A DNA stretch of 64,000 bases from Erigeron canadensis (Eukaryota; Streptophyta; Magnoliopsida; Asterales; Asteraceae), in the NCBI RefSeq assembly GCF_010389155.1, contig NC_057764.1:5084001-5148000 (forward strand), written 5' to 3'. Numbering within the stretch: the stretch's first letter is position 1; the number at the start of each line of letters is the position of its first letter. The notes under the pieces were generated by a model that was given only the letters and a program-made list of their open reading frames with translations, was not told where the DNA came from and made no database searches. Made by a program: the position numbers and the translations under genes. Below, piece by piece: positions 1 through 64,000 of this stretch.

Positions 1-793
1 AAATAAGACTAATGTGGGTTAAGTTTTGGATGTCAACTAAGTTTGCTTATTTGTTATTTTTTTTTTTAGTACTTCTCTTTATATCTCTCTGTATAACTAA
101 GAGATGATAACTAAGTGGTTATGTGACAATTCATTTGTGTTGACAACTAAATTTTTTTCCTATGTGTAAAATTATGGTTAAAAGTCTATCTTTTTTAATA
201 GTCTTATATTTTATTATATCTTTATTTATGTATTAATATATTAAATAAATTTGTTCTTTTTAAAATATTTGTTATATTTGATTTATTTTTAATTATATCT
301 TATTTTCTCATTTACAACTACATCTTTTTTAATATTTTAACTATTTAATGTATAACTTCAAGTTTATTATTTATATGCGAGTTTTTTATATTATTATGTA
401 TTATTTGGCTTTCATGATAAAAAAAAAATGTAGTATATCTTATTATCTACAATCAAAAAATGATTTATGACATGATTTAAATATTCTCCATTATTATTCA
501 TAGTATAATATCTTTATAAATAATTTTATCATATTTATGTATATAATTGTATTTTTTTCTTTTTAAGTCTAAGTTCTACAAATAAATAATTAAAAGTCAT
601 TTTTAGATTTTTTTTACGACATAAATTTTGTTCAAAAACCATAATTGCGTTCATTTTTTCTAAACTATAGTTGTACAAAACAAATTTAGGTCACCTTAAC
701 TAATAATATTGTCAAAATAAATTGTATATATCCAAGGTTTCGGAAGTCGCTAATCGTTTTCAGGTCGGTTTATAAGCGAGTTGGGAGTACTCA
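1..793. other. AT-rich stretch without genes
   Basis: No credible gene is visible; the stretch is A/T-rich with poly-A and poly-T runs. A string at 84-101 (TCTCTCTGTATAACTAAG) resembles one at 2983-3002 and recalls 5' ends of non-autonomous Helitrons, but no matching 3' end was found. The last 60 bases share GTACTC/GCGAGT-type words with 2792-2940, as expected if both once formed one block later split by the solo LTR at 794-2791. Confidence 0.5.
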
Positions 794-2791
794 TGTAACA
801 CCCCAATGTTTTTAAGGTAAAAGAAATTAACCCCTTTTCATAGTTTTGACATTAAATTAATTTCCTAGCATTTTATTTTTAGTTATGGGGTTAATTTAGT
901 TGGAACTTTAGCGGATAGCGGGTAAAATACCCACAAATTTGAGAGATGGGACGTGGCATCTCCAAAAAGTGCCAGCCATCTATTTTGGCTTATGACTCAC
1001 CTTCCATTACTTCTTCTTCACACTCCTTTCATGCATTCCATCGCATTCTTTCAAAATCAAAGATAAATCCTCTCAAGTTCAAGGAAGAATTTATAGTAAT
1101 AATCATCACCATCATATAATCTTCATTCAAGAATTCAAAAGTTAGGGTTTGTGGGTTTTGTGGTGGTGGCCGAAAATTGAGAGAAAAATGGGATGGAATT
1201 GTGAATTGAAAACCCTAATCTATTGTCTTCCATTGTTGAGGTTTTGATTTCCCCTAATTTAGTTTTTTTTATCTTTCTTTTGAAATTAGGGTTTATGGAG
1301 TGAACCTTGGGGGGTTTTTTGCTAGAATTTAAATTATGGTTAATTTTCCCCAATTCCTTGGATAACCTAGTTTGTCATTGAGTTATAAGTTCATGTGATA
1401 ATTTTGATTTATGAGAAAGTGGAGTGTTTACTCATTTTTGAAATAATGATGAGGATGGTAGATTGAGCTACCTAGTATTATTGTTGAAAGTAAAAGAGAC
1501 TTAATGACAAATGGGTTGTGTTTGAGTTTAGAAAAGGCTAGTGATTGAGTATGACTAGGTTGAGCTAGTCAAGTTGTGAATATAAGCTTATGCACTTTTA
1601 TGTTATGATCATAGATTGAAGCTTGTTTGTGCATTATCGTTTTAGCGTTATTGTTCAAGTTGCGGAGGAGGTGAGTATAATTGCATACCTTTATGTATAC
1701 GTTGGGTCAATCGACCACATTATGTTGAAGTTTGTTTATCCATGTGTGGTGATTGATTTGGCGTAGGCCAATATGGGGCATAGTGTTTATGAATCCTAAG
1801 AACCTCTGGGGTCTAAGAATCCCGATAGTTGATTTGAAATGAGGCCTAAGAACCTCCGGGGCCTAAGAATCCCGATAGTTGTTATTGTCATGATTGTTTA
1901 GCTTATATGGATCCATGTATAGCGTTTAGTGTGCAAGGTGAGCATGTTAATGTGACATGATGGTGTCATAGGTTACATGTAATAGTCCTTGTACTTTGCC
2001 CTCCTTCGTGTTCATAAATGTATGCAAGTATATTCACTAAGCCTTTGCTTATATTTTAGTTGTTTACCATTTTATAGGTAGTTCCGGAAGAAGGAACTAG
2101 AACTGTTGAATTGAAAGTGTTAATTTAGAGCTTGAAGTGGTTGAAGTAAAGACTTTGCAAGACTCGAAGGTATTTAGGTCATTCATGGATGAATAACAAT
2201 CTTTTGGTTTAGAGGCTTAGAAATCCCTCTCCTCATGGATCTTGGTACATTTAGTTTTGAAGGTCATACTTTCATTAAATTCCTGTAATTGATCAAGTGC
2301 AAAGCTTTTGGGAAGTTTATGTAGTTGCATTTTGGACGAAAATGGTGTCAAAATGGGTAAATGACCCATTGTTGGTGTTCATGAGATTTTAAACAAGTTG
2401 ATGTTGTAATTATGTTTAAAATGTGTCTATATAGTTGTTGGTAATCTCTGAAATGTGTTTTAAGAAATTCGTTTTGAAATTTGAAGGTTGTAAGTTTGAT
2501 CAAGTGTCGAAATGAGTTTAGGGTTGCTGATCTGGTGCCCACTGTGGTGCAGTGGGGTGATTTTGCCCACTGCGGCGCAGTGGAATTCCTCGGCTCAGAA
2601 ATGCCTTTTCTCCCACTGCGGCGCAGTGGGAGTGTGTCCAAACCCACTGCGACGCAGTGGGGTTTTTCTCACGCAGGTCCGAGACTTTCCACTGCGGCGC
2701 AGTGGGGAGTGCTCAACCCCACTGCGGCGCAGTGGGGGTATTATAAAAAAAAAATTCTAGTTTTTTGGTTTATCGAGTCTAGTCCATTTCA
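794..2791 (+). mobile_element. Probable solo LTR, gypsy-like
   Basis: The block starts TGTAACACCCC and ends ...CCATTTCA. It is flanked by ACTCA on the left and ACTCG on the right, a 5-bp target duplication with one mismatch. The start resembles large Ty3/gypsy LTRs. A similar 2.5-kb element (26582-29112) ends in TGTAACATT on its own sense strand and carries the same kind of CACTGCGSCGCAGTG palindromes. No PBS, polypurine tract or coding domain adjoins it, so a solo LTR left by recombination is inferred. The right boundary is the weaker end. Confidence 0.5.
2538..2738. repeat. Array of six CCACTGCGGCGCAGTGG palindromes
   Basis: Six copies of a near-perfect palindrome, core CACTGC-G/T-GCAGTG, begin near 2538, 2566, 2612, 2643, 2689 and 2717. 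Spacers are unequal and unrelated (28-46 bp between starts). The first copy has GTGGTGCAG and the fourth GCGACGCAG; the rest are GCGGCGCAG. Each could fold into a GC-rich hairpin in an otherwise AT-rich LTR. Function unknown. Confidence 0.85.
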
Positions 2792-3031
2792 ACTCGGTTG
2801 TAAGCGATGAATACTCGGGGATCAAAGTGGCTAAGTCGGTGAGTACTCGGAGTAATCGGTCGACCCAGGTTGACTCGACACCCTACCTTGTAGCGAGTAC
2901 TCGGAGAGTACTCAGCTCTACTCGGTGAGTTTTACAATAGTGATTGTATCCATGTATTATTTGTTCTTAACAGAAACAAACATCCCTCTATATAACTAAA
3001 AGAAAATATGGTTTTTCCTATTTGACATTTT
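2792..3031. other. GTACTCGG-rich non-coding block
   Basis: Non-coding sequence with repeated GAGTACTCGG-like words between 2810 and 2930, then AT-rich sequence leading to the ATTTT target duplication (3027-3031) of the small copia composite. No gene seen. Confidence 0.4.
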
Positions 3032-3114
3032 TGTTGTGAAACTATAAAACAAGAACTATAGAATATAATAAAGAAAACAAGAGAATGGAGAGTGGAGAAT
3101 TATATTATTCATCT
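3032..3114 (-). repeat. Left LTR of the composite, part 1
   Basis: Matches 20034-20118 of the intact right LTR almost base for base up to ...ATTATTCATCT, where E1 begins. The last five bases (CATCT) are E1's target duplication. Confidence 0.85.
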
Positions 3115-3762
3115 TGTTGAGACCTGGATTCACTGATAAGACTTACTCGCTGACATGCATAGTCAGCAAGTCTTCAGTGAGTCCAGTGACTCTCTTCAAC
3201 GGGTTGCATGCTGACCAAAAGTTCATCATGGCGGGAAGCATTCAAATATCATGAAGACAAGAGTCACATGGTGATTCTTCCAACTGTAACGTGCCTTAAA
3301 TGGCAAAGATACATGTTGGGACTAAAGCAAGGGTTCTCTCTCTCATACCCGATTTGGTATAGAAGACAAAGGCACATGATTCAAGTACGATGAGCCAATT
3401 GGATGTCGACAACCACCATCAAGTCACAATCAAAGAAGGCTGTGTTGCCCCAAGTCTTCCTCTATATAAAGCAACACAGCCACATTGTATCAAGTGTGTT
3501 AGTCACCTTGAAAGTGTGTATCACTGGTAATTGTTTAAGTTTTTAGTGTGTCTAGGCTTAGCAATTACCATTGTTCTTTTGTATTCTTGTAAGTCAAGTA
3601 TGTAAGATCAACCATGTATTCATCGTTTAATCAATGATACATATGATTATCCTTGCATTGATGTACTACAATTGAACTTGATATTGTTCTTGTGATTTAC
3701 TTGCTTATTCACTTTCTTGTCTAATTTAAATAAAACATAAGTTGTGCATTCGTGGACCATCA
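3115..3762 (+). repeat. E1 5' LTR
   Basis: Begins TGTTGAGACC and ends GTGGACCATCA. Contains the TATA box at 3473-3480. Same family as the E2 (21193-21830) and E3 LTRs, but clearly a different subfamily from each. Confidence 0.95.
3438..3491 (+). promoter_or_regulatory. E1 LTR core promoter flanked by an 11-bp inverted repeat
   Basis: A canonical TATATAAA (3473-3480) lies between perfect 11-bp arms, GGCTGTGTTGC (3438-3448) and GCAACACAGCC (3481-3491). The same arrangement is at 15959-16002 in the 3' LTR. E3 keeps GGCTGTG/CACAGCC arms around its own TATATAAA, and E2 keeps only the right arm intact. Transcription would start about 30 nt past the TATA box, downstream of the right arm, so this is more likely a DNA-level cruciform or protein site than an RNA hairpin. 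That is inference. Confidence 0.7.
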
Positions 3763-3764
3763 AG

Positions 3765-3777
3765 TGGTATCAGAGCC
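3765..3777 (+). promoter_or_regulatory. E1 primer-binding site
   Basis: TGGTATCAGAGCC lies two bases after the 5' LTR and is the standard complement of the 3' end of plant initiator methionine tRNA. It primes minus-strand DNA synthesis. Confidence 0.9.
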
Positions 3778-3884
3778 ACCGTTCCTAAATCATTGGAACA
3801 AAATCTGTTTGCCTCCTTGTATTTTACATTTAAAACTTCTGTTCTTTAATTCTTCTTGAAATCTTCTTTTTCTTAAACAAAAAC

Positions 3885-6800
3885 ATGTCTTCTGTTCCCA
3901 GCCTTGTGAACACACGTGACTTTGGCTACGTGTCGACACCTCCTAAGTTCGAGCCCAAAGATTTTGGGTCTTGGAAGGAGAGGATGCTTCTTACATCTCT
4001 GGCGTGGAACCCTATTTAATGACCATATTAACTGAGGGTCCATACGTACCGATGTATGTCCAAAGGACTCCAGGAGCTACACCTGAAGCTCTTGAGATAG
4101 TCACTGACCTGGTTAAATCAGAGGTTCAATGGACAGATGAAGAAAGAAAGCTGGTAAATCTTGATGCTAGATTAAAAAACATGATTATCGTTACTCTTCC
4201 CACTGAAATCATGAAACTAGTCATCAAGTATCCCTCTTCAAAGGAAGTAAGGGACAGACTTGTCAGCACCTATGAAGGATCTGCTGACCTCATCAAAATC
4301 AAGAAAATTGATTTGAAAAGAGCTTATGAAAACTTCTTCTCTCTTCCTGATGAAAGTCTTGAGAGCACCTATACTCGCTTTAAAGGGTTGCTCAATGATA
4401 TGACAAATGTTGGCATTACCCATGATAACTTTGAGGTATGTCATAAATTCATCGACTCTCTTCCTCTTAAGTGGCAAAACTTAAGACAAACTCTTCGTAC
4501 TACGAAGAAAATCCAAGATTTTGATCTGGAAGAACTTTTTGGCACTCTTCAATTTGAAGAAAGAGCATTGGCTTAAAATATTCGAGCCTCTGCTGATGCC
4601 AAAAGACATGCAGGCCCTTCTTCTTCTTCTTCTTCTTCTTCTTCTTCTTCTGTCAGCATCTCCTCTCATCCTATTTCTGACCCTATCGCTCTTGTTTCTA
4701 CTGAGCCCATCGATCTCTATGATGGTGCCAGTACCTCTAATCTTCCAGCATCCATTCAAACCCTTATTTATGAGCTGGATGATGAAGAAAAACAAGATTT
4801 GTTTAATGACTTCATGGGCTTTGCCCTGGTTGCTTGTAGAAGATACTCCAGAAGGTGGAATAATCGCAAAACGGTTACTCCCCTCAAACCTCCTGTTGAT
4901 AAATCACAGGAAGAGTGCTGGAGGTGTGGTAGAAAAGGCCACTACCAGAAGGAGTGCAGAGTCTCCTTACCCAATCCTGCTACTCCTAAAACTAATCCTT
5001 CCAAATCTGCTGATGAATATAGGAACAAATACTATCAGCTGAAGGCTAAGGTGGCTGAAACAGAGGATGTCAAAGTTCCAGCAAAAGGTCTAATTGCTGA
5101 AGAACATGATTGGGCTGACTCTGATGATTCTTATGATGACGATTATGTTGATGCCATGTGCCTTATGGCACTTGCTGACAGTGATGCTCTAACAAAGGAT
5201 CAAGTCTCCTCTAGTCAGTGGGTGAACGTCACTGTTAAAAAGGTACACTCTCTTCTTTCTTCCTCTTCTAATCAAGACAAGACCAAAATTATTGAGTCCT
5301 TGTCTTGTGATCTTCAGTTCGTAGAAAGTCTACGTGCTGAACTTCAATCTAAACTTAACTCTGCTGGAGTAGAGTTAAGTGAAAAATCTGAAAAACTTGT
5401 GAAATTGAAAAATGTTCATGTTGAACTTCAATCTCATGAGTTGATGACTCAAAAACTTCAACTTGAGAATGAAACTCTCAAGGCTGAAGTTTCTAATCTA
5501 AAGAAGATTGTGACCTCCTGGTCAAAGGCTTCTAAATTTCATCATCAATGCTTGAGCGAGCAAGTCCCTGCTCAAGTACAGGCAGTAATTGGTGGCAATT
5601 TTGATGCTGCTGCCTCTATCGCTGACTCTTTTAATGATGATGTAATGCCTGAAATCTCCATTCCTCCACCCGGTTCATCTTCCATCTCTCAAGAAGAAAT
5701 GAGAAGGTGGTATTTTGTCAAGGGACAAAATGACTACTATGCTGAGATGGATTCTAAGGCTACAGCATCCACCAGTGTTCCCCCTTCCTCAAATGCTAAA
5801 AGTACCAGTACCTCAACCAGTACTTTTGACATGTTCTCCCATCTCCCCATTGTTGGCATGATGCCACATGAAGGGAGAATTCAACATTCACCTCCAAGAA
5901 CTTTTAAAGGGGATATCTCAAGTGATGGGTATGTACCCATTGCTCCTCAGCGTCTATCTACAAAAGGTGCTGAGCCCTTTAAAAGCACTATTGCTGCTCC
6001 TTATGACTATGGTACCCCTCAGCGGGTCAATCATGTCGTTCAGCAACACTCTAGTGCTCAATCTTCATCTCAGCTGGAACCTACCCATACAAATTCAATG
6101 TTTGATCATCAAATGAACAGAAGGGTTAGGTTCGCTGATGTAAGACACCAACAAGTACTTCCTACAAAGGCTGTACATGCTGATGCTCAAACTAATACAG
6201 TATCTGAATCAATGCCTTCAAAGTCAAATCTAAGGCATGTTACTCCTAAAAGAGGAAGACCCCCTTCTCAAAATAGATCTGCCACTCCTCAGCGAGGACA
6301 CTTTCCTCATCAGCAGGTAAGGCATATAACTCCTCAGCGAGAACATTTGCCATATCAGCAAATGAGACCTATTACTCCACAAAGAGGACAAGTGCCCTCT
6401 CAGCACAGTCAATCCTCAGTGTCCAACAGGGAGTCTCTACCTCATAGGCAAATGAGGTCAGTCACTCCAAAACGGCAAGTCAGATCCACAACTCCTATCC
6501 ATGAGAATCAGTCTCAGCAGGGTTCCTCTTCTTTCTATCCTACTGGAAAGCAAGCATGGACCATGATTAGAGGACATCAGAATCCTCAAAAATCATCATG
6601 GTGAATCCATCCTTGGTCCTGTTCCTCAATTGCCCCCGCCTAAATTTAGACAAAGGAATAAGTCCAAGTCTAAGCAAAAGAGCAAAGCTTCCTCTTCCTC
6701 TACTCCTCAAATAAATGAACTTACTCAGCGAGTAAATGATCTTTCCTCTCAGCTGAGGGACTTTCTTATTCAAAATCAAGGCAATCCCTCTGACAAAAAA

Positions 6801-7295
6801 TGCTATCTTTGTAGCAGCAGAGGACATGTTGCCTCTGAATGTGTTTTATACAGCCCAAGAGATGCTCAAGCGGTTGTATTTCAACCAAACATCTCTACAG
6901 CTGCTGAAACATCCTCCTCCTCTACACGGATCAGTGAGAACCTCTCTACTGAACCTGTTATTAGTGACACCTCCTCTGTCACAAATGCAAGCATTGTTGA
7001 ATACATTGTTGCTCAGCGCTTTGAAATTCCCCATTCTCAAAGGGTTATTTCAAATGCTTGGGGACAACCCTCAATGCTAGTTAAGTACAGCGCTCCTGAT
7101 GTAGTGAGCAACTATGCATATCTTCATAGTAATGAAACCAGCATAATGCCCATTAATGAAGATAACACTATTCCTGTCTCTGTGGGAGATCACATTACTC
7201 TTGAGGAGGCTCTCTCTGTAGAGCCAACATCCTCCGCTGAAGTACCTTCAGATAATCCTGCTAACATAGAAATGGATGAACAAAGTGAACCTTAA
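3885..7295 (+). pseudogene. E1 gag, long (unspliced) form, broken
   Basis: Start ATG at 3885 (MSSVPSLVNTRDFGYVS...). Read through its lesions, the frame runs about 1,137 codons. Order: an N-terminal copia Gag domain (about codons 1-230), a poly-Ser run from (TTC)n near 4617-4650, a CCHC knuckle CWRCGRKGHYQKEC (4916-4957), an acidic stretch, a coiled coil (about 5270-5540), 15-residue TPQRG repeats (6240-6410), a second knuckle CYLCSSRGHVASEC (6798-6840), then a stop at 7293-7295. Lesions relative to E2/E3: a 1-nt deletion near 3985, CAA-to-TAA at 4574, and a frameshift near 6600. Gag forms the virus-like particle and packages RNA. Everything after 5242 lies in the putative intron described separately. 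Confidence 0.85.
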
Positions 7296-7318
7296 ATCCT
7301 TTCTTTTCATCCATGCAG
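5243..7318 (+). other. Putative coding intron of gag-pol (GT...AG, 2,076 nt)
   Basis: The left edge reads AAAAAG|GTACAC and the right edge TTTTCATCCATGCAG|GGCTCG, a pyrimidine-rich acceptor with CTTAA about 25 nt upstream as a possible branch site. E3 (- strand, junction between 41444 and 41445) has AAAAAG joined directly to GGCTCG, exactly the spliced product, and its frame is open across the join. The segment continues the gag frame and carries the gag stop 23 nt before its end. Unspliced RNA would thus give long Gag, and spliced RNA would give a Gag-Pol fusion. E2 retains the segment, but its acceptor is changed to CTG. An alternative is a domain insertion or deletion whose ends look like splice sites by chance. 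Confidence 0.75.
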
Positions 7319-10300
7319 GGCTCGCTAGGTAAAGGAGTGTTGTATTTGGACAACGGTTGTTCAAAACACATGACAGGCTCTAAGTCCCTGGACAGACTGA
7401 AGGGTATGGTCTTCTTTCTAATGGCCTCATAAAATTCTCAAAAGTTGCTTATGTAAATGGATTAAAGCATAATCTCATCAGCATAAGTCAACTATGTGAT
7501 GCTGACTACAAGGTAATCCTTGATAAACATCAAGGCACTGTAGTAAACATCAACAAGGAAGTCGTCTTGGTTGCACCAAGAAAAAGAGATGTATATCTTG
7601 TAGACTTCACTCCTATCAAGACTGATAGTGAGACTTGTTTCTTTGCTAAGTCAGCATCCGAGGTAAATTGGTTATGGCACAAGCGTATGTCGCATGTGAA
7701 TTTCAAAACCATAAACTCACTGGCCAAAAAGAACCTTGTTCGTGGCCTTCCTCCTCTGTCCTTTGAAAAAGATAGGCTTTGTGGTGCTTGTGAAAAAGGC
7801 AAATGCCATAGAGCTACTTTCAAAACTAAACAAGCCAACTCTGTTAAGGGTTGCTTTCACCTTCTACACATGGACCTTTTTGGACCAGTGAATGTCCAAA
7901 GTCTAAAGGGTAGCAGATACAATTTAGTAATTGTGGATGAATATTCATGATATACTTGGACAATTTTTCTTAATTCTAAGAGTGATGCTGCTGATGAAAT
8001 TATCAAATTCATTAAGAAAATGGAAAATCTCAGCAGCATAAGGGTCAAAGAACTCAGAAGTGATCATGGCACTGAGTTTAGAAACCACACTCTTGAAACT
8101 TTTTGTGCTGATCAAGGGATTTCACAAAACTTCTCTTCCACTAGAACTCTTGAGCAAAATGGTGTTGCTGAAAGGAGAAATAGAACTCTTATAGAGGCAG
8201 CACACACTATGCTAAGTGATTCCTCTCTTCCCAGTAGGTTTTGGGCTGAAGCAGTCAACACTGCTTGTCACACTCAAAATCGATGTCTCATTGTTAAAAG
8301 ACATGACAAAACAGCATATGAAGTTTTGAGAGGAAAGAAACCTCAAATCAAATACTTCCATGTATTTGGCTGTCCTGTCTTTATTCTTAATATTAAGGAT
8401 CACTTAGGCAAATTTGATCCTAAAGCTGATGATGGCTACTTTGTTGGCTACTCTTCCATTAGCAAAGCTTTTAGAGTATTCAATACTCTAATTCAAAAAG
8501 TGGATGAATCCATTCATGTCACTTTTGATGAAAGCTCATCTGCTCTTAAAGATATCCAGCCATCTTCTACTGAAGAGATCTTCAATGAGTTCACTAATCC
8601 TCCTATGGAGGATGATGACTCATTTGTTGATGCTTCTTGCTCACCTCCTCTTGATTAGCAACTGACTGAGGATAGTTCAGTAGACCCTGAGCTAGAGCAA
8701 GTTGCTGCTCATATCTATACGATTGAGCCGGTTGAGCCTATCTTAAGGTCAATCCATGCTGCATCAGCCAAACCTAGATCACTGGCTGATGATGTGCAAG
8801 TTGATGACTCTGCTGATGATGAGTTTCATGATGCTTCAGCTAACACTGAAGACATGGTTGATAACTCAAATCAGTCAAATGGCTCCACTAATCAAACTCC
8901 TCTTGATCCTTCAATTACCATTGATTTCTCCTCCTATTCTTCTCCTGCTGATCCCATGCAAATATCTTCCGCTGCCACTCTAGGTTCATCAAGTGTCCCA
9001 TCACTTAGATGGACTTCAAGTCATCCTGCTTACCAAATTATTGGTGATCCTCAGCAGGGAATTGTGACTAGATCAGCGACTAGAAACACATGTCTATATG
9101 TTAACTTCTTGTCAATGATCACTCCTAAGAATATTGGAGAGGCCATGGTTGACCCATCGTGGGTTGCTGCCATGCAAGAAGAACTAACTCAATTCCAAAG
9201 ACAGCATGTCTGGTTCTTAGTTCCTCTTCCTCCTGGAAAAGAACCCATTGGAACTAAATGGGTTTATAGAAATAAGATGGACGAAAATGGTGTTGTTATA
9301 CGCAACAAGGCTAGGTTAGTAGCTCAAGGCTACCTTCAAGAAGAAGGTGTCGACTATGACGAAACCTTTGCTCCAGTGGCTAGACTTGAAGCAATACGCT
9401 TATTCCTGGCACATGCTGCTTATCGAAACTTCACTGTATATCAAATGGATGTCAAGAGTGCTTTCCTAAATGGAAAACTCGAAGAAGAAGTTTATGTGGA
9501 GCAGCCACCTGGTTTTGAAGATCTAACCAAGCCAAACCACGTCTATCGTCTTTATAAAGCATTATATGGTCTTAAACAAGCTCCCAGAGCTTGGTATGAC
9601 ACTCTCTCTGAATTTCTTCTTTCTCATGAGTTTCAGCGAGGATCCATAGACAACACCCTCTTTATCTATAGAAAGGGTGCTCATGTTCTCTATGTGTAAA
9701 TATATGTCGATGACATCATATTTGGATCCTCCAATAAGAAACTTTGCAATAAATTTAGCTCACTAATGTCTTCTCATTTTGAAATGAGTATGATGGGTGA
9801 GCTAACCTTCTTCCTTGGTCTACAAATTCGTCAGCTCACTGATGGCATCTTTATAAACCAAGAAAAGTATATACGAGACATGCTGGCCAAATTTGATATG
9901 TCTAATATCACCACAAAGCCTACTCCCATGTCTCCTCCAAACAATCTCCATGATGACCCTGATGGTAAGCATGTGAACCCCACTTTCTATCGTGGAATGA
10001 TTGGATCACTGATGTACCTCACAGCGAGTCGTCCTGACATTATATTTGCTACTTGCCTTTGTGCAAGGTATCAAGCATCACCCAGGGAGTCTCACCTTCT
10101 CGCTGTCAAGCGTATCTTCAAATATCTCAAAGGGACTTCCTCTCTAGGTCTCTGGTATCCCAAGGAGTCTAACTTTGACTTAGTTGCATACTCTGATTCT
10201 GACTATGCTGGTTGCATGTTAGATAGGAAAAGTACCAGTGGTGGATGTCAACTGTTGGGGGGAAGGCTGACTAGTTGGTCTAGTAAGAAACAGCATACAG

Positions 10301-10664
10301 TTTCCATCTCCACTACTGAAGCAGAGTATGTGTCTGCAGCAAGTTGTTGTGCACAAGTCCTTTGGATGAAAAATCAACTTGCTGACTATGACCTAAATTT
10401 TCCAAGATCTCCATCATGTGTGATAAGACTAGTGCTATTGCTATCACACATAATCCTGTTCAACATTCCAAAACTAAGCATATTGACATTAGGTATCACT
10501 TCATTCGTGATCATGTCATAAAGGGGGATGTTGAAATTTACTTCATTCCCACTGATGACCAACTTGCTGACATCTTCACTAAACCTTTAGATGAAAAAAG
10601 ATTCAAGGATCTCGTCAGCAGGTTGGGAATGTTAAATGGTGATTCTACAAGTTCAACAACATGA
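7319..10664 (+). pseudogene. E1 pol: protease, integrase, RT, RNase H (broken)
   Basis: Order seen: a protease motif LDNGCSKHMTG (DSG changed to DNG), followed by a ~60-bp deletion after 7389; the GAG-pre-integrase HKRMSHVN and [10 protein letters not shown] zinc region (7670-7810); the integrase core with [11 protein letters not shown] and [12 protein letters not shown] (8060-8180); RT from about 9120 ([40 protein letters not shown] at 9703-9714); and RNase H to 10664 (SDYAGC, STTEAEYVS, QLADIFTKPL). Damage: stops at 7948 (CGA to TGA), 8656 (CAG to TAG) and 9697 (CAA to TAA), and a 1-nt frameshift near 10405. In the intact family pol is fused to gag by removal of the 5243-7318 segment. Confidence 0.92.
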
Positions 10665-10757
10665 TCACTCATGTTTTGCTACCCATATTCCTCTTATGAA
10701 GATGAGCAGCGACTTCTTAAGTCAAAGTCATCAGCGAGCTCTTCCTTTTTACTCGCT

Positions 10758-11075
10758 GATCCCTGTTGCTTTGGGAAAAAGCAAAATAAAGGCAATGGAA
10801 AGCCAAAAGTTTCCATCCAGTCCACAGCAAACGGCTGTGGTAACGACACATAAAATCCGTTGATCCCTGATGCTTTGGGAAAAATCATAACAAAAGTAAT
10901 AGGGTGTTGAAAGTCCCTATCTAGTCCAGCAGCAAACGGCTGCTGGTAAACACTTCTAAAATCCCTTGATCCCTGATGCTATGGGAAAAAGCATAACAAA
11001 AGTAATAGGGTGCTGAAAGTCCCTATCTAGTCCAGCAGCAAACGGCTGCTGGTAAAGACTTTTAAAATCCGTTGA
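10758..11075 (+). repeat. Three ~106-bp tandem repeats with a covarying hairpin (E1)
   Basis: Repeat starts (GATCCCTG...) are at 10758, 10862 and 10968, so the period is 104-106 bp. Each unit carries a hairpin: CCACAGC/GCTGTGG (10822-10840), then CCAGCAGC/GCTGCTGG (10926-10946 and 11032-11052), all with an AAACG loop. The shorter stem in unit 1 has lost one base from each arm at the paired position. E3 has the same block on the minus strand (hairpins 37636-37656, 37742-37762, 37848-37868). It lies between the RNase H stop and the third ORF. Confidence 0.85.
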
Positions 11076-11447
11076 TGGCTGAAAATTTGCCAAAAATTGT
11101 TTAATGTCCATCAGCATCCACTCTTTGTCTTTGTGGTGCTGATTAAAACTTAGTAACCATTATTTCTTCAGAATTATATAAACTCTTAAGTGGATACCTC
11201 AATTTATCTGAGTGTATTCCACTACGTATTTTTGTTAATATTTTATTATATATATCTCAAACGGTTACCTCGATTTTCTCCCAAATGGGCAACTTGTACA
11301 CTGTACGCGCCTTATGAACTCGAGTACAGTTGAAATCGTGGTTCATATAGTCACATCATACCTCTCTCATACGTATACATACAGTGTCCTATAATTTTAA
11401 AATATTATTTTTTATGCCACGTATGAAAGAGAGTACACATGACAACT

Positions 11448-11490
11448 CACTTTTTGCAGTCATGGGACCCATATCCATGCCATATATATG
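11448..11490 (+). promoter_or_regulatory. Possible acceptor or promoter ahead of the third ORF
   Basis: CACTTTTTGCAG|TCATGGGACCC resembles a 3' splice site. It is followed by CCATATATATGCATATC, a TATA-like run about 130 nt before the ORF's ATG. E3 keeps both (CTTTTACAG and CATATATATGG, 37190-37225 on the minus strand), although neighbouring sequence has drifted. The third ORF is too far from the 5' end for simple scanning, so a subgenomic mRNA made by splicing or an internal promoter is inferred. Confidence 0.35.
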
Positions 11491-11613
11491 CATATCTCTT
11501 CCTCTTCACCTTCCTTTACGTTCATTTCTTTCGTTCTAAACTTTCAAAATCTTTCATATTCCCTCAAAAACATTCATCTTTCTAATCTTCTTGTATCTTC
11601 ACTCTCATCTAAA

Positions 11614-14600
11614 ATGGCTTCTTCATCTGCTCCTGAACACCAAAATCTTTCTTATCTCAACTCTAAAGTATATGATAATGAAGGCATCAATCCTTCTAAT
11701 CAAGTATCCTTCCAAGCTTCAAAACTGGTCATCAAGGCTAACAACTATCTGGGATCTGAAGAGATCCCATCTAAAACCAAAGGATACTTCTCTATGTTGG
11801 ATTTCATCATGGGATGTCCTGCCAGAAAGGCCATTTACTCTGATCCAAAGGAAATGTGTGTCCACCTCTTGAGAGAGTTTTGGTGGACATGTGATTATAA
11901 GGTTGCCAGTAGCACCATCACTGGAACTGTACTTAAAGGAGAACACACTATTTCCATCTCTGTAGACTCATTAAGAGATGCTCTTCGTCTTCCTAAACAA
12001 TCAGAAGAGCATCCATATGTGGAGTTGGTCCCCATTGGAGTGTGGAAGGAATGGTTGTTAACCATTGGGTATGGGACCAACATGGAACCTGCACAACCTG
12101 TGCACAACAACCCTCAGAAGAAATATCTGCCAGGAGTATGGAGGCTGCTGTTCACCCATGTAATCCAGTGTCTGGGTGGCAACAGTGGCTCTTTTGATCA
12201 AGCCACTGCTGCACAAATGCAGATGATATATCCGCTGGCAAATGGTTGCAACATTGACTTTGCCAGCGTAATTTTTGAAGACCTGAAGGGGAAGGTCACA
12301 ATAAAGAACAGATCAAGCTCAGTGCCCTTTACACGCTTTCTCTCATTGATTTTCAAGAAGGAGCTGAAGGAAAAATATCTCCATGAAGGGGCTCAATTCA
12401 TTCTCTCTCCAAGGGTAGCAAGCTCTGTTTATAAGATTCCCGCTTGTGACCCTGAGCAGTTCAATTCAAAGTATGCTGTGCTCACCCCAGCAATGAAACA
12501 GGTACTTTATTCTGTATATCCTGACGTCTATAGACCCAACCCGCCTGGAGCTGGTATGCTGATAATCCCCCCAGCAACCTCCAAAGCTCCCAAGAAAACC
12601 AAAACACTTGCATCTTCTTCCACTTCACCTCCCGCTGCTGTCCGAAAACAGTAGCAACGAGTATCAAAGGGCAAAACTACTAAGGTTAAGAAGTCCTCAC
12701 TGCCCACGGACAATAGAGACCCAACCAGCCCATCAGTAGCCTCAAAAAAGGCTGCTGATGAGAAAAAAGGTAACCGCAAGCAACCACCTCAAACTTCTGT
12801 AGGCGAGGTTGGTGAAGATTAATGGCCACCCCAGCCCATTAGAGTTGAGTCCACCGAACAAATCTTTCCCTCTTCTTCTTCTCAACCCTCTGAGTCGTTG
12901 TCAGCAGCCATATCATAGGTGATGCTAGAGACAACAAAGTTTACGGCCAATGATGCTTTGGTGATACAACACACTGAAGCTGAGGCACACGGTTCCCCTA
13001 CCCCTCTAAATTTCTCGTTGGATGAAAGGATGGAGGTTGAGGTTGGTAATGTAGAGGAAGAAGGAAATGTTGAAGAAGATAATGATGATGAGGAAAGTGA
13101 TCTTGAGTTGGGAGAGTTTGTTGCTGACGAATTCCAGTTGGATTCCTCCATCCAGGCTGATGAAATTGAGGAAAGTGATATGGAGGTTGAAGAGGAGGCT
13201 GCTGCTGCTGATGAAAATGCAGTAGTCATCAATGAAAATGTTGAAGCTGTTGCTGCTGATGACATTGCAGCAGCTGACAACGAAAATGTACAAGAAGCTG
13301 CTGCTGATGACAATGCAGCAGCTAATCCTGGAGAAACTGAGGTGCTAACTCTTGCTACTCCTGTCGATTCTCAAATTGCTGACAGGCTGGCCAGAGTGGA
13401 ACACCAGTTAAATGATCTCACCAAGGCTGCCACACTCGCTGTTCAACTTAAAACTCATGAAGATGACAGATTGGTGAAGATCTTGGAGAGCTGGTACAAC
13501 AAGCAAAACGAAAACACTGCCAGCATTGAGACTCTTAAAGAAAAATCTGTCTCTATGGCTGCTGATCAAGAAAAGCTGCGCACTTATACAAATGTTATCA
13601 AAAGGGATCAGCAGGCCATTGGTGGGTTCTCACGATCGCTATGCAAAATTGGAACTGCTGTACAGTTCTCAGCAAAGAAGGCATCCAGCTGCAGTGAATC
13701 TGCTGCTGCTGAAGTAAAAACAGTTGCTGACCTTGTTTCTCGTCTTACCTCCCAGGTTGAAGACAACACCAAGGCTATCAATGCCTTGGAAAGTACAGTG
13801 GCCAGTCTTCCTCCTCCTCAAGTCTCATTTACGGAGGAAGATCGTAAGTGCCAACAAAAGTTGGAGCAAGAGGTTGGGGACATTAAGAAGATGTTGTCCC
13901 AACTTCTTCAACAGCAGGCAGCTCCAACAGCGACAGTGGAGGTAGTAATTAATGATACTACCTCCAAGGGGGAGAAAGTTGATGCTGCCGTAATGGCACT
14001 TGTCAGTGAAGCTGTTAACAAAGCTGTAAATGATATATATGAAGCTTCAGCTGACAAGGTTGCAAGTGAAGAAAACACTGCAGCGGCCACTGATAAACAA
14101 GATGAACTGGCAATAGTGGCCATCAGTGAAGACAAGGTTAACTCTCCCCCTGCTAATGTTGAGGGGGAGACAAGAATTGATGAAGTTCCCCCTGCTGATG
14201 TTGAGGGGGAGACAGTTGGAGAGGCAAGTGCTGAGGGGGAGCAACAATTGATAGTTGCTGAAGCTCCCCAAATTGAAGAAGAGGAAATGAGTCCTCGTGC
14301 AGTCAGAACAGCTTGGGAAGTCGGATTTGCACAAGAAATGGCTAGGGACACATCCAGGGAAGTGCTCAATATTTTCCATCCTCGCTTCCTTGGAAATGCT
14401 GAAGTCTCTAAAATAACAGCAACACAAAGAAAGCAGCTGACTGATACTGGTTTTTTCAAGAGTCCCTCGCCTCTGACTGCACAAAATGTATCCATCACAT
14501 CCCCAGCAGGAAATCAGTTTCAAGTCATCGACATATTATCAATTACTGATGAGGGAAAAACTCAAGAGGAGGCCCTGGAGGAGCTGGATAGGCTGAAAGC

Positions 14601-15510
14601 AAATAAAGAAAATGAAAAGAAAAATCTTGAGTATATCAAGCAGCTGGCCCTCTTGGAGAAAGATGAGATGGATGGAGAGCAAAGAATGCGGCTGACCACT
14701 GGTGGGTCTGAAGCTCTCTACAGGCAAAAGCAAGCTGATGTAGAGCAGCTACTGAAGGAAAAGAGAGAAAAATTTGAAGTAGAGAAGGCCAAATGGTTGA
14801 AGATCATGAATGATAGGAAGAGGCCTGAGAGAATCACATCAGTTGAAGCTCATAAAGCTGCCATGGGAACTAAAACCAATCTGAAGTTCCTAAGGGAAGG
14901 ACACAGTGCCCCAACCAAGATTGAAGATGTAAAGCTGACCAACTTAGGGGCTTCAGAGTGGTATGAAATCTATATGATTATCAAGGATAAAAAGGCTGCC
15001 AGCTATGAACAACTTCAGGGGATGCTGAAAAATTACTTTGAAAAGGCACTGAAGTTTGAAACCAAGTTCAAGGCAGACCTACCCATGCTGAGGGCAGTCT
15101 TTGGATCTCCAGCAGCTGTCTCCTCTTCAGTAGGCAAGCGTGTCCTGAAAAGAAAGCGTGCCATGCAACCCTTGCCTGTTGACCTTCCTCCTATCTCTAG
15201 TGATGTTGGATTGAATTTGAGGCTTCCTCCCAGGTGCTCTTTTGAAGAAGGGAAAATACTTGAAGACCCTGCTGGCATATTCTTCCAAAATTTCAGAAAC
15301 GATCAACTCTTATTTAGAATGGCAGAAATTGAACAAGCATCTACTGGTTTCCTGATCAGCATCAGAAGAAGATTTGCAAAGATGATTAGTGCTAGATCTG
15401 TAATCAGCAAGATTGATGAGGAATTAATGAAGCCAACGAGAAGAGAAGATTCAGTGCTGAGAATTGCCAAGCAGGAAGACGCTTGGGAGATAGAAGCTGC
15501 TAATCTTTAG
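11614..15510 (+). pseudogene. E1 third ORF (aORF), ~1,298 aa, three nonsense changes
   Basis: Start ATG at 11614 (MASSSAPEHQNLSYL); the frame upstream is open by chance. The frame is uninterrupted for 1,298 codons except TAG 12652, TAA 12820 and TAG 12916, each a C-to-T change relative to E3. Residues 1-330 look globular (FWWTCDYK, KKYLPGVWRLLFTHVIQCLGG, RFLSLIF). Then come a Lys/Pro-rich linker, an Asp/Glu-rich stretch (about 13000-13330), coiled coils (about 13370-13900 and 14540-14800) and a C-terminal region with KRVLKRKR. No signal peptide or membrane segment is visible. From memory, the N-terminal part matches a 'putative plant transposon protein' family seen in Asteraceae copia elements; its function is unknown. 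It occupies the env position of Sireviruses but does not look like an envelope. Confidence 0.85.
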
Positions 15511-15623
15511 ATGTCAACTTTGTAAAAGCTTTATGCTTAGCTTGTAATTCACTTTGATGATATAAAAGACATCTTTTGTTCATATTACATTCTTCTTACT
15601 TATTCTGCAAGTCTCTTCAGCGA

Positions 15624-15635
15624 ATAGGGGGAGAT
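15624..15635 (+). promoter_or_regulatory. E1 polypurine tract
   Basis: AATAGGGGGAGAT directly precedes the 3' LTR. This purine run would resist RNase H and prime plus-strand synthesis. The E3 equivalent is ATAGGGGGAGAT on the minus strand at 33242-33253. Confidence 0.85.
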
Positions 15636-16283
15636 TGTTGAGACCTGGATTTGTTGATAAGACTTACTTGCTGACATGCATAGTCAGCAAGTCTTCAATG
15701 AGTCCAATGACTCTCTTCAGCGGGTTGCATGCTGACCAAAAGTTCATCATGGCGGGAAGCATTCAAATCACATGAAGACAAGAGTCACATGGTGATTCTT
15801 CCAACTGTAACGTGCCTTAAATGGCAAAGATACATGTTGGGACCAAATCAAGGGTTCTCTCTCTCATGCCCGATTTGGTATAGAAGACAAGGGCACATGA
15901 TTCAAGTACCATGAGCCAATTGGATGTCGACAACCACCATCAAGTCACAATCAAAGAAGGCTGTGTTGCCCCAAGTCTTCCTCTATATAAAGCAACACAG
16001 CCACATTGTATCAAGTGTGTTAGTCACCTTGAAAGTGTGTATCACTTGTAATTGTTTAAGTTTTTAGTGTGTCTAGGCTTAGCAATTACCATTGTTCTTT
16101 TGTATTCTTGTAAGTCAAGTGTGTAAGATCAACCATGTATTCATCGTTTAATCAATGATACATATGATTATCCTTGCATTGATGTACTACAATTGACCTT
16201 GATATTGTTCTTGTGATTTACTTGCTTATTCACTTTCTTGTCTAATTTAAATAAAGCATAAGTTGTGCATTCGTGGACCATCA
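15636..16283 (+). repeat. E1 3' LTR
   Basis: 648 bp, the same length as the 5' LTR, with about 18 substitutions and no indels by eye. TATATAAA is at 15984-15991 with its inverted-repeat arms intact. Confidence 0.95.
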
Positions 16284-16288
16284 CATCT

Positions 16289-16407
16289 CATAAGAGGCTC
16301 ATATATTTATAGTACAATTGTAACTTCTTCTCCAAGTCGTAATCTTCCAATATGCATTAAAGATCTCCTAAAAGATATGGACATCCATTCCATTAATATT
16401 CATAACA
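16289..16407 (-). repeat. Left LTR of the composite, part 2
   Basis: Continues the LTR interrupted by E1, from CATAAGAGGCTC to CATAACA, and matches 20119-20237. A polypurine-type TTCCCCCTTGG follows immediately. Confidence 0.85.
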
Positions 16408-19400
16408 TTCCCCCTTGGATGTCCATTGACTAAAGACATTATGCCTCGTTAAAACCTTACTAGATAAAACCCAATGGGACAAAAATCTAGTGAAGGGAAA
16501 AGGGTACATAATTCTTTCGATACGCTTGGGGATGTTGCCTCGCTAAAAATCTTGACAGGAAAACCCAGTGGGACAAAGCCTTGCTCAAGGGAAAAAGAGT
16601 GCAACTAGTATCTTCTCCCCCTCATGATCACATCACTTAAAAATTGTCATTATTACCAAATAATGCATGACATATGAAGTGTCTTAACAATATAAACTTC
16701 ATTGCTTCTCATACAAATGAAATCCTCAAATATTATTCTCTTCACATATATTCACATACCATTTTTGAGGATAAGTAATACATCATGCATCTCATTTAAG
16801 TACATTCTCATACTTCACAAGTTACACATTGCCAATAAACTCAAGCTCGAACTGCGAGAATAATTAGTGTTTCAATGATACATCTAAACCAATAATGTGA
16901 TCATTATCTAAAAAGTCATAAAAGGAGCATTTTGAGCATCATGTGACCTCATAATCATGAGCGTCTTTTATTATCAATATCAAGTATATTTGTTATCTTT
17001 CTCTCCTATTTGTCATGATACACATTGATTTATTCTTAACATATTAAATTCATAGATCAAGACAAACCTTGTCTTTCATATCCCATTCATTAATTCAATC
17101 ACCATTGAATACTCCCTCAGAGTTCCATCGACATTCAAATTATCATAATTGCATGAAATTTATATCATATCCAAATCCGGATTTCCTTATAAATTTCAAC
17201 CATAATAATTTCAACGACAAACAATATTTTCGAGAATTTTCCACACGTGTTTCAATCATTTTTAATCACGAGACATGCTTCATGCATTTTATATCCCTTA
17301 TGGAATCTCAACTTCAAATGAGCTCTATTTTTATATACTAGACGCGAATCAATACTTTCTTATTTTGTCAGACTTTTATCTTAGTTGCTTCCACCATATA
17401 ATTTCTGCACTTTCAAGTGCTTGGACTTCATGTCCCAAACTACTAGCGTCTTTTCATCTTAGCCAATCATTCATAACATATTAATTTATGTGCATGTATG
17501 CTTTCAAGATCCTCACATTATTCATACTCTTAGCGCTATCATATTCAATCAATGACGACGTTGTTTTTATTTATTTTTCGATTCCACAATTCTTTAGACA
17601 TGTCACAACTCATTGAGATCTCATTATTTCCAGGTACCCGAGGTTTCTCAAAAACCTCCATGTCTAGTTTCTCATCATTAGTCTCTTTTAGGGTTTTTCT
17701 ACCTTGACTTTGACCATCTTAATTTTATGCTCCTTTTCATTCGAGGTTTCTTAATTGGAATCGACTTTTCTCTACCACTTTCGAATGTGCATAGACTAAA
17801 TATCAAACGGAGCATAAGCAGCTTTTTGGTCAGTTAACATTGCTGGCAATTGCTAAACATTCTAAATGAATTATCCCACAAACTTAAAGCTTATATTCAT
17901 TGGTGTGTGAATCTTTGATAATTCATTCTTACTTCTTTAGCTGCTTTCCACTTTCCCTAATGTTGGGAACATCTCCCCCTAATGTTGGGAAAACTAAATC
18001 TTGTCAATGATAAACTTAAGCCATAAACAAATCTTCCAATGATGGCTTTATTGAATACGTACACCTCTTTCATGTTTTAACTCATACCCAAAACAACCAT
18101 ACTAATATCTAGTTTAATCAGACAGTTTCGAACTGAATCAAAGCATGAGCCTACACACTTTCAAGGAACGTCTATTTTCCTAACATTATTTCCAACATTC
18201 TTTGAAGTCTCATCTTTATGCATTATGGTGGAGCAACTTAATCATATATTGCACATTCAAAACTCTTATGAGACATATGTGGTTTCTGACCTTAAACCAA
18301 TTTCAATGGGGAGGAAACACGATAAATTCTTGGCATGATGCGAATTCAAATTATTGCATGTTAAATAATAACATGGCCCCAAAACTACAAGTCATTCTAT
18401 TTGCTCTCAAATGATCTTTGTAAAATTAATCATTATTGCCAGTACAATATGGAATATGCTCTCAATCTTATAACTTGAGCAAATAATCACGCAAGCTTCA
18501 TGTTGCGATTTTGATGACCCATTTAGACGATGCATCGATTTAAAAACACTAAATGGTCAATACGAACGATGTATAGGCCTGCTTACATCTCCTTTATAAA
18601 TGTTCCTTTAATTTAAGGAATTCAATCCTTATTATAGTTGGCATATACTTTGTTATAGAGAAAATAATTACAATCCAAATAATCAATTGAAGAACCTCGT
18701 TGTTCTTTTTACATATTTCGCATACTTATTGATCTGGGATGATCCAACCGGTCATACCAATTACTCATACATATTCAATGTCTATAAACTTTCGTTTAGA
18801 CTCATATGTGCTTTAATACAATAACACAAAAGATATTAGTGTATAATCATAGTTTAACTTTGATATAATAATAATCACAAGTAAAATTTATCTTTATCTA
18901 CTCTGCTACTCATAATTCTTTTATTCATGGATAATAAATGATAACATTGACATAAACATAACAAGTTTGTGCATGTCTTCAATACTTTAACACATTCAAG
19001 ATGAGATTCACAAACTAGGACCATTAATTACAAAACAATAATGTTGATCTTAAAAAAAATTTAACAATATATATCACAATAGCATATACTCCGTATTTAA
19101 GGTTAAGCTCAGATAATAACCCACCTAAATATATTTTGTCATGTTCGTACTCTAAATATAATTTGTCATGTTCATAATTATAATTAATTATATTTATATA
19201 TATATATATTTATTTAGTCTACTCCACAAAACTTGTTATAAGAAAATTTATAATCAATCTAGTAGTCTCTCTTTATAATTCAATCCAACGAACACGTACA
19301 ACAATACTAATGATTAATTGCAAATTTACACTCTAATGATTGTGTTTTTAAGTCTAATATGCGAAGTTCTAAATATATTATTGAATCGGTCGATGATAAT

Positions 19401-19734
19401 ATCATCGGTAATGTGTAGATCAACAAAAACCTCAAAATAACAACCATGCATAAAATCACTTCAAATAATTAACACATATTAATACTTATGTACAATTCAA
19501 AATTAACCTACTCAGAAGAATCATGAACGTGAAACTAGCCAACTACACATGCATATAAATTATAATAACATATCTAATAGTAAAATATGATTACCTGCAT
19601 CGGTATTCGGTAGTCACGATTAATATGAATATACATAGTACCTTTGTTATTACTCGAAATATCGGATCCTTAACAAATCGGCAATAAAACTTTATTTAGA
19701 TTTTAGAGACTCGTGCCGATAACGTATTGTAAAA
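16408..19734. other. Internal region of the composite, no intact ORF
   Basis: About 3.3 kb of AT-rich sequence without a credible coding frame. Near the left end two diverged ~95-bp units (about 16441 and 16535) each read GCCTCG-TAAAA...AAAACCCARTGGGACAAA...AAGGGAAAA, a motif common near the 3' ends of plant copia elements. The rest may be decayed copia pol on the minus strand, but I could not align it by eye. Confidence 0.5.
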
Positions 19735-19926
19735 CTACAAAGAACAAACAATAAAGAAGACAAGAGAATATAGAGAGAATTAATGGAGTTCAATCTTATT
19801 AATCTCATTATTACATTTGTTTATGTAGATACAAGATGGAGTCTTCTCCAAGATACAAATCTCTCTAACATAATACAAAGATATTGTTACCATATATGGA
19901 CATCCATCTAATATTTATTCATAATA
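19735..19926 (-). repeat. Third, diverged LTR of the composite
   Basis: TATTGTAAAACTACAAAGAA...TTCATAATA, 192 bp, shares the start, middle (GACAAGAGAATATAGAGAG, TGGACATCCATC) and end of the outer LTRs, with many differences. It has a primer-site-like CGTGCCGATAACG on its left and a polypurine-like TTCCCCCTTGGATG on its right, so it belongs to units on both sides. Confidence 0.65.
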
Positions 19927-20033
19927 TTCCCCCTTGGATGCGGACGTAAACCCGTATATTCGAAAGCGTGAAACTTTGAATTTTCAGCCGTGAAAAAAAA
20001 AAGGTTTTGAAAAGCATATTCGTGCTGATAACG

Positions 20034-20237
20034 TGTTGTGAAATTGTAAAACAAGAACAATAGAAAATAATAAAGAAAACAAGAGAATGGAGAGAATGGA
20101 GAATTATATTATTCATCTCATAAGAGGCTCATATATTTATAGTACAATTATAACTTCTTCTCCAAGTCGTAATCTTCCAATATGCATAAAAGATCTCCTA
20201 AAAGATATGGACATCCATTCCATAAATATTCATAACA
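20034..20237 (-). repeat. Right LTR of the composite
   Basis: TGTTGTGAAATTGT...CATAACA, 204 bp, followed by the ATTTT duplication. Primer-site-like CGTGCTGATAACG adjoins it on the left, so the sense strand is minus. Confidence 0.85.
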
Positions 20238-20242
20238 ATTTT

Positions 20243-21192
20243 TAGTTTTTTTGTTACATTGGATTTTTAATGAGGTGTTATCTTTTTTTATTTATTTAAA
20301 TTGATATATCTATGTGGCCATGCATGATCTTAAATAATCAATTTTAAGTTTAATCATCAATCATAATCTTAATCATTAATACTTATTTTTTTTATTTTAT
20401 ATACATGAACAAATATTACATACATTATACTATGATTTTTTGTTATTTCACTTATAATTATTTGTTATGTCCCAAGGTGTCTCAATATAACAAAGTATAA
20501 TAGACACAAAATAGTTGTAGAGGGGGGTGAATACAACTTTTCCTTCATCTTTACAAACTTTTAATCTGGGTTTTAAGGACTCAGTTTATAACTAAAGAAG
20601 ATAAAGAACAGGATTCAATAAAACAGTAAAGTAGTAAATATAAAAGACATTCTTGCACACAGATTGTAATTTTTCAATGTAACTCTTTATTAAGAAGTAA
20701 TCTATACAAAGAATTACAGGGTTGTTACGGAAACAAGATAGCCTATAGATATCTAAACAACCCTTTGAAATGACAAATTACAATCAATAAGTTTCTACTC
20801 AAAAGGATCAGCCCAAGCTGATCACTAACAGACTAAGTTGTGTGTAAGAGCAGATAAACTTGATATGAAGAATGATTCTCAGGAATGTCACGTATATGCA
20901 TACATGGAATGAGGCTTTTCATAGGCGAAAACCCTTCTTCTCTTGGTGTCCAATGCAGCTACGTATCACAATTTTGATGGATGATAAAGGGAATATTTGA
21001 TCGTGCCTTTCATGGTACTTGTGGTCCCTCACGTCTGCAACACATTCTCTTTCACCTAATCACAGTATGGATACGCATATGTAAAGCCAACCACATACCA
21101 ACATGGATTGTAGGAACCTTCCTATTCACGTCATTTGTCCTTATCAACAAATCCTAGGTTGTTATCTTCATTTGATTATCAGACACAGATTG
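20243..21192. other. AT-rich flank and an unassigned repeat-like stretch
   Basis: 20243-20450 is AT-rich with nothing recognisable. From about 20455 (TGTCCCAAGGTGTCTCAATA) to 21192 the sequence contains AGAGGGGGGTGAATACAAC, a phrase I have seen in plant LTR elements, but no pair or boundary is visible. The five bases before E2 are GATTG. Confidence 0.3.
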
Positions 21193-21830
21193 TGTTGAGT
21201 CTTGGATTCGCTGATAAGACTTGCTCGTTGACGTGTGTCATCAGCGAGTGTTCAGCGAGTCGAGTGACTCTCTTCAGTGGGTTGTATGCTGCCCAAATTG
21301 TTAGTCAAGGCGGGAAGATTTCAAACCAGATGAAGACAAGAGTCACATGGTGGTTCTTCCAACTTTAAAATACCTTAGATGGCAAAGGTACAAAACAAGG
21401 GTTTTCTCTCTCATACCCGTTTTGGTAAAGAAGACAAGGGCTCTTACATGGAAGTACAAGGAGCCAATGGGACGTCGACAACCACCATCTATCACCATCA
21501 AAGGAAGGCTATGTTTCCCTAATTCCTCCTCTATAAAAGGCAACACAGCCGCATAGTATCAAGTGTGTTTGTCACCTCAAAAGTGTGTGTCACTTGTAAT
21601 TGTATAAGTTTTTAGTGTGTCTAGACTTAGCAGTTACTTTGTTCATTTGTATTCTTGTAAGTCAAGTTTGTAATATCGATCATGTATTCATCGTTTAATC
21701 AATGATACATATGATTATACTTGCATAGATTTATTATATTTGAACTTGTCATTGTTCTTATTGATTACCTTCTTATTTAATTTCTTGTCTAGCTTAATTA
21801 TAACATCAGTTGTGCATTCGTGGACTGTCA
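21193..21830 (+). repeat. E2 5' LTR
   Basis: TGTTGAGTCTTGG...GTGGACTGTCA, 638 bp, homologous to the E1 LTR but a different subfamily. The TATA region reads CTCTATAAAAGGCAACACAGCC; the left arm of the inverted repeat is degraded (GGCTATGTTTC). The primer site TGGTATCAAAGCC follows at 21833, with one mismatch to the E1 site. Confidence 0.85.
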
Positions 21831-21947
21831 AGTGGTATCAAAGCCAGGTTCCTAAATCATTGGAACACGATCTGTTTGCCTTCTTGTGTTTACATTAATT
21901 TATGTTCTTATCTTTTCTTGAAAACCTCTTTTCTTTAAAACAAGAAC

Positions 21948-24900
21948 ATGACTTCTGTTCCAACTCTTGTGAATCAATGTGACTTTGCTTACGTATCCAT
22001 CCCTCCTAAATTTGAGCCCAAAGATTTTGGGTCTTGGAAGGAAAGGATGCTTCTTCACATTGTTGGTGTGGAACCTTATTTGATGGCCATTCTCACCGAA
22101 GGTCCCTTTATACCCACTAATGTCCAAAGGACTCCAGGTGCTACACCTGATGCTCCTGAAATCGTGACTGACCTGGTAAAGCCAGAAGTCCAATGGACTG
22201 ATGAGGAGCGTAAGCTAGTCAATCTTGACTCAAGGCCTAAAAACATGATCATCACCACCCTCCCTACTGAGGTGATGAAACTCGTCATCAAATATCCCTC
22301 TTCTAAGGAAGTATGGGATAGACTGGTCAGCATCTATGAAGGATCTGCTGACCTCATAAAGACCAAGAAAATAGACCTAAAGCGGGCCTATGAAAACGTC
22401 TTCTCTCTTCCTGATGAAAATCTCGAGAGCACCTATACCCGTTTCAAAGGGTTGGTCAATGACATGACTAATGTTGGCATTACTCATGATAACTTTGAAG
22501 TATGCCACAAATTCATCGATTCTCTTCCTTTTAAGTGGCAAAACCTGAGACAAATCCTTCGTACCACCAAGCAGATCCAAAATTTCGACCTTGAGGAACT
22601 GTTTGGCACTCTTCAATTTGAAGAGAAGGCTTTGGCTCAAAATATTCGAGCCTCTGCTGAATCTCGAAGATATGTTGGCTCTTCTTCCTCTACCAGCACT
22701 TCTTCTTACCCTATTTCTGACCCTCTTGCTCTTATCTCTGTTGAGCCCATCAATTCCTATGATGGTGCCAGCACCTCAAATCTCCTTGATCCTATTCAAA
22801 CTCTTGTTGACGAGCTTGATGCTGATGAAAAACAAGAGATGTTTAGTGACTTCATGGAATATGCTCTTCTTGCTGGAAAGAAATATTCCAGAAAATGGAA
22901 CAACCGTAAGTCGGTTGCTCCTTACAAGCCTCCTGTTGACAAATCATAAGAAGAATGCTGGAGGTGTGGCAGAAAAAGCCATTACCAAAAAGGAGTGCAG
23001 GGTCTCCATTCCCATCCCTGCTGCTACTAAATCTAACCCTTCTAAGTCTGCTGATGAATACAAGAACAAGTACTATCAACTAAAGGCTAAGAATGGCTGA
23101 AGCTGAGGAGGCCAGAGCACCAGCCAAAGGGCTGGTCGCTGAAGAACATGATTGGGCTAACCCTGATGAGTCACATGATGAAGATTATGTAGACACTATG
23201 TGCCTGATGGCACTCGCTGATGGTGAGGCGCTGACAAAAGATCAAGTCTCATGTCAGTGGGTTAATGTCACTGTCAAAAAGGTACATTCTCTTCTCTCCT
23301 CTTCAGAAGATGATAAGACCAAAATTATTGAGTCTTTATCATGTGATCTTTAGTATGTAGAAACTTTACGTGCTGAACTTCAATCTAAACTTAACTCTGC
23401 TGGCAATGAGTTAAGTGATAAAAATGAAAAACTCTTGAAATTGAAAAATGTTCATGTAGAACTTCAATCTCATGAGTTAATGACTCAAAAACTTCAACTT
23501 GAAAAAGAAAAACTCAAGGCTGAAGTTTCTAATCTGGAGAAGATTGTGACCTCTTGGTCAAAAGCTTCCAGGTTTCATCATCAATGCCTAAGTGAACAAG
23601 TCTCTGCTCAGGTTCAAGCAGTGATTGGTGGCAACTTTGACACTGCTGTTTCACTTGCTGACCTGTTTCACGATGATGTTAAACCTGAAATTTCTATTCC
23701 TCCTTCCTCTTCTATCTCTCATGAAGAGATGAAAAAGTAATACTTTGTCAAAGGACAAAGTGATTACCACTCTGAAATGGATGCTGGTGCTACCCCTTCT
23801 TCTTCCACCAACGAATCCTCTACCTCTAATGAGGTAAAAGGTGCTAATTCTTCTAATAACACTAATGCTTTTACTTCTTAGTAGCTTCCCAACAAATCTA
23901 CTGAACCCTTTAAGAGAAGCAAGGTTGTTGTGTCCTATGACTACAACACTCCTTTGAGAGTGAATTCAGCCAGTCAGCAACCCACATGTGCTCCATTAAC
24001 TTCATCTCAACAAGAGCCTGCTCATGTTAGTCATAAGGATGACCAACATGACCGTCTAATGAAAAGACGTGTCAGGTTCGCTGATGATAGACGTCAGCAA
24101 GTACTTCCCTCAAGGGATTTACCTGCTGATGGAATATCTAATCATCAGATCCCTCCTCAAAACTTGTCTATGTCAACTAGGTCCACTCCTAGGTTTAACA
24201 CTTCTCAAAGAGGAAGGTTCCTTTCTCAAAACAGGTCTACTACTCCTCAGCGAGGACATTTGCCATATCAGCAAGTGAGACCTGTTACGCCTCAAAGAGG
24301 ACACTTGCCACATCAGCAAGTGAGACCCACAACCCCACAGAGAGGACAAATGCCTAATCAGCATTCTCAATCCTCCATGTCAAACAGAGAGTATCTGCCT
24401 CATAGGCAAATGAGGTCAGCAACTCCCAATCATCAATCTAGGCTAATTACTCCTAGAAGAATACCTCAATCTCAACAAGGTCCCTCCTCTTCTTCCTACC
24501 CTGCTGGAAGACAAGCATGGATAACCATTCAAGGATCACAAAATCTTTATGATCACAATGATCAATCCATTCTTGGTCATGTTCCCCAGATGCCTCCTTC
24601 TAGACTTAAACAAAGGAACAAATCAAAGTCTAAGCAAAAAGGCAAGGCATCTTCCTCTAATCCTTAGATCAATGAGCTTACTCAGTGAGTCAATGATCTA
24701 TCATCTCAGCTGAGAGACTTTCTCATTCTGAACCAAAAAGGCACTTCCTCTGTTAAAAAATGTTATCTATGTAGCAGCAGAGGACATGTTGCCTCTGAAT
24801 GTGAAAGTGTAAGCTCAAGGAATGCTCCAGAGGTTGTTACACAACCAAATTCGTCTATGTCTGCTGGAGCATCTTCCTCGTCAACTAGGGTCAGTGAAAA

Positions 24901-25279
24901 TCCTTCTCCTGAACCTAGATCCAGTGAACCCTCTTCGGTCACTGAACCAAATGTTGCTGAGTATATCTCTTCCCAGCACATTGAAATTCCTCATTCCCAA
25001 AGGGTCATTTCCAATGCATGGGGACATCCAGCTATGCTGATTGAATACAGTGCTCCTGGCGTAGTCAACAACTGTGTATATCTTCAAAGTAATGAGACTA
25101 ACATCATGCCCTTTGAAGAAAATGATCCCACCTTTGGAAATGTCAATGTGGGTAACTTTCCCACTCTTAAGGATGCTCTCTCAACAGAGCCAACAACTAC
25201 CTCTAATGAACCTACCCTTAACCCTGCTAACAGGGCCATTGATGATTTCCAAAGTGAACTTGCCTATATCCTTCTATAA
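21948..25279 (+). pseudogene. E2 gag, long form, broken
   Basis: ATG at 21948 (MTSVPTLVNQCDFAYVS). The first 333 codons are open, giving the best-preserved N-terminal Gag domain in the window. Then TAA at 22947 (a Gln codon elsewhere), a frameshift within the first zinc knuckle (near 22970-23000) and TAG at 23351. The coiled coil (23435-23740), TPQRG repeats (about 24180-24360) and second knuckle CYLCSSRGHVASEC (24761-24802) remain recognisable, with further stops at 23737, 23879, 24665 and 24686. The terminal stop at 25277-25279 lies 11 nt before the position matching E1's acceptor. Confidence 0.85.
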
Positions 25280-25290
25280 TATCCATACTG
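23282..25290 (+). other. E2 copy of the putative intron, acceptor lost
   Basis: The donor AAAAAG|GTACAT is intact at 23282. The position matching E1's CATGCAG|GG reads CATACTG|GG, so the AG is gone and the pyrimidine tract is weaker. Length 2,009 nt. This copy could not be spliced at that site. Confidence 0.65.
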
Positions 25291-26581
25291 GGATCGCTGG
25301 GAAAAGGAGTGTGGTATTTGGACAGCGACTGTTCAAAACACATGACTGGCTCTAAGTCCCTGCTGGATAACTATACAGAGGCACCTGATCCTACTGTAGT
25401 GTTTGGTGATAACTCCACTAGACAAACTGAAGGGTATAGTATGGTCTTCTTTCTAATGGTCTTATCAAAATTTCCAAAGTTTCTTATGTAAATGGATTAA
25501 AACATAATCTCATAAGCATCAGTCAACTTTGTGATGTTGACTACAAAGTGATTATTGATAAGCATCAAGGCACTGTTGTAAATATTAACAAGGAAGTCGT
25601 CTTGGTAGCACAAAAAAAAAGAGATGTATATCTTGTAGACTTCACTCCTATCAAAACTGATAGTGAGATTTGCTTCTTTGCAAAGTCAGCATCTAAATTA
25701 AATTGGTTATGGCACAAGCATATGTCGCATGTGAATTTCAAAACCATTAACTCACTGGCCAAAAAGAACTTTATTCGTGGCCTTCCTCCTCTCTCTTTTG
25801 AAAAAGATAGACTCTGTGGTGCTTGTGAAAAAGGTAAAAGCCATAGAGCTACTTTCAAAACAAGCCAACTCTATTAAGGGCTGTTTTCATCTTCTTTCAT
25901 ATGGACCTTTTTGGTCCAGTAAATGTCCAAAGTCTAAAGGGTAGCAAATACACTTTAGTTATCGTGGATGAATATTCACGATATACTTGGACTATCTTTC
26001 TTCATTCCAAGAGTGATGCTGCTGATGAAATAACTAAATTTATCAAGAAAATGGAAAATCTCAACAGCATACGGGTTAAAGAACTTAGAAGTGACCATGG
26101 CACTGAGTTTAGAAACCACACTCTTGAATCTTTTTGTGTTGATCAAGGGATCTCACAAAACTTCTCTTCTACTAGAACCCCTGAGCAAAATGGTGTTGCT
26201 AAAAGGAGAAACAGAACTCTTATTGAGGCAGCACGTACCATGCTCATCGAGTCTTCTCTGCCCAGCAGGTTTTGGGCAGAAGCTGTCAGCACTGCCTCCC
26301 ACACTCAAAATCGTTATCTTATTGTCAAAAGACATGACAAGACAGCATATGAAATTTTGAGAGGCAAGAAACCTCAAATCAAATACTTCCATGTATTTGG
26401 TTGTCCTGTCTTCATTCTTAATAACAAGGATCATCTTGGAAATTTGATCCTAAAGCTGATGATAGTTATTTTGTTGGATATTCTGCCATCAGCAAAGCTT
26501 TCAGAGTATTTAATACTTGTCTTCAAAAAGTGGATGAGTCCATTCATGTCACTTTTGATGAAATCTCATCAGCTCTTAAAG
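25291..26581 (+). pseudogene. E2 pol, 5' part: protease and integrase
   Basis: The protease motif reads LDSDCSKHMTG (the Gly of the DSG triad is Asp). A frameshift follows near 25440, then the GAG-pre-integrase domain ([18 protein letters not shown]), another frameshift near 25870, and the integrase core 25901-26450 ([32 protein letters not shown]). A 1-nt loss near 26440 breaks the C-terminal part. The solo LTR then interrupts it. Confidence 0.85.
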
Positions 26582-29112
26582 TGTAATACCCCAACAAGGC
26601 AGAAACTTGGGGCATTAGTAGAAAAGCTCAACGTGACATGGAAATTAAGTAGAGGTGCTAAATGCATTCAGGGATTGAGTAATCTATACATAATTCAAGT
26701 ACAATTACAAGTTACGGATCAAATAATGCACAAGGAGCACAACACCATCAATAGTTTACAAAAGAGATAGTCCAAATGATGGCTAACGATCCTAGGCATA
26801 ACCCATAAACGGGTGCAATGAATCACAGATCCACAAAGTCCAAGCTCAATCCAGTCACATGCAATTCAATCATCCATCACGTCTTTGAATCACTTGATTA
26901 CCTGAAAAGCGTACTAAAAAGCGTCAACATAAAGTTGGTGAGTTCGTAGGTTTTGACTATAAGAAACAAGTGTCGGTATAATAACCGTTTAACCTTGATA
27001 TGAACATAATTAGATCATTAAATGATCATAAAACCTTGAAACCTTGATTTGGATCGATAAACGATCACACAACCTTAAAACCTTGATTGGGTCATTAAAT
27101 GATCTCATAATTGGGATCGTTAAACGATCACCAAGCCTTGAAACCTTGATTGGATCATTTAATGAACCCCATAACCTTGATACAAACATATACAATCACA
27201 CAACCTTGATTCACAATTCAAACGAACACATAACCTTGATACACTAGCCAAACAATCATATAACCTTGATTCATGATTCAAACGAGCATATAACCTTGAT
27301 AAACTAGCCAAACAACCACACAACCTTGATTACATACATAAAGGAACATATAACAATCAAACTAAACTATGAACATGATGTACACTTTTCACCCCAAAAT
27401 CATGTAAAGAAAGGGGCTATGAACTCACCTTGGTTTCCAAGCAACAATAACGAGTTAACAAAGGGTTATTAACGCTCACCAACCGCTACGAGTCCACAAC
27501 CTATGAATGTATATCATAATATCATCAAAGTGAACTCTATAACCCTAAACAAGTTGATTTAGTAAGCTTAAACCGAGTCACAAACCCACAAACGCTTAAA
27601 CAACTTTTCCGAGTAAGAACAAGACACTTTGACAAGACATTTTTAGAAATGGAAATGGATTTACTTCAAAAGGATTATACCATGAGAAAGTAGACTCTCC
27701 CACGATTTCAACGATAGGTCATACGTCCAAAATGTACTTACGGATCAAAAGATATATGTATATAGTTTGAGTTAAAATCTCAAGTTTGGTTCCAAAACTG
27801 ACTCACGACTTTGAACGAATGGTTTGTCTTGTGTAGAGCACCAATAAGGTCATAAGAGGACATTTCGGAAAGGTTGGGACGATCCTAGGATAACTAAAGT
27901 CGAGCTAGGAAATGTTTCAATAAATAAAGGCACCAACTGCGCCGCAGTAACAGACTGCGCAGCAGTGTTTCTTCACTGCGCCGCAGTCAAGGATCCTGCC
28001 CAGCCACTGCGCCGCAGCCTAGAATTACTGCCCAGCAAGCCCAGGTCTGCACCTGGTCGACCAGCAGCCCCCAAATGAGCCAAACACTACCCCAAGACCT
28101 TCAAAACCGACCCATGAACCCCCAAAACTAACACTTAACCTCAAATTCGACTTTGTGAAGCTCAAACACACATAAATGGACGTGGGTAAACAATTCCCAA
28201 CCCGCAATTTCATTCCATAACATCAATTAGATGTTGATTTTTGGCCAAGACTTCACCAAGAACACTAAAACCCTAAATCGACCTAAAACCAATTTTTGAA
28301 GGGAAAAAGACTCACTTAAGGTATACACAAGTATTCTTAGACATGGTTGGGCATAACCCACTTCATCATTTCGACCCATTATCAAATTAACAAGAAAAAT
28401 TCGTTTTTGACCCATTTAGCAACAAGAACCCTAATTCGACTTTTGGCTCAATTCATGACCCGGAAACACTTGAATATGATTAGAAACATGATTATAAACA
28501 TGTAATGGTGAATATGAGATAGTTTTAACTTACCAAATCTTCCACCAAAGTGTCAAACCCGAAAATGACCCGAATAGGGAGTTTCCTTGCACTTACAAAC
28601 CCAAATTTTTAATATAAAGAAGAGATGATGATATTAATGAAAAGCCCTAACAAAGTCTTGCTTGAAACATTTAATTTGATGTATTAAATTTAGAGAGAGA
28701 GTGAGAAGTAAGAAAAGTCTTTCATTTAAGAGTGTGAAAGAGAAAGAGAAATGTAAGAAATGAATGGATGGTTGGGAGGATAGCAAGACTTGGGGTGGGG
28801 ATAGGGTTGGGTAGATGGGCATGGGTTTGGGTTAGGGTTAACCCATGGATAGTTCATTTACTTAATCAATCTAGTTACACCACAAGTTAGCAATCGACCA
28901 TTACATTAACGACCATTCAATCTCATAAAACACCTTGAATATCATGCAAACACAACTTGACTAAAAACGATCATATATATATAATTGCATATTCACCTTG
29001 AACACAATAAAATAATAGCCAAACTCGATCATATATAGAGTAAAGGATCATCATTAATCAAATGTACACAAAACTAACGGGTCAACAAAAGTCAAATTTC
29101 TCGAATGTTACA
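26582..29112 (-). mobile_element. 2.5-kb solo LTR inserted in E2, gypsy-like
   Basis: Plus-strand ends are TGTAATACCCC...GAATGTTACA, and perfect TAAAG duplications flank it (26577-26581 and 29113-29117). Removing it joins E2 pol exactly as in E1 (CTCTTAAAGATATCC). On the minus strand it starts TGTAACATTCGAG. Motifs such as GAACTCACC followed by long AT-rich sequence recall Tekay/Del-type LTRs, but no coding domain is present, so the class is tentative. A short array of CCTTGAT...AAACGATC-type words lies at 27000-27330. Confidence 0.85.
27936..28018. repeat. ACTGCGCCGCAGT palindrome cluster
   Basis: Four copies of ACTGCGCCGCAGT or close variants lie within 83 bp (about 27936, 27953, 27975 and 28005). 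They are the reverse complement of the palindrome in the 794-2791 solo LTR, which supports kinship of the two LTRs. Confidence 0.8.
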
Positions 29113-29117
29113 TAAAG

Positions 29118-30388
29118 ATATCCAATCCTCCTCTACTGAAGTTATATTCAATGAGCTCACTGATCCTCCTATCGAGGATACTGACTCATTTGTTGATGCC
29201 TCTTGCTCACTACCTCCTGTCAATTAGCAACCTACAAAGGAAAGCTCAGCTGAAGCTGAACTTGAGCAAGTTGCTGCTCATATCTACACGATTGAGCCAG
29301 TTGAGCCTATTTTGAGATCAATCCATGCTGCATCAGCCAAACCTAGATCTCTGGCTGATGATGTGCAAATTGATGACTCTGCTGAAGAAGAGTTTCATAG
29401 TGCTTCAGCTAATGATGAAGATTTGGAGTCTGCTGATGACCCCAACACAACAAATGACTCGAACCAGTCAAATGGCTCCACTGATCAAAGTCCTATTGAA
29501 CCAACACTAACTATAGATCTCTCTTCCTATAATTCTCCTGCTGATCCAATTCCCCAATCTTCCGCTGCCCCTCTACTTGGTTCATCAAGTGTTCCAGCAC
29601 TTAAATGGACATCTAGTCATCCTACTCATCAAGTAATTGGTGATCCTCATTATGGTATTATGACTCGATCAACGACTAGAAATTCATGTCTCTATGTCAG
29701 TTTCTTGTCAATGATCACTCCAAAAAATATTGGAGAGGTTATAGTTGACCTATCTTGGGTTGCTGCCATGCAAGAAGAACTAACTCAATTCCAAAGACAG
29801 CATGTCTGGTTTTTGGTTCCTTTACCTCCTGGCAAAGAACCCATTGGAACTAAATGGGTTTATAGAAATAAAATGGACGAAGATGGTGTTGTTATTCGTA
29901 ACAAGGCTAGGCTGGTTGCACAAGGTTACCTTTAGGAAGAAGGTGTTGATTATGATGAAACCTTTGCTCTAGTGGCTAGACTTGAAGCTATAAGATTATT
30001 CTTGGCACATGCTGCTTATCGAAACTTCACCGTATATCAAATGGATGTAAAGAGTGCTTTCCTAAATGGAAAACTCGAAGAAGAAGTTTACGTGGAGCAG
30101 CCACCTGGTTTTGAAGATCCAGCCAAGCCACACCATGTCTATCGTCTGTATAAGGCCCTATATGGTCTTAAACAAGCTCTCAGAGCTTGGTATGACACTC
30201 TTTCTGAATTCTTTCTTTCCAATGAGTTTCAGCGATGATCCATTGACAACACCCTCTTTATATATAGAAAGGGTGTCCATGTCCTATATGTCCAAATCTA
30301 TGTAGATGACATTATCTTTGGATCCTCCAGCAAGAAACTCTGTAAGAAGTTTAGCTCACTGATATCCTCTCACTTTGAGATGAGCATA
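29118..30388 (+). pseudogene. E2 pol, 3' part: linker and truncated RT
   Basis: Continues from 26581. It covers the integrase-RT linker and RT up to the palm ([33 protein letters not shown] near 30299-30320). Stops at 29225 (TAG), 29933 (CAA to TAG) and 30236 (GGA to TGA). It ends at 30388 within ...HFEMSI, where intact copies continue to the RNase H domain. Confidence 0.85.
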
Positions 30389-30780
30389 TGATTTTGTGAA
30401 AGGAAAATTTTGTAAAAACATATATGCTTGGGGTAGTAGGTTCTGGCTTTTTGATAGTGATGTTGAAAGTCTCTTTTCACCAACAAGAGGATACAACCAA
30501 CACAAAACAAATCCCAGAAACAAAAAATGTAGGGTCGAACGCTAGTGAAGCTGCTCTTCCAGAAAACTTAAACCCCATTTGCCATCGTTTTTGCAACAAA
30601 ACCTTAAGGTTTGTTAAGATTTTGAATGATAAAAAGGCAAGCTTAAGAAAGAAAGAACGCGAGGATAAAAAAAGCCAAAGTACAAAATAGGAGAAAAAAG
30701 GTGAAGAATCCAAAAAGTACATCTTAGTTATGGAGGAAGACGACTTCTCCAAACATGATGTTTCTCGAATCTTCTTCAAA
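30389..30780 (+). pseudogene. F-box gene fragment (C-terminal part), copy A
   Basis: Starts exactly where E2 is cut. It aligns with 50930-51260 of the F-box gene at 49452: first ATGATT..., then a stretch ending GTTGAAAGTCTCTTTTCACCAA, then KILNDKKASLRKK versus KILNDRKASVRKK, and a Lys-rich tail. It has frameshifts and no F-box domain. It is a relic of a tandemly duplicated locus. Confidence 0.75.
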
Positions 30781-31674
30781 GTTTGCTACCGCGGAAGGAC
30801 TTTGCATGGCTGGAAACGTAACTCCGAGATGGTGCTACATTGCATTTGGGTGCTTTGTATTTGTGCAGTTCTGCCTTTCTTTTCCCTTCTGAACAGTTTT
30901 TTTTTTTGTAAGTGTCATGAATGTTGAGCGGTTTAATTCACATGATCCATGAATGAATTTTTTTCCAAACAAGGCATTTTTCTCGTATGATTTTGCAAAA
31001 TCAGTTTTCTAGAGAGTTTTATTGGAAAATTGGTACACCCAACCGACACTAGAAGTGCCGGCTTCATCCAAATCACTACAACAAATTGACATTGCATGTA
31101 TAGATAATACTTGATCATTCAAAACTGATTATACCATTTCCGGTTCATAAGTAAATGATTCGAGATAATACTTAATCCTTTAGAGATAGTACTTAACCCT
31201 CGGTCGGTTCATAACTAGTAAATGATTCGAGAATTGCCATCTCTGGGCCTCACATACGCAGGTAAATTCATGAAGATCTCACTATCTTACCTTTTAATGT
31301 CCTCTAAGTTGCAGCATATCCTGTTTTTTTTGTCAGGTACATACTCGAATTAATATATTTACTTACATACTTGTGCTCATAATTACATTAGTCCTATAGA
31401 CCAAATGGAATAATGTTTATCTGAAAGAAATGTGCAACCTCAATTTCAATCGTCATTGATGATTTATAGCGTAATCCAAATACTTGATAAATTCCACTGT
31501 TTAAATATGTATGTAACTGAACTAAGAGGACCACTACACTACCATTTGACATCAGGGGAACCTTTCGATTTTTAGATTCTCTGATCTGAGGTCGTTGGAA
31601 ATAAAACCGAGATCATGACTACTTACGATATTTGACGAATAGCTAAAAGAACCAAATGAAAGGTAAGTTACAAT
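30781..31674. repeat. F-box 3' flank, copy A
   Basis: Non-coding sequence homologous to 51430-52890. Matching islands: GGTAACTCC...GGTGCTACAT (30820), TTTGTGCAGTTCTGCC (30865), ATACTTGTGCTCATAATTACATTAG (near 31366), and the GAACCTTTCGATTTTTAGATT...GAGATCATG stretch (31558-31615). It continues after E4 at 45957. Confidence 0.7.
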
Positions 31675-32390
31675 TGTTGGCATATGATCATATTATTATA
31701 AGTCGCATGTCCGAGAATAATTTAAGCCTACGGGGTCACACGAAATGACACGGTAACTCGATAATAACAATTGATATATTAAAGTAATATATTAATTAGT
31801 TTGATCACGAAATAATTAATTAAACATAGTTAAAGGATTAATTATATTTAATTGATTAAAAAGGAGGATTAAAATGTGAAAATTGGAAAGTGGGCTTGGA
31901 CCTTGGTCCATGTATGGGGGACGGCTCATCAAGGCTTTCCATAGCCTTGATGTTGCTTAGTTTCCAAGTTATGTTTAACCTAAAATTACCCTATAAATAC
32001 AAGGGCTAATTCCTAGGTTTTTCATTCATTCAATTCACAAACAATTCTCCTCTCTCCCTCTTCCTTTGGTTCGGCCGAAACTCTCCACCTCAAAGGGGTT
32101 TTTGGTTTTCAACTTTAGTTTAGGGTTTTAAACAAAGGGTTGTTTAGGTTCGTGATCGGGGTACTAGCATACATTATTCGGGGTGTCTAGTGTGCGATCG
32201 TGGAGGGGTTTTGCTTTAAACCCTAAGCATTAATAATAATCTTATTATTATTATTTCAATTGGATCTTTGCATATAAGGTGCACGTCTCAATTCTCTCTT
32301 TGTTAATTAATGTGATTGCATATATGTTTCGATTTCTTCCGTTGCGCTTATTCGTGATCTTGTATGTTTATATGTTCATATATTCTAACA
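31675..32390 (+). repeat. E4 5' LTR
   Basis: TGTTGGCATATG...ATATTCTAACA. A perfect 10-bp inverted repeat, CATCAAGGCT/AGCCTTGATG with a 6-nt loop (31927-31952), sits about 40 bp before the TATA-like CTATAAATAC (near 31991). Confidence 0.92.
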
Positions 32391-32586
32391 GCGGTATCAC
32401 GAGCCACATATGTGATCTATTAATTACAAAGATCAAAACTTGAAGGGGGGTTTAAGGGTTGGTTGAATTTTAATTAATTAATTAAAGTGGTTTTCTTATT
32501 TTAATTAATTATTAATTTCGATTTTAATTAAATAAAAATTAGGGTTTTGTTTAATTAAAAGTTTTAACCTTGTTCAATGGAGATTG

Positions 32587-33241
32587 TGATGGTCCACGAT
32601 TGCACAACTTATGTTTAATTTAGAATACAAGACATAAAATAAGCAAGAAAGTAAACAACAAGAACAATGTTAAGTTCAATTGCAATACATCAATACAAGG
32701 ATAATCATATGTATCATTGATTAAACGATGAATACATGGTTGATCTTACACTTGACTTACAAGAATACAAAAGAACACAGATAATTGCTTAGTCTAGGAA
32801 GATAAGAAAAACATAAGCAATTACACACTTTTAGAAGGTTAGACGCACTTGAAACAATGAGGCTGTGATGCTTTATATAGGGGAAGACTTGAGTCAACAC
32901 AGCCTGCTTTGATTGTGACTTTATGGTGGTTGTCGACTTCCAATTGGCTCATGGTACTTGAATCATGTGCCTATTGTCTTCTATACCAAATCGGGTAAGA
33001 GAGAGAGAGAACCCTTGCTTTGGTCCCAACATGTACATTTACCATTCAGGGCAAATTACAGTTAGTTAACCACCATGTGGCCTTTTTGTCTTTGTCTAGT
33101 TTGAAAATTTCCCGCCAAGACAAGCTAGCTCAGCATGCATCCCGCTGAAGATGTCTCTTCGTCTGCTGACAAATTGTTAGGAGACTTGCTGACGACATGT
33201 TTCAATTTTCAAGTCTCCTTCAGCGAATTCCAGACTTAACA
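32587..33241 (-). repeat. E3 3' LTR (left on the plus strand)
   Basis: Plus-strand ends are TGATGGTCCACG...CAGACTTAACA. The TATA box (CTATATAAAG on the minus strand) lies near 32871-32880, within GGCTGTG/CACAGCC arms. Confidence 0.95.
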
Positions 33242-33377
33242 ATCTCCCCCTATTAGCTGAGGAGACTTGTTGGATGACAATTATTTTTAGACATATAAGT
33301 GAATATGAGCTGAAGACGTCTTTTTATATCATGGAGTGAATTATAAGTTGAGCATAAAGCTTTTACAAAATAGACAT

Positions 33378-36300
33378 CTAAAGATTAGCTGCCTCTATCT
33401 CCCAGGCGTCTTCCTGCTTGGCAATTCTAAGTACTGGATCATCTCTTCTCGCTGGCTTCATTAGTTCCTCATCAATCCTGCTGATTACTGAGCGAGTACT
33501 GATCATCTTAGCAAATCTTTTTCTGATGCTGATCAGGAAACCAGTGGATGCTTGCTCAATTTCTGCCAGCCTGAAAAAGAGTTGATCATTCCTAAAGTTT
33601 TGGAAGAAAATGCCAGCAGGTTCTTCAAGAATTTTCCCTTCTTCAAAAGAACACCTGGGAGGAAGCCTTAGATTTAATGTTGCATCACCAGAGATAGGAG
33701 GAAGGTCAGCAGGCAAGGGTTGTACAGCAAGCTTTCTTTTTGGGACACGCCTGCCTGCTGAGGAGGATACAGCTGCTGAAGACCCAAAGACTGCCCTTAG
33801 CATGGGAAGATCTGCCTTGAACTTTGTTTCAAACTTCAGTGCCTTTTCAAAATAACTTTTCAGCATCCCCTGAAGTTGTTCATAGCTGGCAGCCTTTTTA
33901 TCCTTAATGATCGTATAGATCTCATACCATTCTGAAGCCCCCAAGTTAGTTACTTTTACATCTTCAATCTTGGTTGGGACACTGTGCCCTTCTCTTAGGA
34001 ACTTCAGATTGGTTTTCGTTCCCATGGCAGCTTTGTGAACTTCTACAGCAGTTATTTTCTCCTTCCTCTTTCTATCACTCATGATTTTTATCCACTTGGC
34101 CTTCTCGCTCTCAAACTTTTCTCTTTTTTCTTTCAATCTTTGTTCTAAGTCAGCTTGTGTCTGTCTGTAGAGAGCTTGAGGCCCACCAGTGGTTAGCAGC
34201 ATTCTTTGCTCCCCATCCATCTCATCCTTCTCCAAGAGGGCCAGCTGCTTGATATAATCAAGGTTTTTCTTCTCATTTTCCTTGTTAGCTTTCAGCCTAT
34301 CCAGGTCCTCCAGGGCCTCCTCTTGAGTCTTTCCCTCAGCAGTGATTGATAAGACATCAATGACTTGAAATTGATTTCCTGCTGGGGATGTGATGGATGT
34401 ATTCTGTGCACGAGGACTCATTTCCTCTTCAACTTGGGGAGCTTCAGTAACTATCAGTTGTTGCTCCCCTTCAGCAGATGTTTCTATAGCCGTCTCCCCC
34501 TCAACACTAGCAGGGAGAGCATCAGTCCTTGTCTCCCCCTCAGTAACAGCAGGGGGAGAATCCACCTTTTCTTCGCTGGCGGCCACTATTTCCATTTCAT
34601 CAGTGGCCGCTACATCATTTTGTTCATTTACAATCTTGTTAGCTGAAGCTTCATAAATGTCATTGACAGCTTTATTTACTGCTTCACTGACAAGTGCCAT
34701 GACAGCAGCATCTACTTTCACCCCTTGGAGGTAGTATCATTAACTACTACCTCCACCGTTGCTGCCGGAGCAGCCTGCTGCTGAAGAAGTTGGGACAGCA
34801 TCTTCTTGATATCCCCAACTTCTTGCTCCAAGTTTTGTTGGCACTTACGATCTTCCTCAGTAAATGAAACTTGAGGAGGAGGAAGACTGGCCACAGTGGT
34901 TTCCAAGGCCTTGATAGCCTTGGTGTTTTCTTCAACCTGGGAGGTAAGACGAGAAACCAGGTTGGCCACTGTTTTTACTTCAGCAGTAGCTGAATCACTA
35001 CTGCTGCATGCTTTTTGAGCTGAGAACCGTACAGCAGGTCCCATTTTGCACAGCGATCGAGAAAGCCCACGAATGACCTGCTGATCCTTTTTTATAGAGT
35101 TTGTATAGGTGCGAAGTTTTTCTTGATCAGCAGCCATAGATATAGATTTATCTTTTATTGTCTCAATGCTGGCAGTGTTTTCATTCTGCTTGCTGTACCA
35201 ATTCTCCAAGATCTTCACCAATCTGTCATCTTCATTAGTTTTGAGTTGTACAGCGATTGTGGCAGCCTTGGTGAGATCGTTCAGTTGGTGTTCAACTCTA
35301 GTCAGCCTGTCAACGATTTGAGAATCGACAGACATGACTTGAGGTTGCACCTCAATTTCTTCAATATTAGCTGCTGCATTATCATCAGCAGCAGCTTCTT
35401 GAGTACTTTCGTTAGTTGCTGCTGCAATGTTGTCAACAGTAGCAACTTCTACATTTTCGTTTACGGCTGCTGCTTTTTCACCATCAGCAGCAGCAGCCTC
35501 TTCATCCACCTCCATATCACTTGCTTCTATTTCATCAGCCTGGATGGTGGAATCCAGCTGGAACTCATCCGCCACAAATTCTCCCAAGTCCAGATCACTC
35601 TCATCATTATCATCCCCTTCAACATTTTCACCTTCCTCGACACCACTACCTTCAATAGCCATTCCTTCTCCAGAGACATTTAGAGGGGTAGGGGAACCGG
35701 GTGCCTCAGCTTCAGTGTGTTGTATCACCAAAGCATCATCGGCCGTAGATTTTGTTGTCTCTAGCAACGCCTGTGATATGGCTGCTGACAACGACTCAGA
35801 GGGTAGAGAAGAAGAGGGAATGATTAATTCGGTTGACTCAACTCTAATGGGCTGGGGTGGCCCTTGATCTTCACCAACCTCGCCTACAGAAGTTTGAGGT
35901 GGCTGCTTGCGGTTACCCTTTTTCTCGTCAGCAGCCTTTTTTGAGGCTGCTGATGGGCTGGCTGGGTCTCTATTGTCCTTGGGCAGTGAGGACTTCTTAA
36001 CCTTAGTAGTTTTGCCCTTTGATACTCGCTGCTGCTGTTTTGGGACAACAGCAGGAGGTGAAGTGGAAGAAGAAGAAATTGTTTTGGTTTTCTTGGGAGC
36101 TTTGGAGGTTGCTGGGGGGATTATCAGCATACCAGTTCCAGCAGGGTTAGGTCTATATACATTAGGGTATACTGAATAAAGTACCTGTTTCATTTCAGGG
36201 GAAAGCACAACATACTTGGCGTCAAATTGTTCAGGGTCACAAGCAGGAATCTTGTACACAGAGCTTGCAACCCTGGGAGAGAGAATGAATTGAGCCCCTT

Positions 36301-37044
36301 CAGGGAGATACTTTTCCTTCAGCTCCCTTTTGAAAATCAGTGAGAGAAAGCAAGTGAAGGGGACAGAGTTTGATCTGTTCTTAATGGTGACCTTCCCTTT
36401 TAAATCTTCAAAAATTACGCTGGCAAAGTCAATGTTGCGACCATTTGCCAGCGCATAAATCATCTGCATTTGTGCAGCAGTGGCCTGATCAAAAGAGCCA
36501 CTGTTGCCACCCAGACACTGAATTACATGGGTGAACAGCAGCCTCCAAACACCAGGCAGATATTTCTTTTGTGGGTTGCTGTGCACAGGTTGTGCAGGTT
36601 CAGTGTTGGTCCCATACCCAATTGTTAACAACCATTCCTTCCATACTCCAATGGGGACCAACTCCACATATGGATGCTCTTCCGATTGTTTGGGAAGACG
36701 AAGAGCATCCCTCAATGATTCTACCGAGATGGAGATAGTATGTTCTCCTTTCAGTACAGTTCCAGTGATGGTGCTACTGGCAACCTTGTAATCACATGTC
36801 CACCAAAACTCTCTAAGGAGGTGGACACACATTTCTTTTGGGTCCGAGTAGATGGCCTTTCTGGCTGGGCATCCCATAATGAAATCCAACATGGAGAAGT
36901 ACCCTTTTATTTTTGATGGGATCTCTACAGATCCCAGATAGTTATTGGCCTTAATGACCAGTTTTGATGCTTGGAAAGATACTTGATTAGAAGGACCTTG
37001 GAGTTGAGATAAGAAATGTTTTGTTGTTCTGATGAAGAAGTCAT
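33378..37044 (-). pseudogene. E3 third ORF (aORF), two frameshifts
   Basis: Counterpart of E1's 11614-15510. The ATG matching E1's start is at 37044 (minus strand), but a 22-nt deletion near 37000 throws it out of frame. The body (from GPSNQVSFQASKLV) is open to 34718, where a 1-nt loss in a G run ends the frame; the last ~447 codons continue in another frame to 33378. It shares the globular N-terminal part, Asp/Glu-rich middle and coiled coils with E1. Compared with E1 it lacks 60 codons after MSPRA (E1 14302-14481). No nonsense mutation is seen here, unlike E1. Confidence 0.85.
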
Positions 37045-37614
37045 TTTTGATGTAAGTGATGAAAGATTTGAGTGAATGAATATTGCAAGGAAATGAGAAA
37101 AATTTAAGTGAATATGAAGAGTTTGAGAGGATGTGAAAGATTATTAGAAAGAAGTGAACGTAAGAGAGGGTGAAAAAGAAGAGATTTACATATATATGGC
37201 ATGGATATGGGTCCCATAACTGTAAAAGTGAGTTGTGATGGGTACTCTCTTTCATACGTGGCAATAAAAAAAAATTATTTTGAATTAAAAGGACACTGTA
37301 CCTATATACGTATGAGAGATGTATGATGTGACCAGATGAACCACGATTTCAACTGCACTCGAGTTCATACGGCGTATACAGTGTACAAGTAGCCCATTTG
37401 GGAGTAAATCGAGGTAACCGTTTGGGATATTTATATAATATTATATTAACAAAAATACGTAGTGGAATACACTCAGATATCTAGAGGTATCCACTGAAGG
37501 GTTGTACAAAATTTTAAAAAAAATGGTTACCAAGTTTTGATCAGCACCTTAACAGAATTAAAAGAGGTAGATGCTGATGAATATTGAACAATTTTTGGCA
37601 AATTGTCAGCCATC

Positions 37615-37935
37615 AACGGATTTTAGACGTCTTTACCAGCAGCCGTTTGCTGCTGGACTAGATAGGGACTTTCAGCACCCTATTACTTTTGTTATGCTTT
37701 TTCCCAAAGCATCAGGGATCAACGGATTTTAGACGTCTTTACCAGCAGCCGTTTGCTGCTGGACTAGATAGGGACTTTCAGCACCCTATTACTTTTGTTA
37801 TGCTTTTTCCCAAAGCATCAGGGATCAACGGATTTTAGATGTCTTTACCAGCAGCCGTTTGCTGCTGGACTAGATGGAAACTTTTGGCTTTCCATTGCCT
37901 TTATTTTGCTTTTTCCCAAAGCAACAGGGATCAGC
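37615..37935 (-). repeat. Three 106-bp tandem repeats with hairpin (E3)
   Basis: Unit starts (AACGGATTTTAGA on the plus strand) at 37615, 37721 and 37827 give an exact 106-bp period. Each has the CCAGCAGC/GCTGCTGG stem. Position and content match E1's 10758-11075. Confidence 0.88.
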
Positions 37936-38024
37936 AAGTAAAAGGAAGAGCTCGCTGATAACTTTGACTTAAGAAGTCGCTGCTCATCTTCATAAAAGGA
38001 ATATGGGCAGCAAAACATGAGTGA

Positions 38025-41000
38025 TCATGTTGAACTTGTAAAATCACCATTTAACATACCCAACCTGCTGACGAGATCCTTGAATCGCTTTTCATCTAAA
38101 GGTTTAGTGAAGATGTCAGCAAGTTGGTCATCAGTGGGAATGAAGTAGATTTCAACATCCCCTTTCATGACATGGTCACGAATGAAGTGATACCTAATGT
38201 CAATATGTTTAGTTTTGGAATGCTGAACAGGATTATCTGTGATAGCAATAGCACTTGTGTTATCACACATGATGGGGATCTTTGAAAAATTTAAGTCATA
38301 GTTAGCAAGTTGGTTTTTCATCCAAAGGACTTGTGCACAACAACTTGCTGCAGACACATACTCTGCTTCAGCAGTGGAGATGGAAACTGTATGCTGTTTC
38401 TTACTAGACCAACTAGTCAGCCTTCCCCCCAACAGTTGACATCCACCACCGGTACTTTTCCTATCTAACATGCAACCAGCATAGTCAGAGTCAGAGTATG
38501 CAACTAAGTCAAAGGAAGAATCCTTGGGATACCAAAGACCTAAAGAGGAGGTCCCTTTGAGATATTTGAAGATACGTTTGACAGCGAGAAGATGAGACTC
38601 CCTTGGGGATGCTTGATATCTTGCACACAAGCAAGTAGCAAACATAATGTCGGGACGACTAGCTGTGAGATACATTAGAGAGCCAATCATTCCACGATAT
38701 AATGTGGAATTCACATGCTTACCATCAGGGTCAGCATGGAGATTGTTAGGAGGAGACATGGGAGTTGACTTAGTAGTGATATTAGTCATATCAAATTTGG
38801 CAAGCATGTCTCGAATATATTTTTCTTGGTTTATAAAGATGCCATCAGTGAGCTAGTGAATTTGTAAACCAAGGAAGAAGGTTAGCTCACCCATCATGCT
38901 CATTTCAAAATGAGAGGACATTAGTGAGCTAAATTTGTTGCAAAGTTTCTTACTGGAGGATCCAAATATGATGTCATCGACATATATTTGTACATAGAGA
39001 ACATGAACACCCTTTCTATAGATAAAAAGGGTGGAGTCTATAGATCCTCGCTGAAATTCATGAGAAAGAAGAAATTCAGAGAGAGTGTCATACCAAGCTC
39101 TGGGAGCTTGTTTAAGACCATACAATGCTTTGTAAAGACGATAGACGTGGTGTGGCTTGGTTAGATCTTCAAAACTAGGTGGCTGCTTCACAAAAACTTC
39201 TTCTTCGAGTTTTCCATTTAAGAAGGCACTCTTGACATCCATTTGATATATAGTGAAGTTTCGATAAGCAGCATGTGCCAGGAATAAGCGTATTGCTTCA
39301 AGTCTAGCCACTGGTGCAAAGGTTTCGTCATAGTCGACTCCTTCTTCTCGAAGGTACCCTTGAGCAACTAACCTAGCCTTGTTGCGAGTAACAACACCAT
39401 CTTCATCCATTTTATTCCTATAAACCCACTTAGTTCCAATGGGTTCTTTGCCAGGAGGAAGAGGAACTAAGAACCAAACATGTTGTCTTTGGAATTGAGT
39501 TAGTTCTTCTTGCATGGCAGCAACCCAAGATGGATCAACCATGGCTTCTCCAATATTCTTAGGAGTTATCATTGACAAGAAATTAACATATAGACATGTG
39601 TTTCTTGTCGTTGATCTAGTCACAATGCCCTGCTGAGGATCACCAATAATCTGGTGAGCAGGGTGACTGGAAGTCCATTTAAGTGATGGAACACTTGATG
39701 AACCTAGAGGGGCAGCGGAAGATATTTGCATTGGATCAGCAGAAGAATAAGAGGAGAAATCAATGGTAATTGAAGGATTAAGAGAAGCTTGATCGGTAGA
39801 GCAATTTGGCTGATTTAAGGTTTCAATAATGGGGTCCTCAGCAGACACCATGTCTTCAGTGTGAGCTGAAGCATCATGAAACACTTCATCAGCAGGGTCA
39901 TTAACTTGCACATCATCAGCCAATGATCTAGGTTTGGCTGATGCTGCATGGATTGACCTTAAGATAGGTTCAACTGGCTCAATCGTATAGATATGAGCAG
40001 CAACTTGCTCTAGCTCAGGATCAGCTTCACTATCCTTAGTGAGTTGCTGATCAGGAGGAGGCGAGCAAGAGGCATCCTCAAACGAGTCAGCATCTTCCAT
40101 AGGAGGGTTACTAAACCCATTGAAGATTTCTTCAGTGGAAGATGGCTGGATATCTTTAAGAGCTGAAGAGCTCTCATCAAAAGTGACATGAATTGATTCA
40201 TCCACTTTTTGAAGACGAGTGTTGAATACTCTAAAAGCTTTGCTTATAGAAGAGTATCCAACAAAGTAACCATCATCAGCTTTAGGATCAAATTTTCCTA
40301 AATGATCCTTATTATTAAGAATGAAGACAGGACATCCAAATACATGAAAGTATTTGATTTGAGGTTTCTTTCCTCTCAAAACTTCATATGCAGTTTTGTC
40401 ATGTCTTTTGACAATGAGGCATCTATTTTGGGTGTGACAAGCAGTGTTGACTGCTTCAGCCCAAAACCTATTTGAAAGAGAGGACTCACTGAGCATAGTG
40501 CGTGCTGCCTCTATAAGAGTTCTATTTCTCCTTTCAGCAACACTATTTTGCTCAGGAGTTCTAGTGGAAGAGAAGTTTTGTGAGATCCCTTGATCAGCAC
40601 AAAAGGTTTCAAGAGTGTGGTTTCTAAACTCAGTGCCATGATCACTTCTGAGTTCTTTGACCCTTATGCTGTTGAGATTTTCCATTTTCTTAATGAATTT
40701 GATGATCTCATCAGCAGCATCACTCTTAGAATTTAGGAAGATTGTCCAAGTATATCGTGAATATTCATCCACAATTACCAAAGTGTATTTGCTACCCTTT
40801 AGACTTTGGACGTTCACTGGACCAATAAGGTCCATGTGAAGAAGATGAAAGCAACCCTTAACAGAGTTGGCTTGTTTAGTTTTAAAAGTTGCTCTATGGC
40901 ATTTGCCTTTTTCACAAGCACCACATAGTCTATCTTTTTCAAAAGAGAGAGGAGGAAGGCCACGAACAAGGTTCTTTTTGGCCAGTGAGTTTATGGTTTT

Positions 41001-42779
41001 GAAGGTCACATGCGACATTCGCTTGTGCCATAACCAGTTTAACTCAGATGCTGACTTAGCAAAGAAACAAGTCTCACTATCAGTTTTGATAGGAGTGAAG
41101 TCTACAAGATATACATCTCTTTTTCATGGAGCAACCAAGACGACTTCCTTGTTGATGTTTACTACAGTGCCTTGATGCTTATCAAGGATTACTTTGTAGT
41201 CAGCATCACATAGTTGACTTATGCTGATGAGATTATGCTTTAGTCCATTTACATAAGCAACTTTTGAGAATTTTATAAGGCCATTAGAAAGAAGACCATA
41301 TCCTTCAGTCTGGCCAGTGGAGTTATCACCAAACACCACTGTAGGACCAGGTGCCTCAGTATAGTCATCCAGCAGGGATTTCGAGCCTGTCATGTGTTTT
41401 GAACAGCCACTGTCCAAATACCACACTCCTTTTCCTAGCGAGCCCTTTTTAACAGTGACGTTCACCCACTGACTTGAGGAGACTTGATCCTTGGTCAGAG
41501 CATCACTGTCAGCAAGTGCCATAAGGCACATAGCATCAACATAATCGTTATCATCAGAATCATCTGAGTCAGCCCAATCATGTTCCTCAGCAATCAATCC
41601 TTTTGCTGGGACTTTATCCTCTGTTTCAGCAACCTTGGCCTTCAGCTGATAATATTTGTTCCTATAATCATCAGCAGATTTGGGAGGATTAGTTTTGGAG
41701 GCAGCAGGATTGGGCAAGGAGACTCTACACTCCTTCTGATAGTGACCTTTCCTGCCACACCTCCAGCATTCTTCCTGTGATTTATCAACAGGAGGTTTGA
41801 GGGGAGTAATCGTTTTTCGATTATTCCACCTTTTAGAGTATTTTCTTCCAGCGACCAGAGCAAAGCCCATGAAGTCATTAAACATTTCTTGTTTTTCTTC
41901 ATCATCCAGCTCATTAATGAGAGTCTGAATTGATGCTGGAAGATTTGAGGTACTGGCACCATCATAGAGATCGATGGGCTCAGTAGAGACAAGAGCAACT
42001 GGATCAGAAATAGGATGAGAAGAGATGCTGACAGAAGAAGAGGAAGAGCCAGCATGCCTTTTGGCATCAGCAGAAGCTCGAATATTTTGAGCCAATGCTC
42101 TTTCTTCAAATTGAAGAGTACCAAAAGTTCTTCAAGATCAAAGTCTTGGATTTTCTTCGTCGTACGAAGAGTTTGTCTTAAGTTTTGCCACTTAAGTGGA
42201 AGAGAATCAATGAATTTGTGACATACCTCAAAGTTATCATGGGTAATGCCAACATTTGTCATATCATTGAGCAATCCTTTAAAGCGAGTGTAGGTGCTCT
42301 CAAGACTTTCATCGGGAAGAGAGAAGAAATTTTCATAGGCTCTTTTTAAATCAATTTTTCTTGATTTTAATGAGGTCAGCAGAGCCTTCATATGTGCTGA
42401 CAAGTCTATCCCATACTTCCTTTGAGGAGGGATACTTGATGACCAGTTTCATGATTTCAGTAGGAAGAGTCACTATAATCATGTTTTTAAGTCTGGCATC
42501 AAGATTTACCAGCTTTCTTTCTTCATCAGTCCATTGGACCTTTGGTTTAACCAGGTCAGTGACTATTTCAGGAGCTTCAGGTGTAGCTCCTGGAGTCCTT
42601 TGGACGTACATCGGCACATATGGACCCTCATTTAATATTGTCATTAAATAGGGTTCCACACCAGCGATGTGAAGAAGCATTCTCTCCTTCCAAGACCCAA
42701 AATCTTTGGGCTCGAACTTAGGAGGTGTTGACACGTAACCAAAGTCACGTGTGTTCACAAGGCTGGGAATAGAAGACAT
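38025..42779 (-). pseudogene. E3 gag-pol single frame (spliced form), lightly damaged
   Basis: Start ATG at 42779 (MSSIPSLVNTRDFGYVS). Gag domain, knuckle CWRCGRKGHYQKEC (about 41748-41790), then VNVTVKK joined in frame to GSLGKGVWYLDSGCSKHMTG with an intact protease DSG. Next come integrase ([20 protein letters not shown]), RT ([16 protein letters not shown]) and RNase H ending at 38025. Damage: +1 nt in an A run at 42355-42359 and -1 nt in a T run at 42123-42126 cancel each other, scrambling about 78 codons; AGA to TGA at 41126; CAG to TAG at 38855. All other segments share one frame. The single-frame Gag-Pol differs from E1/E2, where the gag stop precedes protease. Confidence 0.92.
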
Positions 42780-42895
42780 GGTTCTTGTTAAAAAGAAATT
42801 TAAGAGGAATTAAAGAACAGAAATTTTAAGTGTAAACAAAAGAAGGCAAACAGATCTTGTTCCAATGATTTAGGAACGGTGGCTCTGATACCACT

Positions 42896-43550
42896 TGATG
42901 GTCCACGATTGCACAACTTATGTTTAATTTAGAATACAAGACAGAAAATAAGTTAGAAAGTAAACAACAAGAACAATGTTAAGTTCAATTGCAATACATC
43001 AATGCAAGGATAATCATATATATTATTGATTAAACGATGAATACATGGTTGATCTTACACTTGACTTACAAGAATACAAAAGAACACAGATAATTGCTTA
43101 GTCTAGGAAGATAAGAAAAACATAAGCAATTACACACTTTTAGAAGGCTAGACGCACTTGAAACAATGAGGTTGTGATGCTTTATATAGGGGAAGACTTG
43201 AGTCAACACGGCCTGCTTTGATTGTGACTTTATGGTGGTTGTCGACTTCCAATTGGCTCATGGTACTGGAATCATGTGCCTATTGTCTTCTATACCAAAT
43301 CGGGTAAAAGAGAGAGAGAACCCTTGCTTTGGTCCCAACATGTACATTTACCATTCAGGGCAAATTACAGTTAGTTAACCACCATGTGGCCTTTTTGTCT
43401 TTGTCTAGTTTGAAAATTTCCCGCCAAGACAAGCTAGCTCAGCATGCATCCCGCTGAAGATGTCTCTTCGTCTGCTGACAAGTTGTTAGGAAACTTGCTG
43501 ACGACATGTTTCAATTTTCAAGTCTCCTTCAGCGAATTCCAGACTTAACA
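42896..43550 (-). repeat. E3 5' LTR (right on the plus strand)
   Basis: Same ends and length as 32587-33241. On the minus strand it leads into the primer site and the gag start. Confidence 0.95.
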
Positions 43551-43555
43551 GATTG

Positions 43556-45235
43556 AAACTCTCAAACAAGTTTTGAATTGTGAATTGATATTAATTATGT
43601 GATGAATTGCATGATTATGTGTATCATTTTATTTATTGTTAAATAAATAGTAAAATCACAAGAAATGAATGCAAGATTTTATTGTGATTTTACTGGATAT
43701 ATAAAGAGTTATATTATGCAAAGCATGTTGATCAAATAATTAGGGTTAATTATTAGATAATTATGTGACAATGTGATTTTTGCGTGTAAATTTTCTGATG
43801 TGCGACAGTTTACTAGAAAAATCATATAAAATAATCTGTAATGAGCTAGGAGTCGTGCTTTGGACTGTAGAAGCCCAACACATAGGGCTACAACTTTGTA
43901 GTTTTGGTCGAAAGCTGAATCGGACCAGAAATAGGTGTAAACTGGTCATCAAGCTGCTGGAAATTTCCAGACAGCAAGTATATGTGTTTTATGTGCAACT
44001 TGTTTTGTTTAAAGGCTTACGCAATCAAGTTAACTTGATGCATGTGGTCCTCTTCTTCGGAAGGGGGAGCCGTGATTCAACTTTTGCATGAACCATAGTG
44101 ACCATGTTTAGGTGGCCTACCTTAACTTGTTATTTGATTAAATAGTTCGGTAATAAGTTTATTAATTTTTGTATTTTGTTTATAAGTTGTATAAAGGTGA
44201 TGCAAAAATTGGTTTTGAAAATAAACTTGACTAAGAACTATCGAAATAGAGATTTCATTAATAAAATTGGAGTCTTGCAACCTTGAGATACACCGGCTCA
44301 CCCATTTGAACAAACTCTAAGAGAGGTATAAGTCGGAGTGCGCTAGCCTTCTAAAAGGGCGGGTTTTTAAATCGCGTTTATCGCATACCTTTGCCCTTGC
44401 GCTTCTTTGTGCGTTCAAATGAAGCTACCGAGCTCTCTTGTGTTGTAAGACTATACAAATGATTTTATTAAATATTATGTTTCGAAGATTATGCATGAGT
44501 CTTCAAAACATAAACTTTTGATTCACATCAAATGCATTACCCATTTAAAGTTAAGTCAATGCCACCCACTTTGCTAAGAACACTTGCCAGTGCTTTTTGT
44601 TCTACGTGAGACGTAGGTGAATTGTATCTCTTCAAGGTGGATTACCACTCGTTGTGAGACAGCGGTGGACTATCTACATGTTCTTAATTGGGCGACTTAA
44701 AACGAGTTAAGAGGTGAGACCTTAACCCGTGGCATAAGATGGGACAAAACATGTTTACAAAACACTTAATACCCCTTTACAGTGTTATTGTAAGTCCTAT
44801 AAACCTAGGAGTTGCATGAATGCAATTATAGATTCTCGATTACCTTTTGAATGCCGTCATTTCTAGCAGATCAACTGATGCAATTATGAAATGATTGTTC
44901 CTTCAATTTGCAACTGAAGAATGATACCATTTGGGCCCCTCATTAATTAATGAAGATGTTTGTATGGTCGTACCCAAATGAACTCAAGAGGATTCTTGAC
45001 TAATTTGGTAATCTTGATTAATTGTAGAAATGAGAAACATAATCGTTAAATTATGAAATAACATTGATCCATATTCATAATTAACAAGGGTATCTGAACA
45101 AAGGGATATTAAAGACTAAATCATTTCAACTTGGCAATTTTAAGAATCTATTCTTAAATATTTCCGGGAGCATTGGAGTGTTGCTAGACACCAACCAATG
45201 TTATTGCGTTTATAATAACATGCTCAAGTGGGAGC
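43556..45235 (+). other. E4 internal region, non-coding
   Basis: Continues E4 after E3. There is one 103-codon opening (43780-44091) without resemblance to any protein I know, and nothing like Gag or pol motifs. It ends with a polypurine tract. A few hundred bases around 44330-44780 are less AT-rich but also unrecognised. Confidence 0.6.
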
Positions 45236-45951
45236 TGTTGGCATATGATCATATTATTATAGGTCGCATGTCCGGGAATAATTTAAGCCTACGGGGTCAC
45301 ACGAAATGACACGGTAACTCGATAATAACAATTGATATATTAAAGTAATATATTAATTAATTTGATCACGAAATAATTAATTAAACATAGTTACAGAATT
45401 AATTATATTTAATTGATTAAAAAGGAGGATTAAAATGTGAAAATTGGAAAGTGGGCTTGGACCTTGGTCCATGTATGGGGGACAGCTCATCAAGGCTTTC
45501 CATAGCCTTGATGTTGCTTAGTTTCCAAGTTATGTTTAACCTAAAATTACCCTATAAATACAAGGGCTAATTCCTAGGTTTTTCATTCATTCAATTCACA
45601 AACAATTCTCCTCTCTCCCTCTTCCTTTGATTCGGCCGAAACTCCCCACCTCAAAGGGGTTTTCGGTTTTCAACTTTAGTTTAGGGTTTTAAACAAAGGG
45701 TTGTTTAGGTTCGTGATCGGGGTACTAGCATACATTATTCGGGGTGTCTAGTGTGCGATCGTAGAGGGGTTTTGCTTTAAACCCTAAGCATTAATAATAA
45801 TCTTATTATTATTATTTCAATTGGATCTTTGCATATAAGGTACACGTCTCAATTCTCTCTTTGTTAATTAATGTGATTGCATATATGTTTCGATTTCTTC
45901 CGTTGCGCTTATTCGTGATCTTGTATGTTTATATGTTCATATATTCTAACA
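45236..45951 (+). repeat. E4 3' LTR
   Basis: 716 bp, matching 31675-32390; the inverted repeat CATCAAGGCT/AGCCTTGATG is kept at 45488-45513. Confidence 0.92.
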
Positions 45952-45956
45952 ACAAT

Positions 45957-46767
45957 GAGTTTACCAATTTTAGTAATAATAATCATTGTGCATGATAATT
46001 TTCGGATTAACATAGATTTGCTGTTAAACAATGGCCTGGATCTGTATTGAAGCATATCATCTCTAGACTATGGGTCTATCTTTATAGAAAGGTTAAAGTC
46101 AACCCCTTGATAATGAGCCCATAGTTGCATCATTTGCTGTTAGAACAGTTAAAAAGGCTACAGCAAAGCTAATGGTAGTCTGAACCAGGGGTGGAACCAC
46201 TTCCATGTTGCTGGCTAAATACAGACCCGCAGTCCCGTTTTAACGTCTGATTCATTTGACTTGACCTGCAGTTATGAAGCACCAGCTGCTAGGCATTTAG
46301 TCTTGTGTACAGAGGATTGATTCTCATTCTTGCTGAAGGATCTGCCAAAGCTACTGACGCGGAGTCAACTGAGGTGATAGTCGAATCTGCTTTGAAATCG
46401 GCCTTCTAAAAGGACCTGCAGGCCTGGTAACTCCGTAATGGTGCTAGATCACATCGGTGCTGCCTTTGTCATCAAGATTTGCGTTGTTAACTGAGCCCGT
46501 TACCCAATTGTCAATAGTATGTATCTGATGTTTCATATGGTTTTTATGTATTGGGAAATTCATCGCAGGCAACCTTCACTTTTCTGTTTTATTTCTGGTA
46601 GACTAAACTCGGGTAAGGATAAGTTGGTAAACGTGATTTGAGGCCTTGAGTATTTTCCAAATTAATGGAACATCTATTATTGGGTAAATTTGGATGTTTT
46701 GTATTTATGCAGCTCTGCCATTTTTTCCCCTGCTGGACATGTTTTGTAAGTTTCATGGAGTTTTCAT
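45957..46767. repeat. F-box 3' flank, continuation and second copy
   Basis: 45957-46030 continues the flank interrupted by E4 (compare 52880-52960). From about 46200 a second copy begins (GACCTGCAGTTATGAAGCACCA; GCTTTGAAATCGGCCTTCTAAAAGGA; GGTAACTCCGTAATGGTGCTAG), which matches 51430-51560 and 63630-63720. No coding sequence. Confidence 0.7.
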
Positions 46768-47203
46768 CGATGTTTTAAATACTGGTATTTTGGTTGTACC
46801 GGTCGGGTACCCGGTACCGGTATTAACGGTATACCGGTCGATACGTACCGATACGGTAATTTAATTTTTGTATTTTTATTTTTATAGAAATCTTACAAAA
46901 CTTGTTACAATTTAACGAAAATAGTCAAAATACAAGTATAATCAACTCAAAAATAATACCAAATAGGTATTTCATAACAAAATATAAGTTTTAAAGTTTA
47001 CAAATAACAAAACATAACATTAAAGTATCAAAAAATAATTTTAAAAAAAATTCAAAAAAAAAATTTCAAAATATCGGAAATACTGGAAATACCGGCCGGT
47101 ATTCAATCATGAAAATATCGGACAAAATACCGAGATAGTTGTACCGGAGTACCACCCGATATCCGGTAATACCGACCGGTACGTACCGGTATTTAAAACA
47201 TTG
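46768..47203. mobile_element. hAT-like MITE, 436 bp
   Basis: Terminal inverted repeats CRATGTTTTAAATACYGGTA at both ends, flanked by GTTTTCAT (46760-46767) and GTTTTGAT (47204-47211), an 8-bp duplication with one mismatch. The uninterrupted paralogue at 51813-51850 reads GGAGTTTTGATGA, supporting the insertion. The ends are rich in TACCGGTACGTACCGG-type words and largely self-complementary; the middle is AT-rich and non-coding. Confidence 0.75.
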
Positions 47204-48128
47204 GTTTTGATGAAAGGTGCAAGAGAAACACAAAATTAAATGCCATAAAAGGTATTTAAAGAGTACAATAAGGAACTGAGATGCTACTACTCACAGAAGG
47301 ATCATTCTAAATTTCTAATGATAATCAAACTAAAAAAAACACATATCCGGTAAGAGAGCTATATGTTGTTTCAAGATTACCTACTAGCATAGTGCTTGCG
47401 CTTTATTTCATCTAAAAGGTTTTATAATAATTTCTACGGTTTACTCATAAATAAATGAAAAAATTACTTAGATGGTCATATTCTATGATCTCTATCTTAT
47501 TTTGGATACCTACAAAATTAATAACCTATTTAGTCAAAAAAATCCTTACCATCTAACACAATTTGGTAAGATACAAAATCAACCAATCGAATAATTCTAA
47601 TTGTCTATGAGGCCACCACAATTTATACTAGACTTCTTCTCTTCTACAAATAATCTATTTCTCTTTTTTGTTACCTAGTATTTTGAAATCTTAGATTACA
47701 TTTGTATCACCCAAGAATTGAAGCATAATATTGAGATGTCATTTTTATCCGACTATCTTTTAAGATATTTTTATAATACTTTCAAATTATGATTACACTC
47801 ATCAACAATATCGAGAAGAATTATATTTAGCATCTAAACTTACTTCATCAAGAAATCATGCCTTTTTTTGAGACTATAATATCTGATGGGCCACTCTTTT
47901 CTTTCTTTAACTAAAACCCTATTGCATAAACATGTTGATTTGCTTTTTGTTATGAGGGTTGGTATATGGTATTGCCATCTCATAAACTTGAAGAATTGAG
48001 TTTTTGCAATCTACATGAACACAACACTCGATACGGTCACTTTATGCTATTTATGATCTTATGATACAATGATAAAAAACCAAATTAATAAAAAGCCACT
48101 ATGATCAATAACAGTTTATTCATGCAGA

Positions 48129-48350
48129 CAATACCCGGCCAGGAGATTAGTGAGAGACCATAAGATCTACACTTACTCTAAGGCCCTTCTCTGCTATGGA
48201 CTTGTGCATTATGCAGCTTGCCTTCATATCAAAAAGGATAAGAGACATCCAAAAGGTCAGACCTACATGAATTTGGTAACTAACTGGAAGCGCTTTATGC
48301 AAGAAAATGGTTTAACTGGAGATAAAAAAAATCAGCTTTCGGTGTTATGA
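48129..48350 (+). pseudogene. Unrecognised exon-like ORF fragment
   Basis: A splice-acceptor-like TTATTCATGCAG is followed by an open frame that includes RDHKIYTYSKALLCYGLVHY and continues to a stop at 48348-48350. Composition looks protein-like (Lys, Tyr, Trp; NWKRFMQENGL), unlike the AT-rich surroundings. I do not recognise the family. It lies about 270 bp before a Helitron-like 3' end, so a captured host exon is possible. It could also be chance. Confidence 0.25.
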
Positions 48351-48828
48351 AGACAGGTCCATCCCTGGGGAAATCGCCTGCTTACTATCATTCAAAAATT
48401 GAGTGTTTCTGATTTTTAAATACATCATCATAAAACCTTTCAATTCTCATAATGCCATAGCACAACTTCATGTCCTGTAACTTTTTTCTTGATTTCAATT
48501 ACCTAAGGCAACTATGAAAAATGATGATACATAATATTAGTTGCACATCCAATATCACAAATTCAGGACAAAAAACACATTGTATTACAAATAATATTGA
48601 AGATCAAAAATTCCAGGATGTGCGCGCATGGGTCTGCACCTAGTATAATCTAAAGTTGTAAAGAATCATCAAACTAAAATCAACATATAGTGCTTGCGAT
48701 TTATTTGTATATTAAAGGTTTTATAATACTTAGCATTCATATGACTAATGCTACATTAACAATATAGTTTCTCAAATTTTGGGTATAGAAAAATTAGTTA
48801 AACATCTCAATTTATACTACCTATATAA

Positions 48829-49333
48829 ACAAACTATCCCCCATTCAACTCTCTACTTTTGAATTACCTAATTTACCCTCTACATTTAAACTACCTCCAC
48901 ACACCTTATCCCTAAAATTCTGAGATTACCCTTAATAACAAAAACCCCACAATTACAAACCATATTGTTATAAAATCTCCATTAACTCTAAAATTATTGC
49001 TGAAGGTATTGCTACGAATAAAAAAAAATTTATAACTCACGAAATTACGAACCAGTTATGTCCTTTGTATATTCGTATTAAATTTTAATCTTCGACTATT
49101 TATTTTTTTCATTGCCTTGGTTTCCTCCCCTACAATTAAGTGGTTATTTTTCATGGTTAGTGTTTGCACTTCATTATTTTTTGCACCTAATCCGCGACTT
49201 ATTTTTAGAAATGATATATACGGTTAGATCCTGCATTGACGCATCTCATGAAAGTAAACTAAACGCTATAAATCGTTACGTTGTTTAAAGCGTATAAACC
49301 GTCGCCGCTGCAATGCGCGGGCACCACTTTAGT
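48829..49333 (+). mobile_element. Possible small non-autonomous Helitron
   Basis: Starts near CTATATAAACAAACTATCC and ends ...CCGTCGCCGCTGCAATGCGC-GGGCACCACTTTAGT, a GC-rich hairpin-type terminus about 10 bp before CTTTAGT (canonical ends are CTRR|T). No target duplication is expected. Neither the 5' TC nor the 3' CTAG is perfect, so this is tentative. Confidence 0.35.
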
Positions 49334-49451
49334 TTAAAAGAATCAAGGTTTCATAAACCCAACCCAATATGAATTTGATTTATCAGCCCAATAAATAATA
49401 CTCGTACATAACCTAACCGAAACCAAAAGCTATATATTCTCATAACGATCG

Positions 49452-51398
49452 ATGATGATGATGATGTGTAAACGCAGAATGATACCATCAGATGTCATTA
49501 CTCAAATTCTATATTGTCTCCCGTCCAAATCCATTGGCCGATTCAAGTGCGTCTCAAAGGGTTGGTTGGCTTTACTTACACAACCTGAATTCATCAAAAC
49601 CCATCAAAAAACCCTTAACCGTAATCACCACATCTTCCTTAACCGTAATCACCACATCTTCGGGAACTATGATACATTCACTTATTGTCCTTTTTTGTTT
49701 TCACACCCGTTTCATCATCATGACCCTTTTATATTATACCCAACTAAATTACCCATTGAATTAGCGTGTAATTCTCTTCCAACTTTCAGAGGTTCTTTGT
49801 TAGAATAAATACATATACTTATGTATTTACATATTTATATATATGGCCCTTATAATCATTTATCATTATAATGATCAATGACCTAATTACCCCTAAATAA
49901 TTAATAGGTAATTATTTGATGGACGTAATTACCATAACTTATTAATTAGGGTTTCCCCTTCGGTGTGCTTATATATAGAGATCATTAGGGGCCTAACACC
50001 ATAACATAAATCATCCTCTCTAAACTCTTGTGACCTTATCTCTGTCACCTAAACCCTATCATTAGCGGGAACCCGACCTTCAACCGTGTCATGTCGTCTT
50101 CCCTCTACGGCTTCTGGATGATCAGGTATACATCCCTAATTCATTATGTGTTAAGTTTATACAATAATTGATCAACATTCTTGTGATGGTCTTGTCTTAG
50201 TATCTTATGATAATGATTATTTCCATACACTCGTGGTTTTAAACCCAACTACTATGAAATCTGTGCAATTGCCGCAATTTGGTGGTTACTATCCTGATCC
50301 AAGGAATCAGGAGTCTGTACAAATTGAATGCACACATGGATTTGGTTATGATTCAGTTACCGATGATTACAAGGTTATTACCCTCACTTACTTTAGATAT
50401 TATGTACGTGACCATAATTTTGGACCAGATCGTGTTACTAGTACTACCCTGCATTTGTCTATTTATAATAGCCTTAAAAGTAATATTTGGAGGCGGCGAA
50501 TCATCGATAGTCCTAATTATGACTTTGGATTTTCACGTGTGCCTGTTTATGTTAATGGGTTTCTTCATTGGTTTCGTTGGAAGATAGATGCGGATCATAC
50601 ACAGGACGTAATTGTTGCTTTTAGTTTTAGCGATGAGAGTTTTAGTAATGTTCCATCACCTAATTTATGTAATGGTAACAAAACATGTCTCAAAGTTTCG
50701 ATTTTGTTGTCCTTAGTGGAAAGCTTGCCATTTATGTGCAGTTCTATTCTAAATGGTCGCGTGGAAATTTTGAGGTTTGGTTGATGAATGAGTATGGTGT
50801 TAAAGAATCTTGGACTAAGATTCCACTTGATGTATTTGATGTTGATTTTCGCTTGGTAAAATACACGGTTTTTGATGATGATGGCAAAATTCGTGTGGTT
50901 ATCAAAGGTCAAATACTGACATATGATTATGAGAATATGAGTTTTACTAGTAATTATGTTTTAAGTTGGAATTTTGGGGTTTTTGGTAGTTATGTTGAAA
51001 GTCTTGTTTCACCAAAACCAAAGGATAGAACCGATTCAAAAGAAATCATTTATAGCTCAACAAAAAGACAAATTGTTGGCTCAAAAGCTAGGAAAGTTGC
51101 ATTACGGTTTGCTAAGATTTTGAATGATAGGAAGGCAAGCGTAAGAAAGAAACGCGTGGAAGGAAAGGCCATAGTGAAAAATAAAAGAAAAAAGGTCCAA
51201 AAGTCCAAAAAATATACCTTAGTAGTAGAGAAAGACGACCTCACCAACGACGATGTTTCTACCGATAATTCCTCTACAGGAAATAAAGGAAGTGGCAAAG
51301 ATTTTGAGATTTGGAAAATTCTAAGTGGGTCTTTTGCAAATCATTTGGACCGAGAACCAATCCATCAATGTAATATTACGTTTCAAGACTTCTCATAG
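49452..51398 (+). pseudogene. F-box gene (FBA-type), broken by solo LTR and frameshift
   Basis: ATG run at 49452. The F-box is IPSDVITQILYCLPSKSIGR...FKCVSKGWLAL (codons 11-45), which would bind SKP1 in an SCF ubiquitin ligase. A His-rich linker leads to RGS at 49797, where a 380-bp solo LTR interrupts. After removing one TTCTT copy the frame resumes with CDGLVLVSYDN, typical of the F-box-associated domain (VLNPTTMKSVQLP, GFGYDSVTDDYKVI, FLHWFRW). A 1-nt shift near 50690 moves to the next frame (FDFVVLSGKLAIYVQ...YENMSFTSNYVLS). The C-terminus is an unusual ~130-residue Lys-rich tail ending at 51398. Related fragments at 30389 and 53583 show it belonged to a tandem cluster. Confidence 0.85.
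49798..50177 (+). mobile_element. 380-bp solo LTR inside the F-box gene
   Basis: TGTTAGAATAAAT...TTGATCAACA with perfect TTCTT duplications (49793-49797 and 50178-50182). TG...CA ends, TATATATAGAG at about 49970 and no primer site or polypurine tract adjoining mark a solo LTR, probably copia. The orientation is tentative, judged from the TATA-like run. Excision restores the gene's frame exactly. Confidence 0.88.
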
Positions 51399-53582
51399 GA
51401 TATAAACCAATAAAAGTGCTATACAACCATACAGTGATTCTTGAATTAGCTTTGAAATCGGCTACTGAGAAAGGACTATGCATGCCTGGTAACTCCATGG
51501 TGGTGCTACATCCCATTGGTGTTGCCTCCGTAATCTAGATTTGCGTTGGTACCTCAGCCATATATCTTGAGATTTCATATGCATGGGTTTGATTACCTAT
51601 GTATTGAGATTCACTTTTTTATTTTGTTCCCTTCTACTATACTTTTGTAAGAATATGTTGGTAAACTTTATTTGAGGCCTTTAGCAATCTCTGTTTTCAG
51701 TTTTATATATAAAATAAATAGAACATCTCTCTTTCAATTTCAGGACTCTGTGTTTGTGCAGCTCTGCAGGTTTTTTTTATTCCTTCTCTACAGTTTTTGT
51801 AACTTTCATGGAGTTTTGATGAACTCATTACACATTGGTGCAAGAGAAACACAAAATGAGACTTGAAACAAATGGACTTATATTGACTTTTTATCAGTGC
51901 AAATAAAATGTGCTACACAATACCAATAATAATGCCAAAACTCTTTTCCTTTTCATCAGTTTGCCTTTAATTGTCAATTTGTTTGAGCTAAAAGAAATGA
52001 CCAGTTGACTTAAAAGCTTTAAGCATTGGCAATGCCCTCTTGTGTGCAAATGCGACATTGGGACCATGACCCTAACGGTTCTGTCATGTGACCCAAGATC
52101 TGGGACGGTAAGATGTGAGATAAATGTGTTACTTGGATGGGATCGATACACAAAGAATATACACTTAATGTCAAAGGTATGGATTTTCTTGCAATTTTTT
52201 TCATGAACCACAACCACTTGCACTCATTACTGCCGTGTTGGGAATCATGACATCAGTAAAGATGGTATAACGTGAAATTGGAATGAGATCACAAACTTTG
52301 AACCTTTGGTACAGGTGGAATGGGTTGGGTGACCCAAAACAACTCTTCATGAAATCAATAGTTTAGGAGGTTTTTGGCATTATAACTACAATGTAAACGA
52401 CTTGCGCAACATGTTTTTTGACCCTTTGGCAAAACAACTCTTCATTAAGGAAGTTAGATAATCAAATTAAGATATTTATATTGTGACATACTTGTACTCA
52501 TAATTACATTAGTTCTATCATTCTTATCATTTGAGAATTAAATAAAAAATCACCAACATGAATGATCACATTGGGTCACTAGACCAAATAGAATAACGTT
52601 TTTGTTAAAGGAATGTGAATCATTTCGATCTTCATTGATGATTTATGTTACGGGTTTTATTTAAAGAAGAATTTAAATAGCGTAATCCGTATTTCTTATA
52701 AGAGTAATACACTCATACTTGATAACTTCCACGTGGGTAACTGAACAAAGAGGACCAGGAGTATACTACCATTTCCATCAATTTTTCACTCAGGAACCTT
52801 TCAATAACTAGATTTTCCTGATCTAAAGTCATCGGAAATAAACTCGAGATCATGTCTACTCTAGATTCTGGACGAATAGCAATGAGTTTATTGTAATTTT
52901 AGTAATAACTTTAGTAATTATTAAATGTCAGATTAACATGGATTTGGTAACTCTAAGCAGAAAAATGTCGTATTCTTTTGGGCAAAAATCTGTCTGTTGC
53001 CACATATATACCAACAAATTAATGGACATTTAACGTATTAGGTATTGAGTTACTTTATTGCAAAGTTGCAAACTGTCTTAGAGACACATTCTCTTCTGTT
53101 GATACGGTGTGTAGGTTGAGAACAAAGGAGTATAGTAGTCAATTTTGATGAAATCTTGCGTGAGACAAGATTTATTCATGGAAGCAAAAATTGATGATTT
53201 AAAATGCAATCTGGCTGTTGTGGTGACAACCTCACATATGTAATTATGCAAGTAAAAAGAAAATAAGTACCCAATACTGTTTTTTACAGGTTTTGATCCT
53301 AATACCTTAACGGTGTATAAGAAGGTTAAAATGTTGACAGCTTTACCCCTACCACGACAGTATAGAAAGACTACTTCTAAATTTATATAAGATAGAAAAG
53401 AACCTTCAGCCTTATAAAACATGACAATAAAAGTTTTTACTTTTATCTCTAAAGGCAAATGTATAATCATTTATTTGATAGCCTCACATATGTTTGACTA
53501 GATAATCAACTTAATAAAGATTCACTGATTGTTAAAACTAATTTTACATGTGTCATAATAAAGTTATAAATGTTGCTATGCA
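51399..53582. repeat. F-box 3' flank, copy B
   Basis: Non-coding reference copy of the duplicated flank: 51430-51560 (GCTTTGAAATCGG...GATTTGCGTTGG), 51800-51860 (CATGGAGTTTTGATGAACTC...GTGCAAGAGAAACAC), 51897-52010, 52490-52520 and 52735-52890. Parts recur at 30780-31674, 45957-46760, 47204-47250, 54280-54470 and 63060-64000. The ORFs on the minus strand here (e.g. 53078-53470) have no recognisable domain. Confidence 0.65.
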
Positions 53583-53670
53583 TTGTATTCACACCCGTTT
53601 CATCATCATAACCCATATATATTAAATCCAACTAAATTACCTATTGAATTTACGAATGATCCAACTTTCA
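53583..53670 (+). pseudogene. F-box gene fragment, copy C
   Basis: CACACCCGTTTCATCATCAT through CCAACTAAATTACC-ATTGAATT matches 49700-49770 of the F-box gene (the PFHHH...PTKLPIE region) before a copia LTR interrupts it at 53671. Confidence 0.75.
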
Positions 53671-54238
53671 TGATGAAGTTACTACTTCAACCTCCCACGT
53701 CAAAAGTGGCTGAAGTGTTAGTGACTTGGTTTTACCCACGTATCAGAGGATCCCTATTATCATGTTTATTTTATGCATTATTTATGTTTTGAATAAGTAT
53801 TTTAGTTAGTGAAGTAGTAGGCCTTTTTTTAAGGATAGGTAGTTACATTATCTTATTATAAATAGGCACTCTGTATTACGTTTTTTCAATTAAGCAATAA
53901 AATCATAAAAAAATTCAGCCATTACTTCATTCCTTCAAACTATAACTTTTATTAGTTGCAAGTTCTAAACTATCAGTGGTATCAGAGCCATGTTTTTATT
54001 CTTGCAATCACTCACATTTTAACAAATTAAAAGCAATAAAAACCTTACAATGGCTGAGCCTTCAAGTGCAATTCAAACTCAACCCACCCCAATTCCTATT
54101 TTCAAAGGAGAGGGGTACGAATACTGGAACATTAGGATGAAAACCATCATTCGTTCTCGTGACCTATGGGACCTGGTTGAAACTGGGGTAAACCTAGCCG
54201 ACAGAGATCAAACCTGGTTGAATACTGGAACATTAGGA
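53671..54238 (+). mobile_element. Copia 5' fragment: LTR, primer site and gag start
   Basis: A 305-bp LTR with TGATGAAG...AACTATCA ends (53671-53975), a TATA-like TTATAAATAGG near 53855, primer site TGGTATCAGAGCC (53977-53989), then a gag ATG at 54050 (MAEPSSAIQTQPTPIPIFKG, YEYWNIRMKTIIRSRDLWDL), a typical copia Gag N-terminus. It stops at a repeat of GAATACTGGAACATTAGGA (54118-54136 and again 54219-54237), after which F-box flank resumes. The rest of the element is missing. Confidence 0.75.
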
Positions 54239-54470
54239 GGCTTTTGGTATGAAACTTACACTTGCGACTTGCCACTTGCAACTCGTTTGACCCTTCAGAG
54301 ATAATACTTAACCCATTTTGACCTGTTAAATGGTTCAAAAATTTTCATATCTAGGCCTCATGAATGTAGAAAAATGTTTTCAGTTATAATTTTCAATAAG
54401 TGGAACATCCTTTTTTGGGTAAAATTTCAGCAATCTTTGTTTTCGGTTTAAATTTTAAACAAATTTTCAA
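54239..54470. repeat. F-box 3' flank, copy C
   Basis: AGAGATAATACTTAACC and ...CAGCAATCTTTGTTTTCGGTTT match 31180-31230 and 51680-51705. It runs into the left end of E5. Confidence 0.55.
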
Positions 54471-54698
54471 TAAGAAGAATGTGTTATTTAGTTCTTTTGT
54501 GATGATTGTTACAAGGAACAGACGCCTCTATTTATATTATGAACCAATGCTATAATTAAGGAAACTAAATCAACGAAATTAAATTTGTGCCGATCCTGTT
54601 CTTGATATGAGTTGATCACTTTCTTCCTGCCAAAGTTAAGATCTTTGTATTCAAGGAAATGATGATCTTTTTTTGATCCTGAAATCTTATTTCTAACA
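54471..54698 (-). repeat. E5 3' LTR, end-truncated
   Basis: Matches the right LTR from AAGAAGAATGTGTTATTTAG to TTCTAACA. The first ~20 bp of the right copy (TGTTATAGTAAATAGAATAA) are replaced by unrelated AT-rich flank. Confidence 0.82.
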
Positions 54699-57600
54699 CT
54701 CCCTTTCAAGTTGAATAGTGGGATCACCAAAATTCAACTTGTTAAGACACTTATGGAATATAGCAGTACCTACTGCTTTAGTTAGAATATCTGCAAGCTG
54801 GTTTTCAGACTTAACAAATGGTAACTTAATAATTCCATTTTCAAGTTTTTGTTTGATGAAATGTCGGTCTACCTTCACATGTTTAGTCCTGTCATGTTGC
54901 ACTGGATTTTCTGAGATTTGAATGGCTGATTCATTGTCACTCATAATCTGAATGCTTTCTTTTGGAGCGAACCCTAGTTCTGTCACAAGTTTCTTCAGCC
55001 ATAAAACTTCTGCTAATCCTTTAGCTATTCCCCGAAACTCAGCTTCAGCACTTGATAAGGAAACAACTTTCTGTTTTTTACTCTTCCATGTAACCAGATT
55101 ACCTCCTAACAGAGAGAAATATCCCGAAGTCGACCTTCTATTCCCTTTATCTCCAGCCCAGTCTGCATCTGTATATATTTGAATATTTAGATGATTGCTT
55201 ACTTTAAACAAAACTCCATGACCTGTAGTTCCTTTAAGATATCTGATAATCCTTAAAGCTGCATCCATATGTTCCTTTTGAGGCTGGTGCATGAACTGGC
55301 TTACTACTCCAACAGCATAGGCTATATCTGGACAAGTATGAGCCAAATAGATTAGCTTCCCTATTATTCGTTGGTATCTGTCTCTATTAGCGTGTTCAAC
55401 ATCCGTCTGTATAAATAACTTTTGATTGACAATCATGGGTGTATCTGCTGGTTTACAGTCAATCATTCCGGTCTCTGCTAGAAAATCTAATATATACTTC
55501 TTCTGGCAAATGAATATCCCTTGGTCTGACCTTAGTACTTCAATTCCAAGAAAATACTTTAGGTTTCCCAAGTCCTTCATTTCAAATTCTGCATATAAAT
55601 TCTTTTTGAGTTCTTTGATTTCATTTTCATCATTTCCAGTAATAATCATGTCATCGACATAAATTATTAAGCATGTTATACGATTTTCTTTATTACTGAG
55701 GAACAAGGTATGATCAGAATTACTTTGTTTGGACCCATATTTCTTCATTGCCAGTGTGAACCTGCCAAACCATGCTCTAGGTGATTGTTTCAGCCCATAC
55801 AATGATTTCTTTAACTTGTAGACTTCTCCAGGTTTGAAATTCTAAGAAAAACCAGGTGGAGGATCCATATACACTTCCTCTTTTAATTCTCCATGTAAGA
55901 AAGCATTTTTAACATCAAATTGGTGAACAGGCCAACCTTGATTTGCTGCTACTGAGAACAAGACTCTTATTGTATCTATCTTTGCAACGGGAGATAACGT
56001 TTCTGAGTAATCAGTTCCATAAGTTTGAGTGTATCCTTTGGCAACCAATCGAGCTTTATATCTTTCCACTGCACCATCTGGTTTAAATTTCACTGTATAG
56101 ATCCACCGGCATCCCACAGGTTTCTTTCCATCTGGCAAAGGACATTTATCCCATGTTTCATTTTTTACCAGTGCATTCATCTCCACATTCATAGCATCTT
56201 TCCATTTTGGCAATTTCAAGACTTGATCTACATTTGATGGGATTTCTTCTGAATATAAACTTGCCACAAATGCTTTGGCTTCTTCAGGGAGATTTCCAAT
56301 TGCCATATTTGCCATAGGATATCTAGGTCTTCTGGAGGTTTTCTCTGGGGAATACCGTTTTGCAGGGATTCCTCTGGTTGATCTTGGGGGAAGTACATAT
56401 GTTTCAGGTACTGTAACGACCGGTTCAGCTTGTTCGACCTGTGCTTCACTGTTCTACACATTTGTTTCTGTGGAATCTAGGACAATATTTTCAGGAGCAG
56501 GTTCGGGTAAAGAATTACATACCTCAGATACCAGGTTCGGACTCTCATTTTCGGTGACACTGATGTTTTGAGGAGACTGTAGTTCTTCATCAACAGTGGT
56601 ACTAGAACTCTGAGGTATTGAGGAATTCCCCAGCCAACTCAGTGTGTCATAGTGTTCCTCCCCGTGACCACTATGTGACTGGGAGTAAAAATACTTAGTT
56701 TCCAGAAAATCACAGTTCATTGTGATGAACATGCGACGAGTTTTTGGATTATAACACCTATAACCCTTCTAAGTAACACCATATCCCACAAAGACACACT
56801 TTTCCGCACACGGATCAAGTTTATCACGATATGATTTCGGAATATGGAAAAATACAGTACATCCAAACACCTTTGGCGAGAGGGTAAGGGCAGATGGAAT
56901 TGTATGGTATTCAGTTAGAGTTTTAAGAGGTGTTTTCATTTGAAGGGTTTTTGTTGGAAGTCGATTAATTAGGTAAGTAGAGGTAGCTAAGGCTTCTGGC
57001 CAATAATGTTTTGGAACATGAGACCCAAGTATTAGAGCTCTAGTCATTTCTAGTAAAAGCCTATTCTTCCGTTCAGCAACACCATTTTGTTCACGGGTAT
57101 GAGGACATGTGTTTGATGTACTATTCCCTTGGATTGAAAAAATAGGTTCAATTGTGAATTTACATATTCTCCACCATTATCTGATCTCACAACTTTTATA
57201 GATTGTTGAAATTGGGTTTGGATCATGGTATAAAAAACAATGAACCTATCATAAACTTCAGCTTTATTTTTTAAAAAATAAATCCAAGTCATTCGAGTAC
57301 AATCATCAACAAATATAACATAATATCGAAAATCTTGACCCCCAAGAACCGGGGCAAGACCCCACACATCGGAATGAACTAATGAAAAAGGAACTTGAGC
57401 TCTAGTATTATTTGGTTTATAGGTTTGTCTATGGCTTTTAGCTAGCATGCATGTTTCACAGGAAATTGATTTATTTAATGGAAAAAGTTTAGGAAACAAA
57501 GTATGTAAATAACTAACTGAAGGGTGCCCCAGTCTCCTGTGCCATAACCAAGCTTCTCTTTCATTTGTGTCATGAGCCAGCATCACATTTCCACTTGAAA

Positions 57601-58225
57601 TAACTTCATCAACATAGTACAGTCCATCTCTTTCAGTGTCATGCCCAATGATCCGTCTCGTCCAGATATCCTGTAAAAGACAAAATTTTGGATGCATAAG
57701 AACTGAACAACTTAGTTCTTTTGTCACATGACTTATTGACAAAAGTTTGTGTGACAAGGTAGGAACATAGAGACAATTAGACAACTGAATGTCTGTGGAA
57801 ATTTTAATTGTCCCACCGGTTTTTAAATCCATTTTTCCTTTATTTGCGGCTTCGATATGGGTTTTTCGGGGTTTCAATGTTTTTATAAAGTCTGACAACT
57901 CGTAAGTCATCGTATCCTTCGCGCCGCAATCAAAGATCCATGACCCATTGGAATCGTTACAACTGTTTTGGGCCATGTACACTTTTCCTTTTATATTTGG
58001 GCTTTTTGAAGAAATAAGCCCATTAAGTGGGACGGTTTTAAAAGGAGGCTCAAGACAAACATATGGATCGGTTTTATTTGTAGCCGATACACACTCATTT
58101 TTAACTTCCCTAAATTTAGAAAAAGAAACAAAATTATTTTTAAGGAAATTAGGGTTTTTGCTTCCCCCTTTTTTCCTTTCTACTTGCCACCACCGAGAAT
58201 TCTTCTTCCCCAACATCTCCGGCCC
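54693..58225 (-). pseudogene. E5 pol (protease to RNase H), broken
   Basis: Read on the minus strand from 58225, just inside E6's insertion point: protease WIFDCGAKDTM (Ser of DSG changed to Cys), GAG-pre-integrase WHRRLGHPSVSYL, CETCMLAKSHR, integrase core (HSDVWG, RSDNGGEYVNS), RT ([52 protein letters not shown]), RNase H (TDADWAGD, SSAEAEFRG, DRTKHVKVDRHFI), ending at 54693. Damage: a frameshift near 57050, and TAG stops ending at 56769, 56454 and 55842. The apparent start at 58249 lies in E6's LTR and is not the native start. Confidence 0.88.
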
Positions 58226-58489
58226 TGTAAACGAGAAATTTAAGCTCAATTGGTGCTCTAATGGTGAAATTAAGGTTAGTGTGTGAAAAAGTGTTTGTGT
58301 GTGTATGGAGGTTGAAGATGGAGATGGAGAGAGAATAATTAGAGTGAAATGGAATGATTAGGATAAATGTGGGAAAAAGCCTACAATTAATGTGTGGAAG
58401 GGGGCTATTTATATCATAAATCTAAGTTTCACTAATGCCCCTTCCACCTCTAAAACATTTACATTTTAACACCATTTTTAGTTCTGACA
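58226..58489 (-). repeat. E6 3' LTR
   Basis: 264 bp on the left of the plus-strand map; a polypurine tract follows on the right, showing minus orientation. Confidence 0.88.
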
Positions 58490-58504
58490 TTCTTCCCCTT
58501 GGTG

Positions 58505-59101
58505 TTGAAATGTAATACATGCATGACATCATCTTTAAATACGAATTTGTTGATGAAGGTCTTCGAAACTTTCTCATTGTCTTCAAGATCTTCCATCAAA
58601 CTTGGCTTTACGTCTTTAATCTTCACACTTACCTTAAAGATGTATCTTTCAGTCTTGAATCTTCTCAGAGTATAAGCATTACGGAAACTTGATCTTGGTT
58701 CTTTAGATTTGAACATGAAAGCCTATTCTTGACAAACTTAACTTTGTCACACTTCCCCTTAATTAATGAATCTTTCTCTTGAAGCATTTGGACAAACATC
58801 ATTTTCATCACAAACTTCCCTCGATCAAACAATCATATTTGCATACCACCAACGCTTATGTATAGGGTGTACCCGCGGCGTACCCACCACATTGGCGATA
58901 ACTATCTTCAAAGAATAATTTGGGGATCACTTTAGTCAACAATTTATCTTTCTTCCCCTCATGATGAATGTGTGGCTACATGTTCATCATGTCTCTTTGA
59001 AGTCGAAACTGGGGAATCAACCATTATGAAGTAGTAGTCCAATAAACAACATCTTTAGCCCGGGTTATACACTGACATGTGTATAAGACATATTCATCGA
59101 A
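58505..59101 (-). other. E6 3' untranslated part
   Basis: No domain seen. It spans the stretch between the Gag-like ORF stop and the polypurine tract; an 85-codon opening (58459-58716) overlaps the LTR and is probably chance. Confidence 0.45.
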
Positions 59102-60145
59102 TCACTTACGAACAACCTTTGGGACCCATTTTCGTGTAGGCCCAACGATTTTTGTCTTGACATTCCAAATGTACGTGTCATCAATTCGACGAATAGAATC
59201 TGCACTCCACGGAGGATGAAAACTTGAAGTTGAGGAAAAGTGAATTTTCCGTGGAAGCAGTGGAGAAGCAAAATCATTCACTTTTTGCACTGGAGAAGGT
59301 GCAAGGTCAAACAGCTTCGAAAGTGAATATTTGAATGACTTTGACTTAGTTGTCTTTGGTTTGTATACTTGTTGACATTTCAGCTTCTTCAACTGATATT
59401 TGGCTTGGGAAATGAACTTGGTATTATCTTCAAATGATAAGAATGAAATGAGAGTCTTTGTTTCATCAATATTTGTCTTCTGAGAGTACCTTCTATCCTT
59501 TTCCAAGGCATAGTTGGTAAATTGAGACACTTTACGGTTGGGGGTTTTTGGAACATCATCAATCTTGGAACATCTTCTGAGAGTACTCGATTGTTTCAGA
59601 AGAGCTTCAACTTTTGTGTCAAGAGACTTCGACTTGAAAGATGCAATTTGACTTTGAATCTTTTCAAGTTGTTTTTCAATCGAAGAACTCAAATCAGACA
59701 AGGAAATTGATGACACTTCAGACTTTATTTAAGAAACAAGAGTTGTTTCTTTCAAGAGACGAGCTTCCAATGATGAAACTTGTGACATCAACTCATCATT
59801 CTTCTTTCCAATTTCAACTTGAAGTTCTTTCATCTCATTTCTAAGCCTCACATTCCTAGCTTGAAAGTAGGTCATTTGTTCTTTCAGTTTGACATTCTCG
59901 GCTTGTAATGTAACTACTTCCTCTTGAAACTTGACATTTTCCGTTGCGGTCGTATGTATCAATAACTTCATCACTTGACAAGGATTTGGATAAGGCTTCG
60001 ACGAACAACATGAACACAATCCATCTTTATGAAGTTTCACTTCGGATGTAGTAGGTGTCTTGGGTGAGGAAGTTAACCACAAATTGAAGACGAAATCATT
60101 TTTGACCGAATTTGAGATACTTGGACTTGACATTTTGTTGAGCAA
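59102..60145 (-). pseudogene. E6 Gag-like coiled-coil ORF, one nonsense change
   Basis: ATG at 60145 on the minus strand. 347 codons in one frame with a single TAA near 59729-59731. The N-terminal third has a Cys cluster (CSCCSSKPYPNPC). Then comes a long coiled coil with heptad-like Leu/Glu/Lys (ENVKFQEEVVTLQAENVKLK), a Lys/Ser-rich region and the C-terminal phrase GPTRKWVPKV. A similar W-V-P-K phrase closes Gag just before protease in several plant copia lineages, so this is probably the C-terminal half of a larger Gag kept after pol was lost. It may still act in trans or in cis, but that is inference. Confidence 0.6.
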
Positions 60146-60448
60146 AGGTGAAATGAAATGAAAGGCAATTGTGATTGAAATTGAAGTGAAAGAATTAAAA
60201 TTGAAATTTGGAAATTTTGTACTTTAGGTTTCCCTCCAAATTTTTGCCGCCGAAATATGTTCTCATGAAACTTGGAATTTCATGTAAACTTTGGATATCA
60301 TGATCATTGGAAAAATTTGATAATTTCTAAAAATTTTCGCCAAAACCGCGTCGATAACGGATGAAAATTGGCCTAAAATTCTTTTTAATGCTATCAAATT
60401 TTAAATCTTCATGAATTATCCCTTTTTTTATTGGATTTTTGGAATTGG

Positions 60449-60836
60449 AACGATCTTGTGAAGATCGTCCTAAGAATTGGGTTGAAAGTATTCTAAGTAT
60501 GAAAGAAAGAAATGTAGGACGGTCTTCAATGGAAATGGGACGGTCTTGAAATGAACTGGGACGATCTTGGTCAGGATCGTCCTAGCCTTCAATGTGCTGG
60601 GACGATCTTGGTAAGATCGTCCTAGGTTCTGGCTTAGAATCTTCAAGTATTAAACACTTTCCAAGTGTTTGAATTGACCAAACCAATCCGTAAGGATTAG
60701 TTAGCCACAACAAACACTTCACCACACACAAACACTTGTCAGAACGATCTTGTGACGATCGTCCTACAAGCCACAAAGCACTAGAAGAAAAAATGAAATG
60801 TTCAGAGACTAGGACGATCTTGGCATGATCGTCCTT
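60449..60836. repeat. Array of GGACGATC/GATCGTCC inverted repeats
   Basis: At least five near-palindromes, ACGATC-TTG(N)2-5-GATCGTCCT type, lie at about 60449, 60570, 60600, 60741 and 60812, with half-sites GGACGGTC near 60518 and 60539. Spacers differ. They lie in the 5' leader of E6 between the primer site and the ORF. Loop length varies while the arms are conserved. Confidence 0.8.
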
Positions 60837-61285
60837 GGGTCTTCATCTTCTTCAACAAAACAGTTTTACACATGAACTCCATTAACAACTTCAAAAAGCT
60901 TCAATAACTTTTGATTTACTAGGAGTTAGAACTTGAAATCACTTGCAAAATGTTTGTTTTCACCTTAGCAACACACCGATTAACAAAATTCAACACAAAA
61001 CACAACAGATTCAAAACCCAAATTTTGAGCCAAAATCCAAAAATTCAAACTCAAGATATAGATCGAATTGGAACTTGAAACTTGACAGGATTATGCTATT
61101 AACTATCACGAATCTATTGGTGAACAAAAAACTATGATTTTATGTGATTTGATAGGTGAAAAATGAAGAAATAGGAGCGGTTATGGTTATGAACATGAAT
61201 TCTCAAATTTGAACAAAATTAGCACAAATCTGTATGAAATTTGTTCTGGATCATTAACAGATTGTTGTTTTGCTCTGATACCACA
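60837..61285 (-). other. E6 5' leader
   Basis: Non-coding AT-rich leader between the right LTR and the palindrome array; it contains only the primer site (61271-61285). Confidence 0.55.
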
Positions 61286-61548
61286 TGTAAATGAGAAATT
61301 TAAGCTAATTGGTGCTCTAATGGTGAAATTAAGGTTAGTGTGTGAAAAGGTGTTTGTGTGTGTATGGAGGTTGAAGATGAAGATGGAGAGAAAATAATTA
61401 GAGTGAAATGGAATGATTAGGATAAATGTGGGAAAAGACCTACAATTAATGTGTGGAAGGGGGCTATCTATATAATAAATCTAAGTTTCACTAATGCCCC
61501 TTCCACATCTAAAACATTTACATTTTAACACCTTTTTTAGTTCTAACA
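61286..61548 (-). repeat. E6 5' LTR
   Basis: 263 bp; on the minus strand it leads into TGTGGTATCAGAGCA. Confidence 0.88.
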
Positions 61549-62600
61549 GGCCGCCGCAGCCACCCCACAGAATCCACCTTCTTTTTTTCGGTCATCATTA
61601 AGTTTTGTGGGATTATTGGTATTGACGGCGGTAGGGACCTTCTTGATGCCTTTTTTGCTTGCTGTCTTGTGATTTTCGGTCCACCAATCGGGATACCCGA
61701 TTAGTTCAAAGCATTGATCTTTCGTGTGTCGAGCCATGCCATATTCTTCACATGTTAAATGGGACTTATCATCTCTGGGAACTTGTTTCTTCTTGCCGTC
61801 AGATCTTCGAAACCCTTTGGTTGCCAAGCCGATGCCACTTGTTTCTCCGGGCAACAATCTGGCAGCCACACCATCATTTTCACTGTTAGTTGCTCCCAAA
61901 ATTGTTTGGTGAGCGGCTTCTTTGCGAATGGTTGAATACGCGGTCTCGACGGTAGGAAGCGGGTCAACCCGGAGGATTTCCCGTTTTGCGGATTCAAATT
62001 TCAGATCAAGCCCATGTAAAAACTGGAACAATTTCTGTTCCGACCGTAACTTGTTATATATCTTAATATCTTCAAGACATTTGGATTCAGATCTATACGA
62101 TCGATCTCGCCCCAAACACCTAGAAGCGATATCCAAAAATCTTCAAGTGATTTATCATGTTGTTTGAGATCGTTTGCCTTGACATGTAGATTGAAGGTTT
62201 GTAACTTGTCTCTGCCACTGTTGTAAGCGGTCGCCAAGGCATCCCAAAGTTCTTTTGATGTGGAAAATTCGGTAAGATTTCCGGCCAGATTTGGTTCAAT
62301 ATTTTGAATGAGCCATGAGAAGACAATCAGGTCTTCCTGCTCCCATACTTCGTATTTTTCTGTTGATGCCTTTTCTGGTGGGTTTTCTGTTAAGTGATTT
62401 AACAAGTTTTTTGATTTGCCGCCTATGGCCACTCGGATCATTTGACACCATAAGGCGTAATTTTGGTTGTTTAGCTTCAGGCTTATCTGAAGATTATCTA
62501 AAAGTTTTGGGTTTTGTGTTTGTTGATTAGCATTGTTTTGTAAGAAGTTTACCAATTGCAATGCTAAATCGGAACCACTGCCGCCGGCTCCATCGGCCAT
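61549..62600 (-). pseudogene. E5 gag, frameshifted, cut by E6
   Basis: ATG at 62600 on the minus strand (MADGAGGSGSDLALQL). A copia Gag fold (LNNQNYALWCQMIRVAIGGK, FSTSKELWDALATAY) spans about 180 codons, a frameshift lies near 62100, then LFQFLHGLDLKFESAKREIL and a zinc knuckle CEEYGMARHTKDQC in which the second Cys is Tyr (TGT to TAT). It ends at E6's insertion in an Ala/Val-rich linker and would continue at 58225. Confidence 0.85.
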
Positions 62601-62677
62601 GGTGGCTTGGATTCGATGTTTTAGATTGGTGATTTAGACGGTAAATGATGAGGACAGAACCGCCTTCTCTGATACCA

Positions 62678-62923
62678 TGTTATAGTAAATAGAATAAAGA
62701 AGAATGTGTTATTTAGTTCTTTTGTGATGATTGTTACAAGGAACAGACACCTCTATTTATATTATGAACCAATGCTATAATTAAGGAAACTAAATCAACG
62801 AAATTAAATTTGTGACGATCCTGTTCTTGATATGAGTTGATCACTTTCTTCCTGCCAAAGTTAAGATCTTTGTATTCAAGGAAATGATGATCTTTTTCTG
62901 ATCCTGAAATCTTGTTTCTAACA
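62678..62923 (-). repeat. E5 5' LTR
   Basis: 246 bp, TGTTATAGTAAATAG...TTGTTTCTAACA; the primer site CTCTGATACCA adjoins on the left (plus strand). Confidence 0.88.
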
Positions 62924-64000
62924 GTTGTACCTTCTCTTGTAATCTTTTTTTCTTTAGCCATTGAAAATTTTATGTTTTGGTAAGTTTTGACTTTCATAAA
63001 TTTTGACTACAGTTGGACCATGTTGAGTTTTTCCTAATGGTACAACTTAACAGATTACCCAAAAACAACTTTTTAAAAAATATGTGTGTGCAAATAAAGC
63101 GTATTTAAAAACCATGCCAAAACTATGTTTCTTCTTATCAATTTGTCCTTCATTTTCAATCTGTTTGAGCTAAAAGCTAAAGAGTTGGAATAATACATAA
63201 TGTATAACATTTGGTTACCCTGACGAGCGATTCGAACTGGTTTTCTGAAGGATGATAAACCGATCATTATAATCACTGATTGCACCATTAAGAGGAACAA
63301 GGAGATGATCTCAATGAGCTACAACAAATTACTACCTGACTTAGTTTAGCCTGGCATGCAAGATAATAGCCCAAGCTCTGGGACTGTGAGATATAGGTGA
63401 GCGGAGAAAAGTGAATCTTCCAAGTGTTGTGGTTGATCTTCCCATACTTATTGATGATTTACTAATTCAATCTTGGGAAACCAGTGGTGACAGCCTCACT
63501 GATGCTTGAATAATTGATCAAATCACCACCACCCACCCGTGAAGAAGCCACTAGCGTCCCTGTTTTTCTTTTATATTATTTTTATTTTTTATTTTGAATG
63601 GCTGGTAGTCCCTGTTTTGTGAACTGATTCTTTTGACTGGGACCTGCAGCGATGAAGCACCACCTACATTACGTTGGTGCGGCCTCTGTCATCAAGATTT
63701 GTGTTGTTACCTGAGTCGTTTTCACATTTTTCTATGCGATATATCTTGATGTTTCGTATGGTTTTGTTTATGTATCTATTGGAATATATACTGTGGGCAC
63801 CCTTCCCTCTTTTGATTTACTTATGTTAGACTACACTCGTTTTAGGGATATGTGAAGTAACATTAATTATTTGAGGCTTCGAGCAATCTGTGTTTTTAGT
63901 TTTATATTCCAAACAAGTGGAACATCTATTTTTAGGTAAATTTGGGTGCTTTGTGTTTGTGTAGCTCTGTCTATTTTCTTTTCTTCTTTGTCTACAATTT
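62924..64000. repeat. F-box 3' flank, copy D
   Basis: Non-coding. 63070-63190 (GCAAATAAAG...GCCAAAACTATG...CAATCTGTTTGAGCTAAAAG) matches 51897-51990. 63630-63980 (GACCTGCAGCGATGAAGCACCA, GTCATCAAGATTTGTGTTGTTACCTGAG, GGGTGCTTTGTGTTTGTG) matches 46250-46730. No coding sequence is seen before the window ends. Confidence 0.65.

What the first reader, a model, noticed from the sequence alone, without database searches (positions are those of the whole stretch)
5243..7318. A coding intron that switches between long Gag and Gag-Pol in a copia family
E1 carries a 2,076-nt GT...AG segment that continues the gag frame, adds a coiled coil, TPQRG repeats and a second zinc knuckle, and ends with the gag stop 23 nt before the AG. 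E3 lacks exactly this segment, and its join (AAAAAG to GGCTCG, 41444/41445) is what splicing would give. Unspliced RNA would make a ~1,130-residue Gag; spliced RNA would make a shorter Gag fused to Pol. Splice-controlled Gag output is known in copia elements (Drosophila copia, Arabidopsis Atcopia93), but there the spliced RNA favours Gag; here splicing would make Gag-Pol. I know of no description of this arrangement.
Basis: partly seen in the sequence, partly recalled or inferred. Interest (0 to 1): 0.92.

Follow-up and report, generated by a model that had tools for sequence, protein, structure and literature searches.

The report
Coding intron separates Gag from Gag-Pol
A jumping gene in a daisy-family plant carries a removable stretch that itself encodes protein, so leaving it in should make a long shell protein and cutting it out should join a shorter shell protein to the copying enzymes; copies with the cut already made show that the cut has happened.

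Summary
E1 carries a 2,076-nt GT…AG segment (5243-7318); E3, a complete copy with its own target-site duplication, lacks exactly that segment. In the window's own genome 15 of 40 scored places span E3's join, and all 15 have the same join. They are not one lineage: E3 is 97-99% identical to eight segment-bearing copies of its subfamily on both sides of the join, and one clade of segment-less copies is rejected (p 6e-7). Splicing followed by reverse transcription is the simplest cause. The segment is coding: dN/dS between subfamilies is 0.23-0.33 in the gag frame, 0.78-1.44 in the other frames, and one copy is open for 671 codons. Donor GT is present in 41 of 41 distinct copies, acceptor AG in 33 of 37. 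Tanacetum gene models use equivalent sites. Best reading: a Sirevirus-like copia element whose unspliced RNA makes a long Gag and whose spliced RNA makes Gag-Pol. Ogre (Ty3/gypsy) uses similar logic, so this is a new variant of a known kind. No RNA was seen; Pol initiation at a nearby ATG remains a rival.

The parts
3115..16283 (+). E1: LTR retrotransposon, copia type, 13.2 kb; LTRs 3115-3762 and 15636-16283; TSD CATCT; PBS-like TGGTATCAGAGC right after the 5' LTR (name of the motif recalled)
   Evidence: LTR identity 97.2% and flanks; Pfam gag, integrase, SH3, RVT_2 order
4916..4957 (+). first zinc knuckle CWRCGRKGHYQKEC, in the part shared by both predicted products
   Evidence: sequence; zf-CCHC E 0.002, 18.6 bits, below the cut-off 20.8
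5240..5248 (+). splice donor AAG|GTACAC (cut between 5242 and 5243)
   Evidence: GT present in 41 of 41 distinct copies read (copies were found by similarity to this region)
5243..7318 (+). coding intron: Gag C-terminal extension
   Evidence: absent exactly in E3 and 14 further places; dN/dS 0.23-0.33 in the gag frame between subfamilies
5270..5590 (+). predicted 107-residue helix (coiled-coil region) encoded in the intron
   Evidence: AlphaFold2 model, helix 10-116, pLDDT 83-97 by block
6230..6480 (+). TPQRG/TPKR-type repeats encoded in the intron (approximate limits)
   Evidence: translation
6801..6842 (+). second zinc knuckle CYLCSSRGHVASEC encoded in the intron
   Evidence: translation; zf-CCHC 18.4 bits, below the cut-off 20.8
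7293..7295 (+). stop codon of the long Gag frame (TAA), 23 nt before the end of the AG
7294..7318 (+). pyrimidine-rich acceptor AAATCCTTTCTTTTCATCCATGCAG|
   Evidence: AG present in 33 of 37 distinct copies
7313..7315 (+). ATG in the pol frame just before the acceptor (basis of the re-initiation rival)
   Evidence: an ATG lies in the pol frame within 15 codons upstream, with no stop between, in 33 of 37 copies
7319..10518 (+). pol exon of E1 (protease start, integrase, SH3, RVT_2), broken by stops and a deletion
21193..30387 (+). E2: more diverged relative that keeps the segment (23282-25290) with the acceptor mutated (ACTG); right limit approximate
32587..43550 (-). E3: complete intron-minus copy, LTRs 32587-33241 and 42896-43550, TSD CAATC; its gag and pol are broken
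41444..41445 (-). E3 exon-exon join AAAAAG|GGCTCG; frame reads WVNVTVKK|GSLGKGVWYLDSGCSKHMTG

Best explanation
The segment is a retained coding intron of a Sirevirus-like Ty1/copia element. Unspliced RNA is translated into a long Gag that carries the coiled coil and second zinc knuckle and ends at a stop just before the 3' splice site. When the spliceosome removes the segment, the same start codon gives a shorter Gag fused in frame to protease-integrase-RT. Splicing efficiency would then set the Gag to Gag-Pol ratio. Occasional reverse transcription of the spliced RNA creates intron-minus insertions such as E3. Shown in DNA: exact, repeated absence at one join in several lineages, and coding constraint in the intron. 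Inferred: splicing as the cause, translation of both RNAs, their ratio, and the benefit to the element.
For: Same join in 15 of 15 intron-minus copies. All listed half matches break at that place: 25 of 25, 28 of 28. E3 is 97-99% identical on both sides of the join to eight segment-bearing copies of its subfamily, and at most 94.5% to the other intron-minus copies. Its 301 nt downstream of the join are identical to six segment-bearing loci, and its 300 nt upstream are 99.7% identical to one. L042's nearest listed kin are segment-bearing half matches at 96-100%, mostly 98% or more, against 97% for its closest intron-minus copies. One clade of intron-minus copies is rejected, p 6e-7; starred branches force at least 5 changes on the gag-exon tree and at least 3 on the pol-exon tree. 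E3 has LTRs and a TSD, so it is a retrotransposed copy. The insert is under purifying selection in the gag frame only, and one copy is open over 671 codons. Donor GT 41 of 41, acceptor AG 33 of 37. Of 134 proteins with a recognisable exon-2 start, nearly all Tanacetum gene models, 24 join it directly to the equivalent of the donor residues.
Against: No RNA or protein evidence was available. The donor GTACAC is weak against the usual plant consensus (recalled; no scoring program was run). The insert as a whole is not U-rich: 27.8% T against 26.7-29.9% in the flanking coding stretches, though its first 300 nt have 32.7%; the BARE1 intron is U-rich (PMC3735527). Four of 37 copies lack the AG. An ATG in the pol frame sits 6 nt before the join, so Pol might be made without splicing. 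The Tanacetum joins are gene models, not cDNAs, and most models in the set join other residues to exon 2 (85 of 134). Erigeron models P0001 and P0003 use the donor with another acceptor, 75 nt in. Copies were found by similarity to the queries, so the donor count is biased upward.
Confidence: 0.72

Rival explanations
1. The join is made by splicing that serves no purpose. Spliced RNAs are sometimes reverse transcribed and give dead-end copies, like human L1 SpIREs, while Pol is normally expressed from the unspliced RNA by some recoding.
For: Intron-minus copies look few: 15 places found, against 424 and 432 first-look candidates for the donor region (overlapping sets, 40 scored in each). L1 SpIREs are a documented precedent (PMC5860796, abstract and outline). 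Recoding, bypass or internal entry has been proposed for Sireviruses (PMC2829016 passages; PMC5009743 passage).
Against: Both splice sites and the in-frame fusion to protease are kept across subfamilies with dS up to about 1 and recur in Tanacetum models. The stretch between the Gag stop and the join does not code for Gag, yet its last ten bases (ATCCATGCAG) are the main form in the three subfamilies whose acceptors were read; part of that would also follow if Pol starts there.
Confidence: 0.15
2. Pol is made from the unspliced RNA by termination and re-initiation at the ATG of CATGCAG, 6 nt before the join, giving a free Pol that begins MQGSLGKG.
For: An ATG lies in the pol frame within 15 codons upstream of the join, with no stop between, in 33 of 37 copies. 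The CATGCAG ATG begins 17 nt after the Gag stop in E1 and 25 nt after it in the open copy L063. Proteins P0164 (MQGSLGKS) and P0172 (MQGDYKKA), from sources without a name, start there.
Against: It does not explain the intron-minus copies or the conserved donor. In six Tanacetum proteins (P0083, P0119, P0153, P0219, P0220, P0238) the residue before exon 2 is Q but no Met is adjacent (LNVFVQ, LLFVQ), and the Lactuca protein P0226 reads ALQ|GQ.
Confidence: 0.1
3. The intron-minus copies come from one ancient segment-free element, spread by recombination, so no splicing is needed.
For: Some intron-minus copies do group together (L042, L043, L045; L038-L040; L033, L034).
Against: One clade is rejected on the gag exon, and the pol-exon tree forces at least 3 changes. 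E3 is near-identical to segment-bearing copies right up to the join on both sides, leaving little room for a patch from a divergent intron-minus donor.
Confidence: 0.03

Closest known systems
Ogre (Ty3/gypsy, Tat lineage) of legumes
   Same: [quoted passage not shown] of the primary papers Steinbauerova 2008 was not held, and Neumann 2003 was not looked up).
   Different: Other superfamily. In the passage the Ogre intron lies between GAG-PROT and RT, and the region between its ORFs averages 274 bp; it is not described there as coding. Here it lies inside the Gag region, before protease, is 2 kb long and encodes conserved Gag sequence.
Sireviruses (SIRE/Maximus lineage of Ty1/copia)
   Same: Enlarged Gag with a central CCHC knuckle and a downstream coiled coil; in many, pol in a +1 frame relative to gag (PMC2829016 passages; PMC5009743 passage).
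   Different: The passages read invoke recoding, bypass or internal entry for Pol; they mention no splicing between gag and pol.
EVD/Atcopia93, BARE1 and Drosophila copia
   Same: Alternative splicing sets the Gag output of a copia element (PMC8892269 passages; PMC3735527 passages).
   Different: There the spliced RNA makes Gag only; here it should make Gag-Pol.
L1 SpIREs
   Same: Insertions of a spliced element RNA, with the intron missing (PMC5860796 abstract).
   Different: LINE element; splicing is reported to inhibit retrotransposition there and its products to be generally dead ends.

Membership tests
Ty1/copia superfamily | copia-type gag and integrase upstream of RVT_2 reverse transcriptase, between LTRs with TSDs | tested here: met
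   PF14223, rve, SH3_retrovirus and RVT_2 in that order in E1; LTRs and 5-bp TSDs
Sirevirus (SIRE/Maximus) | large Gag with CCHC knuckle followed by a coiled coil | tested here: met
   knuckle at 4916-4957 (sub-threshold Pfam score); 107-residue predicted helix downstream
Sirevirus (SIRE/Maximus) | pol in a +1 frame relative to gag (many members, not all) | tested here: inconclusive
   in the open copy L063 the insert is 2,047 nt, so pol is +1 to the long Gag; the other copies read have indels and mixed phases
Sirevirus (SIRE/Maximus) | position in an RT tree with reference SIRE elements | not tested
   no reference set was at hand
Sirevirus (SIRE/Maximus) | extra ORF after pol (env-like in some) | tested here: inconclusive
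   ORFs 11443-12654 and 12919-15510 exist; only a weak Transposase_32 match for the first, none for the second
Sirevirus (SIRE/Maximus) | conserved non-coding motifs | not tested
   -
Ogre-type splice-controlled polyprotein | Gag part and Pol part in separate ORFs joined by splicing | tested here: inconclusive
   separate ORFs and the exact join are seen in DNA; RNA not available
Ogre-type splice-controlled polyprotein | Ty3/gypsy, Tat-lineage element | tested here: not met
   copia-type domains; so it may work like Ogre but is not one
EVD/BARE short-Gag splicing | splicing yields a Gag-only RNA | tested here: not met
   the join in E3 keeps gag in frame with protease
Spliced integrated element (SpIRE-like) | complete insertion lacking exactly GT...AG, with target-site duplication | tested here: met
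   E3; the other 14 places were not checked for LTRs or TSDs

The most novel reading that the evidence does not exclude
Splicing of a conserved coding intron is the normal way in which a large Asteraceae branch of Sireviruses, in Erigeron-like, Tanacetum and lettuce relatives, makes Gag-Pol from a gag and pol that lie in different frames. It would answer for this branch the old puzzle of how Sireviruses express Pol, with the Sirevirus-specific coiled-coil part of Gag confined to the unspliced product.
Probability: 0.5. Interest if true: 0.82.

Novelty: new variant of a known kind. Interest (0 to 1): 0.7.

Why it matters
Sireviruses are described as abundant and plant-specific (PMC2829016, abstract in the listing), and how those with separate gag and pol frames express Pol is treated as an unresolved puzzle (PMC5009743 passage). 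A December 2025 review says plant LTR elements generally lack introns, names Ogre and EVADE as notable exceptions and also mentions BARE1 (PMC12786077 passages). Here the unspliced and spliced products would share a start but differ in a whole assembly domain, and the genome keeps a record of splicing in its intron-minus copies. The idea can be tested at once with public RNA reads.

Tried and rejected
1. Single old intron-free lineage: rejected on the gag exon, with the pol exon agreeing and E3 near-identical to intron-plus copies.

2. Reverse-transcriptase jump between short repeats: only 2-3 nt are shared at the two ends, and such jumps would not be expected to choose one site in several lineages (inference).

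3. Segment as a late insertion into gag: unlikely, since homologous sequence sits at the same place in Tanacetum Gag proteins.

4. U-richness as support for splicing: not found for the insert as a whole. No splice-site scoring program was available; donor strength is judged against a recalled consensus.

5. Published Sirevirus 27-nt hairpin at the gag/pol border: within 300 nt of the acceptor the hairpin shared by the four copies tested is a 9-bp one over the DSG codons, 26 nt after the acceptor; L061 and L063 also have a 13-bp one inside the insert. I cannot say whether either is the published motif.

6. RNA evidence in print: a sunflower long-read study (PMC9784723, passages) names SIRE once, among transcripts without LTRs, and shows no splice data in the passages I saw. 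Searches for a prior description were (listings and abstract starts; passages of seven papers read); none showed a coding-intron Gag/Gag-Pol switch in copia. That library holds only open-licence papers. Oberlin 2017, Gao 2003, Steinbauerova 2008 and Havecker 2005 were not held and are known here only through other papers.

7. Genome-wide pattern counts of the join and acceptor, a search with the E1 acceptor region and one with L038 did not complete, so copy numbers are lower bounds.
Full report
What is there. E1 is a 13.2-kb copia-type LTR element (LTRs 97.2% identical, TSD CATCT; domains). Between its gag zinc knuckle and its protease lies a 2,076-nt segment bounded by AAAAAG|GTACAC and TCCATGCAG|GGCTCG. 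The gag frame runs into it. E3, on the other strand, is a complete insertion (LTRs 98.0% identical, TSD CAATC) that lacks exactly this segment and reads WVNVTVKK|GSLGKGVWYLDSGCSKHMTG across the join. E2 keeps the segment but has lost the AG. All three are broken elsewhere.

It is a family feature. The window's own genome (426 Mb; the tool does not name the species, and size and protein hits suggest Erigeron canadensis, an inference) was searched with the donor region: 40 scored of 424 candidates, 96-100% identical. With the E2 version, 40 were scored of 432, at 86-100%, all covering the donor (the two sets overlap in at least one place). With the E3 join, 40 were scored of 781: 15 span the join, at 83-100% identity, and the other 25 break exactly there. 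All 15 have no gap or extra base at the join. With the join of a third subfamily (L042), 41 matches were listed from 40 scored of 1,405 candidates: 13 span it, all among the 15, and 28 of 28 half matches end at the join. Counts are lower bounds, because only the best candidates are scored.

The losses are many. On both sides of the join E3 is 97-99% identical to eight segment-bearing copies of its subfamily (L061-L066, L068, L069), 89-93% to two E1-type segment-bearing copies (L002, L007), and at most 94.5% to other intron-minus copies. A tree of 56 rows on the gag exon needs 6 changes, at least 5 forced by well-supported branches. In it E3 sits in a 100/100 clade with 10 segment-bearing rows (9 copies, since L058 and L068 are the same one), and L035 in a 97/94 clade with two. 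Holding all 15 intron-minus copies together is rejected (p 6e-7), as is holding the five nearest together (p 4e-9). The pol-exon tree of 31 rows needs 5 changes, at least 3 forced; one copy is in it twice (L050, L063), two rows fill under half of the columns, and L044 and L034 are long branches. L042's listed half matches to segment-bearing copies are 96-100% identical (mostly 98% or more), against 97% for the closest intron-minus copies. Some intron-minus copies do group with each other, so the number of events is not the number of copies. Precise absence at one GT…AG in several backgrounds, in at least one copy with LTRs and a TSD, is what splicing followed by reverse transcription gives.

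The intron is coding. I compared ten copies, of those fetched, with one whose insert is open for 671 codons (L063). dN/dS in the gag frame is 0.23-0.26 against six E1-type copies and 0.29 against E2 for the 5' half, and 0.33 and 0.24 against E1 and E2 for the 3' half; the two other frames give 0.78-1.44. Close copies (dS under 0.06) are uninformative and give 0.37-1.13 in the gag frame. Gag and pol exons give 0.06-0.18 in the between-subfamily comparisons, so the insert is less constrained than they are. A 107-residue helix is predicted, and the 5' half is homologous to Tanacetum and other Gag proteins at the same place. In the open copy the insert is 2,047 nt, so pol lies +1 to the long Gag frame, and the Gag stop ends 31 nt before the end of the AG. 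Of the nine inserts translated, that one is open throughout; the others carry stops or shifts.

Splice sites. GT is present in 41 of 41 distinct donors read (these copies were picked by similarity to that region). AG is present in 33 of 37 distinct acceptors (which includes those; two further fetched stretches, L073 and L090, did not span it and are left out). The stretch before AG is pyrimidine-rich in the three subfamilies read. E1's Gag stop TAA lies inside CCTTAAAT, and E2-type copies have TAA in CCTAAAT at the equivalent place (their frames were not translated); the likeness to a branch site is recalled, not tested. Against: the donor is weak by the recalled consensus, and the insert as a whole is not U-rich (27.8% T; first 300 nt 32.7%; flanks 26.7-29.9%).

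Other plants. Of 278 proteins fetched (only the best of 1,318 and 262 hits were listed in the last two), 134 have a recognisable exon-2 start. Of these, 24 join it directly to the equivalent of the donor residues (for example WVKISMRK|CDIRKPIWYLDSG), 85 join some other upstream residue to the same start, 21 have Q before it and 4 begin at or near it. By another rule, 107 motif matches around the donor fall into 20 joined to YLDS, 31 running on as V.TLL and 56 others. Nearly all are Tanacetum gene models, so this shows that gene finders repeatedly accept the same sites, not that RNA was seen. P0001 and P0003, named for Erigeron canadensis, use the same donor with an acceptor 75 nt in.

Mechanism. 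Unspliced RNA should give the long, Sirevirus-like Gag; spliced RNA should give Gag without that extension, fused to Pol. A weak donor would keep splicing partial and Gag in excess (inference). The genomic RNA, being unspliced, would normally be the one packaged; E3-like copies are the exceptions (inference). The main competing route for Pol is re-initiation at the ATG of CATGCAG; an ATG in the pol frame is present upstream in 33 of 37 copies. The two routes are not exclusive.

Known relatives. Ogre shares the logic (PMC6317226 passage). BARE1 and EVD splice to make Gag (PMC3735527 passages; PMC8892269 passages). Sireviruses are described with large Gag, a coiled coil and, in many, pol in +1, with bypass or internal entry proposed (PMC2829016 passages; PMC5009743 passage). 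A 2025 review gives Ogre and EVADE as notable exceptions among plant LTR elements, which generally lack introns, and also mentions BARE1 (PMC12786077 passages). Hence: a new variant of a known kind.

Noticed in passing
window 31675-32390 and 45236-45951: A 716-bp direct repeat, 98.5% identical, flanks E3 on both sides, as if E3 had landed inside a small LTR element.
   Followed up: no
window 11443-15510 and 33378-37348: Both E1 and E3 carry long ORFs after pol (up to 876 aa) with at most a weak Transposase_32 match; what they encode is open.
   Followed up: partly
window 7345-7365: A 9-bp hairpin with a 3-nt loop covers the protease DSG codons 26 nt after the acceptor in E1, E2, L061 and L063; it may be the inverted repeat reported at Sirevirus gag/pol borders.
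   Followed up: partly
L002, L007, and G000 C5:14583524-14584392: Copies with large internal deletions of the intron that keep both ends (inserts of 1,338 and 1,561 nt; about 366 nt judged from two neighbouring half matches).
   Followed up: no
L054 and L079: A CAG to TAG change at the acceptor keeps the AG but puts a stop behind the ATG in the pol frame; such copies could separate splicing from re-initiation if they are expressed.
   Followed up: no
window 54472-62923, minus strand: A further copia element (RVT_2, integrase, gag_pre-integrs and Pol_BBD domains) with its own direct repeats.
   Followed up: no
P0005: A protein named wall-associated receptor kinase-like 2 of Erigeron canadensis carries a stretch of this family's Gag, probably a fused gene model.
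   Followed up: no
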